Origin: Melioribacteraceae bacterium
Lineage (GTDB): Bacteria; Bacteroidota; Ignavibacteria; Ignavibacteriales; Melioribacteraceae
DNA length: 51,999 nt
Direction: 5' to 3'
Assembly: GCA_022181065.1 (NCBI GenBank)
Contig: BQMY01000124.1
Location: 1-51,999 of the forward strand
A program made the translations under genes and the position numbers. The notes under the pieces were generated by a model. It made no database searches and was not told where the DNA came from. It was given only the letters and a program-made list of their open reading frames with translations. Positions 1 through 51,999 of the stretch are shown one piece after another. Each line of letters begins with the position of its first letter. The stretch's first letter is position 1.

Positions 1-58
1 TGATTTTCTCATACTGAAAGATAATAAATATTAGTGTATCTTTCAAGGGGACTTCACA

Positions 59-112
59 CTAGTCGCCGCTAAAATCAAATTACCGCGATCCGGACATCTT
101 TCTGTCGGGGGC
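59..112. repeat. Partial copy of the array-associated palindromic element (right arm)
   Basis: This stretch, starting CTAGTCGCCGCT and ending GTCGGGGGC, matches the right arm of the element found inside the CRISPR repeats of array 1. It contains the inverted arms CGC...CCGCG and CCGGAC/GTCGGG. It is followed at about 113-165 by a second module (TTTCAACAATCGCCGGTGCC and onward) that also occurs near 19270, 19090 and 19535. Nothing coding is seen in positions 1-380; the region is repeat debris beyond the old end of array 1. Confidence 0.6.
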
Positions 113-380
113 AAGCAAATAATAATTTCAACAATCGCCGGTGCCTGAGCTTTTGCCTGGAGGCTGACTAAAAAGAGAGCAGTCCCTTGCAGACAGTTTT
201 TGTTTTTCGTTTTTAACTTTAAATTTACAATCATAGATTAACGACCATAATAGGCGGGTGAGGCACTCGAACCCCCGGAAAAAGCATGATATTAAACGAA
301 CCCATCCTATCCGCCTGCGGCGGACTTCCCTTTATTAAAGGGAAGGACTTTTGACCTTTGGCAAATCTGCTAGTTTTAAA

Positions 381-431
381 AGTCCTCCTTCGAAGGTGGA
401 TTTCGACGATAGTCGAAAGACGGAGGATGAT
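381..431. repeat. Dispersed palindromic repeat, family B, copy 1
   Basis: The sequence begins AGTCCTCCTTCGAAGG and ends GACGGAGGATGAT. Outer arms TCCTCC/GGAGGA enclose an inner hairpin TTTCGAC/GTCGAAA, giving a branched fold. Close copies lie at 32937-32990 and 36901-36954, with a fragment at 51925-51945. The following bases (CATTGGGT ... TTTTGGTCA) are also shared with the copy at 32937, so the full unit is longer, about 90 bp. Confidence 0.7.
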
Positions 432-470
432 TCATTGGGTTTTAGACTTTTTGGTCAGCCCCTCGAAGGC

Positions 471-718
471 CAATCCTACTTTGGCTAGGCAAGGGTGCGC
501 AAAGAACGTCTTCCCGATAAAAAGACATCGGGACTTGGCAAAATACGCCTGCGCAATCCTACAAGGGGTAGTCATTGGTTACAGGTCAACAGTCTTCAGT
601 CAAAAAGCAATGGACTGATGACTTTAGACTATCGACTCTGGACTGTCCCGGCTAGTCGCGGCTAAAATCAAATTACCGCGATCCCGCTATTTTTTCAGCG
701 GAAGCGTGTTATTCTGAC
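471..718 (-). repeat. Terminal CRISPR repeat of array 1, split by a 215-bp palindromic element
   Basis: Positions 471-490 read CAATCCTACTTTGGCTAGGC, a mutated version of repeat positions 5-24. Positions 491-705 are a long form of the palindromic element. Positions 706-718 (GTGTTATTCTGAC) are the intact last 13 nt of a repeat. The long form shares its left and right arms with the 135-bp copies but has an extra middle of about 80 bp (GGTCAACAGTCTTCAGTC and similar). The split point equals that of the other inserted repeats. This is the oldest, leader-distal end of the array. Confidence 0.7.
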
Positions 719-865
719 TCAGGAGGAACGTGATCACGCGCTGGATAAGTGTGAAAAAGGGTCTCAATCCTACAATAGCTAGGCGTGTTATTCTGACCCA
801 GTTGTAGCTATAGGCTACGTTGAGATCATACTCTAGCTGGGGTCTCAATCCTACAATAGCTAGGC

Positions 866-1000
866 AAAGGTGCGCATGGTACGTCTTCCCGATAAAAAGA
901 CATCGGGACTTGGCAAAATACGCCTGCGCAATCCTACAATTATCAGCTAGTCGCGGCTATAATCAAATCACCGCGATCCCGACATCTTTAAGTCGGGGGC
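866..1000. repeat. 135-bp palindromic element inside CRISPR repeat, copy 1
   Basis: It lies between GTCTC...GCTAGGC (842-865) and ATGTAATTCTGAC (1001-1013) of one repeat. It contains hairpins CCCGAT/ATCGGG, TCGCGG/CCGCGA and CCCGAC/GTCGGG. In the middle is CAATCCTACAAT, then TATC, then AGCTAG, which is the CRISPR repeat core with a 4-nt interruption. GGC occurs at both boundaries, so the exact edge is ambiguous by 3 nt. No ORF of note and no transposase is present. Confidence 0.9.
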
Positions 1001-1156
1001 ATGTAATTCTGACCGAAACCAATATAAACGGTCAGGACATCAATTTGCAGGATTAGTCTCAATCCTACAATAGCTAGGCATGTAATTCTGACAAAACTAA
1101 CTGAAAAATATGCAAAAATAAAGAAAGATTATGTCTCAATCCTACAATAGCTAGGC

Positions 1157-1291
1157 AAAGGTGCGCATGGTACGTCTTCCCGATAAAAAGACATCGGGAC
1201 TTGGCAAAATACGCCTGCGCAATCCTACAATTGTCAGCTAGTCGCGGCTAAAATAAAATTACCGCGATCCCGACATCTTTCCGTCGGGGGC
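1157..1291. repeat. 135-bp palindromic element inside CRISPR repeat, copy 2 (diverged)
   Basis: Same length and same insertion point as copy 1, splitting the repeat that starts at 1133 and resumes with ATGTAATTCTGAC at 1292-1304. It differs from copies 1, 3 and 4 in the right arm (AAAATAAAATTACCGCG instead of TATAATCAAATCACCGCG, and TTTCCGTCGG instead of TTTAAGTCGG). It is therefore a separate lineage of the element. Confidence 0.9.
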
Positions 1292-1369
1292 ATGTAATTC
1301 TGACGCAGAAACCAGCAACACCAAAACAACACCGATTCCAAGCAGGTCTCAATCCTACAATAGCTAGGC

Positions 1370-1504
1370 AAAGGTGCGCATGGTACGTCTTCCCGATAAA
1401 AAGACATCGGGACTTGGCAAAATACGCCTGCGCAATCCTACAATTATCAGCTAGTCGCGGCTATAATCAAATCACCGCGATCCCGACATCTTTAAGTCGG
1501 GGGC
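1370..1504. repeat. 135-bp palindromic element inside CRISPR repeat, copy 3
   Basis: Near-identical to copy 1 with the same boundaries, splitting the repeat that starts at 1346. The repeat resumes as GTGTTATTCTGAC (1505-1517), the other repeat variant. So the same element sits in both sequence types of repeat. Confidence 0.9.
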
Positions 1505-1737
1505 GTGTTATTCTGACTACTAACGCAATAAATATGTCGCAAGTTAACAGATTGAAATCGTCTCAATCCTACAATAGCTAGGCATGTAATTCTGACGTCC
1601 AGTATAAGAGCCCCAGGACAAAAACTTCATTGAGTGAGTCTCAATCCTACAATAGCTAGGCATGTAATTCTGACGTGAGGAATGGTGGTATTACTGGTAC
1701 TACTGCGATGGAAGTCTCAATCCTACAATAGCTAGGC

Positions 1738-1872
1738 AAAGGTGCGCATGGTACGTCTTCCCGATAAAAAGACATCGGGACTTGGCAAAATACGCCTGCG
1801 CAATCCTACAATTATCAGCTAGTCGCGGCTATAATCAAATCACCGCGATCCCGACATCTTTAAGTCGGGGGC
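1738..1872. repeat. 135-bp palindromic element inside CRISPR repeat, copy 4
   Basis: Near-identical to copies 1 and 3, splitting the repeat starting at 1714, which resumes as GTGTTATTCTGAC at 1873-1885. The spacers on either side differ from those around the other copies. No insert is seen in any repeat between 1930 and the leader. Confidence 0.9.
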
Positions 1873-4009
1873 GTGTTATTCTGACAGACGACGAAGAAGA
1901 AGAAGAGAGAATTGCAGAGCTTTCGGATTGTCTCAATCCTACAATAGCTAGGCGTGTTATTCTGACCGTCAAGCGAATGAGAAAGACAGCCCCATGTAAA
2001 CAATAAAGTCTCAATCCTACAATAGCTAGGCGTGTTATTCTGACAGCCGCAGAATGAAGAAGAGATTTACTCTTGCTTCCAGGAGGGTCTCAATCCTACA
2101 ATAGCTAGGCGTGTTATTCTGACATGACATTATCGGGGATATTGACGATTTGTTAGGTTCTCCAGTCTCAATCCTACAATAGCTAGGCGTGTTATTCTGA
2201 CTGAGTTTAATCAACTTCTTGACGGTATGGATAATGACATAATGTCTCAATCCTACAATAGCTAGGCGTGTTATTCTGACCGCTATTAAACAACGCTACG
2301 ATGTAGCAGGAGTAAATGGCGTCTCAATCCTACAATAGCTAGGCGTGTTATTCTGACGCTCTAGATATGCTGCGGCAGCTGGGGGTAAGATACTACCAAG
2401 AGGTCTCAATCCTACAATAGCTAGGCGTGTTATTCTGACAAAAATATACAGAAATAAAGAAAAATTATTTTGTTAACTAAGTCTCAATCCTACAATAGCT
2501 AGGCATGTAATTCTGACTCATCGAAAACAAATAGAGGACATCTCCACAATCCTCAATTCGTCTCAATCCTACAATAGCTAGGCATGTAATTCTGACTCTG
2601 TCAATAAGCCACCACGTCATGAACCGCCAAATTACTGGGTCTCAATCCTACAATAGCTAGGCATGTAATTCTGACGTTAAACACGTAAAATAGGAACCAC
2701 AACGTGCCTGGTCCGCAGTCTCAATCCTACAATAGCTAGGCATGTAATTCTGACATAGACGCATACGACCTCTCACGAAAGGAGTATGAGGAGGGTCTCA
2801 ATCCTACAATAGCTAGGCATGTAATTCTGACATTCATCATGGCTTTCGTGGCTATGATCACCGCACCATTGGGGTCTCAATCCTACAATAGCTAGGCATG
2901 TAATTCTGACTGAATAAATTTTAGTCCATCACTAAAAGGGAGTGCTTTTTTGTCTCAATCCTACAATAGCTAGGCATGTAATTCTGACATTCCCCAAGTA
3001 ACCCGAAAACACAGGTAGCAAACTGTGTTGGTCTCAATCCTACAATAGCTAGGCATGTAATTCTGACCTATCTGCGTGTTAGCAGATACACCGATAAAGG
3101 CCTTCCGTGGTCTCAATCCTACAATAGCTAGGCATGTAATTCTGACTCAATTATGACTACGAAGGCATTGAAAAATGGTTGGCTGGTGTCTCAATCCTAC
3201 AATAGCTAGGCATGTAATTCTGACGGATTTAAAAGGTACGGGGAAGTATCCCCTGTACGACATTCCGTCTCAATCCTACAATAGCTAGGCATGTAATTCT
3301 GACTTATTTATAAATTAATCAGGAGTCAGTCATGTTTACATTGAGTCTCAATCCTACAATAGCTAGGCATGTAATTCTGACACAGCGGAAGATGAGGAGT
3401 TGCCGTTCTAATCACATGCCTAGCGTCTCAATCCTACAATAGCTAGGCATGTAATTCTGACACACACTCCGACCTCGTACGGGTTAAGTGTAGCGGAAGA
3501 TGGGTCTCAATCCTACAATAGCTAGGCATGTAATTCTGACGCTCGCAGTATAGCAATGCTTCAACAGTTGCTATCCAAAACTGTCTCAATCCTACAATAG
3601 CTAGGCATGTAATTCTGACTGAGGTTGATTACGATTTTAAGGTTAATCAGGGTCTTGAACTTGGTCTCAATCCTACAATAGCTAGGCATGTAATTCTGAC
3701 GAAAGAAAGGAGGAAAGAGAGAGAAGGAAGAGAGAAGAGTCTCAATCCTACAATAGCTAGGCATGTAATTCTGACCAAACCTTCCCTCGGTGTCCTTTTC
3801 ACCGTCTGCAAACGGGTCTCAATCCTACAATAGCTAGGCATGTAATTCTGACATATCGGCTTGGGAATCACACGAAGAGACCTGGAGGTCTGTCTCAATC
3901 CTACAATAGCTAGGCATGTAATTCTGACTGGAACGAACTAACCGCAACAGGCGCACCATCTCTAATTCGTAGGTCTCAATCCTACAATAGCTAGGCATGT
4001 AATTCTGAC

Positions 4010-4224
4010 TGTCGGGCTCTGAGACCCGCGTCATTGCTGGGCGAAAAGGGGCTAATTTCCTAATGCTTCTTTCATACCCCATATCTTTTATGCCCTAAAA
4101 TAATTTATTTTCACTTAAGTTGTTGTAATTAAACAACTTAACTCATTTCCTAAAGGGTGTGAATATTTGTGGCTTTTTAGCATTTTCCTGTCTATTATTA
4201 TAGACACTTTCAGCATGTCAAAGA
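4010..4224 (-). promoter_or_regulatory. CRISPR leader 1 with putative pre-crRNA promoter
   Basis: This 215-bp segment directly abuts the youngest repeat and is almost identical to 22344-22558. I count four differences: three at GCT/ACC near 4037 and one at CCTAAAG/CCAAAAG near 4150. On the minus strand it has TTGACA (4216-4221) and an AT-rich -10 candidate 16-17 nt away (AATAAT/ATAATA, 4193-4199), a sigma70-like promoter about 180 nt before the first repeat. Internal palindromes are TTAAGTTGTT/AACAACTTAA (4115-4141), GTCTAT/ATAGAC (4190-4205) and CGGG/CCCG next to the repeat. The stop codon of the upstream gene (4231) lies just outside, so homology between the two leaders defines the functional unit. 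Confidence 0.85.
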
Positions 4225-4230
4225 ACAAAT

Positions 4231-4602
4231 TTAATAATAAGGGCGGAATTTTACAAATCGGAATACTATTTCTTTTTTATTATCGCCCATGTCGCGGGAA
4301 ATTCTTTCTGATGTTGCCGAATATACTTTAATATGTTTTACTTTAAGCATCTCAACCAAATTAAAAACGAAAGTATATTCCCCACTCAATAATACGGAGA
4401 GTGATACTCCCGGATTATTTTTCTTAATTTCCAAGATAATAAATAAATATTTTTTAGCAAGTTCTTTTATTTCTTCCAATGAATTTTGCGGGTTTATCGC
4501 CGGAAAGGCTAAATTGATAATTTCACCAAAACACTTGTTTGCTTCTTCAAGTTGTGTTTCAGTCCAGGTATCAGTCGTGTGGTTTGTCAGATTTATCAGC
4601 AT
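4231..4602 (-). CDS. Small CRISPR-associated protein, possible ring nuclease (Csx15/Csx20-like)
   Basis: A protein of 123 aa starting MLINLTNHTTDTWTETQ. It has a strand-like N-terminus with an LTNH motif, a central helix region (EEIKELAKKYLFIILEIKK), a hydrophobic GEYTFVFNLVEML segment, and a C-terminal Y-SATSER motif followed by FRFVKF. The layout (short, alpha/beta, N-terminal NLTNH, late TSER) resembles small type III accessory proteins proposed as ring nucleases that degrade cyclic oligoadenylate. I make that link from memory of the family and cannot confirm it. It starts one nucleotide after the cas2 stop and is the last gene before leader 1, so it is cotranscribed with the adaptation genes. 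A role in switching off the CARF-HEPN response is inference. Confidence 0.55.
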   Translation of the reverse strand: MLINLTNHTTDTWTETQLEEANKCFGEIINLAFPAINPQNSLEEIKELAKKYLFIILEIKKNNPGVSLSVLLSGEYTFVFNLVEMLKVKHIKVYSATSERISRDMGDNKKEIVFRFVKFRPYY

Positions 4603-4603
4603 A

Positions 4604-4876
4604 TCAGATTATAAATAAATCGCCGTAGGCGGTGTATTTTTCCTTCCCGAAAGTTTTAATTTTTTTTCTGCAGCCCTCGCAAAGATCATAAATTATCACT
4701 GAATCTTTTGCCTCATCAATTATAGATTTAGTTATTTTATTTAGTTTTGTCAATTCATCTTTATTAATATCGCATTCAAACACGGAGTATTGCACTCTCC
4801 ATCCAAAATCTTTCAATTTTTTGGCTAATCTGGTTCTGTTTTTATTTTCTGTGATATCGTAAGCGTAAACTATCAT
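4604..4876 (-). CDS. cas2: CRISPR-associated endoribonuclease/integrase subunit Cas2
   Basis: A protein of 90 aa from the ATG at 4876, which has GAGG six bases upstream; an upstream in-frame TTG at 4888 is less likely. The N-terminus MIVYAYDITENKNR is the first ferredoxin-like strand with the conserved Asp (D7). It continues with KKLKDFGWRVQYSVFECD, the classic Cas2 second strand, and the length is normal for the family. With Cas1 it forms the spacer integration complex at the leader-repeat junction. The cas1 stop (TGA) lies just upstream of its RBS, so the genes are tightly coupled. It is probably serving both arrays, since array 2 has no cas1-cas2 of its own in this window. Confidence 0.95.
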   Translation of the reverse strand: MIVYAYDITENKNRTRLAKKLKDFGWRVQYSVFECDINKDELTKLNKITKSIIDEAKDSVIIYDLCEGCRKKIKTFGKEKYTAYGDLFII

Positions 4877-4884
4877 AATTATCC

Positions 4885-5850
4885 TCAAAACGTTGGAAGC
4901 TGTTTGGCTCTTACGTCCCTTATCAGTTTTTCGAATGTTGAAGTAACACTATTTATAATGCCTTTGGTTTTATCATCACCGTTTATGAAAGGATTCCAGG
5001 TTTCAAAAAATTTGCGGTAACCCAGTTCATTTAGTAAAAATCCCTTTTCTTCATCATACTCAAAACAATCAGCTGTTATACTTTTCTGATTAGTCATTTT
5101 TACAACAAGTTTATCTATTGATGCTCTATAGAACTCCAGAATATCAAGACAGAGTGATGCCCTGTTGTACGAGGGTTGATGCAGAAAACCCATGTAGGGA
5201 TCAAAGCCTGTACTCAATGATACTGAAAATAACAAGTTATAAAAAATAGAATAACTGAATCCGAGTAGTGAATTAACTTCGTTTTCAGGTGGACGCCTGC
5301 TTCTCTTTACAAACTGGAGCGCTCCTTTGAATAATTTTGCGTATTCCCTGAAGTATGCCGCTGACATGCTCCCTTCTATCCCAAGTAGTTCTGGAATTGA
5401 CGCCGCATTATTGGCGTGTTGTACTCCGGTTTTAATTGTCCGTCTGAAACCTTCCGAATCAACTTCAGCATTGTTTTTACCGTAGACGGGTATGAACCTG
5501 AGGTATTCCTCCCCTTTTTTTATTACTATATTTTTTGCGTAAGCAAGATTAATCGCTTTGTTGGTAATAATTTCGTATTGCGAAAATTTCACATCGAGGT
5601 TGTTTTTATATACCGGGTGGAAATGCCCCTTTATTCTACCTTGAAGTGTAAAATATGTGAGAGCAATCCCGCTATCCGAAACCAGGGTAAGCGCTTGAGT
5701 AGTTAGTTGGATATTTCCAAACAGCAATATACCTTTAAGTACTCGCGCCGGAATTTCGTTTATCTTTTTTTCCTCGCGATTGAAGAATACAAAGCGGTTA
5801 CTATCCCGCCGGATTTTTATACCTTGCTGATTTACAATTAATAAACACAT
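4885..5850 (-). CDS. cas1: CRISPR-associated integrase Cas1
   Basis: A protein of 321 aa from the ATG at 5850, which overlaps the upstream stop codon (TGATG). A longer reading to 5925 is open but would overlap the upstream gene by 76 bp. Catalytic metal ligands are visible: E159 in LLGIEGSMSAAYF, H224 in MGFLHQPSYNR and D236 in SLCLDILEFYR. The RRPPENEVNSLLGFSYS block is also typical. It catalyses insertion of new spacers at the leader end. It is the third-last gene of a four-gene leftward operon that ends at leader 1. No reverse transcriptase domain or fused module is present. Confidence 0.97.
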   Translation of the reverse strand: MCLLIVNQQGIKIRRDSNRFVFFNREEKKINEIPARVLKGILLFGNIQLTTQALTLVSDSGIALTYFTLQGRIKGHFHPVYKNNLDVKFSQYEIITNKAINLAYAKNIVIKKGEEYLRFIPVYGKNNAEVDSEGFRRTIKTGVQHANNAASIPELLGIEGSMSAAYFREYAKLFKGALQFVKRSRRPPENEVNSLLGFSYSIFYNLLFSVSLSTGFDPYMGFLHQPSYNRASLCLDILEFYRASIDKLVVKMTNQKSITADCFEYDEEKGFLLNELGYRKFFETWNPFINGDDKTKGIINSVTSTFEKLIRDVRAKQLPTF

Positions 5851-6314
5851 CAGTTTAACCTGTTGTTTTTTAAGTCCTGGATAAATAGTTGGATCATATT
5901 TTTCTGCTCTTCCAGTATGGAACAAAAAGTTGTTATGTACATCATTGTAATGACGGCATATTTATAATAAGGTTCTCCGTCAAAGCCCGGTGACCACTCA
6001 AAAATGAAATTTTGTTCATCGGTATAAACCGTAGCGTTTTGTGGCAAGAGACCATTGTATTCGGCTGCGAGCTGCTGATATTCCGGCAGATCTTCAAAGC
6101 CAATGTTTTCCAATAGTTTTGCCCCAAATTTAAGATGTGGCACGCCGCACATCTCTATTACGCTTATTTCAAATTGCTTTTCATCACGCTCATACATGTA
6201 GATTGATCCGTCTTCCTTTTTGAACGGATTAAGGTGATTGTATTTGCTGTAACATCTCACAGATTGCCAGATGGCTTTCTTCAGATGCGATATTTTCACT
6301 TTTTCATTTTCCAT
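5850..6314 (-). CDS. Unknown protein at the head of the adaptation operon
   Basis: I do not recognise this protein of about 154 aa. I place the start at the ATG at 6314 (MENEKVKISHLKKAIWQ); an in-frame TTG at 6344 lies between the two conserved boxes of the promoter-like motif (6320-6351), so it should not be transcribed. With the ATG the message would be almost leaderless. The protein is soluble, acidic and aromatic-rich (PYYKYAVITMMYITTFCSIL). No signal peptide, zinc site or nuclease motif is evident. Its stop overlaps the cas1 start (TGATG), so translation is coupled and a role with Cas1-Cas2 in adaptation is likely. That is inference from position only. Confidence 0.8.
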   Translation of the reverse strand: MENEKVKISHLKKAIWQSVRCYSKYNHLNPFKKEDGSIYMYERDEKQFEISVIEMCGVPHLKFGAKLLENIGFEDLPEYQQLAAEYNGLLPQNATVYTDEQNFIFEWSPGFDGEPYYKYAVITMMYITTFCSILEEQKNMIQLFIQDLKNNRLN

Positions 6315-6319
6315 ATCCC

Positions 6320-6351
6320 ATATAAGAGGGACGTATTTATTCAAATTCCAA
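6320..6351 (-). promoter_or_regulatory. Shared CRISPR-operon promoter motif, copy 1 (adaptation operon)
   Basis: On the minus strand this reads T-tract, TTGGAA (6346-6351), 20 nt, TTATAT (6320-6325), with CTC immediately before TTATAT. The same arrangement with identical spacing occurs at 6398-6429 (+), 18996-19027 (-) and 25914-25945 (-). The -10-like box ends 6 nt before the chosen ATG at 6314. Confidence 0.7.
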
Positions 6352-6397
6352 AAAATTATACGGCTTCTTTAATATGTGAGAAATAAAAAAGATTTTT

Positions 6398-6429
6398 TTG
6401 GAAAAAATAAAACTGTGTTTCTCTTATAT
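6398..6429 (+). promoter_or_regulatory. Shared CRISPR-operon promoter motif, copy 2 (effector operon)
   Basis: TTTTTTTGGAA is followed after 20 nt by TTATAT (6424-6429), preceded by CTC. It faces the cas10 operon and is divergent from copy 1, with 46 bp between the two TTGGAA boxes. The predicted 5' UTR of cas10 is about 165 nt and contains a small hairpin (CGGC/GCCG near 6446-6461); an ATG-TAA pair follows the motif at 6433-6438. Confidence 0.7.
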
Positions 6430-6603
6430 CGTATGTAAAAAAAATCGGCGAAAACAAGCCGTAAACAAGATTTATTAAAATATGATAATTGAATCTTTAA
6501 TTTCCGCTTCCCTTTTAAATAATATTTTGCTAATATAGTACCGAGGCGGAGGTAAGAGGTAATTAGCCAACAGTTATTGGTCTAAATTCATACAGGAATT
6601 TTT

Positions 6604-9147
6604 ATGAATTCTACAACAAAAAAACAAGCTCTCGTAATTGGAACAGTCATTTATAATTTTGCCGGATTGATGCATCGGTTCATTTCCCCGGAGCATTCCA
6701 AAAGCGATTTTATTCTTGAGTTTTACAGAAATAATTTTGAATCAAGGCGGATATTTCAGGATATAAATAATTACCTGCAAGAATTTTTATCGGGAACATC
6801 AACCGATAATTTCCCCATCAGAATTGCGGAAGAAATAAATTCCGAAATCAACAGATTCTCGGGCGGCTCATCCAAAGTAAATCATCTCATACCAGTACTT
6901 TCGCGGGTTAATTTCAAGGAAGAGTTGCGATCAGATGGTGAATACTATTACATGCCGCGAAAATTAAGTAAAAGTGATGTATTCCCGAATAGTAGAAATG
7001 GTTTAGTATCTCAATCTGAATCAGAACAAAAATACCGCGATTTGTTCAATGAATTTGTCAGCGAATTAAACCTGATCCCCGATTTTGAATTAACATCTTT
7101 TACAGACTCTCTTCTCTATCTGTTCGAAAAATATGCTGTTTATCTGCCTGTATCTACGGAAATTGAATCCCCCGATGTATCTCTTTATGATCATTGCAAA
7201 ACGGTTGCCGCAATTGCCATTGCGAAGGAGTTTGCCGAAGTAAATAATGATAAGGATTTTTTAATTATCGCGGCTGATATCAGTGGTATCCAGAAATTTA
7301 TTTATAACGATATTGCTGCCAAACCAGGAAGTGAGCAGAAAAGTAAAAGATTACGGGGTAAATCTTTCTACCTCAGCATTTTAACAGATTTATTCACCTC
7401 GTACATCCTGGATGGACTCGAATTACCTCGCACAAATCTGCTTATGAGTGGTGGTGGCCATTTTATTATAATGGCTCCGAACAGTGAAGAAAACAAGAAA
7501 ATAGTGTCTGACTGCAGCCGTGAAATTCAAAAATGGTTCTACAAAACATTTAAGGGAGACTTGAACCTTATAATTCAGACCATTGAAGCAGATGATGAAC
7601 TTTATAAAAACTTTCCGCTATGGTACAATGAAATATCGGGTAAGCTCCAATCAGCAAAAAAACAGCGGAGTTTTGAGAACTTATCGGAAGTTTTCGGCTA
7701 TGATCTTGACGTAATGGATATTTCAGAATACAAATTTTTATTGAATAAAAGCAAAGAATACAAGTCAGATTACGAAGATAGTTCAACTACTTATGAAAAA
7801 AATCTCGCGCTTCTGTCAATCATGTTTGAGGAAATGGGTAAAAAACTAACGAAACTAAAATATTACTGCGTTTTAACCCACAAGGAAGGAAAAAATGTAT
7901 CCACTGATAAACTCAATGTTGATTTTATTCTTCCGTTCCCCAAGTTTTCCAAAAGTATTGTATTTGCAGCTTCGGAAGATGAGGTCAGTAATCTGTTAAG
8001 AAACTGCGACGAGAGTAGTTTTACGAGTGTTACTGTGCTACGCTCAAACAACAGCGACTTCATGGATAATGTATTTGCAAAAAATTCATCAATAATGAAG
8101 ATCCCATTTACTTTTGGCTTTAACTATATGGGGAATAGTGTACCTGTTGATGAACATTCTCAAGTACTGGAATTCGAGAAGCTCGCCGAACTCAATAACG
8201 AAGATGGTAAAACCAATAGCACTCTTGAATATAAACTCCTCGGGACATTGAGAATGGATGTTGATAATCTCGGGGCAATATTTAGTCAGGGACTTGAACG
8301 AAATAAAAGTGAAGAAAGTATAAGAACCTTAACCAGAACCGTAGCACTCTCGCGGGAGTTTAATCTCTTTTTCGGAGGTTATTTGAATGATATTGCAGCC
8401 AGGTGGCGGGTTTATATAACTTATTCGGGTGGAGATGATCTTTTCGTGGTCGGCTCCTGGATTAATATAATTGGTTTTGCCCTCGATGTAAAAGATAAAT
8501 TCACAGAGTTTGCCTGCCATAATTCCGAAGTTACAATTTCGGGCGGTGTGTCGATTAATAAACCATCATTCCCGATAGGCAGGGCAGCCCAAAATGCCGG
8601 CGAAGCTGAAGAATTGGCTAAATCTTTCCCGCAAAAGAAACGACTAAAAACTATTAAAGTAAGAAAGCAAACGGAACATGAAAAAAAAGTAGACGAAAAA
8701 AATCCAGAAGAAACGAAGGAAGATACAAAACCTATTGAAATAACCAAAAACGCAATTGCTGTGTTCGACCAGGCTTTTTCATGGACAGAAATGAAATTAC
8801 AATGGGAATACGGAAAAGCACTCGATGCATTAGTTGACAGAAAAGATCGCAAGATCCCGGTTGATGAGGAAATTAAACCTTCATTTTTGCATTTTTTACT
8901 CCAGCAAACAAAAAAAATGGTTAATGAAGAAGGAGAATTTAACGTTTATCAAATGGGCTTACTTGCCAAAATAAAATATATGATTGCAAGAAGAGGCGCA
9001 ACTTCGGAAAAAATCAATAAAAATGATTCAAACAGACGAATATTAGAACTATCGAAGCTTATCAATAATAATAGTTCAGATAAATATTTGGAAAATTTTG
9101 TAATACCTGCCTCTTATGTAGTATTGAAGAATAGAGAAAATAAATAA
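6604..9147 (+). CDS. cas10: Type III-A effector subunit Cas10 (Csm1), HD motif lost, GGDD intact
   Basis: A protein of 847 aa with AGGAA upstream of the ATG. The first palm domain carries DISGIQKFIYND (about residue 225), diagnostic for Csm1. The second carries YSGGDDLFVVG with GGDD at 609-612, the active site that makes cyclic oligoadenylates when target RNA is bound. At the N-terminus, where active Cas10 has an HD pair in a GALLHDIGK-like helix, this protein has GTVIYNFAGLMHR: Y17 and N18 take the place of His-Asp. DNA cleavage by the HD domain is therefore unlikely. A charged, Lys/Glu-rich insertion (about 680-720) follows the second palm. It heads the nine-gene effector operon 6604-18187. 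Confidence 0.95.
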   Translation: MNSTTKKQALVIGTVIYNFAGLMHRFISPEHSKSDFILEFYRNNFESRRIFQDINNYLQEFLSGTSTDNFPIRIAEEINSEINRFSGGSSKVNHLIPVLSRVNFKEELRSDGEYYYMPRKLSKSDVFPNSRNGLVSQSESEQKYRDLFNEFVSELNLIPDFELTSFTDSLLYLFEKYAVYLPVSTEIESPDVSLYDHCKTVAAIAIAKEFAEVNNDKDFLIIAADISGIQKFIYNDIAAKPGSEQKSKRLRGKSFYLSILTDLFTSYILDGLELPRTNLLMSGGGHFIIMAPNSEENKKIVSDCSREIQKWFYKTFKGDLNLIIQTIEADDELYKNFPLWYNEISGKLQSAKKQRSFENLSEVFGYDLDVMDISEYKFLLNKSKEYKSDYEDSSTTYEKNLALLSIMFEEMGKKLTKLKYYCVLTHKEGKNVSTDKLNVDFILPFPKFSKSIVFAASEDEVSNLLRNCDESSFTSVTVLRSNNSDFMDNVFAKNSSIMKIPFTFGFNYMGNSVPVDEHSQVLEFEKLAELNNEDGKTNSTLEYKLLGTLRMDVDNLGAIFSQGLERNKSEESIRTLTRTVALSREFNLFFGGYLNDIAARWRVYITYSGGDDLFVVGSWINIIGFALDVKDKFTEFACHNSEVTISGGVSINKPSFPIGRAAQNAGEAEELAKSFPQKKRLKTIKVRKQTEHEKKVDEKNPEETKEDTKPIEITKNAIAVFDQAFSWTEMKLQWEYGKALDALVDRKDRKIPVDEEIKPSFLHFLLQQTKKMVNEEGEFNVYQMGLLAKIKYMIARRGATSEKINKNDSNRRILELSKLINNNSSDKYLENFVIPASYVVLKNRENK

Positions 9148-9168
9148 TTATTCACAGGAGAATAAATT

Positions 9169-9573
9169 ATGGGTTTGAAGGATTTAAATTCCCAAAATGA
9201 TATGGCTAAACTAACACCCGAGGAAATTGATTCAATCAGTGAAAATTTCGGGAGGAGTTTGGCTGACAGGCGAGATGGCATTAAAACCAATCAGGTAAGA
9301 AATATTTTCGCTACGGTTCAATCATTACGAACAAAACTTAAAACAATGAAAAAATGGAATGATGAACTTCATCAGGAATTGGTGCTGATTAAACCTAAAC
9401 TCGCATACGCAGCCGGAAGACAGAGAAATGTGAAACCGCTTTACGAACTCTTGTCAAAAGGTATTCAAATAACTGTCAACTCTTCAGAGCAGACAAAAGC
9501 TCTTGAAAACTTTATACAATTGGTTGAATCAATTGTGGCATATCATAAATTTCATGGCGGAAGAGATAATTAG
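9169..9573 (+). CDS. csm2: Type III-A effector small subunit Csm2
   Basis: A protein of 134 aa with GGAG eight bases before the ATG. Family features are TNQVRNIFATVQSLR, then LVLIKPKLAYAAGR, then the C-terminal LVESIVAYHKFHGG. Csm2 is the helical small subunit that lines the crRNA-target duplex in the Csm complex. It lies 21 bp after cas10 and 14 bp before csm3, as in most csm operons. The N-terminus (about 20 residues, LNSQNDMAKLTPEE) is poorly conserved in the family. Confidence 0.95.
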   Translation: MGLKDLNSQNDMAKLTPEEIDSISENFGRSLADRRDGIKTNQVRNIFATVQSLRTKLKTMKKWNDELHQELVLIKPKLAYAAGRQRNVKPLYELLSKGIQITVNSSEQTKALENFIQLVESIVAYHKFHGGRDN

Positions 9574-9587
9574 GAGAAAATAAAGTT

Positions 9588-10364
9588 ATGGGAAACAGTT
9601 TTTTAGGTAACGTAGTTATTAAAGGTAAAATTGAAGCCGTCACTGGTATTCATGTTGGGGGCAGTAAAGATAAACTTCAAATTGGTGGCGTTGACAGCCC
9701 CGTCTTACGAGATCCTCACTCAAATCTTCCCTACCTGCCCGGTTCTTCCATCAAAGGAAAAATGAGAATGCTCCTTGAATTTGCTCTTGGAAAAATTCAC
9801 CCCAAAGGTGAGCCATACTCATCTACAGATATTAAAGATGCAATTCCTCGTATATTCGGCAGCTCGGAGAAAGATATTGAAATTGGACCTACCAGATTAG
9901 TCGTGAGAGATGCCTATCCCGATGACGCTACAAAAGCATTTTGGGAAGGAATCAACGATTCTGAGTTGTTATATACAGAGTATAAACCCGAAAATAGCAT
10001 TAACAGATTGACTTCCGAAGCTAATCCGCGTTTTCTTGAAAGAATTGTAAAAGGCTCTAAATTTGATTTTGAGATGATTTACAGCATTTACGAGATGGAA
10101 GCCGATCCTGAAAACAATATCGACCTCAACAATTTCAAGCATGTTTTCGAAGCAGTGCGTTTACTGGAGCATTCCGGACTGGGCGGTAATATTTCAAGAG
10201 GCTACGGGCAGGTTAAGTTTTTGTTAGCCGATCCGGTGTTTGTCAGCAAAGATGATTATCAGTCTGGCAAAGGTGAATATGAAAAAATCTCCGGTGAGGT
10301 TACGGAAAAGAAACTCAAAACTATTGGCGATATTAAACTACCTGAAATTTTCGAAAAGAGTTGA
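9588..10364 (+). CDS. csm3: Type III-A backbone RNase Csm3
   Basis: A protein of 258 aa of the RAMP family. The N-terminal GIHVGGSKDKLQIGGVDSPV contains D36, corresponding to the catalytic Asp that cuts bound target RNA at 6-nt intervals in Csm complexes. PYLPGSSIKGKMR is the conserved RAMP signature, and SGLGGNISRGYGQV is the glycine-rich loop near the C-terminus. Target RNA slicing therefore looks intact, which matters because the Cas10 HD site is lost. A good RBS (GGAG) precedes the start. Confidence 0.96.
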   Translation: MGNSFLGNVVIKGKIEAVTGIHVGGSKDKLQIGGVDSPVLRDPHSNLPYLPGSSIKGKMRMLLEFALGKIHPKGEPYSSTDIKDAIPRIFGSSEKDIEIGPTRLVVRDAYPDDATKAFWEGINDSELLYTEYKPENSINRLTSEANPRFLERIVKGSKFDFEMIYSIYEMEADPENNIDLNNFKHVFEAVRLLEHSGLGGNISRGYGQVKFLLADPVFVSKDDYQSGKGEYEKISGEVTEKKLKTIGDIKLPEIFEKS

Positions 10365-10366
10365 TT

Positions 10367-11374
10367 ATGAAGATTGTATATCTTAAACAAAAGTCCTCTT
10401 TTAAGAACAATCTTCGTTCTGATACTCTCTGGGGACTAATATGCTGGGGTATTAAAACTATTTATTCCGAAGAAAATCTTGAAAGTTTCCTGGGAGGATA
10501 TTCCGAGGGAAGGGTTGTAAAACTATCGTCAGCATTTCCGTATAAAAACAGTATTGATAAAGATAAAATCCGTTTTTATCCCAAGCCAATTTCAAAACCT
10601 CTCAACTTCAATGAGTATTTTGAAAGCAGAGGACTCAAAAAGAAAGAAGAGAAAGCGAAATCAATCGCTTTTATGAAAAAGTTCAAAAAAACCAGATATC
10701 TGGATGAAAATACTTTCAAGCTATTTCTTGCCGGCGAACTGAATGAAGAAGCACTTTTCGAAATTTTTTCGGGTGGAAAAACAATCGAGAGCCTGCCTGA
10801 AATTGAAACAAGTGATGTGCTTCATAATACAATCAACAGGTTAACAAATACAACAACAACCGGCGCGGGAAGTCTCTTTACAACTACCGAAATGTTTATC
10901 AAAGATGGCGGCTTGTATTTTTTGCTAGATGGTCCCGATGCTGAGGTTTCACTAGTGGAGGGGGCATTAAGGTTCCTCGAACACTTTGGGTTTGGTGGTG
11001 ATTCTTCTATCGGTAAGGGACACTTTGACGTTGAGATCAAAGAGTTTAACACCTTTGACTCATTGAACAAATCTGATACTTTTGTGAGCTTGTCTCTCTA
11101 CAACCCATCAAATATTGAATTGGAGTTTTTCAAAGAGAACCCGGAAAATACCTGGTATGAACTGGAAACCAGAAAGGGTAAATACGGCGGACATTTTGAG
11201 AAACCAACAAAGTTCTGGAAGAAAAGTCTGCTGATGTTCAAGGAGGGGTCCGTCTTTCCTCAGCACAATGACTCTCCGGGACAGCTTGTAAGTGTAAAAG
11301 ACAAAGAATCGGATGTAAATCACCCTATTTATCAATTTGGTTATGCTTTTAATCTGCCAATAAAATTGAAATAA
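10367..11374 (+). CDS. csm4: Type III-A crRNA 5'-handle binding subunit Csm4
   Basis: A protein of 335 aa starting MKIVYLKQKSSFKN at the ATG two bases after the csm3 stop; a TTG at 10361 is an unlikely alternative. RSDTLWGLICWGIK is the Csm4 N-terminal signature, and FGFGGDSSIGKGHF is its C-terminal glycine-rich loop. Csm4 caps the backbone and contacts Cas10 and the 8-nt crRNA handle. The length is normal for the family. Confidence 0.93.
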   Translation: MKIVYLKQKSSFKNNLRSDTLWGLICWGIKTIYSEENLESFLGGYSEGRVVKLSSAFPYKNSIDKDKIRFYPKPISKPLNFNEYFESRGLKKKEEKAKSIAFMKKFKKTRYLDENTFKLFLAGELNEEALFEIFSGGKTIESLPEIETSDVLHNTINRLTNTTTTGAGSLFTTTEMFIKDGGLYFLLDGPDAEVSLVEGALRFLEHFGFGGDSSIGKGHFDVEIKEFNTFDSLNKSDTFVSLSLYNPSNIELEFFKENPENTWYELETRKGKYGGHFEKPTKFWKKSLLMFKEGSVFPQHNDSPGQLVSVKDKESDVNHPIYQFGYAFNLPIKLK

Positions 11375-11378
11375 GATT

Positions 11379-12758
11379 ATGAAATTAAAAATACATACAA
11401 TCAGTCCGGTACATATTGGTTCCGGTAATGCTCTCCAACCTTTCGAGTATATCATAGAAGACGGAATTTACTACAGGCTTAACCAGAATAAGGCTTTTGA
11501 GTTGGCGTATGCGCGATATCCCGATTTCGCTGATAGATTGAGTACATGGATAGAAAAAACTACCAGGAATCTCGAATCAACCAGAGATAATCACAGGCGG
11601 GCTCAAATTAGAGAAAGATTTAACTTTAAGTATTTTTGCGAATCGGTGTTGCAGGATAGCGAACTTGCTGATGAAATCACTAATTCAGCTTACCTTTATA
11701 AGTGTGAAGTGCCTTATGATCTGGAAGGTAAAAAAGAGATTCATGAACAGCTAAAAACCGCAGATGGCAGTATATACATTCCAGGTAGTTCTATAAAGGG
11801 TGCAATCAGGACTGTACTTGCTTGGCGAGCATTCTCACATTTAACTGAAAAAGAACAAGTAGAGATATTAGATAATGTTATCGGCTCTCACGACTTTAAA
11901 AACGGGAGAGGAAAATTTATTGATAAAGAACTCAATGAAAAACTATTCGTATGTGGTGTGTTAAAGAGAATTAAAGGCAATAATATTAAAGATTTCAGCG
12001 ATATAAAATTTGATATCATGAAATTTATTCGGATTAGCGATGCCAAGTTGATTGACGGTGCATTGGAAGTATGTCCAAGCAACTTGTATCTGACAGATAA
12101 ATCACCCCAACCGCAAGCTCCTGCTCTGGAATGCATAAGATTTAACTCCAGCTTTGAATTTGATATCTCCATAAATGAAGATGAGATTAGAAAAATTTAC
12201 GAGGTATCTTTGAGTACTAAAGACAAATGGATTGAGTTTGATAGAAAGTTTAAGAATCTATTTGACTTCTATCCACACGAAGCGAAACCCGGCGAGTTGG
12301 AAGTTAAGATTGTCCAATCAATAAAATTAGCTATTGCAGATGCTAATGATATTTTGTTGAAATCAGAAGAAAAGTGGTTAAACAATATAAAAGATCAAGT
12401 AATTGAACAGGGTACAAAACACTCCAATGCTAATTTCGATGAAATTCGCGGTTTTTATGAATCATACGACCAAATACCGCAGATGTTCAAAATTGGCTGG
12501 GGTTCAGGTTTTGTAGCAACCACAATGTTCAGCATGTTGATGAGAAATGAAGCGACCCAGAAAAGATTGGAAAAAATCTTCGATAAGTTCAAAATTGGTG
12601 TTCCTCCCCAGAAAAAAAGAGATCCCAATGTTAAGCCGGTTGCTTTGAGTAAATTTCCCAAATCACGTAGACTTATCGCCGAAGAGCTAAATGAACCAAT
12701 TGACCCGATGGGCTGGGTAGCATTACTGGATTTTGATCAAAATCTTGAGTTGGAATAA
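11379..12758 (+). CDS. csm5: Type III-A subunit Csm5
   Basis: A protein of 459 aa. The N-terminus MKLKIHTISPVHIGSG is the typical Csm5 RAMP start (SPVHIGSG), and IPGSSIKGAIRT at 134-145 is the RAMP signature. A second conserved block MFKIGWGSGFVATT sits late in the protein. Csm5 caps the 3' side of the complex and helps crRNA maturation. Its stop overlaps the next start (TAATG), coupling the canonical csm genes directly to the kinase-like gene. Confidence 0.93.
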   Translation: MKLKIHTISPVHIGSGNALQPFEYIIEDGIYYRLNQNKAFELAYARYPDFADRLSTWIEKTTRNLESTRDNHRRAQIRERFNFKYFCESVLQDSELADEITNSAYLYKCEVPYDLEGKKEIHEQLKTADGSIYIPGSSIKGAIRTVLAWRAFSHLTEKEQVEILDNVIGSHDFKNGRGKFIDKELNEKLFVCGVLKRIKGNNIKDFSDIKFDIMKFIRISDAKLIDGALEVCPSNLYLTDKSPQPQAPALECIRFNSSFEFDISINEDEIRKIYEVSLSTKDKWIEFDRKFKNLFDFYPHEAKPGELEVKIVQSIKLAIADANDILLKSEEKWLNNIKDQVIEQGTKHSNANFDEIRGFYESYDQIPQMFKIGWGSGFVATTMFSMLMRNEATQKRLEKIFDKFKIGVPPQKKRDPNVKPVALSKFPKSRRLIAEELNEPIDPMGWVALLDFDQNLELE

Positions 12759-15049
12759 TGTTACCGCTGGCACATGAAATTAGAGAAAGAGATTTATTTT
12801 TAAGAAGTAAATGGGAAGATAAGTATCCACTAGTCTTCCCTTTTTTTGTGCTATTGGTCGGACTTAAAATAAAGCAGAATTTACATTGGCAACCATCTAC
12901 TCTTAACAAATCCAATGAAAAAGTATTTAATGATTTCATTTTTTTGCTTTCCGATTACAAAAATTACAGCGACGAAAAAATTGAGGCGATTTTAGAGGAT
13001 TTTTTCAGAATATTTTTGCCACAATTTAACATAGACCTATTTATTGATGAATCGACCGCAATTGAGAGATCGTCAGAAAAAGAAACCGGGGAAAGAGAAC
13101 TTAATGAGCTGATAGTAGAACCAGTTATTAAAGATTGTTTGGAAGAACTGAACAATATAAGTCTGGGAAGTTACCAAAGTTTAGAAGATGAATTTCAAGT
13201 TTACTTACAAGACATTTTCAGGGAGAGTGAAAGCAAGGTACCCGGAATTACCGATAAAGAAAACTCAATTTTTTTACTGTTAGTGAATACCTTCGATAAT
13301 GAAAACATTCTGTTTCAGAATATTACACAACTCTTTAGCCTAAATGATATAATTTTTACTGTCAAACGTCATAACATTTCTTTTTCTAAGGAAATCAGAA
13401 ATACTCCCCTGCTGATCATTTTACTTTTTTATTTTGATATTGAGATTCAAGCACCAAAATCTGCTCTAAAGGACTATCATATAATTTCTGATTTAAGAGG
13501 GAATGATGACATACACAATAAGATAGCTCATATATTCGGTAATCAGAACTTTTCTGATATGAAGCAATTGTCGCTTATTCTCGATTATAACGAGAAAACA
13601 AAAAATGAATTAAATTATATATTTGACAATAGTAATAATAATATCTCTCCGTCCCATCTATTCGCGATAATGGAAAATGAATCTTTTGTTATTACCTTTT
13701 CTCATAATCATAATAAAAGAATTCAACTATTTGGATATTTTGATAATCAACACTTCAGGGAAAATATCGACGAACATTGGCTTGGAACAATCAATCTTGA
13801 TGAAATCGATTACAAATTAATTAATTTTGATCGGCTATACAACATAAAGATTAGAAAAAGGTTGAGCGATCTATTTGAAATTATCTATCCAGAAAGTAAA
13901 ATCATTTATGCATCAAGAAGAGGAATTAAGAAGGATAAAATAGAAGCAAAAAAAATTGTAAAAGTTACTGATATAATTAAACACGAGGTTAAAACACTAC
14001 CTACACTTGAGCTGAATTCATCAAACCAAATCTCATCAGAACTGATAAACTACGAGTGTGTATTATTCACTATAAGAAATAGACAAGTTTATTTCAGCCG
14101 ATTTACTCCAGATGACAATTGCAATGAGATATTGTTGGAAAAGGATATCAACATACTAAAATATGCATCCGAAAAAGAAAAACAGAATTTCTTCATAAAT
14201 GAGGTAATGAACAAACATTTTGCAAATGAAGTTAATGAAAAAATTTATTCTACTTATTCAACACTTGAAATTCTTCGTATTATCTACGATATGGAGATTT
14301 CATATACCGAGGATCAAATTTCATCCGAGATTTTAAATGAAATTGATTTCAAAAAGGTTCTTAATGATTTAAGGCATCAGACAACCACAAAATTAGGGGC
14401 TGCTATACGTTTTTTAACAATCTTCAATAAGTTCATTGAGAATCAAAATCTCTCAGATCATTATCTTCGTAAAGAAGCGGAAGAAGGAGACTCTAAACGA
14501 AAAACACTTTCTGAGTTAATAAGTGATGCCAAAAGCAATGTTCGTACAGTCCGAAAATTTTTAAAAGGGACAAAAGGACTTTCTGCGACAAAAGATAACG
14601 CAAATTTCATGAAAATAAACACCAAAGAGAGTTTAGAAAAAACAACTTATTACAGAAATGATGATAAGTTTAAGATTGAGATTACTGGAGATGAGAATTG
14701 TTATATCAATGTGGACGTAGAATATTTTGAGGACATATTTATTCAACTATTAGATAACGCTAATAAGCACGCTTTTGATAAAACTGATATTGAGAAAAAT
14801 ATAGTTTCTATCGATGTAAGCAAGAATAATAACTCAGTAATAATTGATTACCACAATAACGGCAGAAAATTCTCAATCAATAAGGATCAATTTATAAAGT
14901 ACGGTAATTCCAATAAACCTAAAGAGGGGGTTGGTGCTGGTGGAGCACTCATTAATACTTATGCCAAAGTATTAGACTGCAAATTTGAATTAAAACCAAG
15001 TGATGGACTTAATTTTATATTCTATTTCAAATCATTAGGAGATAATTAG
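12758..15049 (+). CDS. Histidine kinase-like ATPase embedded in the csm operon
   Basis: A protein of 763 aa with no predicted membrane segment or signal peptide. The C-terminal third looks like a GHKL histidine kinase: an H-box candidate at H540 in NDLRHQTTTKLGAAI, an N-box LLDNANKHAF with N667, a G1-like DYHNNG, and a G2-like loop GVGAGGALI at 724-732. The first 500 residues are a large soluble region I do not recognise; no CARF, PAS, GAF or HAMP motif is evident. It overlaps the csm5 stop by one base and is followed directly by a receiver-domain gene (stop TAG then ATG). This arrangement implies a cytoplasmic two-component pair expressed with the Csm complex. What the sensor detects is unknown. 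The H-box is divergent from the usual HExRTP pattern, so autophosphorylation is not certain. Confidence 0.8.
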   Translation: MLPLAHEIRERDLFLRSKWEDKYPLVFPFFVLLVGLKIKQNLHWQPSTLNKSNEKVFNDFIFLLSDYKNYSDEKIEAILEDFFRIFLPQFNIDLFIDESTAIERSSEKETGERELNELIVEPVIKDCLEELNNISLGSYQSLEDEFQVYLQDIFRESESKVPGITDKENSIFLLLVNTFDNENILFQNITQLFSLNDIIFTVKRHNISFSKEIRNTPLLIILLFYFDIEIQAPKSALKDYHIISDLRGNDDIHNKIAHIFGNQNFSDMKQLSLILDYNEKTKNELNYIFDNSNNNISPSHLFAIMENESFVITFSHNHNKRIQLFGYFDNQHFRENIDEHWLGTINLDEIDYKLINFDRLYNIKIRKRLSDLFEIIYPESKIIYASRRGIKKDKIEAKKIVKVTDIIKHEVKTLPTLELNSSNQISSELINYECVLFTIRNRQVYFSRFTPDDNCNEILLEKDINILKYASEKEKQNFFINEVMNKHFANEVNEKIYSTYSTLEILRIIYDMEISYTEDQISSEILNEIDFKKVLNDLRHQTTTKLGAAIRFLTIFNKFIENQNLSDHYLRKEAEEGDSKRKTLSELISDAKSNVRTVRKFLKGTKGLSATKDNANFMKINTKESLEKTTYYRNDDKFKIEITGDENCYINVDVEYFEDIFIQLLDNANKHAFDKTDIEKNIVSIDVSKNNNSVIIDYHNNGRKFSINKDQFIKYGNSNKPKEGVGAGGALINTYAKVLDCKFELKPSDGLNFIFYFKSLGDN

Positions 15050-15973
15050 ATGGATGAACCTGAAGAAATGAAAATTCTTGTTTTAATTGTTGATGATAAT
15101 GAAGATGACTATGAATTCATCAGTGATATATTTTTAGACTTCAATATTTATTCATTTTATGCCGATTCAACTGAAAAAATGCTCGAAAAGCTCTCTGGAT
15201 TACATCATAAACTTTCCGCAATTATATTAGATATTAAAGGCAAAAAAAAGACTGATCAAGAATTACCAAACATTGATTTTATAAGGAATGCAACAGGTTT
15301 CCTTGAACGAAATCCAAAGTATATTAAAATTCCATCTTATATCGCCTCGGGCTCACCGAACGAGCGAGCCAAAACCAGAGAGATATTTAGCGATAAACAT
15401 GTTTTTACAAAAGATCCAGAGGAAATCTCAGAGTTAGCTCGTAAAATAGTTGAAGATGCAAAAAATCAAGACCGAGTTCTTATAAGAAATGAATACAAGC
15501 ATATTTTCGATATTATACGCACAACTGATTTAGATGATGGAAAAGATAAAATAATTCAAGACATTATACTCAATATTGATACAACTGAAAAAGATAAAAT
15601 CAAATCCTATTTAAATGAAATTAGGAAGATTGGTGAATCTATTTATAAGCGTTCTGCAAAAGTATTAGAATTTCATTGTGAAAAAACCTTTTCAGCCATA
15701 CATAAAATAAACTCCGGAAATCGTTATCGGAATGGTAATCCAAGAGTTCAAACAGATTATTTTTATAAAGATAGGGCTGTTGAACATGCATTCTTTAATA
15801 TTCACTGGATTGGAAGTTATCATGGTGCACATGATCCTGATACTTTGGGAGAAGATGATATTGATCCCGTAAATTTCCCAACAAATTATACGCTTAAAAC
15901 ACTTGTTTACTCTTTATTTGATATACTTTTATGGTATGAGAGAATTTATCAAAAGGGAAATACAGATGCATAA
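15050..15973 (+). CDS. Receiver-domain protein with unknown output domain
   Basis: A protein of 307 aa. Residues about 7-135 form a receiver domain: acidic pocket D15-D16 in LIVDDNEDD, phospho-acceptor D61 in AIILDIKG, a switch Ser in YIASGS, and the conserved Lys in HVFTKDPEE. The loop after D61 is unusually long and charged (GKKKTDQELPN). Residues about 140-307 are mostly helical, with FFNIHWIGSYHGAHD near 250; I recognise no DNA-binding, enzymatic or HEPN family, though an H-rich helical output could be catalytic. It starts immediately after the kinase-like gene and its 3' end overlaps the CARF-HEPN gene by 8 bp. It is the probable partner of the kinase. Confidence 0.82.
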   Translation: MDEPEEMKILVLIVDDNEDDYEFISDIFLDFNIYSFYADSTEKMLEKLSGLHHKLSAIILDIKGKKKTDQELPNIDFIRNATGFLERNPKYIKIPSYIASGSPNERAKTREIFSDKHVFTKDPEEISELARKIVEDAKNQDRVLIRNEYKHIFDIIRTTDLDDGKDKIIQDIILNIDTTEKDKIKSYLNEIRKIGESIYKRSAKVLEFHCEKTFSAIHKINSGNRYRNGNPRVQTDYFYKDRAVEHAFFNIHWIGSYHGAHDPDTLGEDDIDPVNFPTNYTLKTLVYSLFDILLWYERIYQKGNTDA

Positions 15974-17240
15974 ACTAATTATCTTTTTAGGGACAGGGCA
16001 AGGAGAGCTTAATCCTAAACATAAAGGCAGTTACAAAGTAGCTGATTATTATTTTGAACATGCAATAGATAAAGTTTACACCACTCCCTATGTGGGTGAA
16101 GCTATAATCAAAGCAAAGCCAAACGAGTTTGATGAAGTCTATATAATCGGGACAAAAGACTCAATGTGGGAAACACTCTATTTTTCGGCGATTGAAGAAA
16201 ATCCCACAGATGAAGAAACCGATAACATCTATGAAATGATTGATGCAAAAAATGCAGGCGGTCTATCGGAAGCACATTTCAATATTATCGAGGGTAAATT
16301 GACCGTTTTATACGGTCTTAAAGTAAAAACTTGTCAAACCCCTGTTGGATTAAATTCAGAAGAACATTGGGAAATCTTCCGTTTATTGACAGAAATTCCT
16401 TCCGATGGTGATAATATATCCCTGGATATAACTCATAGTTTGCGTTTTCAGCCATTCATCTCTCAATTAGCAATTTCATATCTTCAGACGTTAAAAGGCG
16501 TTAATATTAAGAATGTATTTTACGGAGCGCTAGAGTTACGTAATACTTATTTCGAAGGTAAAACCCCCATAATGAATCTGAATTCGCTTGTTTCAATGCT
16601 TGATTGGACAAACGCTGCGTTCGCACTTTCCAGATATGGAGATACTTCGGTATTTAACGAGCTATTGGATAATGAATTGCAAAAAGAATTCCTTAAAAGG
16701 TCGAAATACTTCTATACCGTTCTTCAACTTAATATGGTCGCCTCAATTAAGAGTAATGCAGAGAGATTTCTAAAGTCGACTGAAAAAATTGATGTCGAAA
16801 AACTTAATTCAAAAGCATTTGCACTCATAAAAGATACAATAACAGATCTTCCGAAAACTATTTTGTCAAAAGAAAAGGAATGGCATGTATTATTTGAACT
16901 TGCTGAGCGCCACTGGAAAAACTCGCAATACGGGTTAGCGATATTATCTGCGTATGAATCGATAATTGAGAGATTAGCAAATATATATAAGGTTGATGCA
17001 AGAAATAATATTGACATATATAAAGAACTAGGAAAAATTGCCAAAAAGAAAAGAGGATTCGGTGATATTGCTGTTAAAATGGCAAAATTTAGAAACGCTG
17101 TTGCACACGCTGAAACTGAAAAAGCCACTGAGCCAAATCATGTTCTCGAAAATTTCGAACATTTTTTTAATGAACTCAAATCAAGAATAGATTCCACTGA
17201 GTTGGAAAATCTTCCAAAATATTACAAGGTAACGCAATGA
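15966..17240 (+). CDS. CARF-HEPN ribonuclease of the TM1812/Csx2 family (Csx1-like)
   Basis: A protein of 424 aa starting MHKLIIFLGTGQ, with AAGGGA upstream; a longer in-frame start at 15903 would sit inside the receiver gene. The N-terminal CARF domain has the family motif DITHSLRFQPF (D154-H157), which helps bind cyclic oligoadenylate. The C-terminal HEPN domain has RNAVAH (R376, H381), the R-x4-H RNase motif. When Cas10 makes cyclic oligoadenylate, proteins of this kind degrade RNA non-specifically. It takes the place of csm6 in this operon. The start overlaps the receiver gene by 8 bp and the end overlaps cas6 (ATGA). Confidence 0.9.
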   Translation: MHKLIIFLGTGQGELNPKHKGSYKVADYYFEHAIDKVYTTPYVGEAIIKAKPNEFDEVYIIGTKDSMWETLYFSAIEENPTDEETDNIYEMIDAKNAGGLSEAHFNIIEGKLTVLYGLKVKTCQTPVGLNSEEHWEIFRLLTEIPSDGDNISLDITHSLRFQPFISQLAISYLQTLKGVNIKNVFYGALELRNTYFEGKTPIMNLNSLVSMLDWTNAAFALSRYGDTSVFNELLDNELQKEFLKRSKYFYTVLQLNMVASIKSNAERFLKSTEKIDVEKLNSKAFALIKDTITDLPKTILSKEKEWHVLFELAERHWKNSQYGLAILSAYESIIERLANIYKVDARNNIDIYKELGKIAKKKRGFGDIAVKMAKFRNAVAHAETEKATEPNHVLENFEHFFNELKSRIDSTELENLPKYYKVTQ

Positions 17241-18187
17241 TCCCATCCCCTCCAATAATACATAAATACAATTTCAGATTGGAAGCCCTGGAGGATATGA
17301 ATCTGCCCGAATATAAAGGCTCCATGTTCCGGGGAGCGTTCGGATGGGCTTTCAGAAAAGCGGTTTGTGTTACTCGGCAAAAAACTTGCGAAAACTGTAT
17401 GCTGCAAAGCCACTGCAGCTATTTCAAAGTTTTTGAGACAGAAATACCCGAAAACAACCTTTGGTTCCTGAAAGGTGTTAAAAAAACACCTCACCCTTTT
17501 GTTATCCATCCGCCTCAAAACGGTAAAAAATATTATAAAAAAGGTGAAATGCTTACACTCGGACTTACAATTTTTGGAGAATACGTATCGCTGCTTCCAT
17601 TTTTTGTATTTACAATTCAGCAAATGGGTAAGGCAGGAATAAGCTATAAACGGAGTAATTACGAATTAATCGCCGGATATAATTTCAACGAAGCCGGTGA
17701 TGAAAAATTGATATTTAAAAATTCTGATGGTACGGTCTCAACTAACTCAATGCCATTTTTCGAAAAACCTGAAATATCACCAAATAATAATCTTGGTAAT
17801 ATAAAACTCCACTTTACCACTCCTCTTCGCATTCAAAAGGACGCAAAAATTCTCAAAAATCCTGCGGATGTTAGTTTTGAAATTCTCGTAAAAAATCTTT
17901 ATCGAAGATTACAGGTAGTTTATAGCCTTTTTTGTAATGTAAATCCGGATTTTAATTACGAATCGATACCTGATATATCCTCTAAAGTTAATAACCTGAA
18001 GTTTAATGACTGGCAAAGGTTTTCTAATAGGCAAAACTCGAAAGTAAATATGGGCGGATTTGAAGGTGAAATATCTTTCGACAATGTGCCGGCCGAGTTT
18101 ATTTCATTGTTTCATTACGCGAGTAAATTAAACATCGGTAAAAATACTGTATTCGGATTGGGGCAGTATGAGGTCAATATTAGCTAG
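17237..18187 (+). CDS. cas6: Pre-crRNA processing endoribonuclease Cas6
   Basis: A protein of 316 aa. It has the subfamily block FRGAFGWAFRKAVC (31-44), four cysteines (C44, C51, C54, C60) that may bind metal, and the C-terminal glycine-rich loop VFGLGQY (305-311) of Cas6 RAMP proteins. It should cut the repeat transcript 5' of ATTGAGAC, just below the CCTA/TAGG hairpin. It is the last gene of the effector operon and overlaps the convergent EcsC gene by 8 bp. No separate cas6 sits beside array 2, so it presumably serves both arrays. Confidence 0.92.
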   Translation: MIPSPPIIHKYNFRLEALEDMNLPEYKGSMFRGAFGWAFRKAVCVTRQKTCENCMLQSHCSYFKVFETEIPENNLWFLKGVKKTPHPFVIHPPQNGKKYYKKGEMLTLGLTIFGEYVSLLPFFVFTIQQMGKAGISYKRSNYELIAGYNFNEAGDEKLIFKNSDGTVSTNSMPFFEKPEISPNNNLGNIKLHFTTPLRIQKDAKILKNPADVSFEILVKNLYRRLQVVYSLFCNVNPDFNYESIPDISSKVNNLKFNDWQRFSNRQNSKVNMGGFEGEISFDNVPAEFISLFHYASKLNIGKNTVFGLGQYEVNIS

Positions 18188-18974
18188 TACACAGAATTTC
18201 TTTGTACTTCATCTCAACTTCACTCTTTCCATAAATACGCTCCAGCCTTCTAACAATAAAGTGCCCCTGGGCTTTGTTCTGGAAATGGTCTGCAAATAGT
18301 ATGTTCATACCACCACCGGCAACCGCTCCAATAAAAGGAAGCGACTGAAGTACTAATTTTTCTGATACTTTTATTCTAAATTTTTCCGCGATTTTAATTA
18401 TCAAACGAACCAGTGCAGGCGCGCCTTCCTTCGTAAAACCATTTATTGCAATAAACTCCGCTGCATTTTTAACCGATGCAGCCAAAGATGCTCTAACAAA
18501 ATAATACCCCGATGATTCGTTACTATCCTTTTCAGTTTTACCACCAAGTGCGAATACTTCAAGACACGCCAGTTTAGTACTAATTTCGTCAATATTTTCA
18601 CCTTCTTTTTGTGCTATCTCAAGAATGGAACGCATCATTACCGAAGTACTAATAGGCAATTCAATTGCAAGACCCGGCAATCCAAAAAATCCACTTGCTG
18701 CTCCGCATAGTCCACTCATAACAGTATGAATTCTGCCTAATCCGGTAAATTTAGTATTATCCGAAGGTATTGATAACCCGGCAATATTAACAGTGTGCAT
18801 CAGTGCCTTTTTCGTAATACGGGATAGATAGTACTTTACGTTGTCGGGTAATGCCTCAATTCCTTTTTCTATATTTGTCCCTAGAAAATCTGAAACAGTT
18901 AACACTAAACTCTGATTCTCCAAAAGTTCAACTGCTTTTTCAAGGTCGGCAATATGGTGTTTTTCAAATTTCAT
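18180..18974 (-). CDS. EcsC family protein, sharing the CRISPR promoter motif
   Basis: A protein of 264 aa. The central region GLCGAASGFFGLPGLAIELP followed by TSVMMRSILEIAQKEGE and LACLEVFALGG is the EcsC family signature. The Gly/Ala-rich patches (GFFGLPGLAIEL, PFIGAVAGGGMNILFA) suggest membrane association. The family's biochemical role is poorly known; EcsC is named after a Bacillus ABC-transporter operon. An RBS (GAGGAAAA) lies close before the ATG, and the shared motif at 18996-19027 is 22 bp upstream. Its convergent 8-bp overlap with cas6 leaves no room for a terminator. Co-regulation suggests a CRISPR-linked, perhaps membrane-acting, accessory role; this is inference. Confidence 0.88.
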   Translation of the reverse strand: MKFEKHHIADLEKAVELLENQSLVLTVSDFLGTNIEKGIEALPDNVKYYLSRITKKALMHTVNIAGLSIPSDNTKFTGLGRIHTVMSGLCGAASGFFGLPGLAIELPISTSVMMRSILEIAQKEGENIDEISTKLACLEVFALGGKTEKDSNESSGYYFVRASLAASVKNAAEFIAINGFTKEGAPALVRLIIKIAEKFRIKVSEKLVLQSLPFIGAVAGGGMNILFADHFQNKAQGHFIVRRLERIYGKSEVEMKYKEILCTS

Positions 18975-18995
18975 TTTTCCTCTTCTTTATTATCT

Positions 18996-19027
18996 ATATA
19001 AGAGGAATGCAATTTTAAAATTTCCAA
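18996..19027 (-). promoter_or_regulatory. Shared CRISPR-operon promoter motif, copy 3 (EcsC gene)
   Basis: On the minus strand: TTTTTTTGGAA (TTGGAA at 19022-19027), 20 nt, TTATAT (18996-19001), preceded by CTC. Predicted transcription would begin about 15 nt before the EcsC gene, leaving room for its RBS. Confidence 0.7.
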
Positions 19028-19086
19028 AAAAAATCCGGACTAATAAATTAGTCCGGATACTAAATGCTATATTCTCACCACATTCA

Positions 19087-19880
19087 GGTGCCTGAGCTTT
19101 TGCCTGCCCCGTGTGCGGGGTCGAAGGTCAATCCTACGAATCAGTCACCAGTCAGTAGTCGCAAGTTTTAAGTTAAAAAAAAAGACTATAGACCTTAAAC
19201 TAAAGACTCTAAACTGTCCCGGCTAGTCGCGGCCAAAATAAAATTATCGCGATCTCCGACTCATGAAGTCGGAGGGCAACCAACTCATAATTTCACCAAT
19301 CTCCGGTGCCTGAGCTCCGTCGAAGGCCAATCCTACAATAGCTAGGCAACTCCTCGGCGAACGTCTTCCCGATATAAAGCATCGGGACTTGGCAAAATAC
19401 GCCTGCGCAATCCTACAAGGGGTAGTCATTGGTCACAAGTCATCGGTCTTCAGTCATAAAGAAAAGACCGACGACTTTAGACTGTTCCGCTATCTTTTCA
19501 CAAGGAGCGTGCATCTAAAAATTTACCAATCTCCGGTGCCTGAGCTTTTGCCTGCCCCGGGTGCGGGGTCGAAGGTCAATCCTACGAATCAGTCACCAGT
19601 CAGTAGTCGCAAGTTTTAAGTTAAAAAAAAAAAGACTATAGACCTTAAACTAAAGACTCTAAACTGTCCCGGCTAGTCGCGGCCAAAATAAAATTATCGC
19701 GATCTCCGACTCATGAAGTCGGAGGGCAACCAACTCATAATTTCACCAATCTCCGGTGCCTGAGCTCCGTCGAAGGCCAATCCTACAATAGCTAGGCAAC
19801 TCCTCGGCGAACGTCTTCCCGATATAAAGCATCGGGACTTGGCAAAATACGCCTGAGCAATCCTACAAGGGTTAGTCATT
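19087..19880. repeat. Tandem duplication of palindromic repeat DNA beyond array 2
   Basis: A block from about 19087 recurs at about 19535 with an offset of 448-450 bp (for example GGCTAGTCGCGGCC at 19221 and 19671). Both units hold a degraded version of the palindromic element and the exact 20 nt CAATCCTACAATAGCTAGGC (19328-19347 and 19778-19797), identical to CRISPR repeat positions 5-24. Unit 1 ends with GGAGCGTGCATCT (about 19504-19516), which looks like a decayed end of an inserted repeat. No gene is seen from 18975 to 19967. Confidence 0.75.
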
Positions 19881-19980
19881 GGTCACAGGTCAACAGTCTT
19901 CAGTCAAAAAGCAACGAACTAAAGACATTTGACTAACGACTCTGGACTGTCCCGGCTAGTCGGGGGCGTGTTATTCTGAC
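19778..19980 (-). repeat. Terminal CRISPR repeat of array 2, split by a 170-bp palindromic element
   Basis: Repeat positions 5-24 are at 19778-19797, the element fills 19798-19967, and the last 13 nt of the repeat (GTGTTATTCTGAC) are at 19968-19980. The element has the long-form middle but a deleted right arm (CTAGTCGGGGGC). The split point is the same as in array 1. Confidence 0.75.
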
Positions 19981-22343
19981 TTAGATATCAAACATTATCA
20001 GAAGATTTTATAAGAGAATTTATGTCTCAATCCTACAATAGCTAGGCGTGTTATTCTGACTTTTTGCTAAGAAAGACTTCCGTTGCAGAGGACGTTCCTG
20101 AATTGTCTCAATCCTACAATAGCTAGGCATGTAATTCTGACCTTCAAGGGCGGACGTTGGGAAAGACAAAAGAGAAAAGGTGTCTCAATCCTACAATAGC
20201 TAGGCATGTAATTCTGACCTAAACCTTTCCAAAATCAACAGGATGCGTTAAAAGACTTGTTGTCTCAATCCTACAATAGCTAGGCATGTAATTCTGACTA
20301 GTTTTAGTAATAGTAATAGCGAGTTTAATGCTGGCAATAGGGTCTCAATCCTACAATAGCTAGGCATGTAATTCTGACGAACTAATTGCGACAATCGACG
20401 CGTCAAGGGAAAAAGTAACAGTCTCAATCCTACAATAGCTAGGCATGTAATTCTGACCTGCTCTACCACGTTAATGGTTCCGCATCTTTGGCATACGCGT
20501 CTCAATCCTACAATAGCTAGGCGTGTAATTCTGACAATGTCAACGAAAAGAATCCAAGCGTTAAATCAAAAAGCCCGTCTCAATCCTACAATAGCTAGGC
20601 GTGTAATTCTGACCGTAAACTATGGTAGTTATATAAGATTCAGTATTAGCGGGGGTCTCAATCCTACAATAGCTAGGCGTGTAATTCTGACGGAGTATCA
20701 GAAGTGTACATTTTCGAATTGAAGAAAGGGTCTCAATCCTACAATAGCTAGGCGTGTAATTCTGACTATGTGAATGACAGTTTACCTATCAGGGTTGGCG
20801 CGGGTGAGGTCTCAATCCTACAATAGCTAGGCGTGTAATTCTGACGCAATAACGGTCTGGTAAAGAACAGTAAGAAGTGGAATGCAGGTCTCAATCCTAC
20901 AATAGCTAGGCGTGTAATTCTGACTCCTCTATGAGTCAAAAATTAAAGATGCAGAGGGCAATACTAGTCTCAATCCTACAATAGCTAGGCGTGTAATTCT
21001 GACTTCGTTGCTATGATAACCAAGCCATTGGGCAAGTATGCTCGTGTGTCTCAATCCTACAATAGCTAGGCGTGTAATTCTGACCTTTACCACTTTCATC
21101 ATGTTACAATACTTGCCTGATTCAATGTCTCAATCCTACAATAGCTAGGCGTGTAATTCTGACTTGGAAGTGAAGTCGAAGGCAAGGGCGCAGCTTTAGC
21201 CTGTGTCTCAATCCTACAATAGCTAGGCGTGTAATTCTGACGCAGATAACAAGGAATGGTGATATTTATGCCTATAGATTGGGTCTCAATCCTACAATAG
21301 CTAGGCGTGTAATTCTGACATCCATGTTGCACAACATCCCGGGCGTTGGATTTTTACTTGTCTCAATCCTACAATAGCTAGGCGTGTAATTCTGACCCTC
21401 GTGGACGAACTGCACGAAAGAACAAAGCCATATGCCAGTCTCAATCCTACAATAGCTAGGCATGTAATTCTGACGATGTAGGTAGCGATGTTAGAAAAAA
21501 ACTAAAGTAATTATAGTCTCAATCCTACAATAGCTAGGCATGTAATTCTGACCCCGAACAGATAAACTTCGATGAGCTTGAAGTCGTTAAGTTTGTCTCA
21601 ATCCTACAATAGCTAGGCATGTAATTCTGACCTATACATATGGTAATCCGGGAACAGGCGGCTATAAGGTTGTCTCAATCCTACAATAGCTAGGCATGTA
21701 ATTCTGACTATTGCACATACTAGGTATAAGTAAATAACAGCTTATGCTTGAGTCTCAATCCTACAATAGCTAGGCATGTAATTCTGACTTGGTTTCCTAC
21801 CTTCAAGAGTAGGATCTTTCGAATTTTCATGGTCTCAATCCTACAATAGCTAGGCATGTAATTCTGACCTTCACATACGAAACACTCGTCGCCCAGGACA
21901 TGCCAGAGACAGTCTCAATCCTACAATAGCTAGGCATGTAATTCTGACTATAATAGGGGTTATGTTTATGGTGGGCTCAATTATCTTATGTCTCAATCCT
22001 ACAATAGCTAGGCATGTAATTCTGACAGTCTACCATTTTTATAGGAAAGGCTTTAAAACACCATTCGGTCTCAATCCTACAATAGCTAGGCATGTAATTC
22101 TGACCTTGAAACAATGGGGGTTTTCCCCGATCACGCTTTGGGGATAAGTCTCAATCCTACAATAGCTAGGCATGTAATTCTGACTATGGACAAGCAGCTA
22201 TGCATATGTCCAGTATGTGGGGAGCGTCTCAATCCTACAATAGCTAGGCATGTAATTCTGACGGCGAAGTACTCTCCTAATCCTAAGAACGCCAAGGAAG
22301 GCACTTGTCTCAATCCTACAATAGCTAGGCATGTAATTCTGAC
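19968..22343 (-). CRISPR. CRISPR array 2 (31 repeat units, 30 spacers), type III-A associated
   Basis: Same 37-nt repeat as array 1, with the leader on the right (22344-22558) and leftward transcription. Complete repeats start at 20024, 20105, 20182, 20262, 20342, 20421, 20499 and then about every 78 nt to 22307; 19968-19980 is the end of the split terminal repeat. The variants come in blocks: GTGTTATT at the two oldest, ATGTAATT at 20105-20421, GTGTAATT in the twelve repeats 20499-21360, and ATGTAATT in the twelve from 21438 to the leader. Spacers are 38-44 nt. One spacer (21004-21047) is homologous to a spacer of array 1 (2832-2873). Confidence 0.98.
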
Positions 22344-22558
22344 TGTCGGGCTCTGAGACCCGCGTCATTACCGGGCGAAAAGGGGCTAATTTCCTAATGC
22401 TTCTTTCATACCCCATATCTTTTATGCCCTAAAATAATTTATTTTCACTTAAGTTGTTGTAATTAAACAACTTAACTCATTTCCAAAAGGGTGTGAATAT
22501 TTGTGGCTTTTTAGCATTTTCCTGTCTATTATTATAGACACTTTCAGCATGTCAAAGA
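22344..22558 (-). promoter_or_regulatory. CRISPR leader 2 with putative pre-crRNA promoter
   Basis: Nearly identical to leader 1 over 215 bp, including TTGACA at 22550-22555 on the minus strand, its AT-rich -10 region, and the inverted repeats. The homology stops at about 22558, before the end of the TPR gene at 22616. The conserved TTTCCAAAAGGG here replaces TTTCCTAAAGGG of leader 1. Confidence 0.85.
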
Positions 22559-22615
22559 GCATATTTATTAAATAATATAGCTTTTGTTTCTCTTTTTATC
22601 AACTAATAAAAGGAA

Positions 22616-23899
22616 TTATATGTAAGGGGATATCGCAATTTTGGAGAGTCTTTTTTTCTTGCGGTCGTAAGATTCTTTCAGAACAAATTTAATGGGGTTA
22701 CCGGGTTTAAGCTTATTTTTTTCGTTCTGAAAATCGCGTGAGTTAAAGTAGTAATCTGCACCTTCATCCGAACTTATAAACCCTGCTTTACCTTCGTTAA
22801 GTAGTGTTTTTATTTTACCTGAAAATACCTCCTCATTTTCAGAGAGATAGTTTTTCCAATATTCAGCAAGTTCGTTTAACTCCTCTTCGGTCGATTGGTC
22901 TTTTGAAAACACAATACCCTTCTCATCTATTATCGCTTCAATTTCTTCCGGTAAACTCCAACCAACATCTTCTCTGATGTGGCAGCATAAACTTAAATGT
23001 TTGAAGTACAATTCTTCGTCGCCATTTCCCAAAAAGAGTTCTCCGGTTATTTTATATAATTCCCATCTGAACTCGGGATTAGGTATATTTTTAGAATGGA
23101 AACAGGCTTCAACGGCAATTTTAAGAGCCCTTTCCGGCTTGTTTTTTTGCATATACGCTTCCGCAAGAGATTTAAGTGTGAACCACTCTCTTTTAACTAC
23201 GGTAACCTCACGGAGAAGGTCTATTCCTGTATCATGATCACCTTTATTCATAACGCATACCGCATAATGCCACTTTAACCAAATATTTTCAGGAAATTGC
23301 TTCATACCTTCAAGGATAAAATTACACCCTTTGCTGAAGTTGCCCGATTTTGCCATTGCTTTGGCAACTTTCAGGTAATACTTTTCGCGGTCAGAATTTT
23401 TAACTACTGATTTGCCGTTGTACTCGAACTTTTCACTTTGGGCTGAGAGGTTTTGGGGATCTATAAATTCGCTCCAGTTTAGGAGACTTTCATAATCGCC
23501 CTGGTTTTCGAAAAATTCTATCACGAACAACAAAGTTTTATTTCGGAATAATGTGTCCTGATAATTTCTTCCTGCGGAAAGAATTTCCTCAGTGTATGTG
23601 ATCAGTTTATCTGCCGTCTTATTTGAATAAGGTTTTATGTTAGCCATAAATGATGCGAAAATAAATTGAGAGACGAACATTTCAAAATCGAGTAACTTCT
23701 GTATATACTTCAAACCAAATTTATAGGCATCGTTATATCGTTTAAGCTTATTGAGGCAAAATAGCATACCCCATAAATCCCATTCGTTTGGATCAACGCT
23801 ATTTTGTAGAATTTCCTGAAAGAGCTTACCCGCTGCCTGGTAATCACCACTTTTTCTCAAAGATGAAGCCTGTTTCCTGAGTTCATAAATATCGGTCAT
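22616..23899 (-). CDS. TPR protein with C-terminal cold-shock domain
   Basis: A protein of 427 aa. Residues 1-330 are helical repeats of TPR type (SGDYQAAGKLFQEIL, MNKGDHDTGIDLL, KNKPERALKIAVEA). Residues about 358-427 form a cold-shock-like nucleic-acid-binding domain (SGKIKTLLNEGKAGFISS, then DYYFNSRDF and PGNPIKFVL). It overlaps the helicase gene by 4 bp (ATGA), so the two are coupled. No signal peptide is seen. The pairing suggests the cold-shock module binds single-stranded RNA or DNA for the helicase. The operon carries the shared CRISPR promoter motif and ends 58 bp before leader 2. Confidence 0.85.
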   Translation of the reverse strand: MTDIYELRKQASSLRKSGDYQAAGKLFQEILQNSVDPNEWDLWGMLFCLNKLKRYNDAYKFGLKYIQKLLDFEMFVSQFIFASFMANIKPYSNKTADKLITYTEEILSAGRNYQDTLFRNKTLLFVIEFFENQGDYESLLNWSEFIDPQNLSAQSEKFEYNGKSVVKNSDREKYYLKVAKAMAKSGNFSKGCNFILEGMKQFPENIWLKWHYAVCVMNKGDHDTGIDLLREVTVVKREWFTLKSLAEAYMQKNKPERALKIAVEACFHSKNIPNPEFRWELYKITGELFLGNGDEELYFKHLSLCCHIREDVGWSLPEEIEAIIDEKGIVFSKDQSTEEELNELAEYWKNYLSENEEVFSGKIKTLLNEGKAGFISSDEGADYYFNSRDFQNEKNKLKPGNPIKFVLKESYDRKKKRLSKIAISPYI

Positions 23900-25905
23900 T
23901 TTAATACCTCAATTATTTCATCTTTAACACTTTCGCTACTGGAGTTTACGAATAGACTTGTGACTGATTTCATGCTGTTATAGTATATATCAAACCCTAA
24001 CAGTTTATTTTTATAAACAACTAGCATTGCAACCTTGTATTCGGAATGTTTCACAGAAATTACTTTTACATCCAACAATCCTATTTTTTCAATCATCTCG
24101 TTTTTTATTGCTGTGATAAATTCATCATCGTTTTCATTATTTTGAAGAACAAAAATAGATTGATCCAATTTATCCAGTTCCTCTTTTACATCATCCATTT
24201 GGGTATCACTGAAATAATGATGTATCTTTATTTGACCTTCATTATTGAATATAACATCTGTTCTATAATCAGCTATACCATATTGCAGTGAAATTTCAAA
24301 CCTGTAACCTTTTCTCTCGAGGGAGAACCTTACATCTAATGATTGCAACAAATCTGTTAAATAATCTTCCAATCCTTCCGCCAGATTATTAGCATCCTCA
24401 AGCACACAAATATTTGCTGCATTCATTTTTAATATTCCGGGTACCTGTCCCCCTTTTTTAATTTTAATTTTATCGCTAAATATCGATTTTTCCGGGGAGT
24501 TGATTGTATAAAGCTGTTTTTTGCTTCTTGTAATACCGGTGTAGCAATATCGACTGTACATTTCACTGAATCTGTTGCTCTGCTGTTTGAAATCGAAATA
24601 AACATTATCCCATTCTCCACCCTGGGCTTTATGACAAGTAATGGCATATCCATGCTTTATAAATAGCGCGTTATAATATTCGTCATTACGCAAATACTCT
24701 TTAAACTCACTTTTTGTATGTCCGGCGGCTTTAAATCTTTTTTTGAAGTCAACCAGTAGCGCCCGGAGGATATTCTTTTCAATTTTACCATCTGCGCTTT
24801 CAAGAAAATTGTTCAATATTTTCACTTCTTGAAGTAATTTTTGTCCTTCAGGATCTGTATAACTTACTTCAATATTTGTGAATACAAGATTTACAGCCGG
24901 CTCGCCACGGAATTTTATACTTTTTGATTCTCTCTCTTCATCAACATTCTCTACGTAAAGCATTTGTCCGTTCAGAAAGCCGTGTTTGATATTATTTTTG
25001 GAAACAACTATTCTGTCGCCGGGAACAATACTGCTCAAGTTATGAAACAACAGCTCCCTGACCTGCTTGTTATAATTTCTTACAGATGCGTTTGTGTAAG
25101 CAATAATCACAGCTTCATCCGGATTTTCTCTGAACTTTTGAACAAAATCGCCAGCGATATCAAAGTTTGATATTTTTTTAAAATCGTCACCAAATTCGAA
25201 ATCAAGTTTAAAGTAAGTTTCTTCCTTGAGATTGTCTCTAATTGCTGTGGCGTTTTTAAGAATCAGACTTTCACTTTTCTGACGCAGCACCTGAGAAAGT
25301 TCATATGTAGATAATTTACTTTCAAGATTAAATTTCTCATCCATATATTCAGCTGATAGCGCCGGGGATAAATTCATATTCACCGGAGGTAACTGGTAGG
25401 CATCTCCAATAAAGAGCAGCTTATTTTCATTATTTTCACCTGCAAAAATGTATTCAAACAAATCAGTCAGCAAGTAACCCGATCCAAAATAAAGATCATC
25501 ATTGTTCGCGTTATTATCGGAAACCAGCGAAGCCTCATCTACAATGTATAACGTTTTACCCGCTTCTGTTCTGCTGCGTAACCTGAAATGATATGTGACA
25601 TTCCCATTTTTTTCTTCTTCCTCAATTCGATCGTATTTGTAAATCATGGAATGGATCGTGGAGACATTCTCGAATCCTTTTCGTTTTATAATTTCAGCAG
25701 CTCTTGCAGTAGGAGTAGCAATTGAGCTTGAGTAATTATATCTCGAAGTGGCTGATTCGATATAGCTGATCAGTGAAGTTTTACCCGTTCCGGCAGAACC
25801 TGTGAGTATAAAAACTTTTGAGTCGCTCCTGAGAAAGTTTTCAACTTCATATAGCGCTTTTAACTGATCGCTGCTAAGTAATATGTCTGTTTTATCTTTT
25901 TTCAT
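23896..25905 (-). CDS. RecD2-like superfamily 1 helicase
   Basis: A protein of 669 aa. Walker A is GSAGTGKT at 36-43, Walker B DEAS at 123-126, the Q-containing motif III is FIGDAYQLPPV, and the C-terminal UvrD_C_2 block has GYAITCHKAQGGEWDNVYFD then YCYTGITRSKKQLYTIN. This is an SF1B, 5'-3' type helicase core. The last 170 residues are an extra domain I do not recognise (LQSLDVRFSLERKGYRFEIS onward). It starts within about 9 nt of the -10-like box, so its message would be nearly leaderless. It heads a two-gene operon with the TPR/cold-shock gene. Confidence 0.9.
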   Translation of the reverse strand: MKKDKTDILLSSDQLKALYEVENFLRSDSKVFILTGSAGTGKTSLISYIESATSRYNYSSSIATPTARAAEIIKRKGFENVSTIHSMIYKYDRIEEEEKNGNVTYHFRLRSRTEAGKTLYIVDEASLVSDNNANNDDLYFGSGYLLTDLFEYIFAGENNENKLLFIGDAYQLPPVNMNLSPALSAEYMDEKFNLESKLSTYELSQVLRQKSESLILKNATAIRDNLKEETYFKLDFEFGDDFKKISNFDIAGDFVQKFRENPDEAVIIAYTNASVRNYNKQVRELLFHNLSSIVPGDRIVVSKNNIKHGFLNGQMLYVENVDEERESKSIKFRGEPAVNLVFTNIEVSYTDPEGQKLLQEVKILNNFLESADGKIEKNILRALLVDFKKRFKAAGHTKSEFKEYLRNDEYYNALFIKHGYAITCHKAQGGEWDNVYFDFKQQSNRFSEMYSRYCYTGITRSKKQLYTINSPEKSIFSDKIKIKKGGQVPGILKMNAANICVLEDANNLAEGLEDYLTDLLQSLDVRFSLERKGYRFEISLQYGIADYRTDVIFNNEGQIKIHHYFSDTQMDDVKEELDKLDQSIFVLQNNENDDEFITAIKNEMIEKIGLLDVKVISVKHSEYKVAMLVVYKNKLLGFDIYYNSMKSVTSLFVNSSSESVKDEIIEVLK

Positions 25906-25913
25906 GTGTACAT

Positions 25914-25945
25914 ATATAAGAGAGCACGCCGGAGAATATTTCCAA
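25914..25945 (-). promoter_or_regulatory. Shared CRISPR-operon promoter motif, copy 4 (helicase operon)
   Basis: On the minus strand: TTTTTTGGAA (TTGGAA at 25940-25945), 20 nt, TTATAT (25914-25919), preceded by CTC. The helicase ATG begins at 25905, only 8 nt beyond the box. Confidence 0.7.
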
Positions 25946-26033
25946 AAAATAATCTAAAAATATTTTGTTCCGCAGAATAGACGGTCGGGAAATATCGTCT
26001 TAGCAAGTTATACTAATTATTGAGAGGATACGG

Positions 26034-26141
26034 ATGAACGAAACTAAACCTTTGCAAAATTTGATTTGCAGGTCTCCCCGGGAACAGACTGACTCTTTAA
26101 CCGAATACAGTTATAATAAAAGAATCTCACCCGTTAATTGA
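26034..26141 (+). CDS. Possible small ORF (35 aa)
   Basis: An ATG at 26034 with GAGAGG eight bases upstream opens 35 codons (MNETKPLQNLICRSP...) ending in TGA. There is no family match I recognise and no neighbour context. The remainder of 25946-26308 shows only an AT-rich stretch upstream (TTATACTAATTATTG near 26008) that could be a promoter. It could equally be chance. Confidence 0.25.
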   Translation: MNETKPLQNLICRSPREQTDSLTEYSYNKRISPVN

Positions 26142-26270
26142 TCGAACAACTGAAACCAAGCACAAAGCGTCGAAGACATCACAAAAAAACCATCGATCAT
26201 TTTTGCAATAGCTACCACCCAAAACAGGGCTAAATTGGGATAAAACCGGAGATTTGCCCAAATCCTTTAA

Positions 26271-26306
26271 AACAAAAAACCTCAAAAACAAACTGTTTTC
26301 GAGGTT
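26271..26306 (-). terminator. Terminator of tRNA-Lys
   Basis: On the minus strand, AACCTC and GAGGTT (26278-26283 / 26301-26306) with AAAACA/TGTTTT form a stem followed by a T-rich run. It starts three bases past the tRNA CCA end. Confidence 0.7.
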
Positions 26307-26308
26307 CT

Positions 26309-26384
26309 TGGTGCACCCTGCCGGGCTCGAACCGGCGACCTGTTGATTAAGAGTCAAATGCTCTACCAACTGAGCTAAGGGTGC
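26309..26384 (-). tRNA. tRNA-Lys (anticodon CTT)
   Basis: A 76-nt cloverleaf on the minus strand. The acceptor stem is GCACCCT/AGGGTGC, the D-arm AGCTCAGTTGGTAGAGC, the anticodon loop CTCTTAA giving anticodon CTT, and the T-arm GCCGGTTCGAGCCCGGC. The 3' CCA is encoded (26309-26311). Confidence 0.96.
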
Positions 26385-26464
26385 GGTGTTAAAATAATTA
26401 AATTTGGTAAATCTTCAAAAATATTTAATATTGCACTCCTCTTTTGCAACCTTTGAGCAACAAT

Positions 26465-27373
26465 ATGATTACACGAATAATATTTGGAATATTACTATTT
26501 TTTTATCTATCCGGATGCGACAATACAAATCAGGATAAATCCAATGATATTAAATCGGGAGAACTCGCCGTAGTCGATGACCTCGGAGATACTCTTTATT
26601 TTAATCAGCCGCCCGCAAAAATCGTAACTCTCGCCCCGAACCTCACCGAAATCATTTACGCTCTCGGCGCGGGTGACAGGCTTGTCGGGAACACCAAATT
26701 CTGCAATTACCCTCCGGAGGCAGTCGATATTCAAAACGTCGGGGATTTACTCACCGTTAATTATGAACTGATATCCGCAATTAAACCTGATCTTATCTTC
26801 ATCACTATCGAGGGAAATAAAAAGGAAGTTTATGACCGACTCAAACAACTCGGGAATAAAGTCTTTATCTCCAATCCCAGGGATTACGAAGGAATAAAAA
26901 AAACTTTAAGCGATATCGCCCTCATTACCGGAAAAACCCACATAGCTGATTCCCTTATCAAAGTTTGGGATCAGGATGTTGAGAAATGCCGTTCAGCTAA
27001 CTTTTACAAAAATTCGCTTAATGTAATGTTTATGGTTTCCGCGAATCCGGTGATGCTTGCGGGTGAAAATACTTTTGTAAATGAATACCTGAAAATGTTG
27101 GGGTTAAAGAATATTGCGGTCGGAGTGCCAATGAACTATCCTCTATTCTCTCGAGAGAAAATTTACGATATAGACCCCGACTTTATTTTTTATCCCGGGA
27201 TGGAGAAAAATGTAAAGGAAAATGTTGTCGGATTATATCCCGAATGGAGAGAACTGAGGGTGTTCAGAGAGGATAACTTTATTACGCTTGACCCTGATCT
27301 CTTTTACAGACCCGGTCCCAGATTTACAGAAGCGTTAAAAGAATTAAAGAATGTTATTGATCGTCGTCTGTAA
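26465..27373 (+). CDS. ABC transporter substrate-binding lipoprotein (BtuF-like)
   Basis: A protein of 302 aa from the ATG at 26465; a longer in-frame start (26444) would add seven residues before the signal. The signal MITRIIFGILLFFYLSGC is a lipoprotein signal with lipobox LSGC and Cys18. The mature protein has VVDDLGDTLYFNQPPAKIV and TLAPNLTEIIYALGAGDRLVG, the hallmark of periplasmic B12 or iron-chelate binding proteins. No permease or ATPase genes are adjacent, so it probably works with components elsewhere. Its 3' end overlaps the convergent gene at 27354 by 20 bp. Confidence 0.9.
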   Translation: MITRIIFGILLFFYLSGCDNTNQDKSNDIKSGELAVVDDLGDTLYFNQPPAKIVTLAPNLTEIIYALGAGDRLVGNTKFCNYPPEAVDIQNVGDLLTVNYELISAIKPDLIFITIEGNKKEVYDRLKQLGNKVFISNPRDYEGIKKTLSDIALITGKTHIADSLIKVWDQDVEKCRSANFYKNSLNVMFMVSANPVMLAGENTFVNEYLKMLGLKNIAVGVPMNYPLFSREKIYDIDPDFIFYPGMEKNVKENVVGLYPEWRELRVFREDNFITLDPDLFYRPGPRFTEALKELKNVIDRRL

Positions 27374-27581
27374 ACTCAATTTCATCATCAATGATATATA
27401 GTTTTGAGCATTTGTCACCCTTAAATTTGCCGTCTTCTTTGCATCGCTCAAAATTCGACTTAACTTCGTCCAAACTTTTACCGGAAAGATGAAAATGTGT
27501 TAATTCCTCACCGCATTCTGTACAGAATTCGGTTCTTTCAGCAATCTCATCTCTATCTATTTTTTGTTTTTTTCGTCCCAT
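27354..27581 (-). CDS. Small conserved-looking cysteine-containing protein
   Basis: A protein of 75 aa, highly charged, with CTECG (a CxxC pair) and two later cysteines (C47, C57 region), which could bind zinc. There is no signal peptide and I recognise no family. It starts 4 nt after the stop of the upstream membrane protein gene, so the two are a leftward pair. The acidic tail (EFTDDDQ) overlaps the 3' end of the BtuF-like gene. Confidence 0.6.
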   Translation of the reverse strand: MGRKKQKIDRDEIAERTEFCTECGEELTHFHLSGKSLDEVKSNFERCKEDGKFKGDKCSKLYIIDDEIEFTDDDQ

Positions 27582-27585
27582 TTAA

Positions 27586-27894
27586 CTATTTAGGCTGCCA
27601 GTCAATTCCATCGCAAGGCACATATTGTTCCGTCGGGTGTTCATCATGCTTCATACACAATACAGCCGTTTCATCAAAATGTTTACAATTTGAACAAAGA
27701 GTATCCAGTATCACTTTTTTATTTTTTTCGTAAAAAATCTTGTATTGCAATATAGCCGGATGAATTACAATCACATAAACGGACATTATTCCTACCGTCC
27801 ACCAGTATTTATATTCCATATATTCCAGCAAAAACCACAACGCAGGAATTAAAATGGCAATTCTAACCAATCCCCAAAAAACAATATGACCCAT
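27586..27894 (-). CDS. Small membrane protein with cysteine-rich tail
   Basis: A protein of 102 aa. Two hydrophobic segments (IVFWGLVRIAILIPALWFLL and WWTVGIMSVYVIVIHPAIL) are followed by a soluble tail with CSNCKHF, a further C and a CDG, spaced like a small metal-binding knuckle. The family is unknown. It is the first gene of the leftward pair with the 75-aa protein and is divergent from the glycosyltransferase operon. Confidence 0.65.
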   Translation of the reverse strand: MGHIVFWGLVRIAILIPALWFLLEYMEYKYWWTVGIMSVYVIVIHPAILQYKIFYEKNKKVILDTLCSNCKHFDETAVLCMKHDEHPTEQYVPCDGIDWQPK

Positions 27895-28060
27895 TAAACT
27901 TTTATTTTTCGCTAAATCTAATACTATGTTAAGCCAGAATCAATAATTAAATAAATGGGTGCCCCTCAAATTGATTTTAGCCTATTATTACATTAAATTT
28001 AGTAAATTGAATAAATGTGATAACTTCCGAAAACAAACATGTTTAGTGTGAACCAATAGT

Positions 28061-29164
28061 ATGGCAAATGAAGAAAATGTAACAAACGAGAATAAACCGG
28101 AGAAGCAAACGGATAATAACGCTTCAGATAATCAGCAGAAAAAGCAGCAGCCAAATCGTCAACGAAAACCTCAGACTCGCCGCCGACAATATAACAGGAG
28201 AAGAAGTTCAGGACCTCCAAAGAAAAAAGGGCCTGTTTTCAAAAAAATTTCTGTGGTGATCCCTCTTTATAATGAGGAAGAATCTTTACGACCACTCTTC
28301 AACGAAATTAAAAAAGCGGTGAAACCCCTCAAGCAGGATCATGAAATAATTTTTGTGGATGATGGTTCAAACGATAAAAGTCTCGAAGTTATTAAAAATC
28401 TTGCTTCCGGAGATAATAAAATCAAGTATCTCAGTTTCAGGAAAAACTATGGGAAATCGGCTGCGCTTCATGTTGGATTTCAGGAAGTCACCGGAGATGT
28501 GACAATCACAATGGATGCCGATCTGCAGGATGATCCCGCGGAAATCCCGAACCTGATTGCCAAGCTTGAAGAAGGTTTCGACCTCGTTTCCGGCTGGAAG
28601 AAAAAAAGATACGACCCGTTCATCAAACGTACCACCTCAAAGTTTTTCAATTATGTCACGAAAGTCTCATCGAATATTGACATACACGATTTTAACTGCG
28701 GACTAAAAGCATATCGTTCTGAAGTTGTGAAAAGCATCAAAGTTTATGGCGAACTTCACAGATATATTCCGGTACTCGCTGCGTGGGAAGGTTTCAAAAT
28801 ATCCGAAATCCCGGTTCTCCATCATCCACGTCGTTATGGCAAAACCAAATTTGGTATAAGCCGGTTTTTCAAAGGCTTTGTTGACCTTATCACCGTAATC
28901 TTTACAACAAGATATATCCGTCGCCCGATGCATCTTTTCGGCTTCCTTGGCGCGCTTTCATTTTTACTGGGTCTTATTGTAAATATATATCTCAGTATTT
29001 CCTGGTTTGTGCATCATATTTCACTAAGCAACAGACCATTACTCTTCCTCGGTATGTTACTGATTATTGTTGGAGTGCAGTTCTTCTCAGTCGGGTTACT
29101 GGGTGAAATGATGGTACATAACGCCAAAGATGAACGGGATTATTCTATAAAGGACAAAAACTAA
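28061..29164 (+). CDS. GT2 family glycosyltransferase, polyprenyl-phosphate type
   Basis: A protein of 367 aa. The first 60 residues are a low-complexity, basic and Gln-rich tail (RQRKPQTRRRQYNRRR) that is unusual for the family. The GT2 core starts at ISVVIPLYNEEES, with FVDDGSND and the metal-binding MDADLQDDP. Two transmembrane segments at the C-terminus (LFGFLGALSFLLGLIVNIYL and LLFLGMLLIIVGVQFFSVGL) match dolichyl/undecaprenyl-phosphate sugar synthases such as DPM1 or GtrB. It starts a three-gene operon with a GT4 enzyme and a YfhO protein, all likely acting on lipid-linked or envelope sugars. Confidence 0.9.
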   Translation: MANEENVTNENKPEKQTDNNASDNQQKKQQPNRQRKPQTRRRQYNRRRSSGPPKKKGPVFKKISVVIPLYNEEESLRPLFNEIKKAVKPLKQDHEIIFVDDGSNDKSLEVIKNLASGDNKIKYLSFRKNYGKSAALHVGFQEVTGDVTITMDADLQDDPAEIPNLIAKLEEGFDLVSGWKKKRYDPFIKRTTSKFFNYVTKVSSNIDIHDFNCGLKAYRSEVVKSIKVYGELHRYIPVLAAWEGFKISEIPVLHHPRRYGKTKFGISRFFKGFVDLITVIFTTRYIRRPMHLFGFLGALSFLLGLIVNIYLSISWFVHHISLSNRPLLFLGMLLIIVGVQFFSVGLLGEMMVHNAKDERDYSIKDKN

Positions 29165-29185
29165 GGGAAGAATTCCTTACTTTTT

Positions 29186-30307
29186 ATGAAAATTTCAATC
29201 TTATCCGCCGCATATCCTTTCAGGGGCGGTATAGCTAATTTTGCGGCGCTCCTTTATAAAGAACTGGTCAAGGAAAATGACGTGAAGGTATTTACTTTCA
29301 CGCGCCAATATCCGTCCTTGCTATTTCCGGGTAAAACCCAGCTTGAAACAGATAAATCCGCTCTTGCGATTCCTTCCGAAAGAGTGCTCGATTCTATAAA
29401 TCCGCTTTCATGGATTAAAACCGGTAACCTGATAAAAAAAGAACGACCCGATTATTTGATAATCAAATACTGGATGCCTTTTTTTGCGCCGGCTTTTGGT
29501 AAAATTGCCAGAATTGTAAAATCGAACGGTCATACAAAAATTGTGGCGGTTTGCCATAATATCGTTCCGCATGAAACAAAACCCGGTGATATCACATTTA
29601 CCAAATACTTCTTCAACTCAGTTGATAAATTTGTAATTCTTTCCCATACAGTTGAAAACGATCTCAAACAGATAAAACCTTCGGCTGATTATTCAGTACT
29701 ATATCATCCCGTGTATTCACACTTTGGTGAGTTAGTTGATCGGAAAACCGCATTAAATAAATTGAATATCTCTGATAAAAAGAATCTTCTTTTTTTCGGA
29801 TTTATCCGCGAATACAAGGGGCTCGATATCCTGATCAAAGCATGTGCCCTCCTGAAAGATAAACTCGATTTCAACCTCCTCATCGCCGGAGAGTTTTACT
29901 CGGATGAAGAGAAATATAAAGATCTGATTAAGAAAAATAATCTCGAATCACAGATTCATCTATTCAACGATTTTATCCCTTCAGATGATGTTAAATATTA
30001 TTTTTCAGCGTCTGACGTGGTTGTCCTGCCATATCGCTCGGCAACCCAGAGCGGGATAGTACAGGCAGCGTATAACTTCTATAAACCGGTTATCGCAACC
30101 AGAGTGGGCGGACTTTCAGAAATTGTCAAGCACGAAGAAAATGGTCTGCTCGTCGAACCTGAAAACCCCGAAGCCCTCGCGGAAGCAATTATAGACTATT
30201 TTAACTCTCAAAAAGAAGTTATATTCACCTCTAAAATCAGGGAATTCCAGGAACTTTTCTCCTGGGAACGGTTCAACTCACTGTTCACACAATTTCTTAA
30301 TAAGTAA
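29186..30307 (+). CDS. GT4 family glycosyltransferase
   Basis: A protein of 373 aa starting MKISILSAAYPFRGGIAN, a GT-B fold N-terminus with a glycine-rich loop. The C-terminal half has LLFFGFIREYKGLDILIKA, LIAGEFYSDEEKY, and the nucleotide-sugar binding YRSATQSGIVQAAYNFYKPV with VGGLSEIV and ENGLLVEPENPEALAEAI. This is a retaining GT4 enzyme. It is soluble or peripheral. It lies between the GT2 and YfhO genes with short gaps (21 and 20 bp). Confidence 0.92.
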   Translation: MKISILSAAYPFRGGIANFAALLYKELVKENDVKVFTFTRQYPSLLFPGKTQLETDKSALAIPSERVLDSINPLSWIKTGNLIKKERPDYLIIKYWMPFFAPAFGKIARIVKSNGHTKIVAVCHNIVPHETKPGDITFTKYFFNSVDKFVILSHTVENDLKQIKPSADYSVLYHPVYSHFGELVDRKTALNKLNISDKKNLLFFGFIREYKGLDILIKACALLKDKLDFNLLIAGEFYSDEEKYKDLIKKNNLESQIHLFNDFIPSDDVKYYFSASDVVVLPYRSATQSGIVQAAYNFYKPVIATRVGGLSEIVKHEENGLLVEPENPEALAEAIIDYFNSQKEVIFTSKIREFQELFSWERFNSLFTQFLNK

Positions 30308-30327
30308 ACAGATTTACAGGAAAATAA

Positions 30328-32877
30328 ATGGCAAAAGAGAAAAAGAAACGCACTGAAACCAATTCCAAAAGTAATCAGAAAGAATCATTTTTTAACAAAT
30401 TCAGCATAAGCTCTTTTATTCCGCCAAAATATCAAACTCTCGCTCTCCTTGGCGTGATTCTGCTGGTCTTTTTGATCTACTTCAGTCCGATGTATTTCAG
30501 CGGTCAGACTTTTCGCTCACCCGATATCATAACCAGTAAAAGTATCAGTTCATTTGTTGAAAATGAACGCGAAGATTTTACACTTTGGTATCCTTACATA
30601 TTTGGTGGTATGCCCGCATATGGTCTCGCGACAGATTCCAAATGGTTCAACCTTCTCTGGATGGGCATCTCAACAGTTCGTTCGGTTTTTACAGCTCCAT
30701 TCGCCGCAGATTATTCCCGATGGACGTTTTACCTTCTTCTCCTTGCCATTAACACATTTTTCCTTGTGAATTATCTCACGAAGAACAAGTTGATAGGATT
30801 ATTCGCGTCTCTTGCAACATCCTTCAGTACGGGTCTGATTCTTTTCCTTTTCATCGGGCACGTTACGAAACTCACGGCACTGGCTTTTTATCCCCTGATC
30901 TTTCTGATGATCCTGCATTTCAGGGATAAAATTAAATTACTCGATTTTGCCCTCCTCGTTATGGCTATTCACTTGTCATTTCAGGGGTGGCATGTTCAGA
31001 TTATTTATTACTCCGCCCTCGCTGTAGGATTGTATTTCATTTATAATATCAGTCGTTCATTCATCATTAAAAATAAAATTGAGGGGAAACAATATATCAA
31101 ATCCGCACTGGTCTATTCCGGAGCGTTTATTATTGCAATCCTTATTCAGTCGGATAACCTCACTCAGGTTTATGAGTATAACGAATACTCAACAAGAGGC
31201 ACCGAAAGCATCGTTGACCTTCAGCAAGGGAAAACCGGCTCACAGTCCGATAGCGATTTTTATAACTACGCTACCAACTGGTCATTCTCGCCCGGTGAAG
31301 TGCTTACTTTTATTGTCCCCTCATTCTACGGCTTCGGAAATGTTGAATATGTTGGTCCGTTAACACAAAATCGACCAACTGAAATAAACACATATTTCGG
31401 ACAAATGCCTTTTGTCGATGTGGCTATGTACATGGGCGCTGTGGTCTTTTTCTTTGCTCTTTTCGGAGCTTACGCAAATCGCAAGAATTCTTTCGTTCAA
31501 TTTCTTATCATCCTTAGTGTTCTTGCGCTCCTGATCTCATTTGGAAGAACTTTCCCTCTATTTTATGATTTGATGTTTTACTACTTCCCGTTTTTCGACA
31601 AGTTCCGCGTACCCTCTATGGTGCTGATCATGGTACAATTGAGTATGCCCGTACTTGCGGCATTCGGATTAAAAAGTATCATCGAAATGAAAAACAATGG
31701 TGATGTTCAGTTAAGAAAAATCCTGCAATATTCAGCATATGCGTTTACAGCTATTTTTATTATTTCAATAATTGGCAGCGGTACTATCGCTGATTGGTTT
31801 AAGGGACATATTTCAGAGAACGTAGCGATGTATAAATCGCAGCAAGCCCGCCAGTTTAACGCACTTGCTGATTTTATCGCCAAAATGTTTGTTAATGACC
31901 TTCTTGTTGTTTTCGGGCTACTGACAACAACTTTCTGGATAGCTCTTGGTTACGTAAGAGGTAAAGTTAGCGCCGACTTCATGATGATCATACTAATTGC
32001 GGCGGTATTATTTGACCTCATCCGCATAGACAACCGCGCGGCAAAATATCAGGATGAAGATAATGTTGATAATCTCTTCAACAAACCTGACTATGTACAG
32101 ATTATCGAAAAGCAAAACGACACCCAGCCATTCCGAATTTTCAACATGAAACAGGATGGCTCAATGGGAGCGTTCAACCAGAATCAAAACTTCAACGCGT
32201 ATTTCGGTCTGCAGGATTTTTACGGCTACTCATCTATCAAGCCCCGTACTTATCAGGATTTTATGGATGTAGTCGGACCGGTAAACCACAAACTCTGGAA
32301 TATGCTTAACGTAAAATATATCATCATGGATAAACCCAACATGCTGCCCGGACTTATACAGGTAGGTAAAGGTGATAAATCGTATGTTTACGAAAACGCC
32401 ACAGTTTTACCAAGAGCGTTTTTTGTCGATTCAACTGCGCAGATGGATAATTTCCAATTTCTACAGATGGTCAAACAATCTGTTTTTAACCCCAATCAAG
32501 TTGCTTATACACACGGGTATGATCTCGAAGTGGACAAACCGGATAGCACCACATACGTTACTGTAAAAGATTATAAAGATGAGAAGATAGTCCTTGAAGC
32601 GACAGCTTCCGGGAATAACTTGTTATTCCTCGGTGACACCTATTATCCCAAAGGATGGACCGCCACTATCGATGGCAATGAGACAGACATCTATCGCGTT
32701 AATCACGGTTACCGCGCTATTATAGTTCCTGAAGGCAAACATGAGATCATATTCAACTATTTACCGACATCCTGGGTGATATCGAAATATCTTGCTCTCA
32801 TTTTCAGTACGCTTGTAGTTGGAATGATATTATTCGGACTTTATCAAAAATTCGGCAGCAAAAAAGAAGAAATTTAA
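30328..32877 (+). CDS. YfhO family integral membrane protein
   Basis: A protein of 849 aa with about a dozen hydrophobic helices, a basic cytoplasmic start (MAKEKKKRTETNSK) and a soluble C-terminal domain ending in a last helix (ALIFSTLVVGMILFGLY). The region FLGDTYYPKGWTATIDG and RVNHGYRAIIVPEGKHEI is the usual YfhO C-terminal block. YfhO proteins are thought to be GT-C-like transferases linked to polymer glycosylation. GGAAA precedes the ATG. It follows two glycosyltransferase genes, supporting an envelope glycosylation role. Confidence 0.9.
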   Translation: MAKEKKKRTETNSKSNQKESFFNKFSISSFIPPKYQTLALLGVILLVFLIYFSPMYFSGQTFRSPDIITSKSISSFVENEREDFTLWYPYIFGGMPAYGLATDSKWFNLLWMGISTVRSVFTAPFAADYSRWTFYLLLLAINTFFLVNYLTKNKLIGLFASLATSFSTGLILFLFIGHVTKLTALAFYPLIFLMILHFRDKIKLLDFALLVMAIHLSFQGWHVQIIYYSALAVGLYFIYNISRSFIIKNKIEGKQYIKSALVYSGAFIIAILIQSDNLTQVYEYNEYSTRGTESIVDLQQGKTGSQSDSDFYNYATNWSFSPGEVLTFIVPSFYGFGNVEYVGPLTQNRPTEINTYFGQMPFVDVAMYMGAVVFFFALFGAYANRKNSFVQFLIILSVLALLISFGRTFPLFYDLMFYYFPFFDKFRVPSMVLIMVQLSMPVLAAFGLKSIIEMKNNGDVQLRKILQYSAYAFTAIFIISIIGSGTIADWFKGHISENVAMYKSQQARQFNALADFIAKMFVNDLLVVFGLLTTTFWIALGYVRGKVSADFMMIILIAAVLFDLIRIDNRAAKYQDEDNVDNLFNKPDYVQIIEKQNDTQPFRIFNMKQDGSMGAFNQNQNFNAYFGLQDFYGYSSIKPRTYQDFMDVVGPVNHKLWNMLNVKYIIMDKPNMLPGLIQVGKGDKSYVYENATVLPRAFFVDSTAQMDNFQFLQMVKQSVFNPNQVAYTHGYDLEVDKPDSTTYVTVKDYKDEKIVLEATASGNNLLFLGDTYYPKGWTATIDGNETDIYRVNHGYRAIIVPEGKHEIIFNYLPTSWVISKYLALIFSTLVVGMILFGLYQKFGSKKEEI

Positions 32878-32887
32878 CAAAACCGTA

Positions 32888-32909
32888 GAGACGCGATATA
32901 TCGCGTCTC
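32888..32909. repeat. Perfect 22-nt palindrome after yfhO
   Basis: GAGACGCGATA meets its exact reverse complement TATCGCGTCTC with no loop, followed by AGTTTGTTT. The sequence resembles the GTAGAGACGCG-type palindrome scattered in many genomes, and it may act as the operon's terminator. Confidence 0.6.
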
Positions 32910-32936
32910 AGTTTGTTTAAGACTTGATTTGTAAAG

Positions 32937-32990
32937 AGTCCTCCTTTGAAGGAGGTGGATTTCGACGATAGTCGAAAGACGGAGGATGAT
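32937..32990. repeat. Dispersed palindromic repeat, family B, copy 2
   Basis: AGTCCTCCTTTGAAGGAGG to GACGGAGGATGAT, nearly the same as 381-431 and sharing its right flank (CATTGGGT ... TTTTGGTCATCCCCTC). Confidence 0.75.
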
Positions 32991-33632
32991 CCATTGGGTA
33001 TTAAGAATTTTGGTCATCCCCTCAGTTTGATGAAAAACGCAGACTTGCTTTGAAGGTCCCTGAGTTTATCGCCTGTCCCGCTTGCGGGGAATCATATACC
33101 AACTCGAGATTGTTGAAAAACCTGGTTGCTGATTTTCACAACCCCAGTCTGCAAATGGAAGGGTAAAAAAAACATAGCTAGCCGGTTGTTTAAAAGTCCT
33201 TCCCTTTATCAAAGTTTATCCCGCAAAGTGGGAGGAAAGATGCTCCTGAGACGCACAGGTTTAGGATGGGTTTGTATTGAGTGATTATAAAAACTGGTGG
33301 GACTTTAAAACTTCTCACCAACAAACAGTTTTTTGCTCCCCTTCTCCTGTTCATAGGAGAAGGGGTCAGGGGTTGAGGTCAGAAAACAAGTTGCCACTCA
33401 AATTGGGCATAAAAAAAACGACCCCTTTGTTACTTCGCCAGTCTTGAGTCTGAAGATTAAAAACCTGGATAATACATTGTTATTTTGCGAAGTTTACAAC
33501 CTCAGGTGGGGTAGAAATCCAGTTTTTATAGAGTATAGATTTCCGGTCGAGCCGGAAATGACAATCAAACATTTGGGATTACCTACCTCTGTAAGGAGGA
33601 AATGGTATTTTGAGAGTCATTGAGGGTGGTCG

Positions 33633-33667
33633 CAAAAAACAAACAGGGAAGGAATTAACCCTCCCCG
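33633..33667 (-). terminator. Terminator of topA
   Basis: On the minus strand GGGGAGG and CCTTCCC (33660-33666 / 33646-33652) form a stem with one G-T pair, followed by GTTTGTTTTTTG. It lies 15 bp beyond the topA stop. Confidence 0.7.
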
Positions 33668-33681
33668 TTCTTTATCTAAAA

Positions 33682-36099
33682 TCACTTTTTCTTTTTTGTC
33701 GTTGTTTTCTTGGCGGCTGCTTTTTTCGTTGTAGTTTTCTTAGCTGTCGCCTTTTTAGCCGTAGTTTTTTTGGCGGGGGCTTTGGATTTACTTTTACCAC
33801 CACCTTTTTCGAACTCTTCAACTATTTTAACACAATCTTCGTACGTTAATTCTTTTGCGTCAACATCCCTTGGAATCTTGTAGTTTTGTTTACCAACTTT
33901 CAGAAATGGACCCCATCTGCCGTTCTGCAGCTGATAATCAGGATTCTCTTCAAATACCTTGATCAGTTTTTCAGCATCTTTTTTTCGTTTTTCCTCGATC
34001 ATTACAATTGCTTCATCAAGCTGGACTGTGTATGGGTCGTATTCTTTTTTGAGAGAAGTAAACTTGCTGTCGTGGCGTATGTACGGACCAAATCTCCCGA
34101 TGGCTACAACAACTTTTTTACCTTCATACTCACCCAGATCACGTGGTAGTTTAAAGAGATCAAGTGCCTCTTCCAGAGTTATTGTTTCAAGTTTTTGTCC
34201 ACTTCGTAATCCCGCGTACTCAGGTTTTGCTTCAGGATCGTTCAAATCTGTAATTTGCGCTACCGGACCAAAACGAGCCATTCGCACAGATATCCGCTTA
34301 CCGTTGTGGTCTTCTTCAAGTATTCTTTCGCCAACAACCCGCTCACTGTTTTCGATAGTATCTTCAACTGTATCATGGAACGGTTTATAGAAGGAATCAA
34401 GCATTGTAACCCAGTTTCTTTCACCCCTGGCGATATCATCAAGTTCCTTTTCCACTTTAGCGGTAAATTTGTAATCCATGATTTTCGGGAAGTACTTCAA
34501 CAGGAAGTCATTGACCAGCATCGCTATATCAGTGGGAAATAATTTCCCTTTTTCAGCTCCCGTAATCTCTGTCTTATCAACCGCGGACAGATTATCACCA
34601 ACCAGAGTAATGACTCTGTAATTACGTTCTTTACCTTGTCTTTCTTCTTTATCAACGTAGCCACGTTTCTGAATGGTTGAAATTGTTGGCGCATAGGTAG
34701 AAGGTCTTCCTATTCCCATCTCCTCAAGTTTTTTCACGAGAGATGCCTCGGTGTAACGCGCCGGTGGACGTGAATATCTTTCGGTAGCAGTGATGTTATC
34801 ATATTTCAGTTCAGCGCCTTCGTACACCGGGGGGAGCAGCCCTTCCGAGTCTTTGCCATTCTCATCATCGTCACTCGATTCAATATATACCTTCAGAAAT
34901 CCGTCAAACTTTATCACTTCACCCGACGCGGTAAATTTCAACCCGGAATTACTGATCGATATTTTCGCGGTTGTTTTTTCAAGCTCGGCATCTGCCATTT
35001 GGGAAGCTATCGCTCGTTTCCATATAAGGTTGTACAATGCCTTTTCTTCCGGAGAACCATCTACACTCTCTTTATCAAAGTATGTGGGTCGGATAGCCTC
35101 GTGAGCTTCCTGTGCGTTAGCTGATTTGGTTTTATACTTTCGAGTTTTACTGTATTTTTCACCGTAATCTTTACTTATAACTCTCTTTGAAGACGCCAAA
35201 GCCTCATCAGAAAGATTCACTGAATCTGTACGCATGTATGTTATTTTACCTGATTCGTACAATCTTTGCGCGATCATCATTGTGCGGGAAACACCATATC
35301 TTAACTTTCTGCTTGCTTCCTGCTGGAGAGTAGATGTTGTAAATGGTGGTGCCGGAGTTTTTTTGGATGGTTTTTTTACAACAGATTCTATAGCGAATTG
35401 GGCATCCTTTACCTTTTCCAGGAATTCGGCAGCTTCTTTTTCTGTGTCAAATCTTTCACCAAGTTCTGCTTTTACCTTGTAAAGCTTTCCTTTCTCATCT
35501 ACGAAATCAAAAATCCCCGTAACCTTGAATTTTGATTCCGCGGTAAACGCGTCTATTTCTCTCTCCCGTTCAACTATAAGTCGCACCGCAACCGACTGAA
35601 CCCTTCCGGCAGAAAGAGAAGGCTTAACTTTTCGCCATAGAACCGGACTTATTTCAAATCCAACAAGTCGGTCAAGAATTCTTCTCGCCTGCTGCGATTC
35701 TACAAGGTTATCGTCGATATATCTGGGGTGCTGTATCGCATTTGTGATGGCGGACCTGGTAATTTCGTGGAAAACAATTCTTCGCGTTTTTTCTGTATTA
35801 AGCTTTAGAACCTCTTTGAGATGCCACGAAATAGCCTCTCCTTCGCGGTCCTCGTCCGATGCAAGCCAGACAGTCTCAGCCGTTTTCGCGAGTTTTTTCA
35901 AATCATTTACAACAGCTTTTTTATCAGCGGGCACAGTATATAATGGCTTATACCCATTTTCAATTTCAACGCCGTTGTTTTTTTTCTCAAGATCACGTAC
36001 ATGGCCGTAACTCGAAGTCACAACAAAATCTTTACCTAAAAATCCCTCAATAGTTTTCGCTTTCGCCGGGGATTCCACTATCACCAAATTTTTTATCAT
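33682..36099 (-). CDS. topA: DNA topoisomerase I
   Basis: A protein of 805 aa. The TOPRIM domain starts MIKNLVIVESPAKAKTIEGF with the acidic SDEDREGEAISWHL (81-94). The active-site Tyr is Y288 in KITYMRTDSVNLS. C-terminal repeats of the TopoI C type (RFGPYIRHDSKF, RWGPFLKVGKQNYKIP) replace cysteine zinc fingers. The last 40 residues are a Lys/Ala/Thr-rich tail (AKKTTAKKATAKKTTTKK) like histone H1, presumably binding DNA. It relaxes negative supercoils in the nucleoid. Confidence 0.97.
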   Translation of the reverse strand: MIKNLVIVESPAKAKTIEGFLGKDFVVTSSYGHVRDLEKKNNGVEIENGYKPLYTVPADKKAVVNDLKKLAKTAETVWLASDEDREGEAISWHLKEVLKLNTEKTRRIVFHEITRSAITNAIQHPRYIDDNLVESQQARRILDRLVGFEISPVLWRKVKPSLSAGRVQSVAVRLIVEREREIDAFTAESKFKVTGIFDFVDEKGKLYKVKAELGERFDTEKEAAEFLEKVKDAQFAIESVVKKPSKKTPAPPFTTSTLQQEASRKLRYGVSRTMMIAQRLYESGKITYMRTDSVNLSDEALASSKRVISKDYGEKYSKTRKYKTKSANAQEAHEAIRPTYFDKESVDGSPEEKALYNLIWKRAIASQMADAELEKTTAKISISNSGLKFTASGEVIKFDGFLKVYIESSDDDENGKDSEGLLPPVYEGAELKYDNITATERYSRPPARYTEASLVKKLEEMGIGRPSTYAPTISTIQKRGYVDKEERQGKERNYRVITLVGDNLSAVDKTEITGAEKGKLFPTDIAMLVNDFLLKYFPKIMDYKFTAKVEKELDDIARGERNWVTMLDSFYKPFHDTVEDTIENSERVVGERILEEDHNGKRISVRMARFGPVAQITDLNDPEAKPEYAGLRSGQKLETITLEEALDLFKLPRDLGEYEGKKVVVAIGRFGPYIRHDSKFTSLKKEYDPYTVQLDEAIVMIEEKRKKDAEKLIKVFEENPDYQLQNGRWGPFLKVGKQNYKIPRDVDAKELTYEDCVKIVEEFEKGGGKSKSKAPAKKTTAKKATAKKTTTKKAAAKKTTTKKKK

Positions 36100-36315
36100 A
36101 TTTCTGCCAGATTAATACTAGTCGGTTCCAAGAATGCAAATAAATGAAAAATACCGACCAATTAAAAATTTTACATATAAAATCTTTGTAAACCTAACCA
36201 TTCCTATAGTGAAGTTCACATTTCATACGATCTTTACTCCTTATTAAATGTAAAAATGTGTATAAAGTTTCAACATTTTCTTAATTTTGTATTAATAATG
36301 TTAACCGGAGAAGAA

Positions 36316-36849
36316 ATGACTAGAGAAGAATTAGGCAAACAAATTTATAATGTAGCACATATTACCGGCGAGTTTTTACTAAGATCGGGTAAAATTTCCA
36401 ATGAGTATTTTGACAAGTATCTTTTTGAATCAGATCCTGTACTACTTGATGAAATTGGTAAATATATGAAAGATCTGGTTCCGGAAGACACAGTTATTCT
36501 GGCCGGACTCGAGATGGGTGGTATCCCGTTGGCGACATCAATTTCATTCAAAAATGGCAAACCTGTTGTTTTTGTTCGCAAGGAAGCGAAAAAGTATGGT
36601 ACAAGAAAACTGGCTGAAGGACTCGATTTCAAGGGGAAAAAACTGTGCGTCGTGGAAGATGTTGTCACTACGGGCGGACAAATAATCACCAGCGCGAATG
36701 AACTACGTGAGCTTGGCGCGATAGTAGAAGATGTTATTTGTGTAATTGTGCGTGAAGAAAAAGCATTTGAAAACCTGAGCAACGCCGGATTAAAACTCAC
36801 TCCATTATTCACAATGGAAGAATTAAAAAAATTGGCAGGAGTCACCTAA
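36316..36849 (+). CDS. pyrE: Orotate phosphoribosyltransferase
   Basis: A protein of 177 aa from the ATG at 36316, which has GGAGAAG six bases before it; upstream starts at 36256 and 36298 lack one. The PRPP-binding loop is LCVVEDVVTTGGQ, and the flexible catalytic loop is FVRKEAKKYGTRK. It converts orotate and PRPP to OMP in pyrimidine synthesis. It is monocistronic here, divergent from topA. Confidence 0.93.
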   Translation: MTREELGKQIYNVAHITGEFLLRSGKISNEYFDKYLFESDPVLLDEIGKYMKDLVPEDTVILAGLEMGGIPLATSISFKNGKPVVFVRKEAKKYGTRKLAEGLDFKGKKLCVVEDVVTTGGQIITSANELRELGAIVEDVICVIVREEKAFENLSNAGLKLTPLFTMEELKKLAGVT

Positions 36850-36860
36850 TTTTTATGCAG

Positions 36861-36881
36861 GGGAGGGTCATCGACCCTCCC
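36861..36881 (+). terminator. Hairpin after pyrE
   Basis: GGGAGGGT and ACCCTCCC with a 5-nt loop, 11 bp after the pyrE stop. The following T-run is weak (ATGCTGTTT), so termination may be imperfect. Confidence 0.55.
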
Positions 36882-36900
36882 ATGCTGTTTACAATCTTAA

Positions 36901-36954
36901 AGTCCTCCTTCGAAGGAGGTGGCTTTCGGCATTAGTCGAAAGACGGAGGATGAT
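36901..36954. repeat. Dispersed palindromic repeat, family B, copy 3
   Basis: AGTCCTCCTTCGAAGGAGG to GACGGAGGATGAT, with GGCATTAG replacing the GACGATAG loop of the other copies. It lies between convergent pyrE and the VOC gene. Confidence 0.75.
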
Positions 36955-36998
36955 TTAATCTATTTATCTCAGGTTTTGAGCATCCTCCACCATCAAAA

Positions 36999-37430
36999 TT
37001 ACGACTCATTCTCGTCAAAACTGACCATCCACTGAACACCATATTTGTCCTTAAACGCACCATAATATGAACCCCAGAACATATCCGCCAATGGCATCTC
37101 AATTGCGCCCCCCTCTGAAAGTTTGGAAAATAAGGTATCGGCTTCATCTTTTGATTCTGCAGCAAGATATATATAAAAATTGTTGCCCATTGTTAACTTC
37201 TGACCCATCTCTTCCATAGCGTCGGTACCCATCAGAAGAACTCCATTGGGGAGAGGCAGAGCCATATGCATAATTTTGTTTTTCAGGTGGTCAGGTAATT
37301 TGTCTGCATCCGGTGTGCCCTCAAATCGATAAATATCACCGATAAATTCTCCACCTAACACAGACTTATAAAAATTAAAAGCCTCTTCTGTCTGACCGTT
37401 AAAGTTCAGATAGATATGAGCGTTTTTCAT
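36999..37430 (-). CDS. VOC superfamily protein, PhnB-like
   Basis: A protein of 143 aa starting MKNAHIYLNFNGQTEEAFNF, the usual start of the PhnB-like branch of the glyoxalase/bleomycin-resistance fold. It continues with FYKSVLGGEF and ends YYGAFKDKYGVQWMVSF. Members are metal-binding or degenerate; the function cannot be told from sequence. GGAG precedes the start. It is the last gene of a leftward set with another VOC gene and a reductase-like gene. Confidence 0.88.
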   Translation of the reverse strand: MKNAHIYLNFNGQTEEAFNFYKSVLGGEFIGDIYRFEGTPDADKLPDHLKNKIMHMALPLPNGVLLMGTDAMEEMGQKLTMGNNFYIYLAAESKDEADTLFSKLSEGGAIEMPLADMFWGSYYGAFKDKYGVQWMVSFDENES

Positions 37431-37442
37431 TTGTTTCTCCTT

Positions 37443-37913
37443 TTAAGAATTGTAAGCTTCAACCAATTGTGAAATATCAAGTTTTTTCATTCCCAGCAAC
37501 GCCTCGAACATCTTATTTACATTACCCTTTTCCGGGGCTTTGATCATTTCATTGTAAACAGCGGGTACAAGCTGCCATGATACACCAAATTTGTCGGTTA
37601 TCCAACCGCACATCATCTCCTCACCCCCCTCGGCAAAAGTATCCCAATAGAAATCAATCTCCTCCTGGGTATCACAAAACAACATAAAAGATACAGCTGG
37701 TGATAATTTATAATGCGGGCCTCCATTCAGGAGCATGAAATTTATTCCTTTAATGGTAAGGTTTACTGTAAGAATTGTCCCTTCCTCACCTCTTGAAGCC
37801 TCGGGGTTTCTAAATACTGAGGTTATTTCTGAATCCTTTATAACATTGCAATAAAAATTTGCTGCTTCTTCCGCCTCATTGTCGAACCATAAACAGGTCG
37901 TCAGTGAATGCAT
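37443..37913 (-). CDS. VOC superfamily protein, PhnB-like
   Basis: A protein of 156 aa (MHSLTTCLWFDNEAEEAANFY). It has the family pattern with VSFMLFCDTQEEIDFYWDTF and ITDKFGVSWQLVPAVY. It is related to its neighbour at 36999 but not closely, so an old duplication is possible. The RBS is AAAGGGG. No substrate can be assigned. Confidence 0.88.
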   Translation of the reverse strand: MHSLTTCLWFDNEAEEAANFYCNVIKDSEITSVFRNPEASRGEEGTILTVNLTIKGINFMLLNGGPHYKLSPAVSFMLFCDTQEEIDFYWDTFAEGGEEMMCGWITDKFGVSWQLVPAVYNEMIKAPEKGNVNKMFEALLGMKKLDISQLVEAYNS

Positions 37914-37925
37914 AAAATTCCCCTT

Positions 37926-38489
37926 TTATTTGTTATTAAATTTTGTCACAACTATACCGCAATCAAATTTGCGAGACTCTATTAGTGATAACTTTTTATA
38001 TCTATTTTTTTCACCAAATAAACTTTTTCCATTACCCGTAAATACCGGATTATAAAATAAATTGTATTCATCTATCAAATCAGCCTCTACGAGTGAAGTG
38101 ACAAACCCTGCACCTCCGTAAACAATTATATCCTTCCCCTCACGAGCTTTGATCTTATTAACCTCTATTATTAAATCACCTGCATTCATTACAGCGTTTC
38201 TGCCGGTTGTCTCATTTTTATTTCGGGAGAAAATAATCTTTTCAGTATCGACCATCTTTTCTGCAAATTTATCTTGCCCCGGCTTCGCATCAACTATATT
38301 CTCCCAATGATTAAGGAACCCTGGTGCCATCCCATGACCCATTATTATTGTATCTACTGTTTCAGTTAAATCTTTGACATATGATTTTATATCATCGCTC
38401 CAATCCCACTCCATCCAGTCGAGCTCACCTTTTGGTCCCGCAACAAAACCGTCGAGCGATATCTGCATCTGCAACTTTAGTTTTCTCAT
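37926..38489 (-). CDS. Dihydrofolate reductase family protein (RibD C-terminal fold)
   Basis: A protein of 187 aa. MRKLKLQMQISLDGFVAGP matches the first strand of the RibD/DHFR-like fold, and IIVYGGAGFVTSLVEADLIDEYNLFYNPV is the NADPH-binding region with the family GG motif. Such stand-alone proteins are common beside VOC genes and are not true folate enzymes. The function is unknown, probably an NADPH-dependent reductase. It starts the three-gene leftward operon. Confidence 0.88.
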   Translation of the reverse strand: MRKLKLQMQISLDGFVAGPKGELDWMEWDWSDDIKSYVKDLTETVDTIIMGHGMAPGFLNHWENIVDAKPGQDKFAEKMVDTEKIIFSRNKNETTGRNAVMNAGDLIIEVNKIKAREGKDIIVYGGAGFVTSLVEADLIDEYNLFYNPVFTGNGKSLFGEKNRYKKLSLIESRKFDCGIVVTKFNNK

Positions 38490-38714
38490 TATTACCTTTT
38501 CATAGTGTTTTTAACAATTTTTGTTTAATATGATTTTACAATCAAATCAGACCCGATTTTATCTACTGGACAGGAGTAAAACACCAACATCGGGGTTTAT
38601 TGCGATAATATATCTTTATTTGTGATCATTTGAAACATATTTCCATTATTCTTCACTCAGATTACAGAAGTTTGGCTAATATTGAGAGGATATACAGGAT
38701 GTAATGTTGAGGGT

Positions 38715-38846
38715 GTGAAAAAGCAATTGGAAACATCATCTCATCAAATTTCAGAAATTATTTACAATGTCGGGTATAATGATAATAAAGCTTTTAGGAT
38801 GGTATTTAAAAAATTACGGGGCTTTCACCAGCTCAATACAAGATGA
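38715..38846 (+). pseudogene. Remnant of an AraC-family regulator (C-terminal HTH)
   Basis: In frame from GTG 38715 to TGA 38846 the sequence reads VKKQLETSSHQISEI, then NVGYNDNKAFRMVFKK, which is the second helix-turn-helix of AraC/GlxA-type regulators. Nothing upstream extends it into a full protein. The rest of 38490-38905 shows no gene. It is probably the residue of a regulator once next to the VOC/reductase operon. Confidence 0.7.
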
Positions 38847-38905
38847 AATATAACAGAGCTGCAATAATATAAATGGGAAGCCTTCCGGCTCCCCACCACT
38901 GAAAA

Positions 38906-40126
38906 TTAATTTTCAGGCTCGTACGCTATTTCGCCATGGAAAGAATCATCCAGACCCGTTTCTTCCATTTCTTTGGTAACTCTTACAGGTGTGATCTTAT
39001 TAATCAACCACAACATAAAGTATGTAAAAAGAAAAGCGTATATACTCACCACAAGTACACTTATGGTTTGAGTGAGGAAAAATCCGGCACCACCGTATAA
39101 AAGTCCGTCAGTACCGTTTGCGTTAATCGCTGTTGAAGCAAAAATACCGAGCATAATGGTTCCGATAGTACCACCGACACCATGCACACCCCATACATCA
39201 AGAGCATCATCCCAATTGAGTTTATTTTTGAGTGAAACCGCGTAATAACAAACCACTCCGGATACAATTCCGATAATCGCGGCGCTTCCGGGAGATACAA
39301 ATCCCGCAGCTGGAGTAATAGTCGCCAGACCGGCAACCGCACCAGTCAACAGTCCTACAAATTTTGGTTTTTTAGCTTGTCTCCACTCAATTACGAGCCA
39401 TGTGATAGCCGCAAAAGACGCAGCGATATCAGTATTTATAAACGCGGTTGCTGTAATATTATCCACCTGAAGTTCACTTCCCGCATTAAAACCGTACCAT
39501 CCAAACCAGAGTAATCCTGTACCAAGAGCAACGAGGGGAATACTGTGAGGACCTCTTTCCTTAACATTTCGTTTACCAACATAAAATACAGATGCCAGGG
39601 CAGCCATACCCGCCGAAGCGTGAACAACAATACCTCCAGCGAAATCGAGTACACCAAACTCGGCCAGAAGTCCTCCACCCCAAACCATATGAACCAGTGG
39701 GAAGTAAACGAAAAAGAGCCAGATCGTAAGATAGAGCATATAGGCGGGGAATCTTACCCTGTTTGTGAATGCGCCCGTGATGAGCGCAGGAGTAATAATC
39801 GCGAACATCATCTGGTAAGCGACGAAAATATATGTTGGTATAGCGCCGGTACCTTCACCAAAAACACTATCGATGGTTATTCCATTCAGGAATGCCATAT
39901 CAAGGTTACCAATTACACCGCCTTCTCCACCGCTGAAGCAAAGTGAATAACCAACAGCAAACCAAATGATAGTTGTCCAACCCAAAGACACAAAACTTTG
40001 CATCATAATACTAAGTACATTTTTACGCCCGACCAATCCGCCGTAAAAAAACGCGAGTCCGGGTGTCATCAGCATAACCAGACTTGTAGCGACCAGCATA
40101 AAGCCTGTTGAACCGGTATCAAACAT
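38906..40126 (-). CDS. amt: Ammonium transporter
   Basis: A protein of 406 aa with 11 hydrophobic helices. AGGIVVHASAGMAALAS and WGVHGVGGTIGTIMLG carry the paired pore histidines, and TPGLAFFYGGLVGRKN is the typical first-helix block. It conducts ammonium across the inner membrane. No glnK/PII gene follows. It lies 18 bp after a porin-like gene, probably in one operon. GGGAG precedes the ATG. Confidence 0.95.
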   Translation of the reverse strand: MFDTGSTGFMLVATSLVMLMTPGLAFFYGGLVGRKNVLSIMMQSFVSLGWTTIIWFAVGYSLCFSGGEGGVIGNLDMAFLNGITIDSVFGEGTGAIPTYIFVAYQMMFAIITPALITGAFTNRVRFPAYMLYLTIWLFFVYFPLVHMVWGGGLLAEFGVLDFAGGIVVHASAGMAALASVFYVGKRNVKERGPHSIPLVALGTGLLWFGWYGFNAGSELQVDNITATAFINTDIAASFAAITWLVIEWRQAKKPKFVGLLTGAVAGLATITPAAGFVSPGSAAIIGIVSGVVCYYAVSLKNKLNWDDALDVWGVHGVGGTIGTIMLGIFASTAINANGTDGLLYGGAGFFLTQTISVLVVSIYAFLFTYFMLWLINKITPVRVTKEMEETGLDDSFHGEIAYEPEN

Positions 40127-40143
40127 AATTTATCTCCCTTTTA

Positions 40144-40866
40144 TTATAAACTGAATCCAAAAACTATATGAGAAATTTCAACTCTCGGATTAATGATATA
40201 CGATACAAATACAGGCAGTTTGAATTCATCTGATAGTTTTATCTCCCTGCTTGCCTGAAGCCCGATATTAATAACATTAAAAGTACCAGAGCCATAATAA
40301 CCCGGATTATCTTCACTACCGGCAGTTGCTCCACAGAACAGATTCAGCTCAACTTCTTCGACAGAAAACGGATAATCAAGCTGGAAGTAGGTATTATTAC
40401 CAGCATCGTTGTAGAAATTGTAATATGCTGATAAACTCAAAGGGAACTTGCCGAAGCCTACACTCACACCTGCTTCAAGAGTATGTGCGCCCGCTCCATC
40501 AGGATCGTCGTAATTATTAAAATTGCCCCATTTTATACCTGCATTGGGAAAATAGTAATCGGTAACAAGTGCTGTAACTGAAATAGCGTCATTTTCAATA
40601 GTGTAGCTAATCCATGTATCGATCTCATCAGAACCTGAGGCAGTTTCGTTCAAAGTATAAGAGCCCCAGAAGCCAATCTCAAACCCTGAAATACCAAATG
40701 AGAGTGACGGCTGAACAGCCGGTGACTTGCCAAAATCAATTCCGCGCCAGATATATCGGCTGACCATATCCGCGCCGGAGTTTACTTCCAATTTACTCTG
40801 AGCATATGTTGAAAAACTCAGTAAAAGGGAGCATAGTACCAATAATAAATAACCTGATTTCCTGTT
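40144..40866 (-). CDS. Outer-membrane protein, TorF-like putative porin
   Basis: A protein of 240 aa from the ATG at 40866, preceded by GGAGAAA; a longer start at 40896 lacks an RBS. The signal peptide is MNRKSGYLLLVLCSLLLSF...AQS. The mature start LEVNSGADMVSRYIWRGIDF and alternating beta strands to the terminal aromatic VFGFSL point to a beta-barrel of the TorF/TIGR02001 kind. It is cotranscribed with amt, suggesting an outer-membrane route related to nitrogen supply; that is inference. Confidence 0.8.
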   Translation of the reverse strand, partial: NRKSGYLLLVLCSLLLSFSTYAQSKLEVNSGADMVSRYIWRGIDFGKSPAVQPSLSFGISGFEIGFWGSYTLNETASGSDEIDTWISYTIENDAISVTALVTDYYFPNAGIKWGNFNNYDDPDGAGAHTLEAGVSVGFGKFPLSLSAYYNFYNDAGNNTYFQLDYPFSVEEVELNLFCGATAGSEDNPGYYGSGTFNVINIGLQASREIKLSDEFKLPVFVSYIINPRVEISHIVFGFSL

Positions 40867-41098
40867 CATTTTTTCTCCAAATATTAAGAGGTTCAATCTT
40901 ATTAAGATATTACAATCCAGTTATGTGATATCTCATTGACAATTATATCATTTGCGCGTTAAGGAGTAAACTTTTTGACGTTTCTTTATCAATTAACGTC
41001 TGAAATTTGTCGTAAACGTTTGTTGATATTAACATTCAATGAATATTTTTTGGTATTTTACCATTAGAAAATGAAATATCCGTGAACCCGGGAATAGT

Positions 41099-41869
41099 TT
41101 GAACAGAATACTATTAATTTATAATAGTGGCGACAATATACAGGACTTAAACATCCTGTTAACGAATTCGGGTTTTAATACTTACCTTGCGGATGATGTA
41201 TATAACGGTATTGAAATAGCCCGTATTTACATCCCCGATTTAATATTATGCGATGTAATAAATAACGGTGTCAGCGGCGAACAGGTTGTAAGAGAGCTCT
41301 CGGAAAATGAGCGAACACGCGTCATACCACTTGTGTTTTTAAGTTCTGAACCCGACCTTCAGAACATGAGAAAAATTATGAACGCCGGTGCAGATGACTA
41401 CATTTCCTATCCATTTGAGAACGATGATCTGATAAGCGCAATTCGTACCCGTCTTAAAAAATATTCCGCAATTAAAGAAAAATATGACCAGCTACGGACT
41501 GAAACAATCGAGACTTCGGGTGATCACCCGGTAAATGAAGACCACGTTCTGGTTAAGATTGGAACCAACCTGAGGATAATAAAATTCACAGAGATTGTGT
41601 GTGTCTCTGCGGCAAAAGAATATACAAACATCACCACTAAAGATAACCGCAAGCTTATCATTCGGAAATCCTTGAAAAGATGGCTGGAAATTCTCCCCGA
41701 ACAATCATTCGTTCAAATTCATCGCTCTACTCTAATAAATCTTGATTATGTGGAAGGAATGAAAAAACTTTCCGACCAGTCATACGAAATAAAGATGAAA
41801 AATCATAAAGCACCATTTCAGGTTAGTGTAAGAAACGCGAAAAAAATTAAAAAGTGGTTTCATAATTAG
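41099..41869 (+). CDS. LytTR-family response regulator with degenerate receiver
   Basis: A protein of 256 aa starting at a TTG (41099) with GGGAA upstream. The receiver keeps a candidate D52 (LILCDV) but lacks the usual acidic pair after the first strand (LLIYNSGD) and has Tyr in place of the conserved Lys (YISYPFE), so it may not be controlled by phosphorylation. The LytTR DNA-binding domain (about 150-256) is clear: KEYTNITTKDNRKLIIRKSL, then FVQIHRSTLINLDYV. No kinase is adjacent. Confidence 0.85.
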   Translation: MNRILLIYNSGDNIQDLNILLTNSGFNTYLADDVYNGIEIARIYIPDLILCDVINNGVSGEQVVRELSENERTRVIPLVFLSSEPDLQNMRKIMNAGADDYISYPFENDDLISAIRTRLKKYSAIKEKYDQLRTETIETSGDHPVNEDHVLVKIGTNLRIIKFTEIVCVSAAKEYTNITTKDNRKLIIRKSLKRWLEILPEQSFVQIHRSTLINLDYVEGMKKLSDQSYEIKMKNHKAPFQVSVRNAKKIKKWFHN

Positions 41870-41877
41870 TTATAAGT

Positions 41878-42300
41878 ATGAAAAGATTAACGAAGCAGGA
41901 TATCGCGCCTTGCGGCATGAATTGCGGTGTTTGCATGGCATTCCTTCGAAAAAAGAATACCTGCTCCGGCTGCCGGGTTAAATCTCTTGATAAACCCAAT
42001 TATTGCGTCAATTGTGTTGTGGTTAACTGTCAATATCTTGCTAAAACCAAATCTGGGTTTTGTTATGAATGTGAAAAATTCCCATGCAGAAGAATAAAAC
42101 AACTGGATAAACGTTACTCTACCAAGTATGGTATGAGTATGATCGATAACCTTGTGTTTATCGAAAATAACGGCATCAGAGAATTTTTGAAATGGCAGAC
42201 TAAAAAATACAAATGTCCAAAATGCGGAACAAGAATTTCAACCCACCGATGGGAGTGCCCGGAATGCAGAGAACCGAGGAAAAATAATATTCGGGAGTAA
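41878..42300 (+). CDS. DUF3795 cysteine-rich protein
   Basis: A protein of 140 aa with 17 cysteines. APCGMNCGVCMAFLRKKNTC and SGFCYECEKFPCRRIKQLDK are DUF3795 features, followed by a zinc-ribbon-like CPKCGT...CPECRE tail. It is probably metal-binding; the role is unknown. It starts eight bases after the LytTR gene, so it may be cotranscribed with it and with the hydrolase downstream. Confidence 0.82.
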   Translation: MKRLTKQDIAPCGMNCGVCMAFLRKKNTCSGCRVKSLDKPNYCVNCVVVNCQYLAKTKSGFCYECEKFPCRRIKQLDKRYSTKYGMSMIDNLVFIENNGIREFLKWQTKKYKCPKCGTRISTHRWECPECREPRKNNIRE

Positions 42301-42313
42301 AAAAAGGTAAACT

Positions 42314-43324
42314 ATGAAATACACTTTTTTATTTATTCTAGTTTTTACGCGTATCTCCTTCTGTCAGCAGCTAAATTGCTCAGCTTTTATTACGCAGGGA
42401 AATAAAATACTGCTTGCGAAAAATCTCGATTTTGAACTCTGTGAGGGATTAGTATTATTTAATCCGGCAGGAATTGAAAAAAATAGCCTCTCTAATTACG
42501 GCACTTCATGGAACTCAAAATTCGCCTCAATCACTTTTAATATGTTCGGTCTCAATCTTCCGTTAGGAGGCATAAATTCAGAAGGACTCGCGATTGAGGA
42601 GCTTTCAACTTATCCTGTTCAATACAAAGACAGCGGTGAATCAAAACTGAATGAATTTGAACTAATTCAATATATTCTCGACAATTATGCTACTGTAAAC
42701 GAAATAGAGCGCAATCTCGACAAAATTTCAGTGGACAGATTTTATTTCACTATTCATTACATAATATGCGATAGCTTTGGGAACAATGCGGTCCTTGAAT
42801 ATCATAATGGCTCTGCGAAATACATCACCGGTAATGAATTTAAATACAAAGTTTTAACAAACAACAATTACACTGAATTGTTAAAATACAAAAACTTGTA
42901 CGTTCCATCCCCGCATCGAAAGTTGGATCACAATACATCTCAAGACAGATTCCTGAAAATCATCAACGAGTTGAATGAACAGTTTACAACTGAAAAATAC
43001 AATACTATCGGTGGAATGATGGACATACTCGATTCCGTTAGAGTTGAAGATACTCAATGGTCGATCGTATATGAACTAAAGGAAAAAGAGATGCATTATA
43101 AAACTTTAGTCAATAACCAAATCCGCAATATCAGATTCAACACTTTTGCAAATAAAAAAGGTTATTACTTCAGTTCAATAGATGATGGTATTAACTTCCG
43201 GGAATTTAATCGGGAAATTAACAAAATTTATCTTGAATCATTGATGCAAAAAGTGTTAACATCAGGATCAGATCCACAATCTGAATTAGTGCTCAAACTA
43301 AAAAAGCTTAAGGATAAATCATGA
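42314..43324 (+). CDS. Secreted Ntn-type hydrolase, choloylglycine/penicillin acylase-like
   Basis: A protein of 336 aa. The signal peptide is MKYTFLFILVFTRISFC, and the mature protein has LNCSAFITQGNKILLAKNLD, with Cys22 a candidate N-terminal nucleophile and the N-D pair that follows it in linear-amide C-N hydrolases. GGINSEGLAIEELS is the next conserved block. It probably cleaves amide bonds in the periplasm or outside; the substrate is unknown. Its stop overlaps the next start (ATGA). Confidence 0.75.
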   Translation: MKYTFLFILVFTRISFCQQLNCSAFITQGNKILLAKNLDFELCEGLVLFNPAGIEKNSLSNYGTSWNSKFASITFNMFGLNLPLGGINSEGLAIEELSTYPVQYKDSGESKLNEFELIQYILDNYATVNEIERNLDKISVDRFYFTIHYIICDSFGNNAVLEYHNGSAKYITGNEFKYKVLTNNNYTELLKYKNLYVPSPHRKLDHNTSQDRFLKIINELNEQFTTEKYNTIGGMMDILDSVRVEDTQWSIVYELKEKEMHYKTLVNNQIRNIRFNTFANKKGYYFSSIDDGINFREFNREINKIYLESLMQKVLTSGSDPQSELVLKLKKLKDKS

Positions 43325-43713
43325 GACTTTCATTAACCTCTGTCTTCGTGGATGATCAGGAGAAGGCATTCGAATTTTACACAAAGAAACTTGGATTTAA
43401 AAAACGGCGTGACATAAAAATTGATGACAGCAGATGGTTGAGTGTATATTCGGAGGAAGGTGGAAAATCGATTGAACTAATGCTTGAACCAAATTCATTC
43501 GAGACCGCGAAACGTTATCAGTCAGAACTATTTAATAGTGGAATACCAATAAACGCGTTTGAAGTTGATGATGTTGAAGTCGAGCATAACAGACTCCTGG
43601 CACTTGATGTTGACTTTACAATCGCGCCTTCAATTATGGGAGTAATGAAAGTTGCCATTTTCAACGATACCTGTGGTAACCTGATTCAGATTTATCAATT
43701 ACTTGAAGAGTAA
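43321..43713 (+). CDS. VOC superfamily (glyoxalase-like) protein
   Basis: A protein of 130 aa. SVFVDDQEKAFEFYTKKLGF is the standard VOC start, and FNDTCGNLIQIYQL is the typical last strand with the metal-ligand Glu replaced by Gln. It overlaps the hydrolase gene by 4 bp. The substrate is unknown. Confidence 0.88.
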   Translation: MRLSLTSVFVDDQEKAFEFYTKKLGFKKRRDIKIDDSRWLSVYSEEGGKSIELMLEPNSFETAKRYQSELFNSGIPINAFEVDDVEVEHNRLLALDVDFTIAPSIMGVMKVAIFNDTCGNLIQIYQLLEE

Positions 43714-43717
43714 GCTG

Positions 43718-44584
43718 TTATTCAATCAACATAATTTCGACTGGATTTAACTCGAAATTATATTGATTTTCAAGGCGATCACGATAATTTGTGAAACTCC
43801 CCGCTATTGCAACCGGAAGACTATTTTCCCATGGCATAGAAAATGGGTTCTTTAACAGCCGGTCAATTTCTTCACGAACTTTAAGAACAAGCTCTTTATC
43901 TTGAGTTTTTGATGCGTTTATAATCTGATTTTTCAAGATTTTCCTGAATTTGCTATTGATTATATCCCGGTTTTCCTTCTCACGTCTTATTATAACATCT
44001 TCACCTTCAACTGCTTCGTCATCCTTGTGTTTGTCGGTTACAAGCCGAAAATCGGGACCGTCACCAGGTTTATGACCAAGGTAATTATAGTAAGCAAGTG
44101 TATAAATATAAAAATACTCACCTTTTGACATTTCAAACCTGTCGAGTAACAAATATTTTGCTTTTATGTAATCGATAAGATCTGGCATGAGATTGAGCCC
44201 GGAGGTAACAATAGAATATATCTCGGAAATCCCGGCATCTCCTTCTTTAGTGTTATCATCCACTGTATGCGACATTGTTTGCAACGCGGATGAAGCTTTA
44301 GCTTCATAACTTTTCAGACTATCACGCAGCTCAAGAAAAACCAGGATACGCTCCGCGGGAATCCCACCATCAGCAGCAGGATAAAAATCATCTACTGTAC
44401 CATACTTTTCATCAAGCTGTTTTGATAAGTTTTCTACTTCAGTAACACCGCTTAGTCTGTCACGAAAATAAAAATAACCCGCTGTCAGGAATAGCATCAC
44501 AACAAGCAGCAATGCCGCGCACCCGTAAAGGCAGCCCAAACCACTTTTTGGTTTTTGATCCGGTTTATCAAATTTGAATTGCAT
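43718..44584 (-). CDS. Membrane-anchored protein of unknown function
   Basis: A protein of 288 aa. A short basic and Pro-rich start is followed by one hydrophobic segment (YGCAALLLVVMLFLTAGYFY, about 19-38) and a charged, helical extracytoplasmic part. I recognise no domain. It is convergent with the VOC gene and stands alone. Confidence 0.7.
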   Translation of the reverse strand: MQFKFDKPDQKPKSGLGCLYGCAALLLVVMLFLTAGYFYFRDRLSGVTEVENLSKQLDEKYGTVDDFYPAADGGIPAERILVFLELRDSLKSYEAKASSALQTMSHTVDDNTKEGDAGISEIYSIVTSGLNLMPDLIDYIKAKYLLLDRFEMSKGEYFYIYTLAYYNYLGHKPGDGPDFRLVTDKHKDDEAVEGEDVIIRREKENRDIINSKFRKILKNQIINASKTQDKELVLKVREEIDRLLKNPFSMPWENSLPVAIAGSFTNYRDRLENQYNFELNPVEIMLIE

Positions 44585-44775
44585 AAACGCTTTAATTTTT
44601 CTTGAAATTTAATCAATCCGATATACAATATCTACTGATATATCTTCAATACTTTACTTAACGGGGTTATGGATTCAATCAGAAATCTCCAGGTGGAATA
44701 TAATGGGCATCAATCTCTAAATTTTCTATTACGTTCATGAAAATTTGTTGATAATTGATACAAAAAGAAAAATTT

Positions 44776-44910
44776 TTGTCTAAAAGCACTAAACCGGGAT
44801 TTTTATCAGTCAAAGAACTGGTTGAGAAAAATCACGGTTCAATTTCGGTTAAAAACGAACTAAACAAAGGAAGTAAATTTACTGTTACTTTAAATAAATT
44901 TATAATTTAA
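44776..44910 (+). pseudogene. Remnant of a sensor histidine kinase C-terminus
   Basis: The frame reads SVKELVEKNHGSISVKNELN then KGSKFTVTL before a TAA, matching the final strand-helix-strand of HATPase domains (usually IVKELVE.HGG.I.V.S). The N-box, G1 and G2 parts are missing. The remainder of 44585-44906 shows no gene. It may be the remains of a kinase. Confidence 0.65.
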
Positions 44911-45488
44911 CCTTTTCCGCTAACCTCACAAGCCACTTTAAGCTCTGCGAGGTAAATATTTATACCATTTTCAAGCTCTTTCTGTACAAATCCATCAAGA
45001 AGCAAAGGAAGCCATCCGTCGAGACTCTCCTCTACGAAAACTTTAGTTCCTCCATCTACTTCCTTAAATCTGAAATTGTGAATTGCCTTCATACCGGTAA
45101 TGTTTCCGGTCCAACCAATAGAATCAAATTTTTTCACAGTATGAAATTCTGATTTAATTCTCATGATTCCCGCTGCCCACTTAAACTTTTTACCCGGCTC
45201 TGCGCGCTCCTCCATTTCAGCGCTTGATATATTCGACTGCCACTCAGTCCATTTATTAACATTTTTTACAGTTGAAAAAACACGCCACGGTTCTGCTTTG
45301 ATAAAAATTTCATCTCTCGCGACAACCGGCGCGTCATAATCTACCTCAATTCCCAGCGGTATATGCGCCACACTCCCGTCACTCCATGATCGTAATTCAA
45401 CCCTGTCATGCGGAATAAATATTTTATAGCCTGAGTAACCCAACACCCCGAATATAGCTATCACGAATAATAATCCAAATGTTTTCAT
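44907..45488 (-). CDS. SRPBCC (START-like) domain protein with N-terminal membrane anchor
   Basis: A protein of 193 aa. MKTFGLLFVIAIFGVLGYSGYKI is a signal anchor. The rest follows the polyketide-cyclase/START pattern: EIFIKAEPWRVFSTVKNVNK near 60, WTEWQSN, then a long C-terminal helix (GFVQKELENGINIYLAELK). It probably binds a hydrophobic ligand; the role is unknown. Confidence 0.75.
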   Translation of the reverse strand: MKTFGLLFVIAIFGVLGYSGYKIFIPHDRVELRSWSDGSVAHIPLGIEVDYDAPVVARDEIFIKAEPWRVFSTVKNVNKWTEWQSNISSAEMEERAEPGKKFKWAAGIMRIKSEFHTVKKFDSIGWTGNITGMKAIHNFRFKEVDGGTKVFVEESLDGWLPLLLDGFVQKELENGINIYLAELKVACEVSGKG

Positions 45489-45633
45489 TTGCTTGCCCTG
45501 ATTATAATAGATACCTTATCCCAATATAGTATATTTTTGAATAATTACTACATCGAAATAGATGTTTGATAAATAAAAGCCGAAAGTTGATCAAATACAA
45601 GAATCTCGGAGAATCTGACACACAGCTGATCAT

Positions 45634-45658
45634 AAAAAAACCGCCCCAATTGAGGCGG
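45634..45658 (-). terminator. Terminator of the hsp20 cluster
   Basis: On the minus strand CCGCCTCAA/TTGGGGCGG forms a 9-bp stem with virtually no loop, followed by seven T. It lies 30 bp beyond the last hsp20 stop. Confidence 0.85.
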
Positions 45659-45687
45659 TATGTAACAAACAAGGGAAGTAAATCAGT

Positions 45688-46149
45688 TTAGTTAACGCTT
45701 ATGGCAATTTCTTTTGGTTTCGCTTCCTCGCGTTTAGGAATTGCGACCTTCAGCTGACCGTTATTAAATTCAGCTTCTATTTTATCAGCGTCAGCCGATT
45801 TCGGCAGAGTGAAGGATCTGTAGTACTTTCCGAACGCACGCTCAATCCTGTGATATTTCGTACCTTTATCTTCCTTTTCATACCTGCGTTCACCACTTAT
45901 CTTCAATTCACCATCTGAATATGATATTTTCAGATCATCTTTACTCACACCGGGCAAATCGAGCTGAAGTTTGAATTCATTTTCCGTTTCCGATATATCA
46001 GTCAAAGGAGACCACACGGCGTTTTCATAATTATCATCGCTGTCGCCTTTGCCAAAACCAAATCTGCTTTCAAAATCCTTGAACAATTTTCCGAACTCTC
46101 GTTCAACATTCAATAATTCTCTTGCGGGATTCCATTTTATTAGTGACAT
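45688..46149 (-). CDS. Small heat-shock protein (Hsp20 family)
   Basis: A protein of 153 aa with a strong RBS (AGGAGG). The alpha-crystallin domain runs from about 48 to the end: LQLDLPGVSKDDLKISYSDG and YYRSFTLPKSADADKIEAEF, then NGQLKVAIPK. It is an ATP-independent holdase in the cytoplasm. It is third of three hsp20 genes in a leftward row. The three differ clearly, so they are not recent duplicates. Confidence 0.95.
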   Translation of the reverse strand: MSLIKWNPARELLNVEREFGKLFKDFESRFGFGKGDSDDNYENAVWSPLTDISETENEFKLQLDLPGVSKDDLKISYSDGELKISGERRYEKEDKGTKYHRIERAFGKYYRSFTLPKSADADKIEAEFNNGQLKVAIPKREEAKPKEIAISVN

Positions 46150-46178
46150 AGCAACCTCCTGTAACTAATTAGTTACTG

Positions 46179-46571
46179 TTATTTAATTTCAATACTTTTT
46201 GGTTTAATTCTTTCATGTTTTGGCAGTACAACTCTCAATACACCATTTTCAAGGTTTGCTTCAATTCTGCTTTCGTCAACCCCATCTGAAATTTTGAATT
46301 TACGATAGAAGTTGCCGGTTTCAGTCTCTTTAAGAGTATATTTTCTTCCTTTTGCTTCGTCGAAGTTAATCAACCCCATCAACACAAGACTACCATCTTC
46401 AAGTTTGATCTTTACTTCATCTTTGGCAACTCCCGGCATGTTCGCCAGGATCACATAGTCATCAGCAGTCTCATATATGTCAACCAGTGGCGCAACCCAT
46501 GATTCGCGTTCAAGAGCTTCTTCAAAACTTCTGTTTTCCTGTACGTTTACCATCTCTTTATTCTCAGTCAT
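46179..46571 (-). CDS. Small heat-shock protein (Hsp20 family)
   Basis: A protein of 130 aa, the shortest and most divergent of the three. PLVDIYETADDYVILANMPG and ENGVLRVVLPKHE delimit the alpha-crystallin domain. The N-terminal arm is short (about 25 residues). The RBS AGGAG precedes the ATG. Confidence 0.93.
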   Translation of the reverse strand: MTENKEMVNVQENRSFEEALERESWVAPLVDIYETADDYVILANMPGVAKDEVKIKLEDGSLVLMGLINFDEAKGRKYTLKETETGNFYRKFKISDGVDESRIEANLENGVLRVVLPKHERIKPKSIEIK

Positions 46572-46602
46572 TTTTTTATCTCCTGTAATTTTTCAATTTT
46601 TT

Positions 46603-47037
46603 TTAGCTTAATGATATTTCTCTTTCTGTTTTAGCTTTTGGCTGAACTTTCTGCAAGGTTACATAAAGTACGCCATCTTCAAACTTTGCGTCAACATTAT
46701 CCGATTCTACATCTTTCGGCATTGTGAATGAACGTTTGAACTGACCAAAGGTTCTTTCACTTCTGTAGTATCTGGTTTTTTCATCAGGTTCACTACCTTT
46801 TTTCACACCCTTGATGGTGAGTATATTGTCTTCCAGAGTTATGTTAATATTTTCCTTTTTAACACCGGGAAGTTCAACTTCAATACCAATTTCTTTTTCA
46901 TTCTCGAGGATGTTAATTTTTGGTGAAAAACCTGGATTGATGCTACTCCCCATTGTTGGGAACTCATCAAAAAACTTCTGTAAACGTGAGTTGAAATTGT
47001 CAAACTCTTTCATCGGTTCAAATCTTACTAATGTCAT
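46603..47037 (-). CDS. Small heat-shock protein (Hsp20 family)
   Basis: A protein of 144 aa from the ATG at 47037, which follows GGAGGACAAA; a start at 47067 would be upstream of that RBS. VELPGVKKENINITLED and YRSERTFGQFKRSFTMPKD are the domain signatures, with FEDGVLYVTLQK at the end. It is first of the three genes. No CIRCE element is seen upstream; the palindrome at 47208-47237 is a candidate regulatory site. Confidence 0.95.
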   Translation of the reverse strand: MTLVRFEPMKEFDNFNSRLQKFFDEFPTMGSSINPGFSPKINILENEKEIGIEVELPGVKKENINITLEDNILTIKGVKKGSEPDEKTRYYRSERTFGQFKRSFTMPKDVESDNVDAKFEDGVLYVTLQKVQPKAKTEREISLS

Positions 47038-47207
47038 TTTGTCCTCCGTTGTATAATTTTTGTTCAAATTTTCTTTTTAATCACTTTCGCTATTATACAT
47101 ACAACTGGCGTGCCAAAACGATCAGGAGGGCTTAAATCATTTATTTACAATGGCTTATGAGGGAGAGGAGGTGAAATTATTCCAACATGTCATTTTTGCG
47201 CATATTT

Positions 47208-47237
47208 TGCCATATAGGCGCAGTTGCGCCAATATGG
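47208..47237. promoter_or_regulatory. Long inverted repeat between the tolC operon and hsp20 genes
   Basis: GCCATATAGGCGCA and TGCGCCAATATGGC pair over 13 of 14 positions around a 2-nt centre. TGGCGCA recurs nearby (minus strand of 47266-47276) and a TGCGC core at 47196-47200. It could be an operator for the hsp20 cluster or a terminator for tolC; no T-run follows on either strand, which favours a protein-binding site. Confidence 0.45.
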
Positions 47238-47283
47238 CCTTGCCTTCTGCCATAATAACACATTAATGCGCCAAAATGAATGA

Positions 47284-48714
47284 TTATTGGAATTTCAGAT
47301 AGGTTTTACGCTCAAGGTCTGCAAGAGCTATTTTGTAATCAACTATCGCGTTCAAGCTATTGAGTTTAGCGTCAGTAAGTCTTAGCTGCACTTGTGTAAG
47401 ATCAAAGCTCGTTATTTTACCTGCGTCAAAACGCTGAGTTGAGATGTTATAACTCTTTTCAGCCACCTCAACAGATTTAGATAAAACCTGCACACGTGCC
47501 AGTGATGCTTTAACTCGTCCTATTGCCGATTTCACCTCAATGGTGATACTTTCTTTACGATTATTATAATTAAGTTCGGTACGGTTATATTCTGCTTTTG
47601 CTGCTTCAACCTCACGCGCGTTTTTACCCCAGTCGAGAATCGGAACGGAAACAGTTAGTACAACACTCCTGTTATCCTGGAATTCACCAAAGATATTTTC
47701 AAAAAGTTCATCATTTTTATTTATACCATAATTGGCATTCAGTTCCGCCTTCAACTCTGAACGGCTGTCAGTTTCATCTATGGTAAGTTCCTGTAAATAG
47801 ATATCCTCTTTAGCGTTTAACAACTCAGAACGGTTTTCGAGCGCGCTGTTTATTGCCAGTTCTTCATCGATATTAACAATACTGTAATCGAGATTCGCTT
47901 CAATATCAACCTCTTCTTCCATCGGCAAGCCGATGGTTAGTTTGAAATTCCGTAATTGTTCTTCATACGATCTTTCAGCATCCAGCAACTGGTTTTTACT
48001 TACTGCCAGATCAACTTCCAACTGCAATTTTTCCACTTCAGCAATTAGTCCCGCTTTATATTTATTGGAAGCTGTCTCAAAACTTATTTCAGTCTGTTTA
48101 ACCTTTTCGCGTGTAATTTCCACATTGCGTTTAGCCTGGAAAAGATTATAAAACGCTGATGTCACTTTGTAAATAATATCCAGTTCGGCCTTGCTGTAAT
48201 TTCTTTCTGTCTGAGCGAGATTTATTTCTGCTCTTTCGAGGTTTGCCATCTGTGAGTTAAATGTAAATATCGGCTGATTTAACCTTATAGACAAATTGGA
48301 AAAATAATCTCTCGACGTACCTGTCACATCACTGAACTGGTCTCTCCCGAAAAGTGACCCTACAAGAGAAAATGTACTGTTGGTGTAAATTATCGGTTGA
48401 GTTATGAATAATCTTCCTTCAAGACGTGTTGCGCCTACCTGATAAAACTCTTCACTTCCCGTTGTGGTGTTAAACTGGCTCGATAGCTGCCTGTAATAAT
48501 TAGGAAGATCAAACTCCATATTAACCGACGAGTTCAGACCCAGTTTGAGAGCCTCAAGACGCTTTTGTGAATTTATCAGTGAGTACTTCGCGTTTTTTAT
48601 ATCATAGCTCTCCGATAAGGCTATTTCAAGAGACCTCTCGAGTGTATAAATATTTTGAGCAAAAAGAGAACCGCCAAGAAGAAGTAATAGTAATATTTTA
48701 TTAAACATTTTCAT
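47284..48714 (-). CDS. TolC-family outer-membrane efflux protein
   Basis: A protein of 476 aa with signal peptide MKMFNKILLLLLLGGSLFAQ. It has the long heptad helices of TolC duplicated over two halves (NLERAEINLAQTERNYSKAE and EVEAAKAEYNRTELNYNNRK). It forms the outer-membrane channel for the adaptor and permease encoded just upstream, from which it is separated by 6 bp. Confidence 0.92.
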   Translation of the reverse strand: MKMFNKILLLLLLGGSLFAQNIYTLERSLEIALSESYDIKNAKYSLINSQKRLEALKLGLNSSVNMEFDLPNYYRQLSSQFNTTTGSEEFYQVGATRLEGRLFITQPIIYTNSTFSLVGSLFGRDQFSDVTGTSRDYFSNLSIRLNQPIFTFNSQMANLERAEINLAQTERNYSKAELDIIYKVTSAFYNLFQAKRNVEITREKVKQTEISFETASNKYKAGLIAEVEKLQLEVDLAVSKNQLLDAERSYEEQLRNFKLTIGLPMEEEVDIEANLDYSIVNIDEELAINSALENRSELLNAKEDIYLQELTIDETDSRSELKAELNANYGINKNDELFENIFGEFQDNRSVVLTVSVPILDWGKNAREVEAAKAEYNRTELNYNNRKESITIEVKSAIGRVKASLARVQVLSKSVEVAEKSYNISTQRFDAGKITSFDLTQVQLRLTDAKLNSLNAIVDYKIALADLERKTYLKFQ

Positions 48715-48720
48715 TTCCGG

Positions 48721-50016
48721 TTATTCGTAACGTAATGATTCGATAGGGTCTTTATCTGCTGCTTTTTTAGCCGGGTAAATTCCAAACACAAGTCCCACAC
48801 AAACAGATACAACAAAAGAGAGTAATACCGAATATGGAGTAATTATTGTTCTCCATTCAGCGTAACTGGTAATCAGCGAAGTGATCACAAAACCAACTAC
48901 AATTCCAAGCAGTCCCCCGAGAATACTTATGATCATAGCTTCATAAATAAATTGATTCAGAACATCGGTTCGAGTGGCTCCTACTGCCCTCCTGATACCA
49001 ATTTCACGAGTACGTTCAAGGATGTTGGCAAGCATGATATTCATAATCCCGATACCACCGACAAGCAATGAAATACCCGCAATAGCACCCATAACGATAT
49101 TAAATATTTTCTGAGTTTTCTGTTTCTGAGCAAGAAGTTGTTCAGGTATTACAACTTCATAATCCTCCACACCGTAATGTTTTCTCGCCAGAATTTTTTC
49201 GGTCAGTTCAGCGGCGGCTTTCATATTATTTTCGTCCGCGATTTTAACAGTGACTTTGTTAATACTTTTCCTGTCAATTACATCTTTTTTATCTTCGTTG
49301 CCCCAAAAAACAACAAAACCTTCGCTGTTTTCATCAGTAGCCGCGCTTATTTTATTAACCATCGTAGAAAATGGAATGTATATATCATTGTTAAAATCGC
49401 GCATCCCCAGATTTTCCATACCTGAAGCCGAGATGTTTTTCCTGTTCATCACCCCGATAACAGTAAACCAGTTGCCGTTAAGTTTAATACTTTTCCCGAT
49501 CGGGTCTTCAAACCTGAAATATTCATCTTTGATTCCCGCGCCGATTACGCAAACATTGCTGTAATTAGCAACATGATTAGCCGCGAAAAACTTTCCGTTG
49601 AGTATGCTTGAATTGTAAGTTTGAGGATAATTTGGTGTTGTACCGATAAGCTTAATTCTGCCCAGCTTCGATTTGTACATTATTCGCGCGCTACCTTCTC
49701 GCTGAGGCGTAACAGATTCAACATAGGGATTTAAGTCTTCTATCGACTTACTGTCATTGATATTAAGTCCCGGTGAGAATGATGCATTTTTACTACCGAT
49801 ATTTTGCTCAACAGCTTTTGTATTTATAATGATATTATTTGTGCCAAGCAGCTTTATCTGATCAAGTGTTTCCTGCCTCGCTCCCTCTCCGATAGAAAGC
49901 ATCGCGATAACAGCGCCCACACCGAATATAATTCCAAGCATGGTTAAGGCGGTACGCATTTTATTCGCGCCTAATTCACGCAGACTTATCTTAAAATTTT
50001 CAACAGGTTTCATCAT
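48721..50016 (-). CDS. MacB/FtsX-type ABC transporter permease
   Basis: A protein of 431 aa. One N-terminal helix (ALTMLGIIFGVGAVIAML) is followed by a large periplasmic domain (about 45-280) and three C-terminal helices, the MacB permease topology. ILERTREIGIRRAVGATRTD is the signature coupling loop. It lacks the fused ATPase of MacB, so a separate ATPase is needed; none is encoded in this window. It is the middle gene of the adaptor-permease-TolC operon. Confidence 0.92.
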   Translation of the reverse strand: MMKPVENFKISLRELGANKMRTALTMLGIIFGVGAVIAMLSIGEGARQETLDQIKLLGTNNIIINTKAVEQNIGSKNASFSPGLNINDSKSIEDLNPYVESVTPQREGSARIMYKSKLGRIKLIGTTPNYPQTYNSSILNGKFFAANHVANYSNVCVIGAGIKDEYFRFEDPIGKSIKLNGNWFTVIGVMNRKNISASGMENLGMRDFNNDIYIPFSTMVNKISAATDENSEGFVVFWGNEDKKDVIDRKSINKVTVKIADENNMKAAAELTEKILARKHYGVEDYEVVIPEQLLAQKQKTQKIFNIVMGAIAGISLLVGGIGIMNIMLANILERTREIGIRRAVGATRTDVLNQFIYEAMIISILGGLLGIVVGFVITSLITSYAEWRTIITPYSVLLSFVVSVCVGLVFGIYPAKKAADKDPIESLRYE

Positions 50017-50021
50017 AGTGG

Positions 50022-51347
50022 TTATTCCGGAAGTGTTACATTATTCTTTTTGCTCCCGCCATCTTCCTCCTCAGGCTGGTCATAAGGATCGAGCAGGGCA
50101 ACTTCATCACCCGATTGAACTCCGGAATTAACTATTATATAATCTTCTCCCTTTTCACCAAGTTCTACTTTTTTCTGCTCGAAAGATGAACCGTTTTTAA
50201 CGAATACAACTTTCTCACCATCTCTTTCAAAAACCGATTCGATAGGAACAAAAAGTACATCGGCAATTTCATTCATAATAATTTTATTGGAAGTGGTCAT
50301 ACCCGGTTTAAGAATGTCAGAACGTTCATTTATATCAACACTTATCTCAAATACTTTTATCTGCGAATCGCCATCCTTGTTTTTACCAAGGGAAGCTACA
50401 TTCCCTACTGTTCCCGTAAAAGCACTATCCTGAAACGCATCAAGTTTAACCATTACATCCTGCCCAACCTGAACTTTACTCACATCAACTTCATTGACTT
50501 GCGTTACGCTTTCCATTGCTGATAGATCTGGCAGGTGAATAATCACCTGTCCCCGCCAGGGGCTATCTCCAACCGCGAATTTTCTTCCCTGATTTGACCA
50601 GTTTACCGCATATACAATCAAACCTTCCGCGCGTGCAGTAAGTGTCATCATATCAAGCTCGCGTTGAGCCTTCTCCAGATCGCTCTGCTTCTGCCTGATA
50701 CCAATATCCATCTCGTTTCTTTCCGATTGATGTATAATTTTTTTTGATTCAAACTCTTTCTTTACCTGCTCGAAACTTAGTCTGTTTTTCTCATGCTGGA
50801 GTTTCGCTTCCATTTGTTTAGCTTCAGCTTCAAACTTCATTTGCTCCAGATTAAGCTTGGACAGCTCAAAACTCAATTCAGCCGAGCTAAGCTGCGATTC
50901 CATCTGCGCAACCGACGACTTCTGGTTTGCTATCAGCTTCGCCTTTCCGGAGAGTTCGATTTCTAGTTCAGATTCAGCATTGGTTAAATTATTTATTGCT
51001 TCACCGGGATCAAATTGTGCGACCGTATCACCAACTGAAACGTATGTGCCTTCAGGTATAAGGTATATGATTTTTAGATTTCGTATCCGGGGGGCAGTAA
51101 TAGCCTGGGAATTCTTCGCGCGTATTTCACCACTTTCTGTGATCGAGGAGACAAACTTGTCTTGCTTAACGGTATAAGTTGGAATACTCGAGGCATCCAC
51201 ATTTGCTGTTGTTGCTGTGGAGACTAATACGATCACAAGAAGAATAACTATCAAACTCCAGACTGATCTGTATTTCAGAAATGAGGGTAACTTGCTTTTT
51301 TTTAATATTTGGTCGAAACGGTCCCAATAGAATTGTAGTTTTTTCAT
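50022..51347 (-). CDS. Periplasmic adaptor (HlyD/MacA-like membrane fusion protein)
   Basis: A protein of 441 aa. A basic start and one transmembrane anchor (SLIVILLVIVLVSTATT, about 31-47) precede a barrel-sandwich domain (ITESGEIRAKNSQAI), a long coiled coil (LELSGKAKLIANQKSSVAQM to QSDLEKAQRELDMM) and the beta-barrel part. It bridges the permease and TolC. It is first in the operon, 5 bp before the permease gene. Confidence 0.92.
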   Translation of the reverse strand: MKKLQFYWDRFDQILKKSKLPSFLKYRSVWSLIVILLVIVLVSTATTANVDASSIPTYTVKQDKFVSSITESGEIRAKNSQAITAPRIRNLKIIYLIPEGTYVSVGDTVAQFDPGEAINNLTNAESELEIELSGKAKLIANQKSSVAQMESQLSSAELSFELSKLNLEQMKFEAEAKQMEAKLQHEKNRLSFEQVKKEFESKKIIHQSERNEMDIGIRQKQSDLEKAQRELDMMTLTARAEGLIVYAVNWSNQGRKFAVGDSPWRGQVIIHLPDLSAMESVTQVNEVDVSKVQVGQDVMVKLDAFQDSAFTGTVGNVASLGKNKDGDSQIKVFEISVDINERSDILKPGMTTSNKIIMNEIADVLFVPIESVFERDGEKVVFVKNGSSFEQKKVELGEKGEDYIIVNSGVQSGDEVALLDPYDQPEEEDGGSKKNNVTLPE

Positions 51348-51568
51348 ATGGCAGATTTTTTATGGATTGAAATGACCCGGAAAATAAGATTCCGTAATCT
51401 CTAATATACAATTAAACCTGATTTTTGACAATTTGTTTCAGATTAGTGCATAAAAATTGGGACAAGTTTACTTTTATACTTGAGAACTACTTCAATATTT
51501 TTAGATTACAAATATCGCTCCTCAAACTATTGTGCGGATTCCACTTTTGAAAACATTTAGGAGGTCGC

Positions 51569-51865
51569 ATGCAAACTTATATTCTAATGACAAAACTCTC
51601 CCCTACACAAACCGTTAACATGAAAAACCGCGAGGAAATTGGCAGAATGTGGCTGCAGGAGGTTAAAGACTATTGCCCCGAAGTTCACTTTATCGCTCAC
51701 TACGCCCTCCTCGGCACGTACGATTTCATGGATATATACGAAGCTCCCGATCCCGAAACTGCGGCAAAAGTATCCATGATAAGTAAAAAGAATGGCGCGC
51801 TAACTTCGGATAGCTGGTCCGCTATACCCTATAGCAGATTTCTCGAGATGATCGAAGAGTTTTAA
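51569..51865 (+). CDS. GYD domain protein
   Basis: A protein of 98 aa with a strong RBS (AGGAGG). MQTYILMTKLSPTQTVNMKN and ALLGTYDFMDIYEAPDPETA are the GYD-family blocks (the family Gly-x-Tyr-Asp appears as GTYD). It is a small ferredoxin-like protein of unknown function. Monocistronic, followed by a terminator. Confidence 0.85.
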   Translation: MQTYILMTKLSPTQTVNMKNREEIGRMWLQEVKDYCPEVHFIAHYALLGTYDFMDIYEAPDPETAAKVSMISKKNGALTSDSWSAIPYSRFLEMIEEF

Positions 51866-51874
51866 TATCAACGG

Positions 51875-51893
51875 AGTCCGCTTTTAGCGGACT
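51875..51893 (+). terminator. Terminator after the GYD gene
   Basis: AGTCCGC and GCGGACT form a 7-bp stem around TTTTA, starting 9 bp after the stop; the following TTAGACTTTT is only moderately T-rich. Confidence 0.65.
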
Positions 51894-51924
51894 TAGACTT
51901 TTGGCAGAATCTCTTAGTTTGTAA

Positions 51925-51945
51925 AGTCCTCCTTCAGAAGCAATG
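51925..51945. repeat. Fragment of dispersed repeat family B
   Basis: AGTCCTCCTTC is preceded by ACTTTTGGCAGAATCT ... TTTGTAA, matching the left flank of the family B copy at 381 (TTGGCAAATCTGCTAGTTTT). It degenerates after about 12 bases. Confidence 0.5.
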
Positions 51946-51999
51946 GCGTCAACTTAGTGGTTTTCATGCTAAAACACCCGTTTATTGTTCATGGGATAT

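Follow-up and report, generated by a model that had tools for sequence, protein, structure and literature searches.

A 135-bp module at one position of four CRISPR repeats, and its relatives at the array ends of a type III-A locus in a Melioribacteraceae bacterium

The type III-A locus and its two arrays

The window analysed here (51,999 bp) is the entire contig BQMY01000124.1 of a Melioribacteraceae bacterium, the 4.9-Mb genome of which is assembled in 164 contigs. It carries a type III-A (Csm) CRISPR-Cas system whose locus is ordinary in its make-up, with the cas genes flanked by two arrays that share a single 37-nt repeat (GTCTCAATCCTACAATAGCTAGGC-ATGTAATTCTGAC) and have near-identical leaders (Table 1). 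Csm1 to Csm5, Cas1 and Cas2 all score above the curated NCBIfam cut-offs, which places the system in type III-A (Csm), and Cas6 scores above the Pfam cut-off and below the NCBIfam one. Two open reading frames within the csm operon (12758-15973; 763 and 307 aa) have no Pfam match and no NCBIfam match over the cut-off. The contig ends (1-62 and 51927-51999) are multi-copy sequences that are also found at or near the ends of other contigs. The left one, which is probably IS-like, abuts at CTAG a copy of the right part of the module described below, and a dispersed repeat (150-463) with dozens of matches in the genome adjoins the array 1 trailer.

We infer that the AT-rich sequences to the right of both arrays are leaders and that transcription runs from right to left. 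Since these leader-like sequences lie on the right and are almost identical to each other, we take each array to be oldest, and leader-distal, at its left end. All 65 spacers are distinct across the two arrays, and the two best similarities between spacers are partial, each extending over 29 nt. One pair is made up of two array 1 spacers, those that follow 1080 and 2427, the other of the array 1 spacer after 2819 and the array 2 spacer after 20991. The local scores of the two pairs (23 and 19) exceed the maximum of 16 in 20 shuffled sets, and the pairs probably reflect homologous protospacers that were taken up twice, from diverged phages. The spacer at 3382-3424, before repeat 3425, ends in ACATGCCTAGC, which by eye matches 11 nt of the repeat exactly in inverted orientation. 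Array 2 holds a 12-repeat block (20523-21396) with a third right-half variant, GTGTAATT, between ATGTAATT blocks.

Table 1. Positions of the CRISPR-Cas genes, the arrays, the module copies and their relatives in the window
Feature	Position	Strand	Remarks
Module right part alone	58..112	+	abuts multi-copy sequence at contig end
Array 1 terminal repeat	467..718	+	215-nt module relative 491-705; left half 467-490 (17/24 matches); right half 706-718
CRISPR array 1	706..4009	-	36 repeat right halves, 35 spacers
Module copy A	866..1000	+	in repeat 842-1013, right half ATGTAATT
Module copy B, diverged	1157..1291	+	in repeat 1133-1304, right half ATGTAATT
Module copy A	1370..1504	+	in repeat 1346-1517, right half GTGTTATT
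Module copy A	1738..1872	+	in repeat 1714-1885, right half GTGTTATT
Array 1 leader	4010..4232	-	218/223 bases identical to 22344-22566 beside array 2
cas2	4604..4888	-	profile match above curated NCBIfam cut-off
cas1	4885..5925	-	profile match above curated NCBIfam cut-off
Type III-A module	6604..18187	+	csm1/cas10, csm2, csm3, csm4, csm5, two unnamed ORFs, TIGR02221 CARF-type gene, cas6
Module right part alone, array 2 trailer	19222..19278	+	again at 19672 in tandem duplicate
Second trailer copy, left half and left part of module	19324..19508	+	upstream unit of 450-bp tandem duplication; right limit by eye
Array 2 terminal repeat	19774..19980	+	170-nt relative 19798-19967, without most of right part; left half 19774-19797 (20/24 matches)
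CRISPR array 2	19968..22343	-	31 repeat right halves, 30 spacers, 0 internal split repeats; repeat and leader as array 1

Split repeats inside array 1 and at both array ends

Four internal repeats of array 1 (those at 842, 1133, 1346 and 1714) are interrupted after base 24 of the 37-nt repeat by a module of 135 bp. Each module has an intact GTCTCAATCCTACAATAGCTAGGC before it and [A/G]TGT[A/T]ATTCTGAC after it, and the spacers adjoining the split repeats are of normal length. The copies at 866, 1370 and 1738 (A) are identical; that at 1157 (B) differs from them in 6 of its 135 bases, none of them before module position 77, which gives no difference in the first 76 positions against six in the last 59 (one-sided P 0.006, post hoc). 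The likeness from copy to copy is far beyond chance (BLAST E 2.3e-65 and 3.1e-57). Split repeats stand at ranks 0, 2, 4, 5 and 8 of 36 in array 1, alternating with intact ones. The internal copies are confined to the first 8 of its 35 non-terminal repeats (P 0.0013, post hoc), and none of the 30 in array 2 is split. In the assembled order, the right-half variant switches at three of the four split repeats, compared with 2 of the 31 remaining neighbour pairs (P 0.006, post hoc).

Much of this had been described in an earlier note on the same DNA. The coordinates and junctions of its four 135-bp copies, all inserted after repeat base 24, were reproduced, and the copy that it called diverged is the one at 1157. 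The flanking spacers differ as it had stated, none of the 65 being repeated, and the right halves are distributed as it gave them, two copies being followed by ATGTAATT and two by GTGTTATT. Its rejection of a simple segmental duplication holds, because the copies have no spacers in common. Two features were overlooked in that first reading of the sequence, namely the split terminal repeats and a degenerate half-repeat that the module itself contains.

In both arrays, the terminal repeat at the leader-distal end is interrupted after the same base as the internal repeats, here by module relatives of other lengths, and the junctions are identical in internal and terminal repeats. The relative in array 1 has a long middle compared with the 135-bp form. 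The right junction of the module is already present in these terminal repeats, whose right halves, GTGTTATTCTGAC, lie at 706 (array 1) and at 19968 (array 2). Further parts of the module are found in the array 2 trailer (Table 1), where CAATCCTACAATAGCTAGGC, a 20-mer of the normal repeat, also occurs exactly at two sites, 19328 and 19778. Considered as trailer sequence, the module is thus present at the leader-distal end of both arrays, not in the compact 135-bp form.

A degenerate copy of the repeat's left half lies within the module: CAATCCTACAAT-AGCTAG, which can be aligned to it with one 4-nt insertion. The gapped alignment is better than all of 1000 dinucleotide shuffles for copies A and B, and than 997 and 998 of 1000 for the two terminal relatives. 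Without gaps, two of the six trailer sites that resemble a half-repeat score 20/24, above all 200 shuffles, and the other four score 16-17/24, which is without distinction because shuffles reach 17. The distance between the inner and the outer CAATCCTAC is 83 bp in all four internal copies and in the terminal repeat of array 1, and 80 bp in two array 2 trailer units, the normal pitch being 75-82 bp between 59 adjacent unsplit repeats. The 1,700 bp of trailer contain CAATCCTAC eight times, on the repeat strand in every case. On both strands elsewhere it occurs once in the 43,999 bp of the window remainder and not at all in 97,792 bp of other DNA from the same genome, the latter being a convenience sample mostly picked by matches to the neighbouring dispersed repeat. 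Both the gapped shuffles and the CAATCCTAC count point to degenerate repeat content in the trailer sequence.

Fold and distribution of the module

As single-stranded DNA, the module folds far better than shuffled sequence on either strand (z about -4.0 to -4.1, with 0 of 200 shuffles as good). In the predicted fold, the left 70 nt form a single long, imperfect hairpin and the right 50 nt form two; these subterminal hairpins come within 2-3 nt of both module ends, and the right ones stop 3 nt before the junction. In RNA, the module adjoins the 5' side of the predicted CCUA/UAGG hairpin of the repeat. Because it lies 5' of this expected Cas6 hairpin, the sequences of the hairpin and of the 5' handle are intact and crRNAs may still be matured from the array, although the minimum-energy fold of the split repeat pairs part of them with the module.

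In the 4.9-Mb genome itself, BLAST returned only two chance matches outside the window contig (E 2 and 7), and two covariance models, with 150 of 1,275 and 150 of 524 first-look candidates scored, found none there up to E 1. Relatives of the module were found in this genome in the window contig only, in array 1 and in the two array trailers. The search of the genome and its relatives that the earlier note had suggested for the element has accordingly gained the relatives at the array ends, and no copy elsewhere. A 20-bp match near a Y1 gene on another contig (C82; E = 2) was set aside as chance, and lies inside a 512-aa ORF. Weak matches of the left-part covariance model to ordinary repeat units in both arrays (E 3e-4 to 0.03) were attributed to architecture and not to extra copies, since both hold two half-repeats at a similar pitch.

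Neither a 23-base pattern (one position degenerate) nor the 20-mer of the repeat was found in genome contigs of 84,980 species or in viral contigs, and distant blastn against plasmids gave none; exact patterns are strict, and these collections may omit the genome of the window or those very near it. Among 57 other genomes compared by BLAST, none of them from the genus of the window, three gave weak matches (E up to 0.01), which were rejected because what they share is just the short stem TCCCGAT...ATCGGGA, set in a different context. The right-part covariance model, with stricter filters, had seven matches in 2 of 115 other genomes; the five of these that were inspected are unrelated-looking hairpin pairs, and the matches were rejected. 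For relatives by Cas10 match (10 of 340), arrays were present in five of the ten regions, all with other repeats. In one related type III locus (L106 781-1060, genome G168), a repeat appears to be split between GTCTC and AATTCC... by a palindromic sequence of ~30 nt. This split repeat follows a spacer of >100 nt, and the palindrome has one further match, with 3 mismatches, in the same genome.

Origin and meaning of the split repeats

The explanation that we favour, and to which we give an even chance, is that the module is fossil DNA from an array end, which recombination through the repeat half (20-24 bp) brought into internal repeats. The module would be a compact leader-distal array end, not foreign DNA, made up of two hairpin blocks around a degenerate half-repeat. 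Its fusion with the terminal repeat's right half would predate the divergence of arrays 1 and 2, and the split terminal repeat would have been carried into internal repeats of array 1 via the 20-24 bp repeat half. The route may have been array-end fusion, replication template switching or repeat-to-repeat conversion, and the copies would later have been partly homogenised. With 20 exact bases common to the normal repeat and two array 2 trailer sites, one crossover can make the left junction. The identity of A and B over the left 76 positions is as expected if the left part had been exchanged, and the distal clustering together with the absence from array 2 fits local copying, age alone being an alternative. 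Against recombination, the donor has to be inferred, since none of the trailer copies now seen has the 135-bp form (one is 215 nt, the other 170 nt and without most of the right part). Two of the four copies carry ATGTAATT and not the terminal GTGTTATT, so that a single crossover with a terminal repeat of the present type is insufficient, and the flanking homology is short (24 and 13 nt). All P values are post hoc, and the likelihoods that we attach to the explanations are judgements, not calculations.

The main rival is a non-autonomous hairpin-ended element (IS200/IS605- or REP-like) whose site-specific insertion after base 24, at the foot of the hairpin that the repeat itself forms, would have hit both terminal repeats and at least four others; we consider this possible though unlikely. 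Hairpins near both ends, no clear target duplication and a fixed junction are features of IS200/IS605 and REP/RAYT elements, and the module shares all three. Its strong fold, its fixed junction and orientation, the intact spacers and the independent right-half variants are what site-specific insertion would be expected to produce, GGC stands before both junctions (a possible cleavage rule or 3-bp duplication), and two Y1 transposase genes are present in the genome. However, both Y1 genes have flanking palindromes that look unrelated by eye, and a link between the module and these transposases was rejected on that ground. Neither a cognate Y1 gene with matching ends nor dispersed copies beyond the two array ends were found in the genome, the transposase search having covered the Y1 family in an assembly of 164 contigs in which a gene could be missed. 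Such an element would also need specificity for most of the repeat half, yet it contains repeat-derived sequence itself and clusters beside the trailer while being absent from 30 array 2 repeats. Nor does it resemble a MITE of a DDE transposon, as its ends, AAAGGTGCGC and GTCGGGGGC, are by eye not inverted repeats, and the only candidate target-site duplication is the ambiguous 3-bp GGC before both junctions. Of the two options put forward in the earlier note, repeat-to-repeat conversion is therefore still in play, whereas site-specific insertion of a non-autonomous element is weakened, because relatives were found only in the two array trailers, fossil repeat sequence lies near the repeat pitch, the copies cluster by a trailer with a longer form, and the Y1 palindromes look unrelated. 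It seems doubtful to us that a hairpin-ended element targets CRISPR repeats at the hairpin foot and leaves spacers, crRNA handle and hairpin sequence intact.

The remaining explanations concern the assembly, the adaptation machinery and selection on the module. The three A copies have an identical stretch of 159-172 bp in common, which may have been misresolved to give a wrong copy number or segment order, and the contig ends in multi-copy sequences of the kind found at or near other contig ends, as in short-read assembly. The order of the two intervening segments is therefore unsafe. Swapping segments between identical copies cuts the variant switches from five to three and gives variant runs of 3/5/8/20, resembling the 2/5/12/12 of array 2. 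Each split repeat then has the variant of its own block, one of the four stands at a switch, and the number of filled sites is unchanged. Part of the crossover evidence would thereby be gone, and the swapped order fits insertion or short conversion tracts. An artefact behind the copies themselves is nevertheless decidedly unlikely given the four different left and four different right contexts, the one diverged copy and the same structure in both terminal repeats; the segment order may be wrong, but four filled sites hardly. Adaptation is known to duplicate the leader-proximal repeat, and a leader-adjacent split repeat duplicated with each new spacer would recur with different spacers, as is seen here. 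We hold this to be highly improbable, as the alternation of split and intact repeats demands repeated loss, and a repeat of 172 nt would misfit the measurement of repeat length that Cas1-Cas2 usually makes. Very unlikely, too, is a functional RNA or array boundary element (e.g. for processing or transcription) selected for and kept in several repeats. The RNA fold of the split repeat is strong (z -3.08), and pairing in the right hairpin is kept through double changes in 2 of 12 pairs across five sequences (21 of 500 shuffles as high). However, the sequences are very few, and partners slid by +1 also give 2 double-change pairs, so that the covariation is weak. There are 7 promoter-like sites, where shuffled sequence has 3.0 on average (sd 2.0); three of the 7 represent a single site, present in each A copy and on the strand of array transcription. 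Against this, there are 2 terminator-like sites for a mean of 1.5, each on the opposite strand, and the window contains no Rfam family but a tRNA.

Terminal repeats that are polymorphic or degenerate are described in the passages of PMC8047081 drawn on here, and recombination between CRISPR repeats is proposed there as the cause of array rearrangement. The leader-distal repeat is altered in those passages, as it is in this locus, but the changes described in them are substitutions, truncations, deletions and duplications, whereas here a structured module splits the terminal repeat and recurs in four internal repeats. Small non-coding DNA inside an array, like the module, is also on record in the parts of two reports used here. 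Mobile elements are rare in CRISPR arrays. One IS (ISH4) and one 132-bp MITE are mentioned for euryarchaeal CRISPR loci, an IS in a spacer under selection is mentioned besides, and such events are called very rare in Sulfolobales (PMC4390879). In Haloquadratum, the MITE HqIRS37 lies in a CRISPR spacer as a single insertion (PMC3119063). In contrast to that single spacer insertion, several copies are found here at one base of the repeat, and none away from the array ends. No passage of the literature drawn on reports several CRISPR repeats with one and the same insert at one position, which is not proof of absence. We read the proposed inward spread of a split terminal repeat as what is new here, degenerate terminal repeats and repeat recombination being known.

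The stitching of arrays normally leaves no trace, because the repeats are identical. Should the module be a mark of former array ends or of conversion tracts, the split repeats would be visible scars of the stitching and shuffling of arrays. If it is instead a repeat-targeting element, we would be dealing with a parasite that specialises in CRISPR repeats, residing inside the immune memory without destroying that memory. Either reading suggests that a CRISPR repeat can hold 135 bp 5' of its hairpin and persist.
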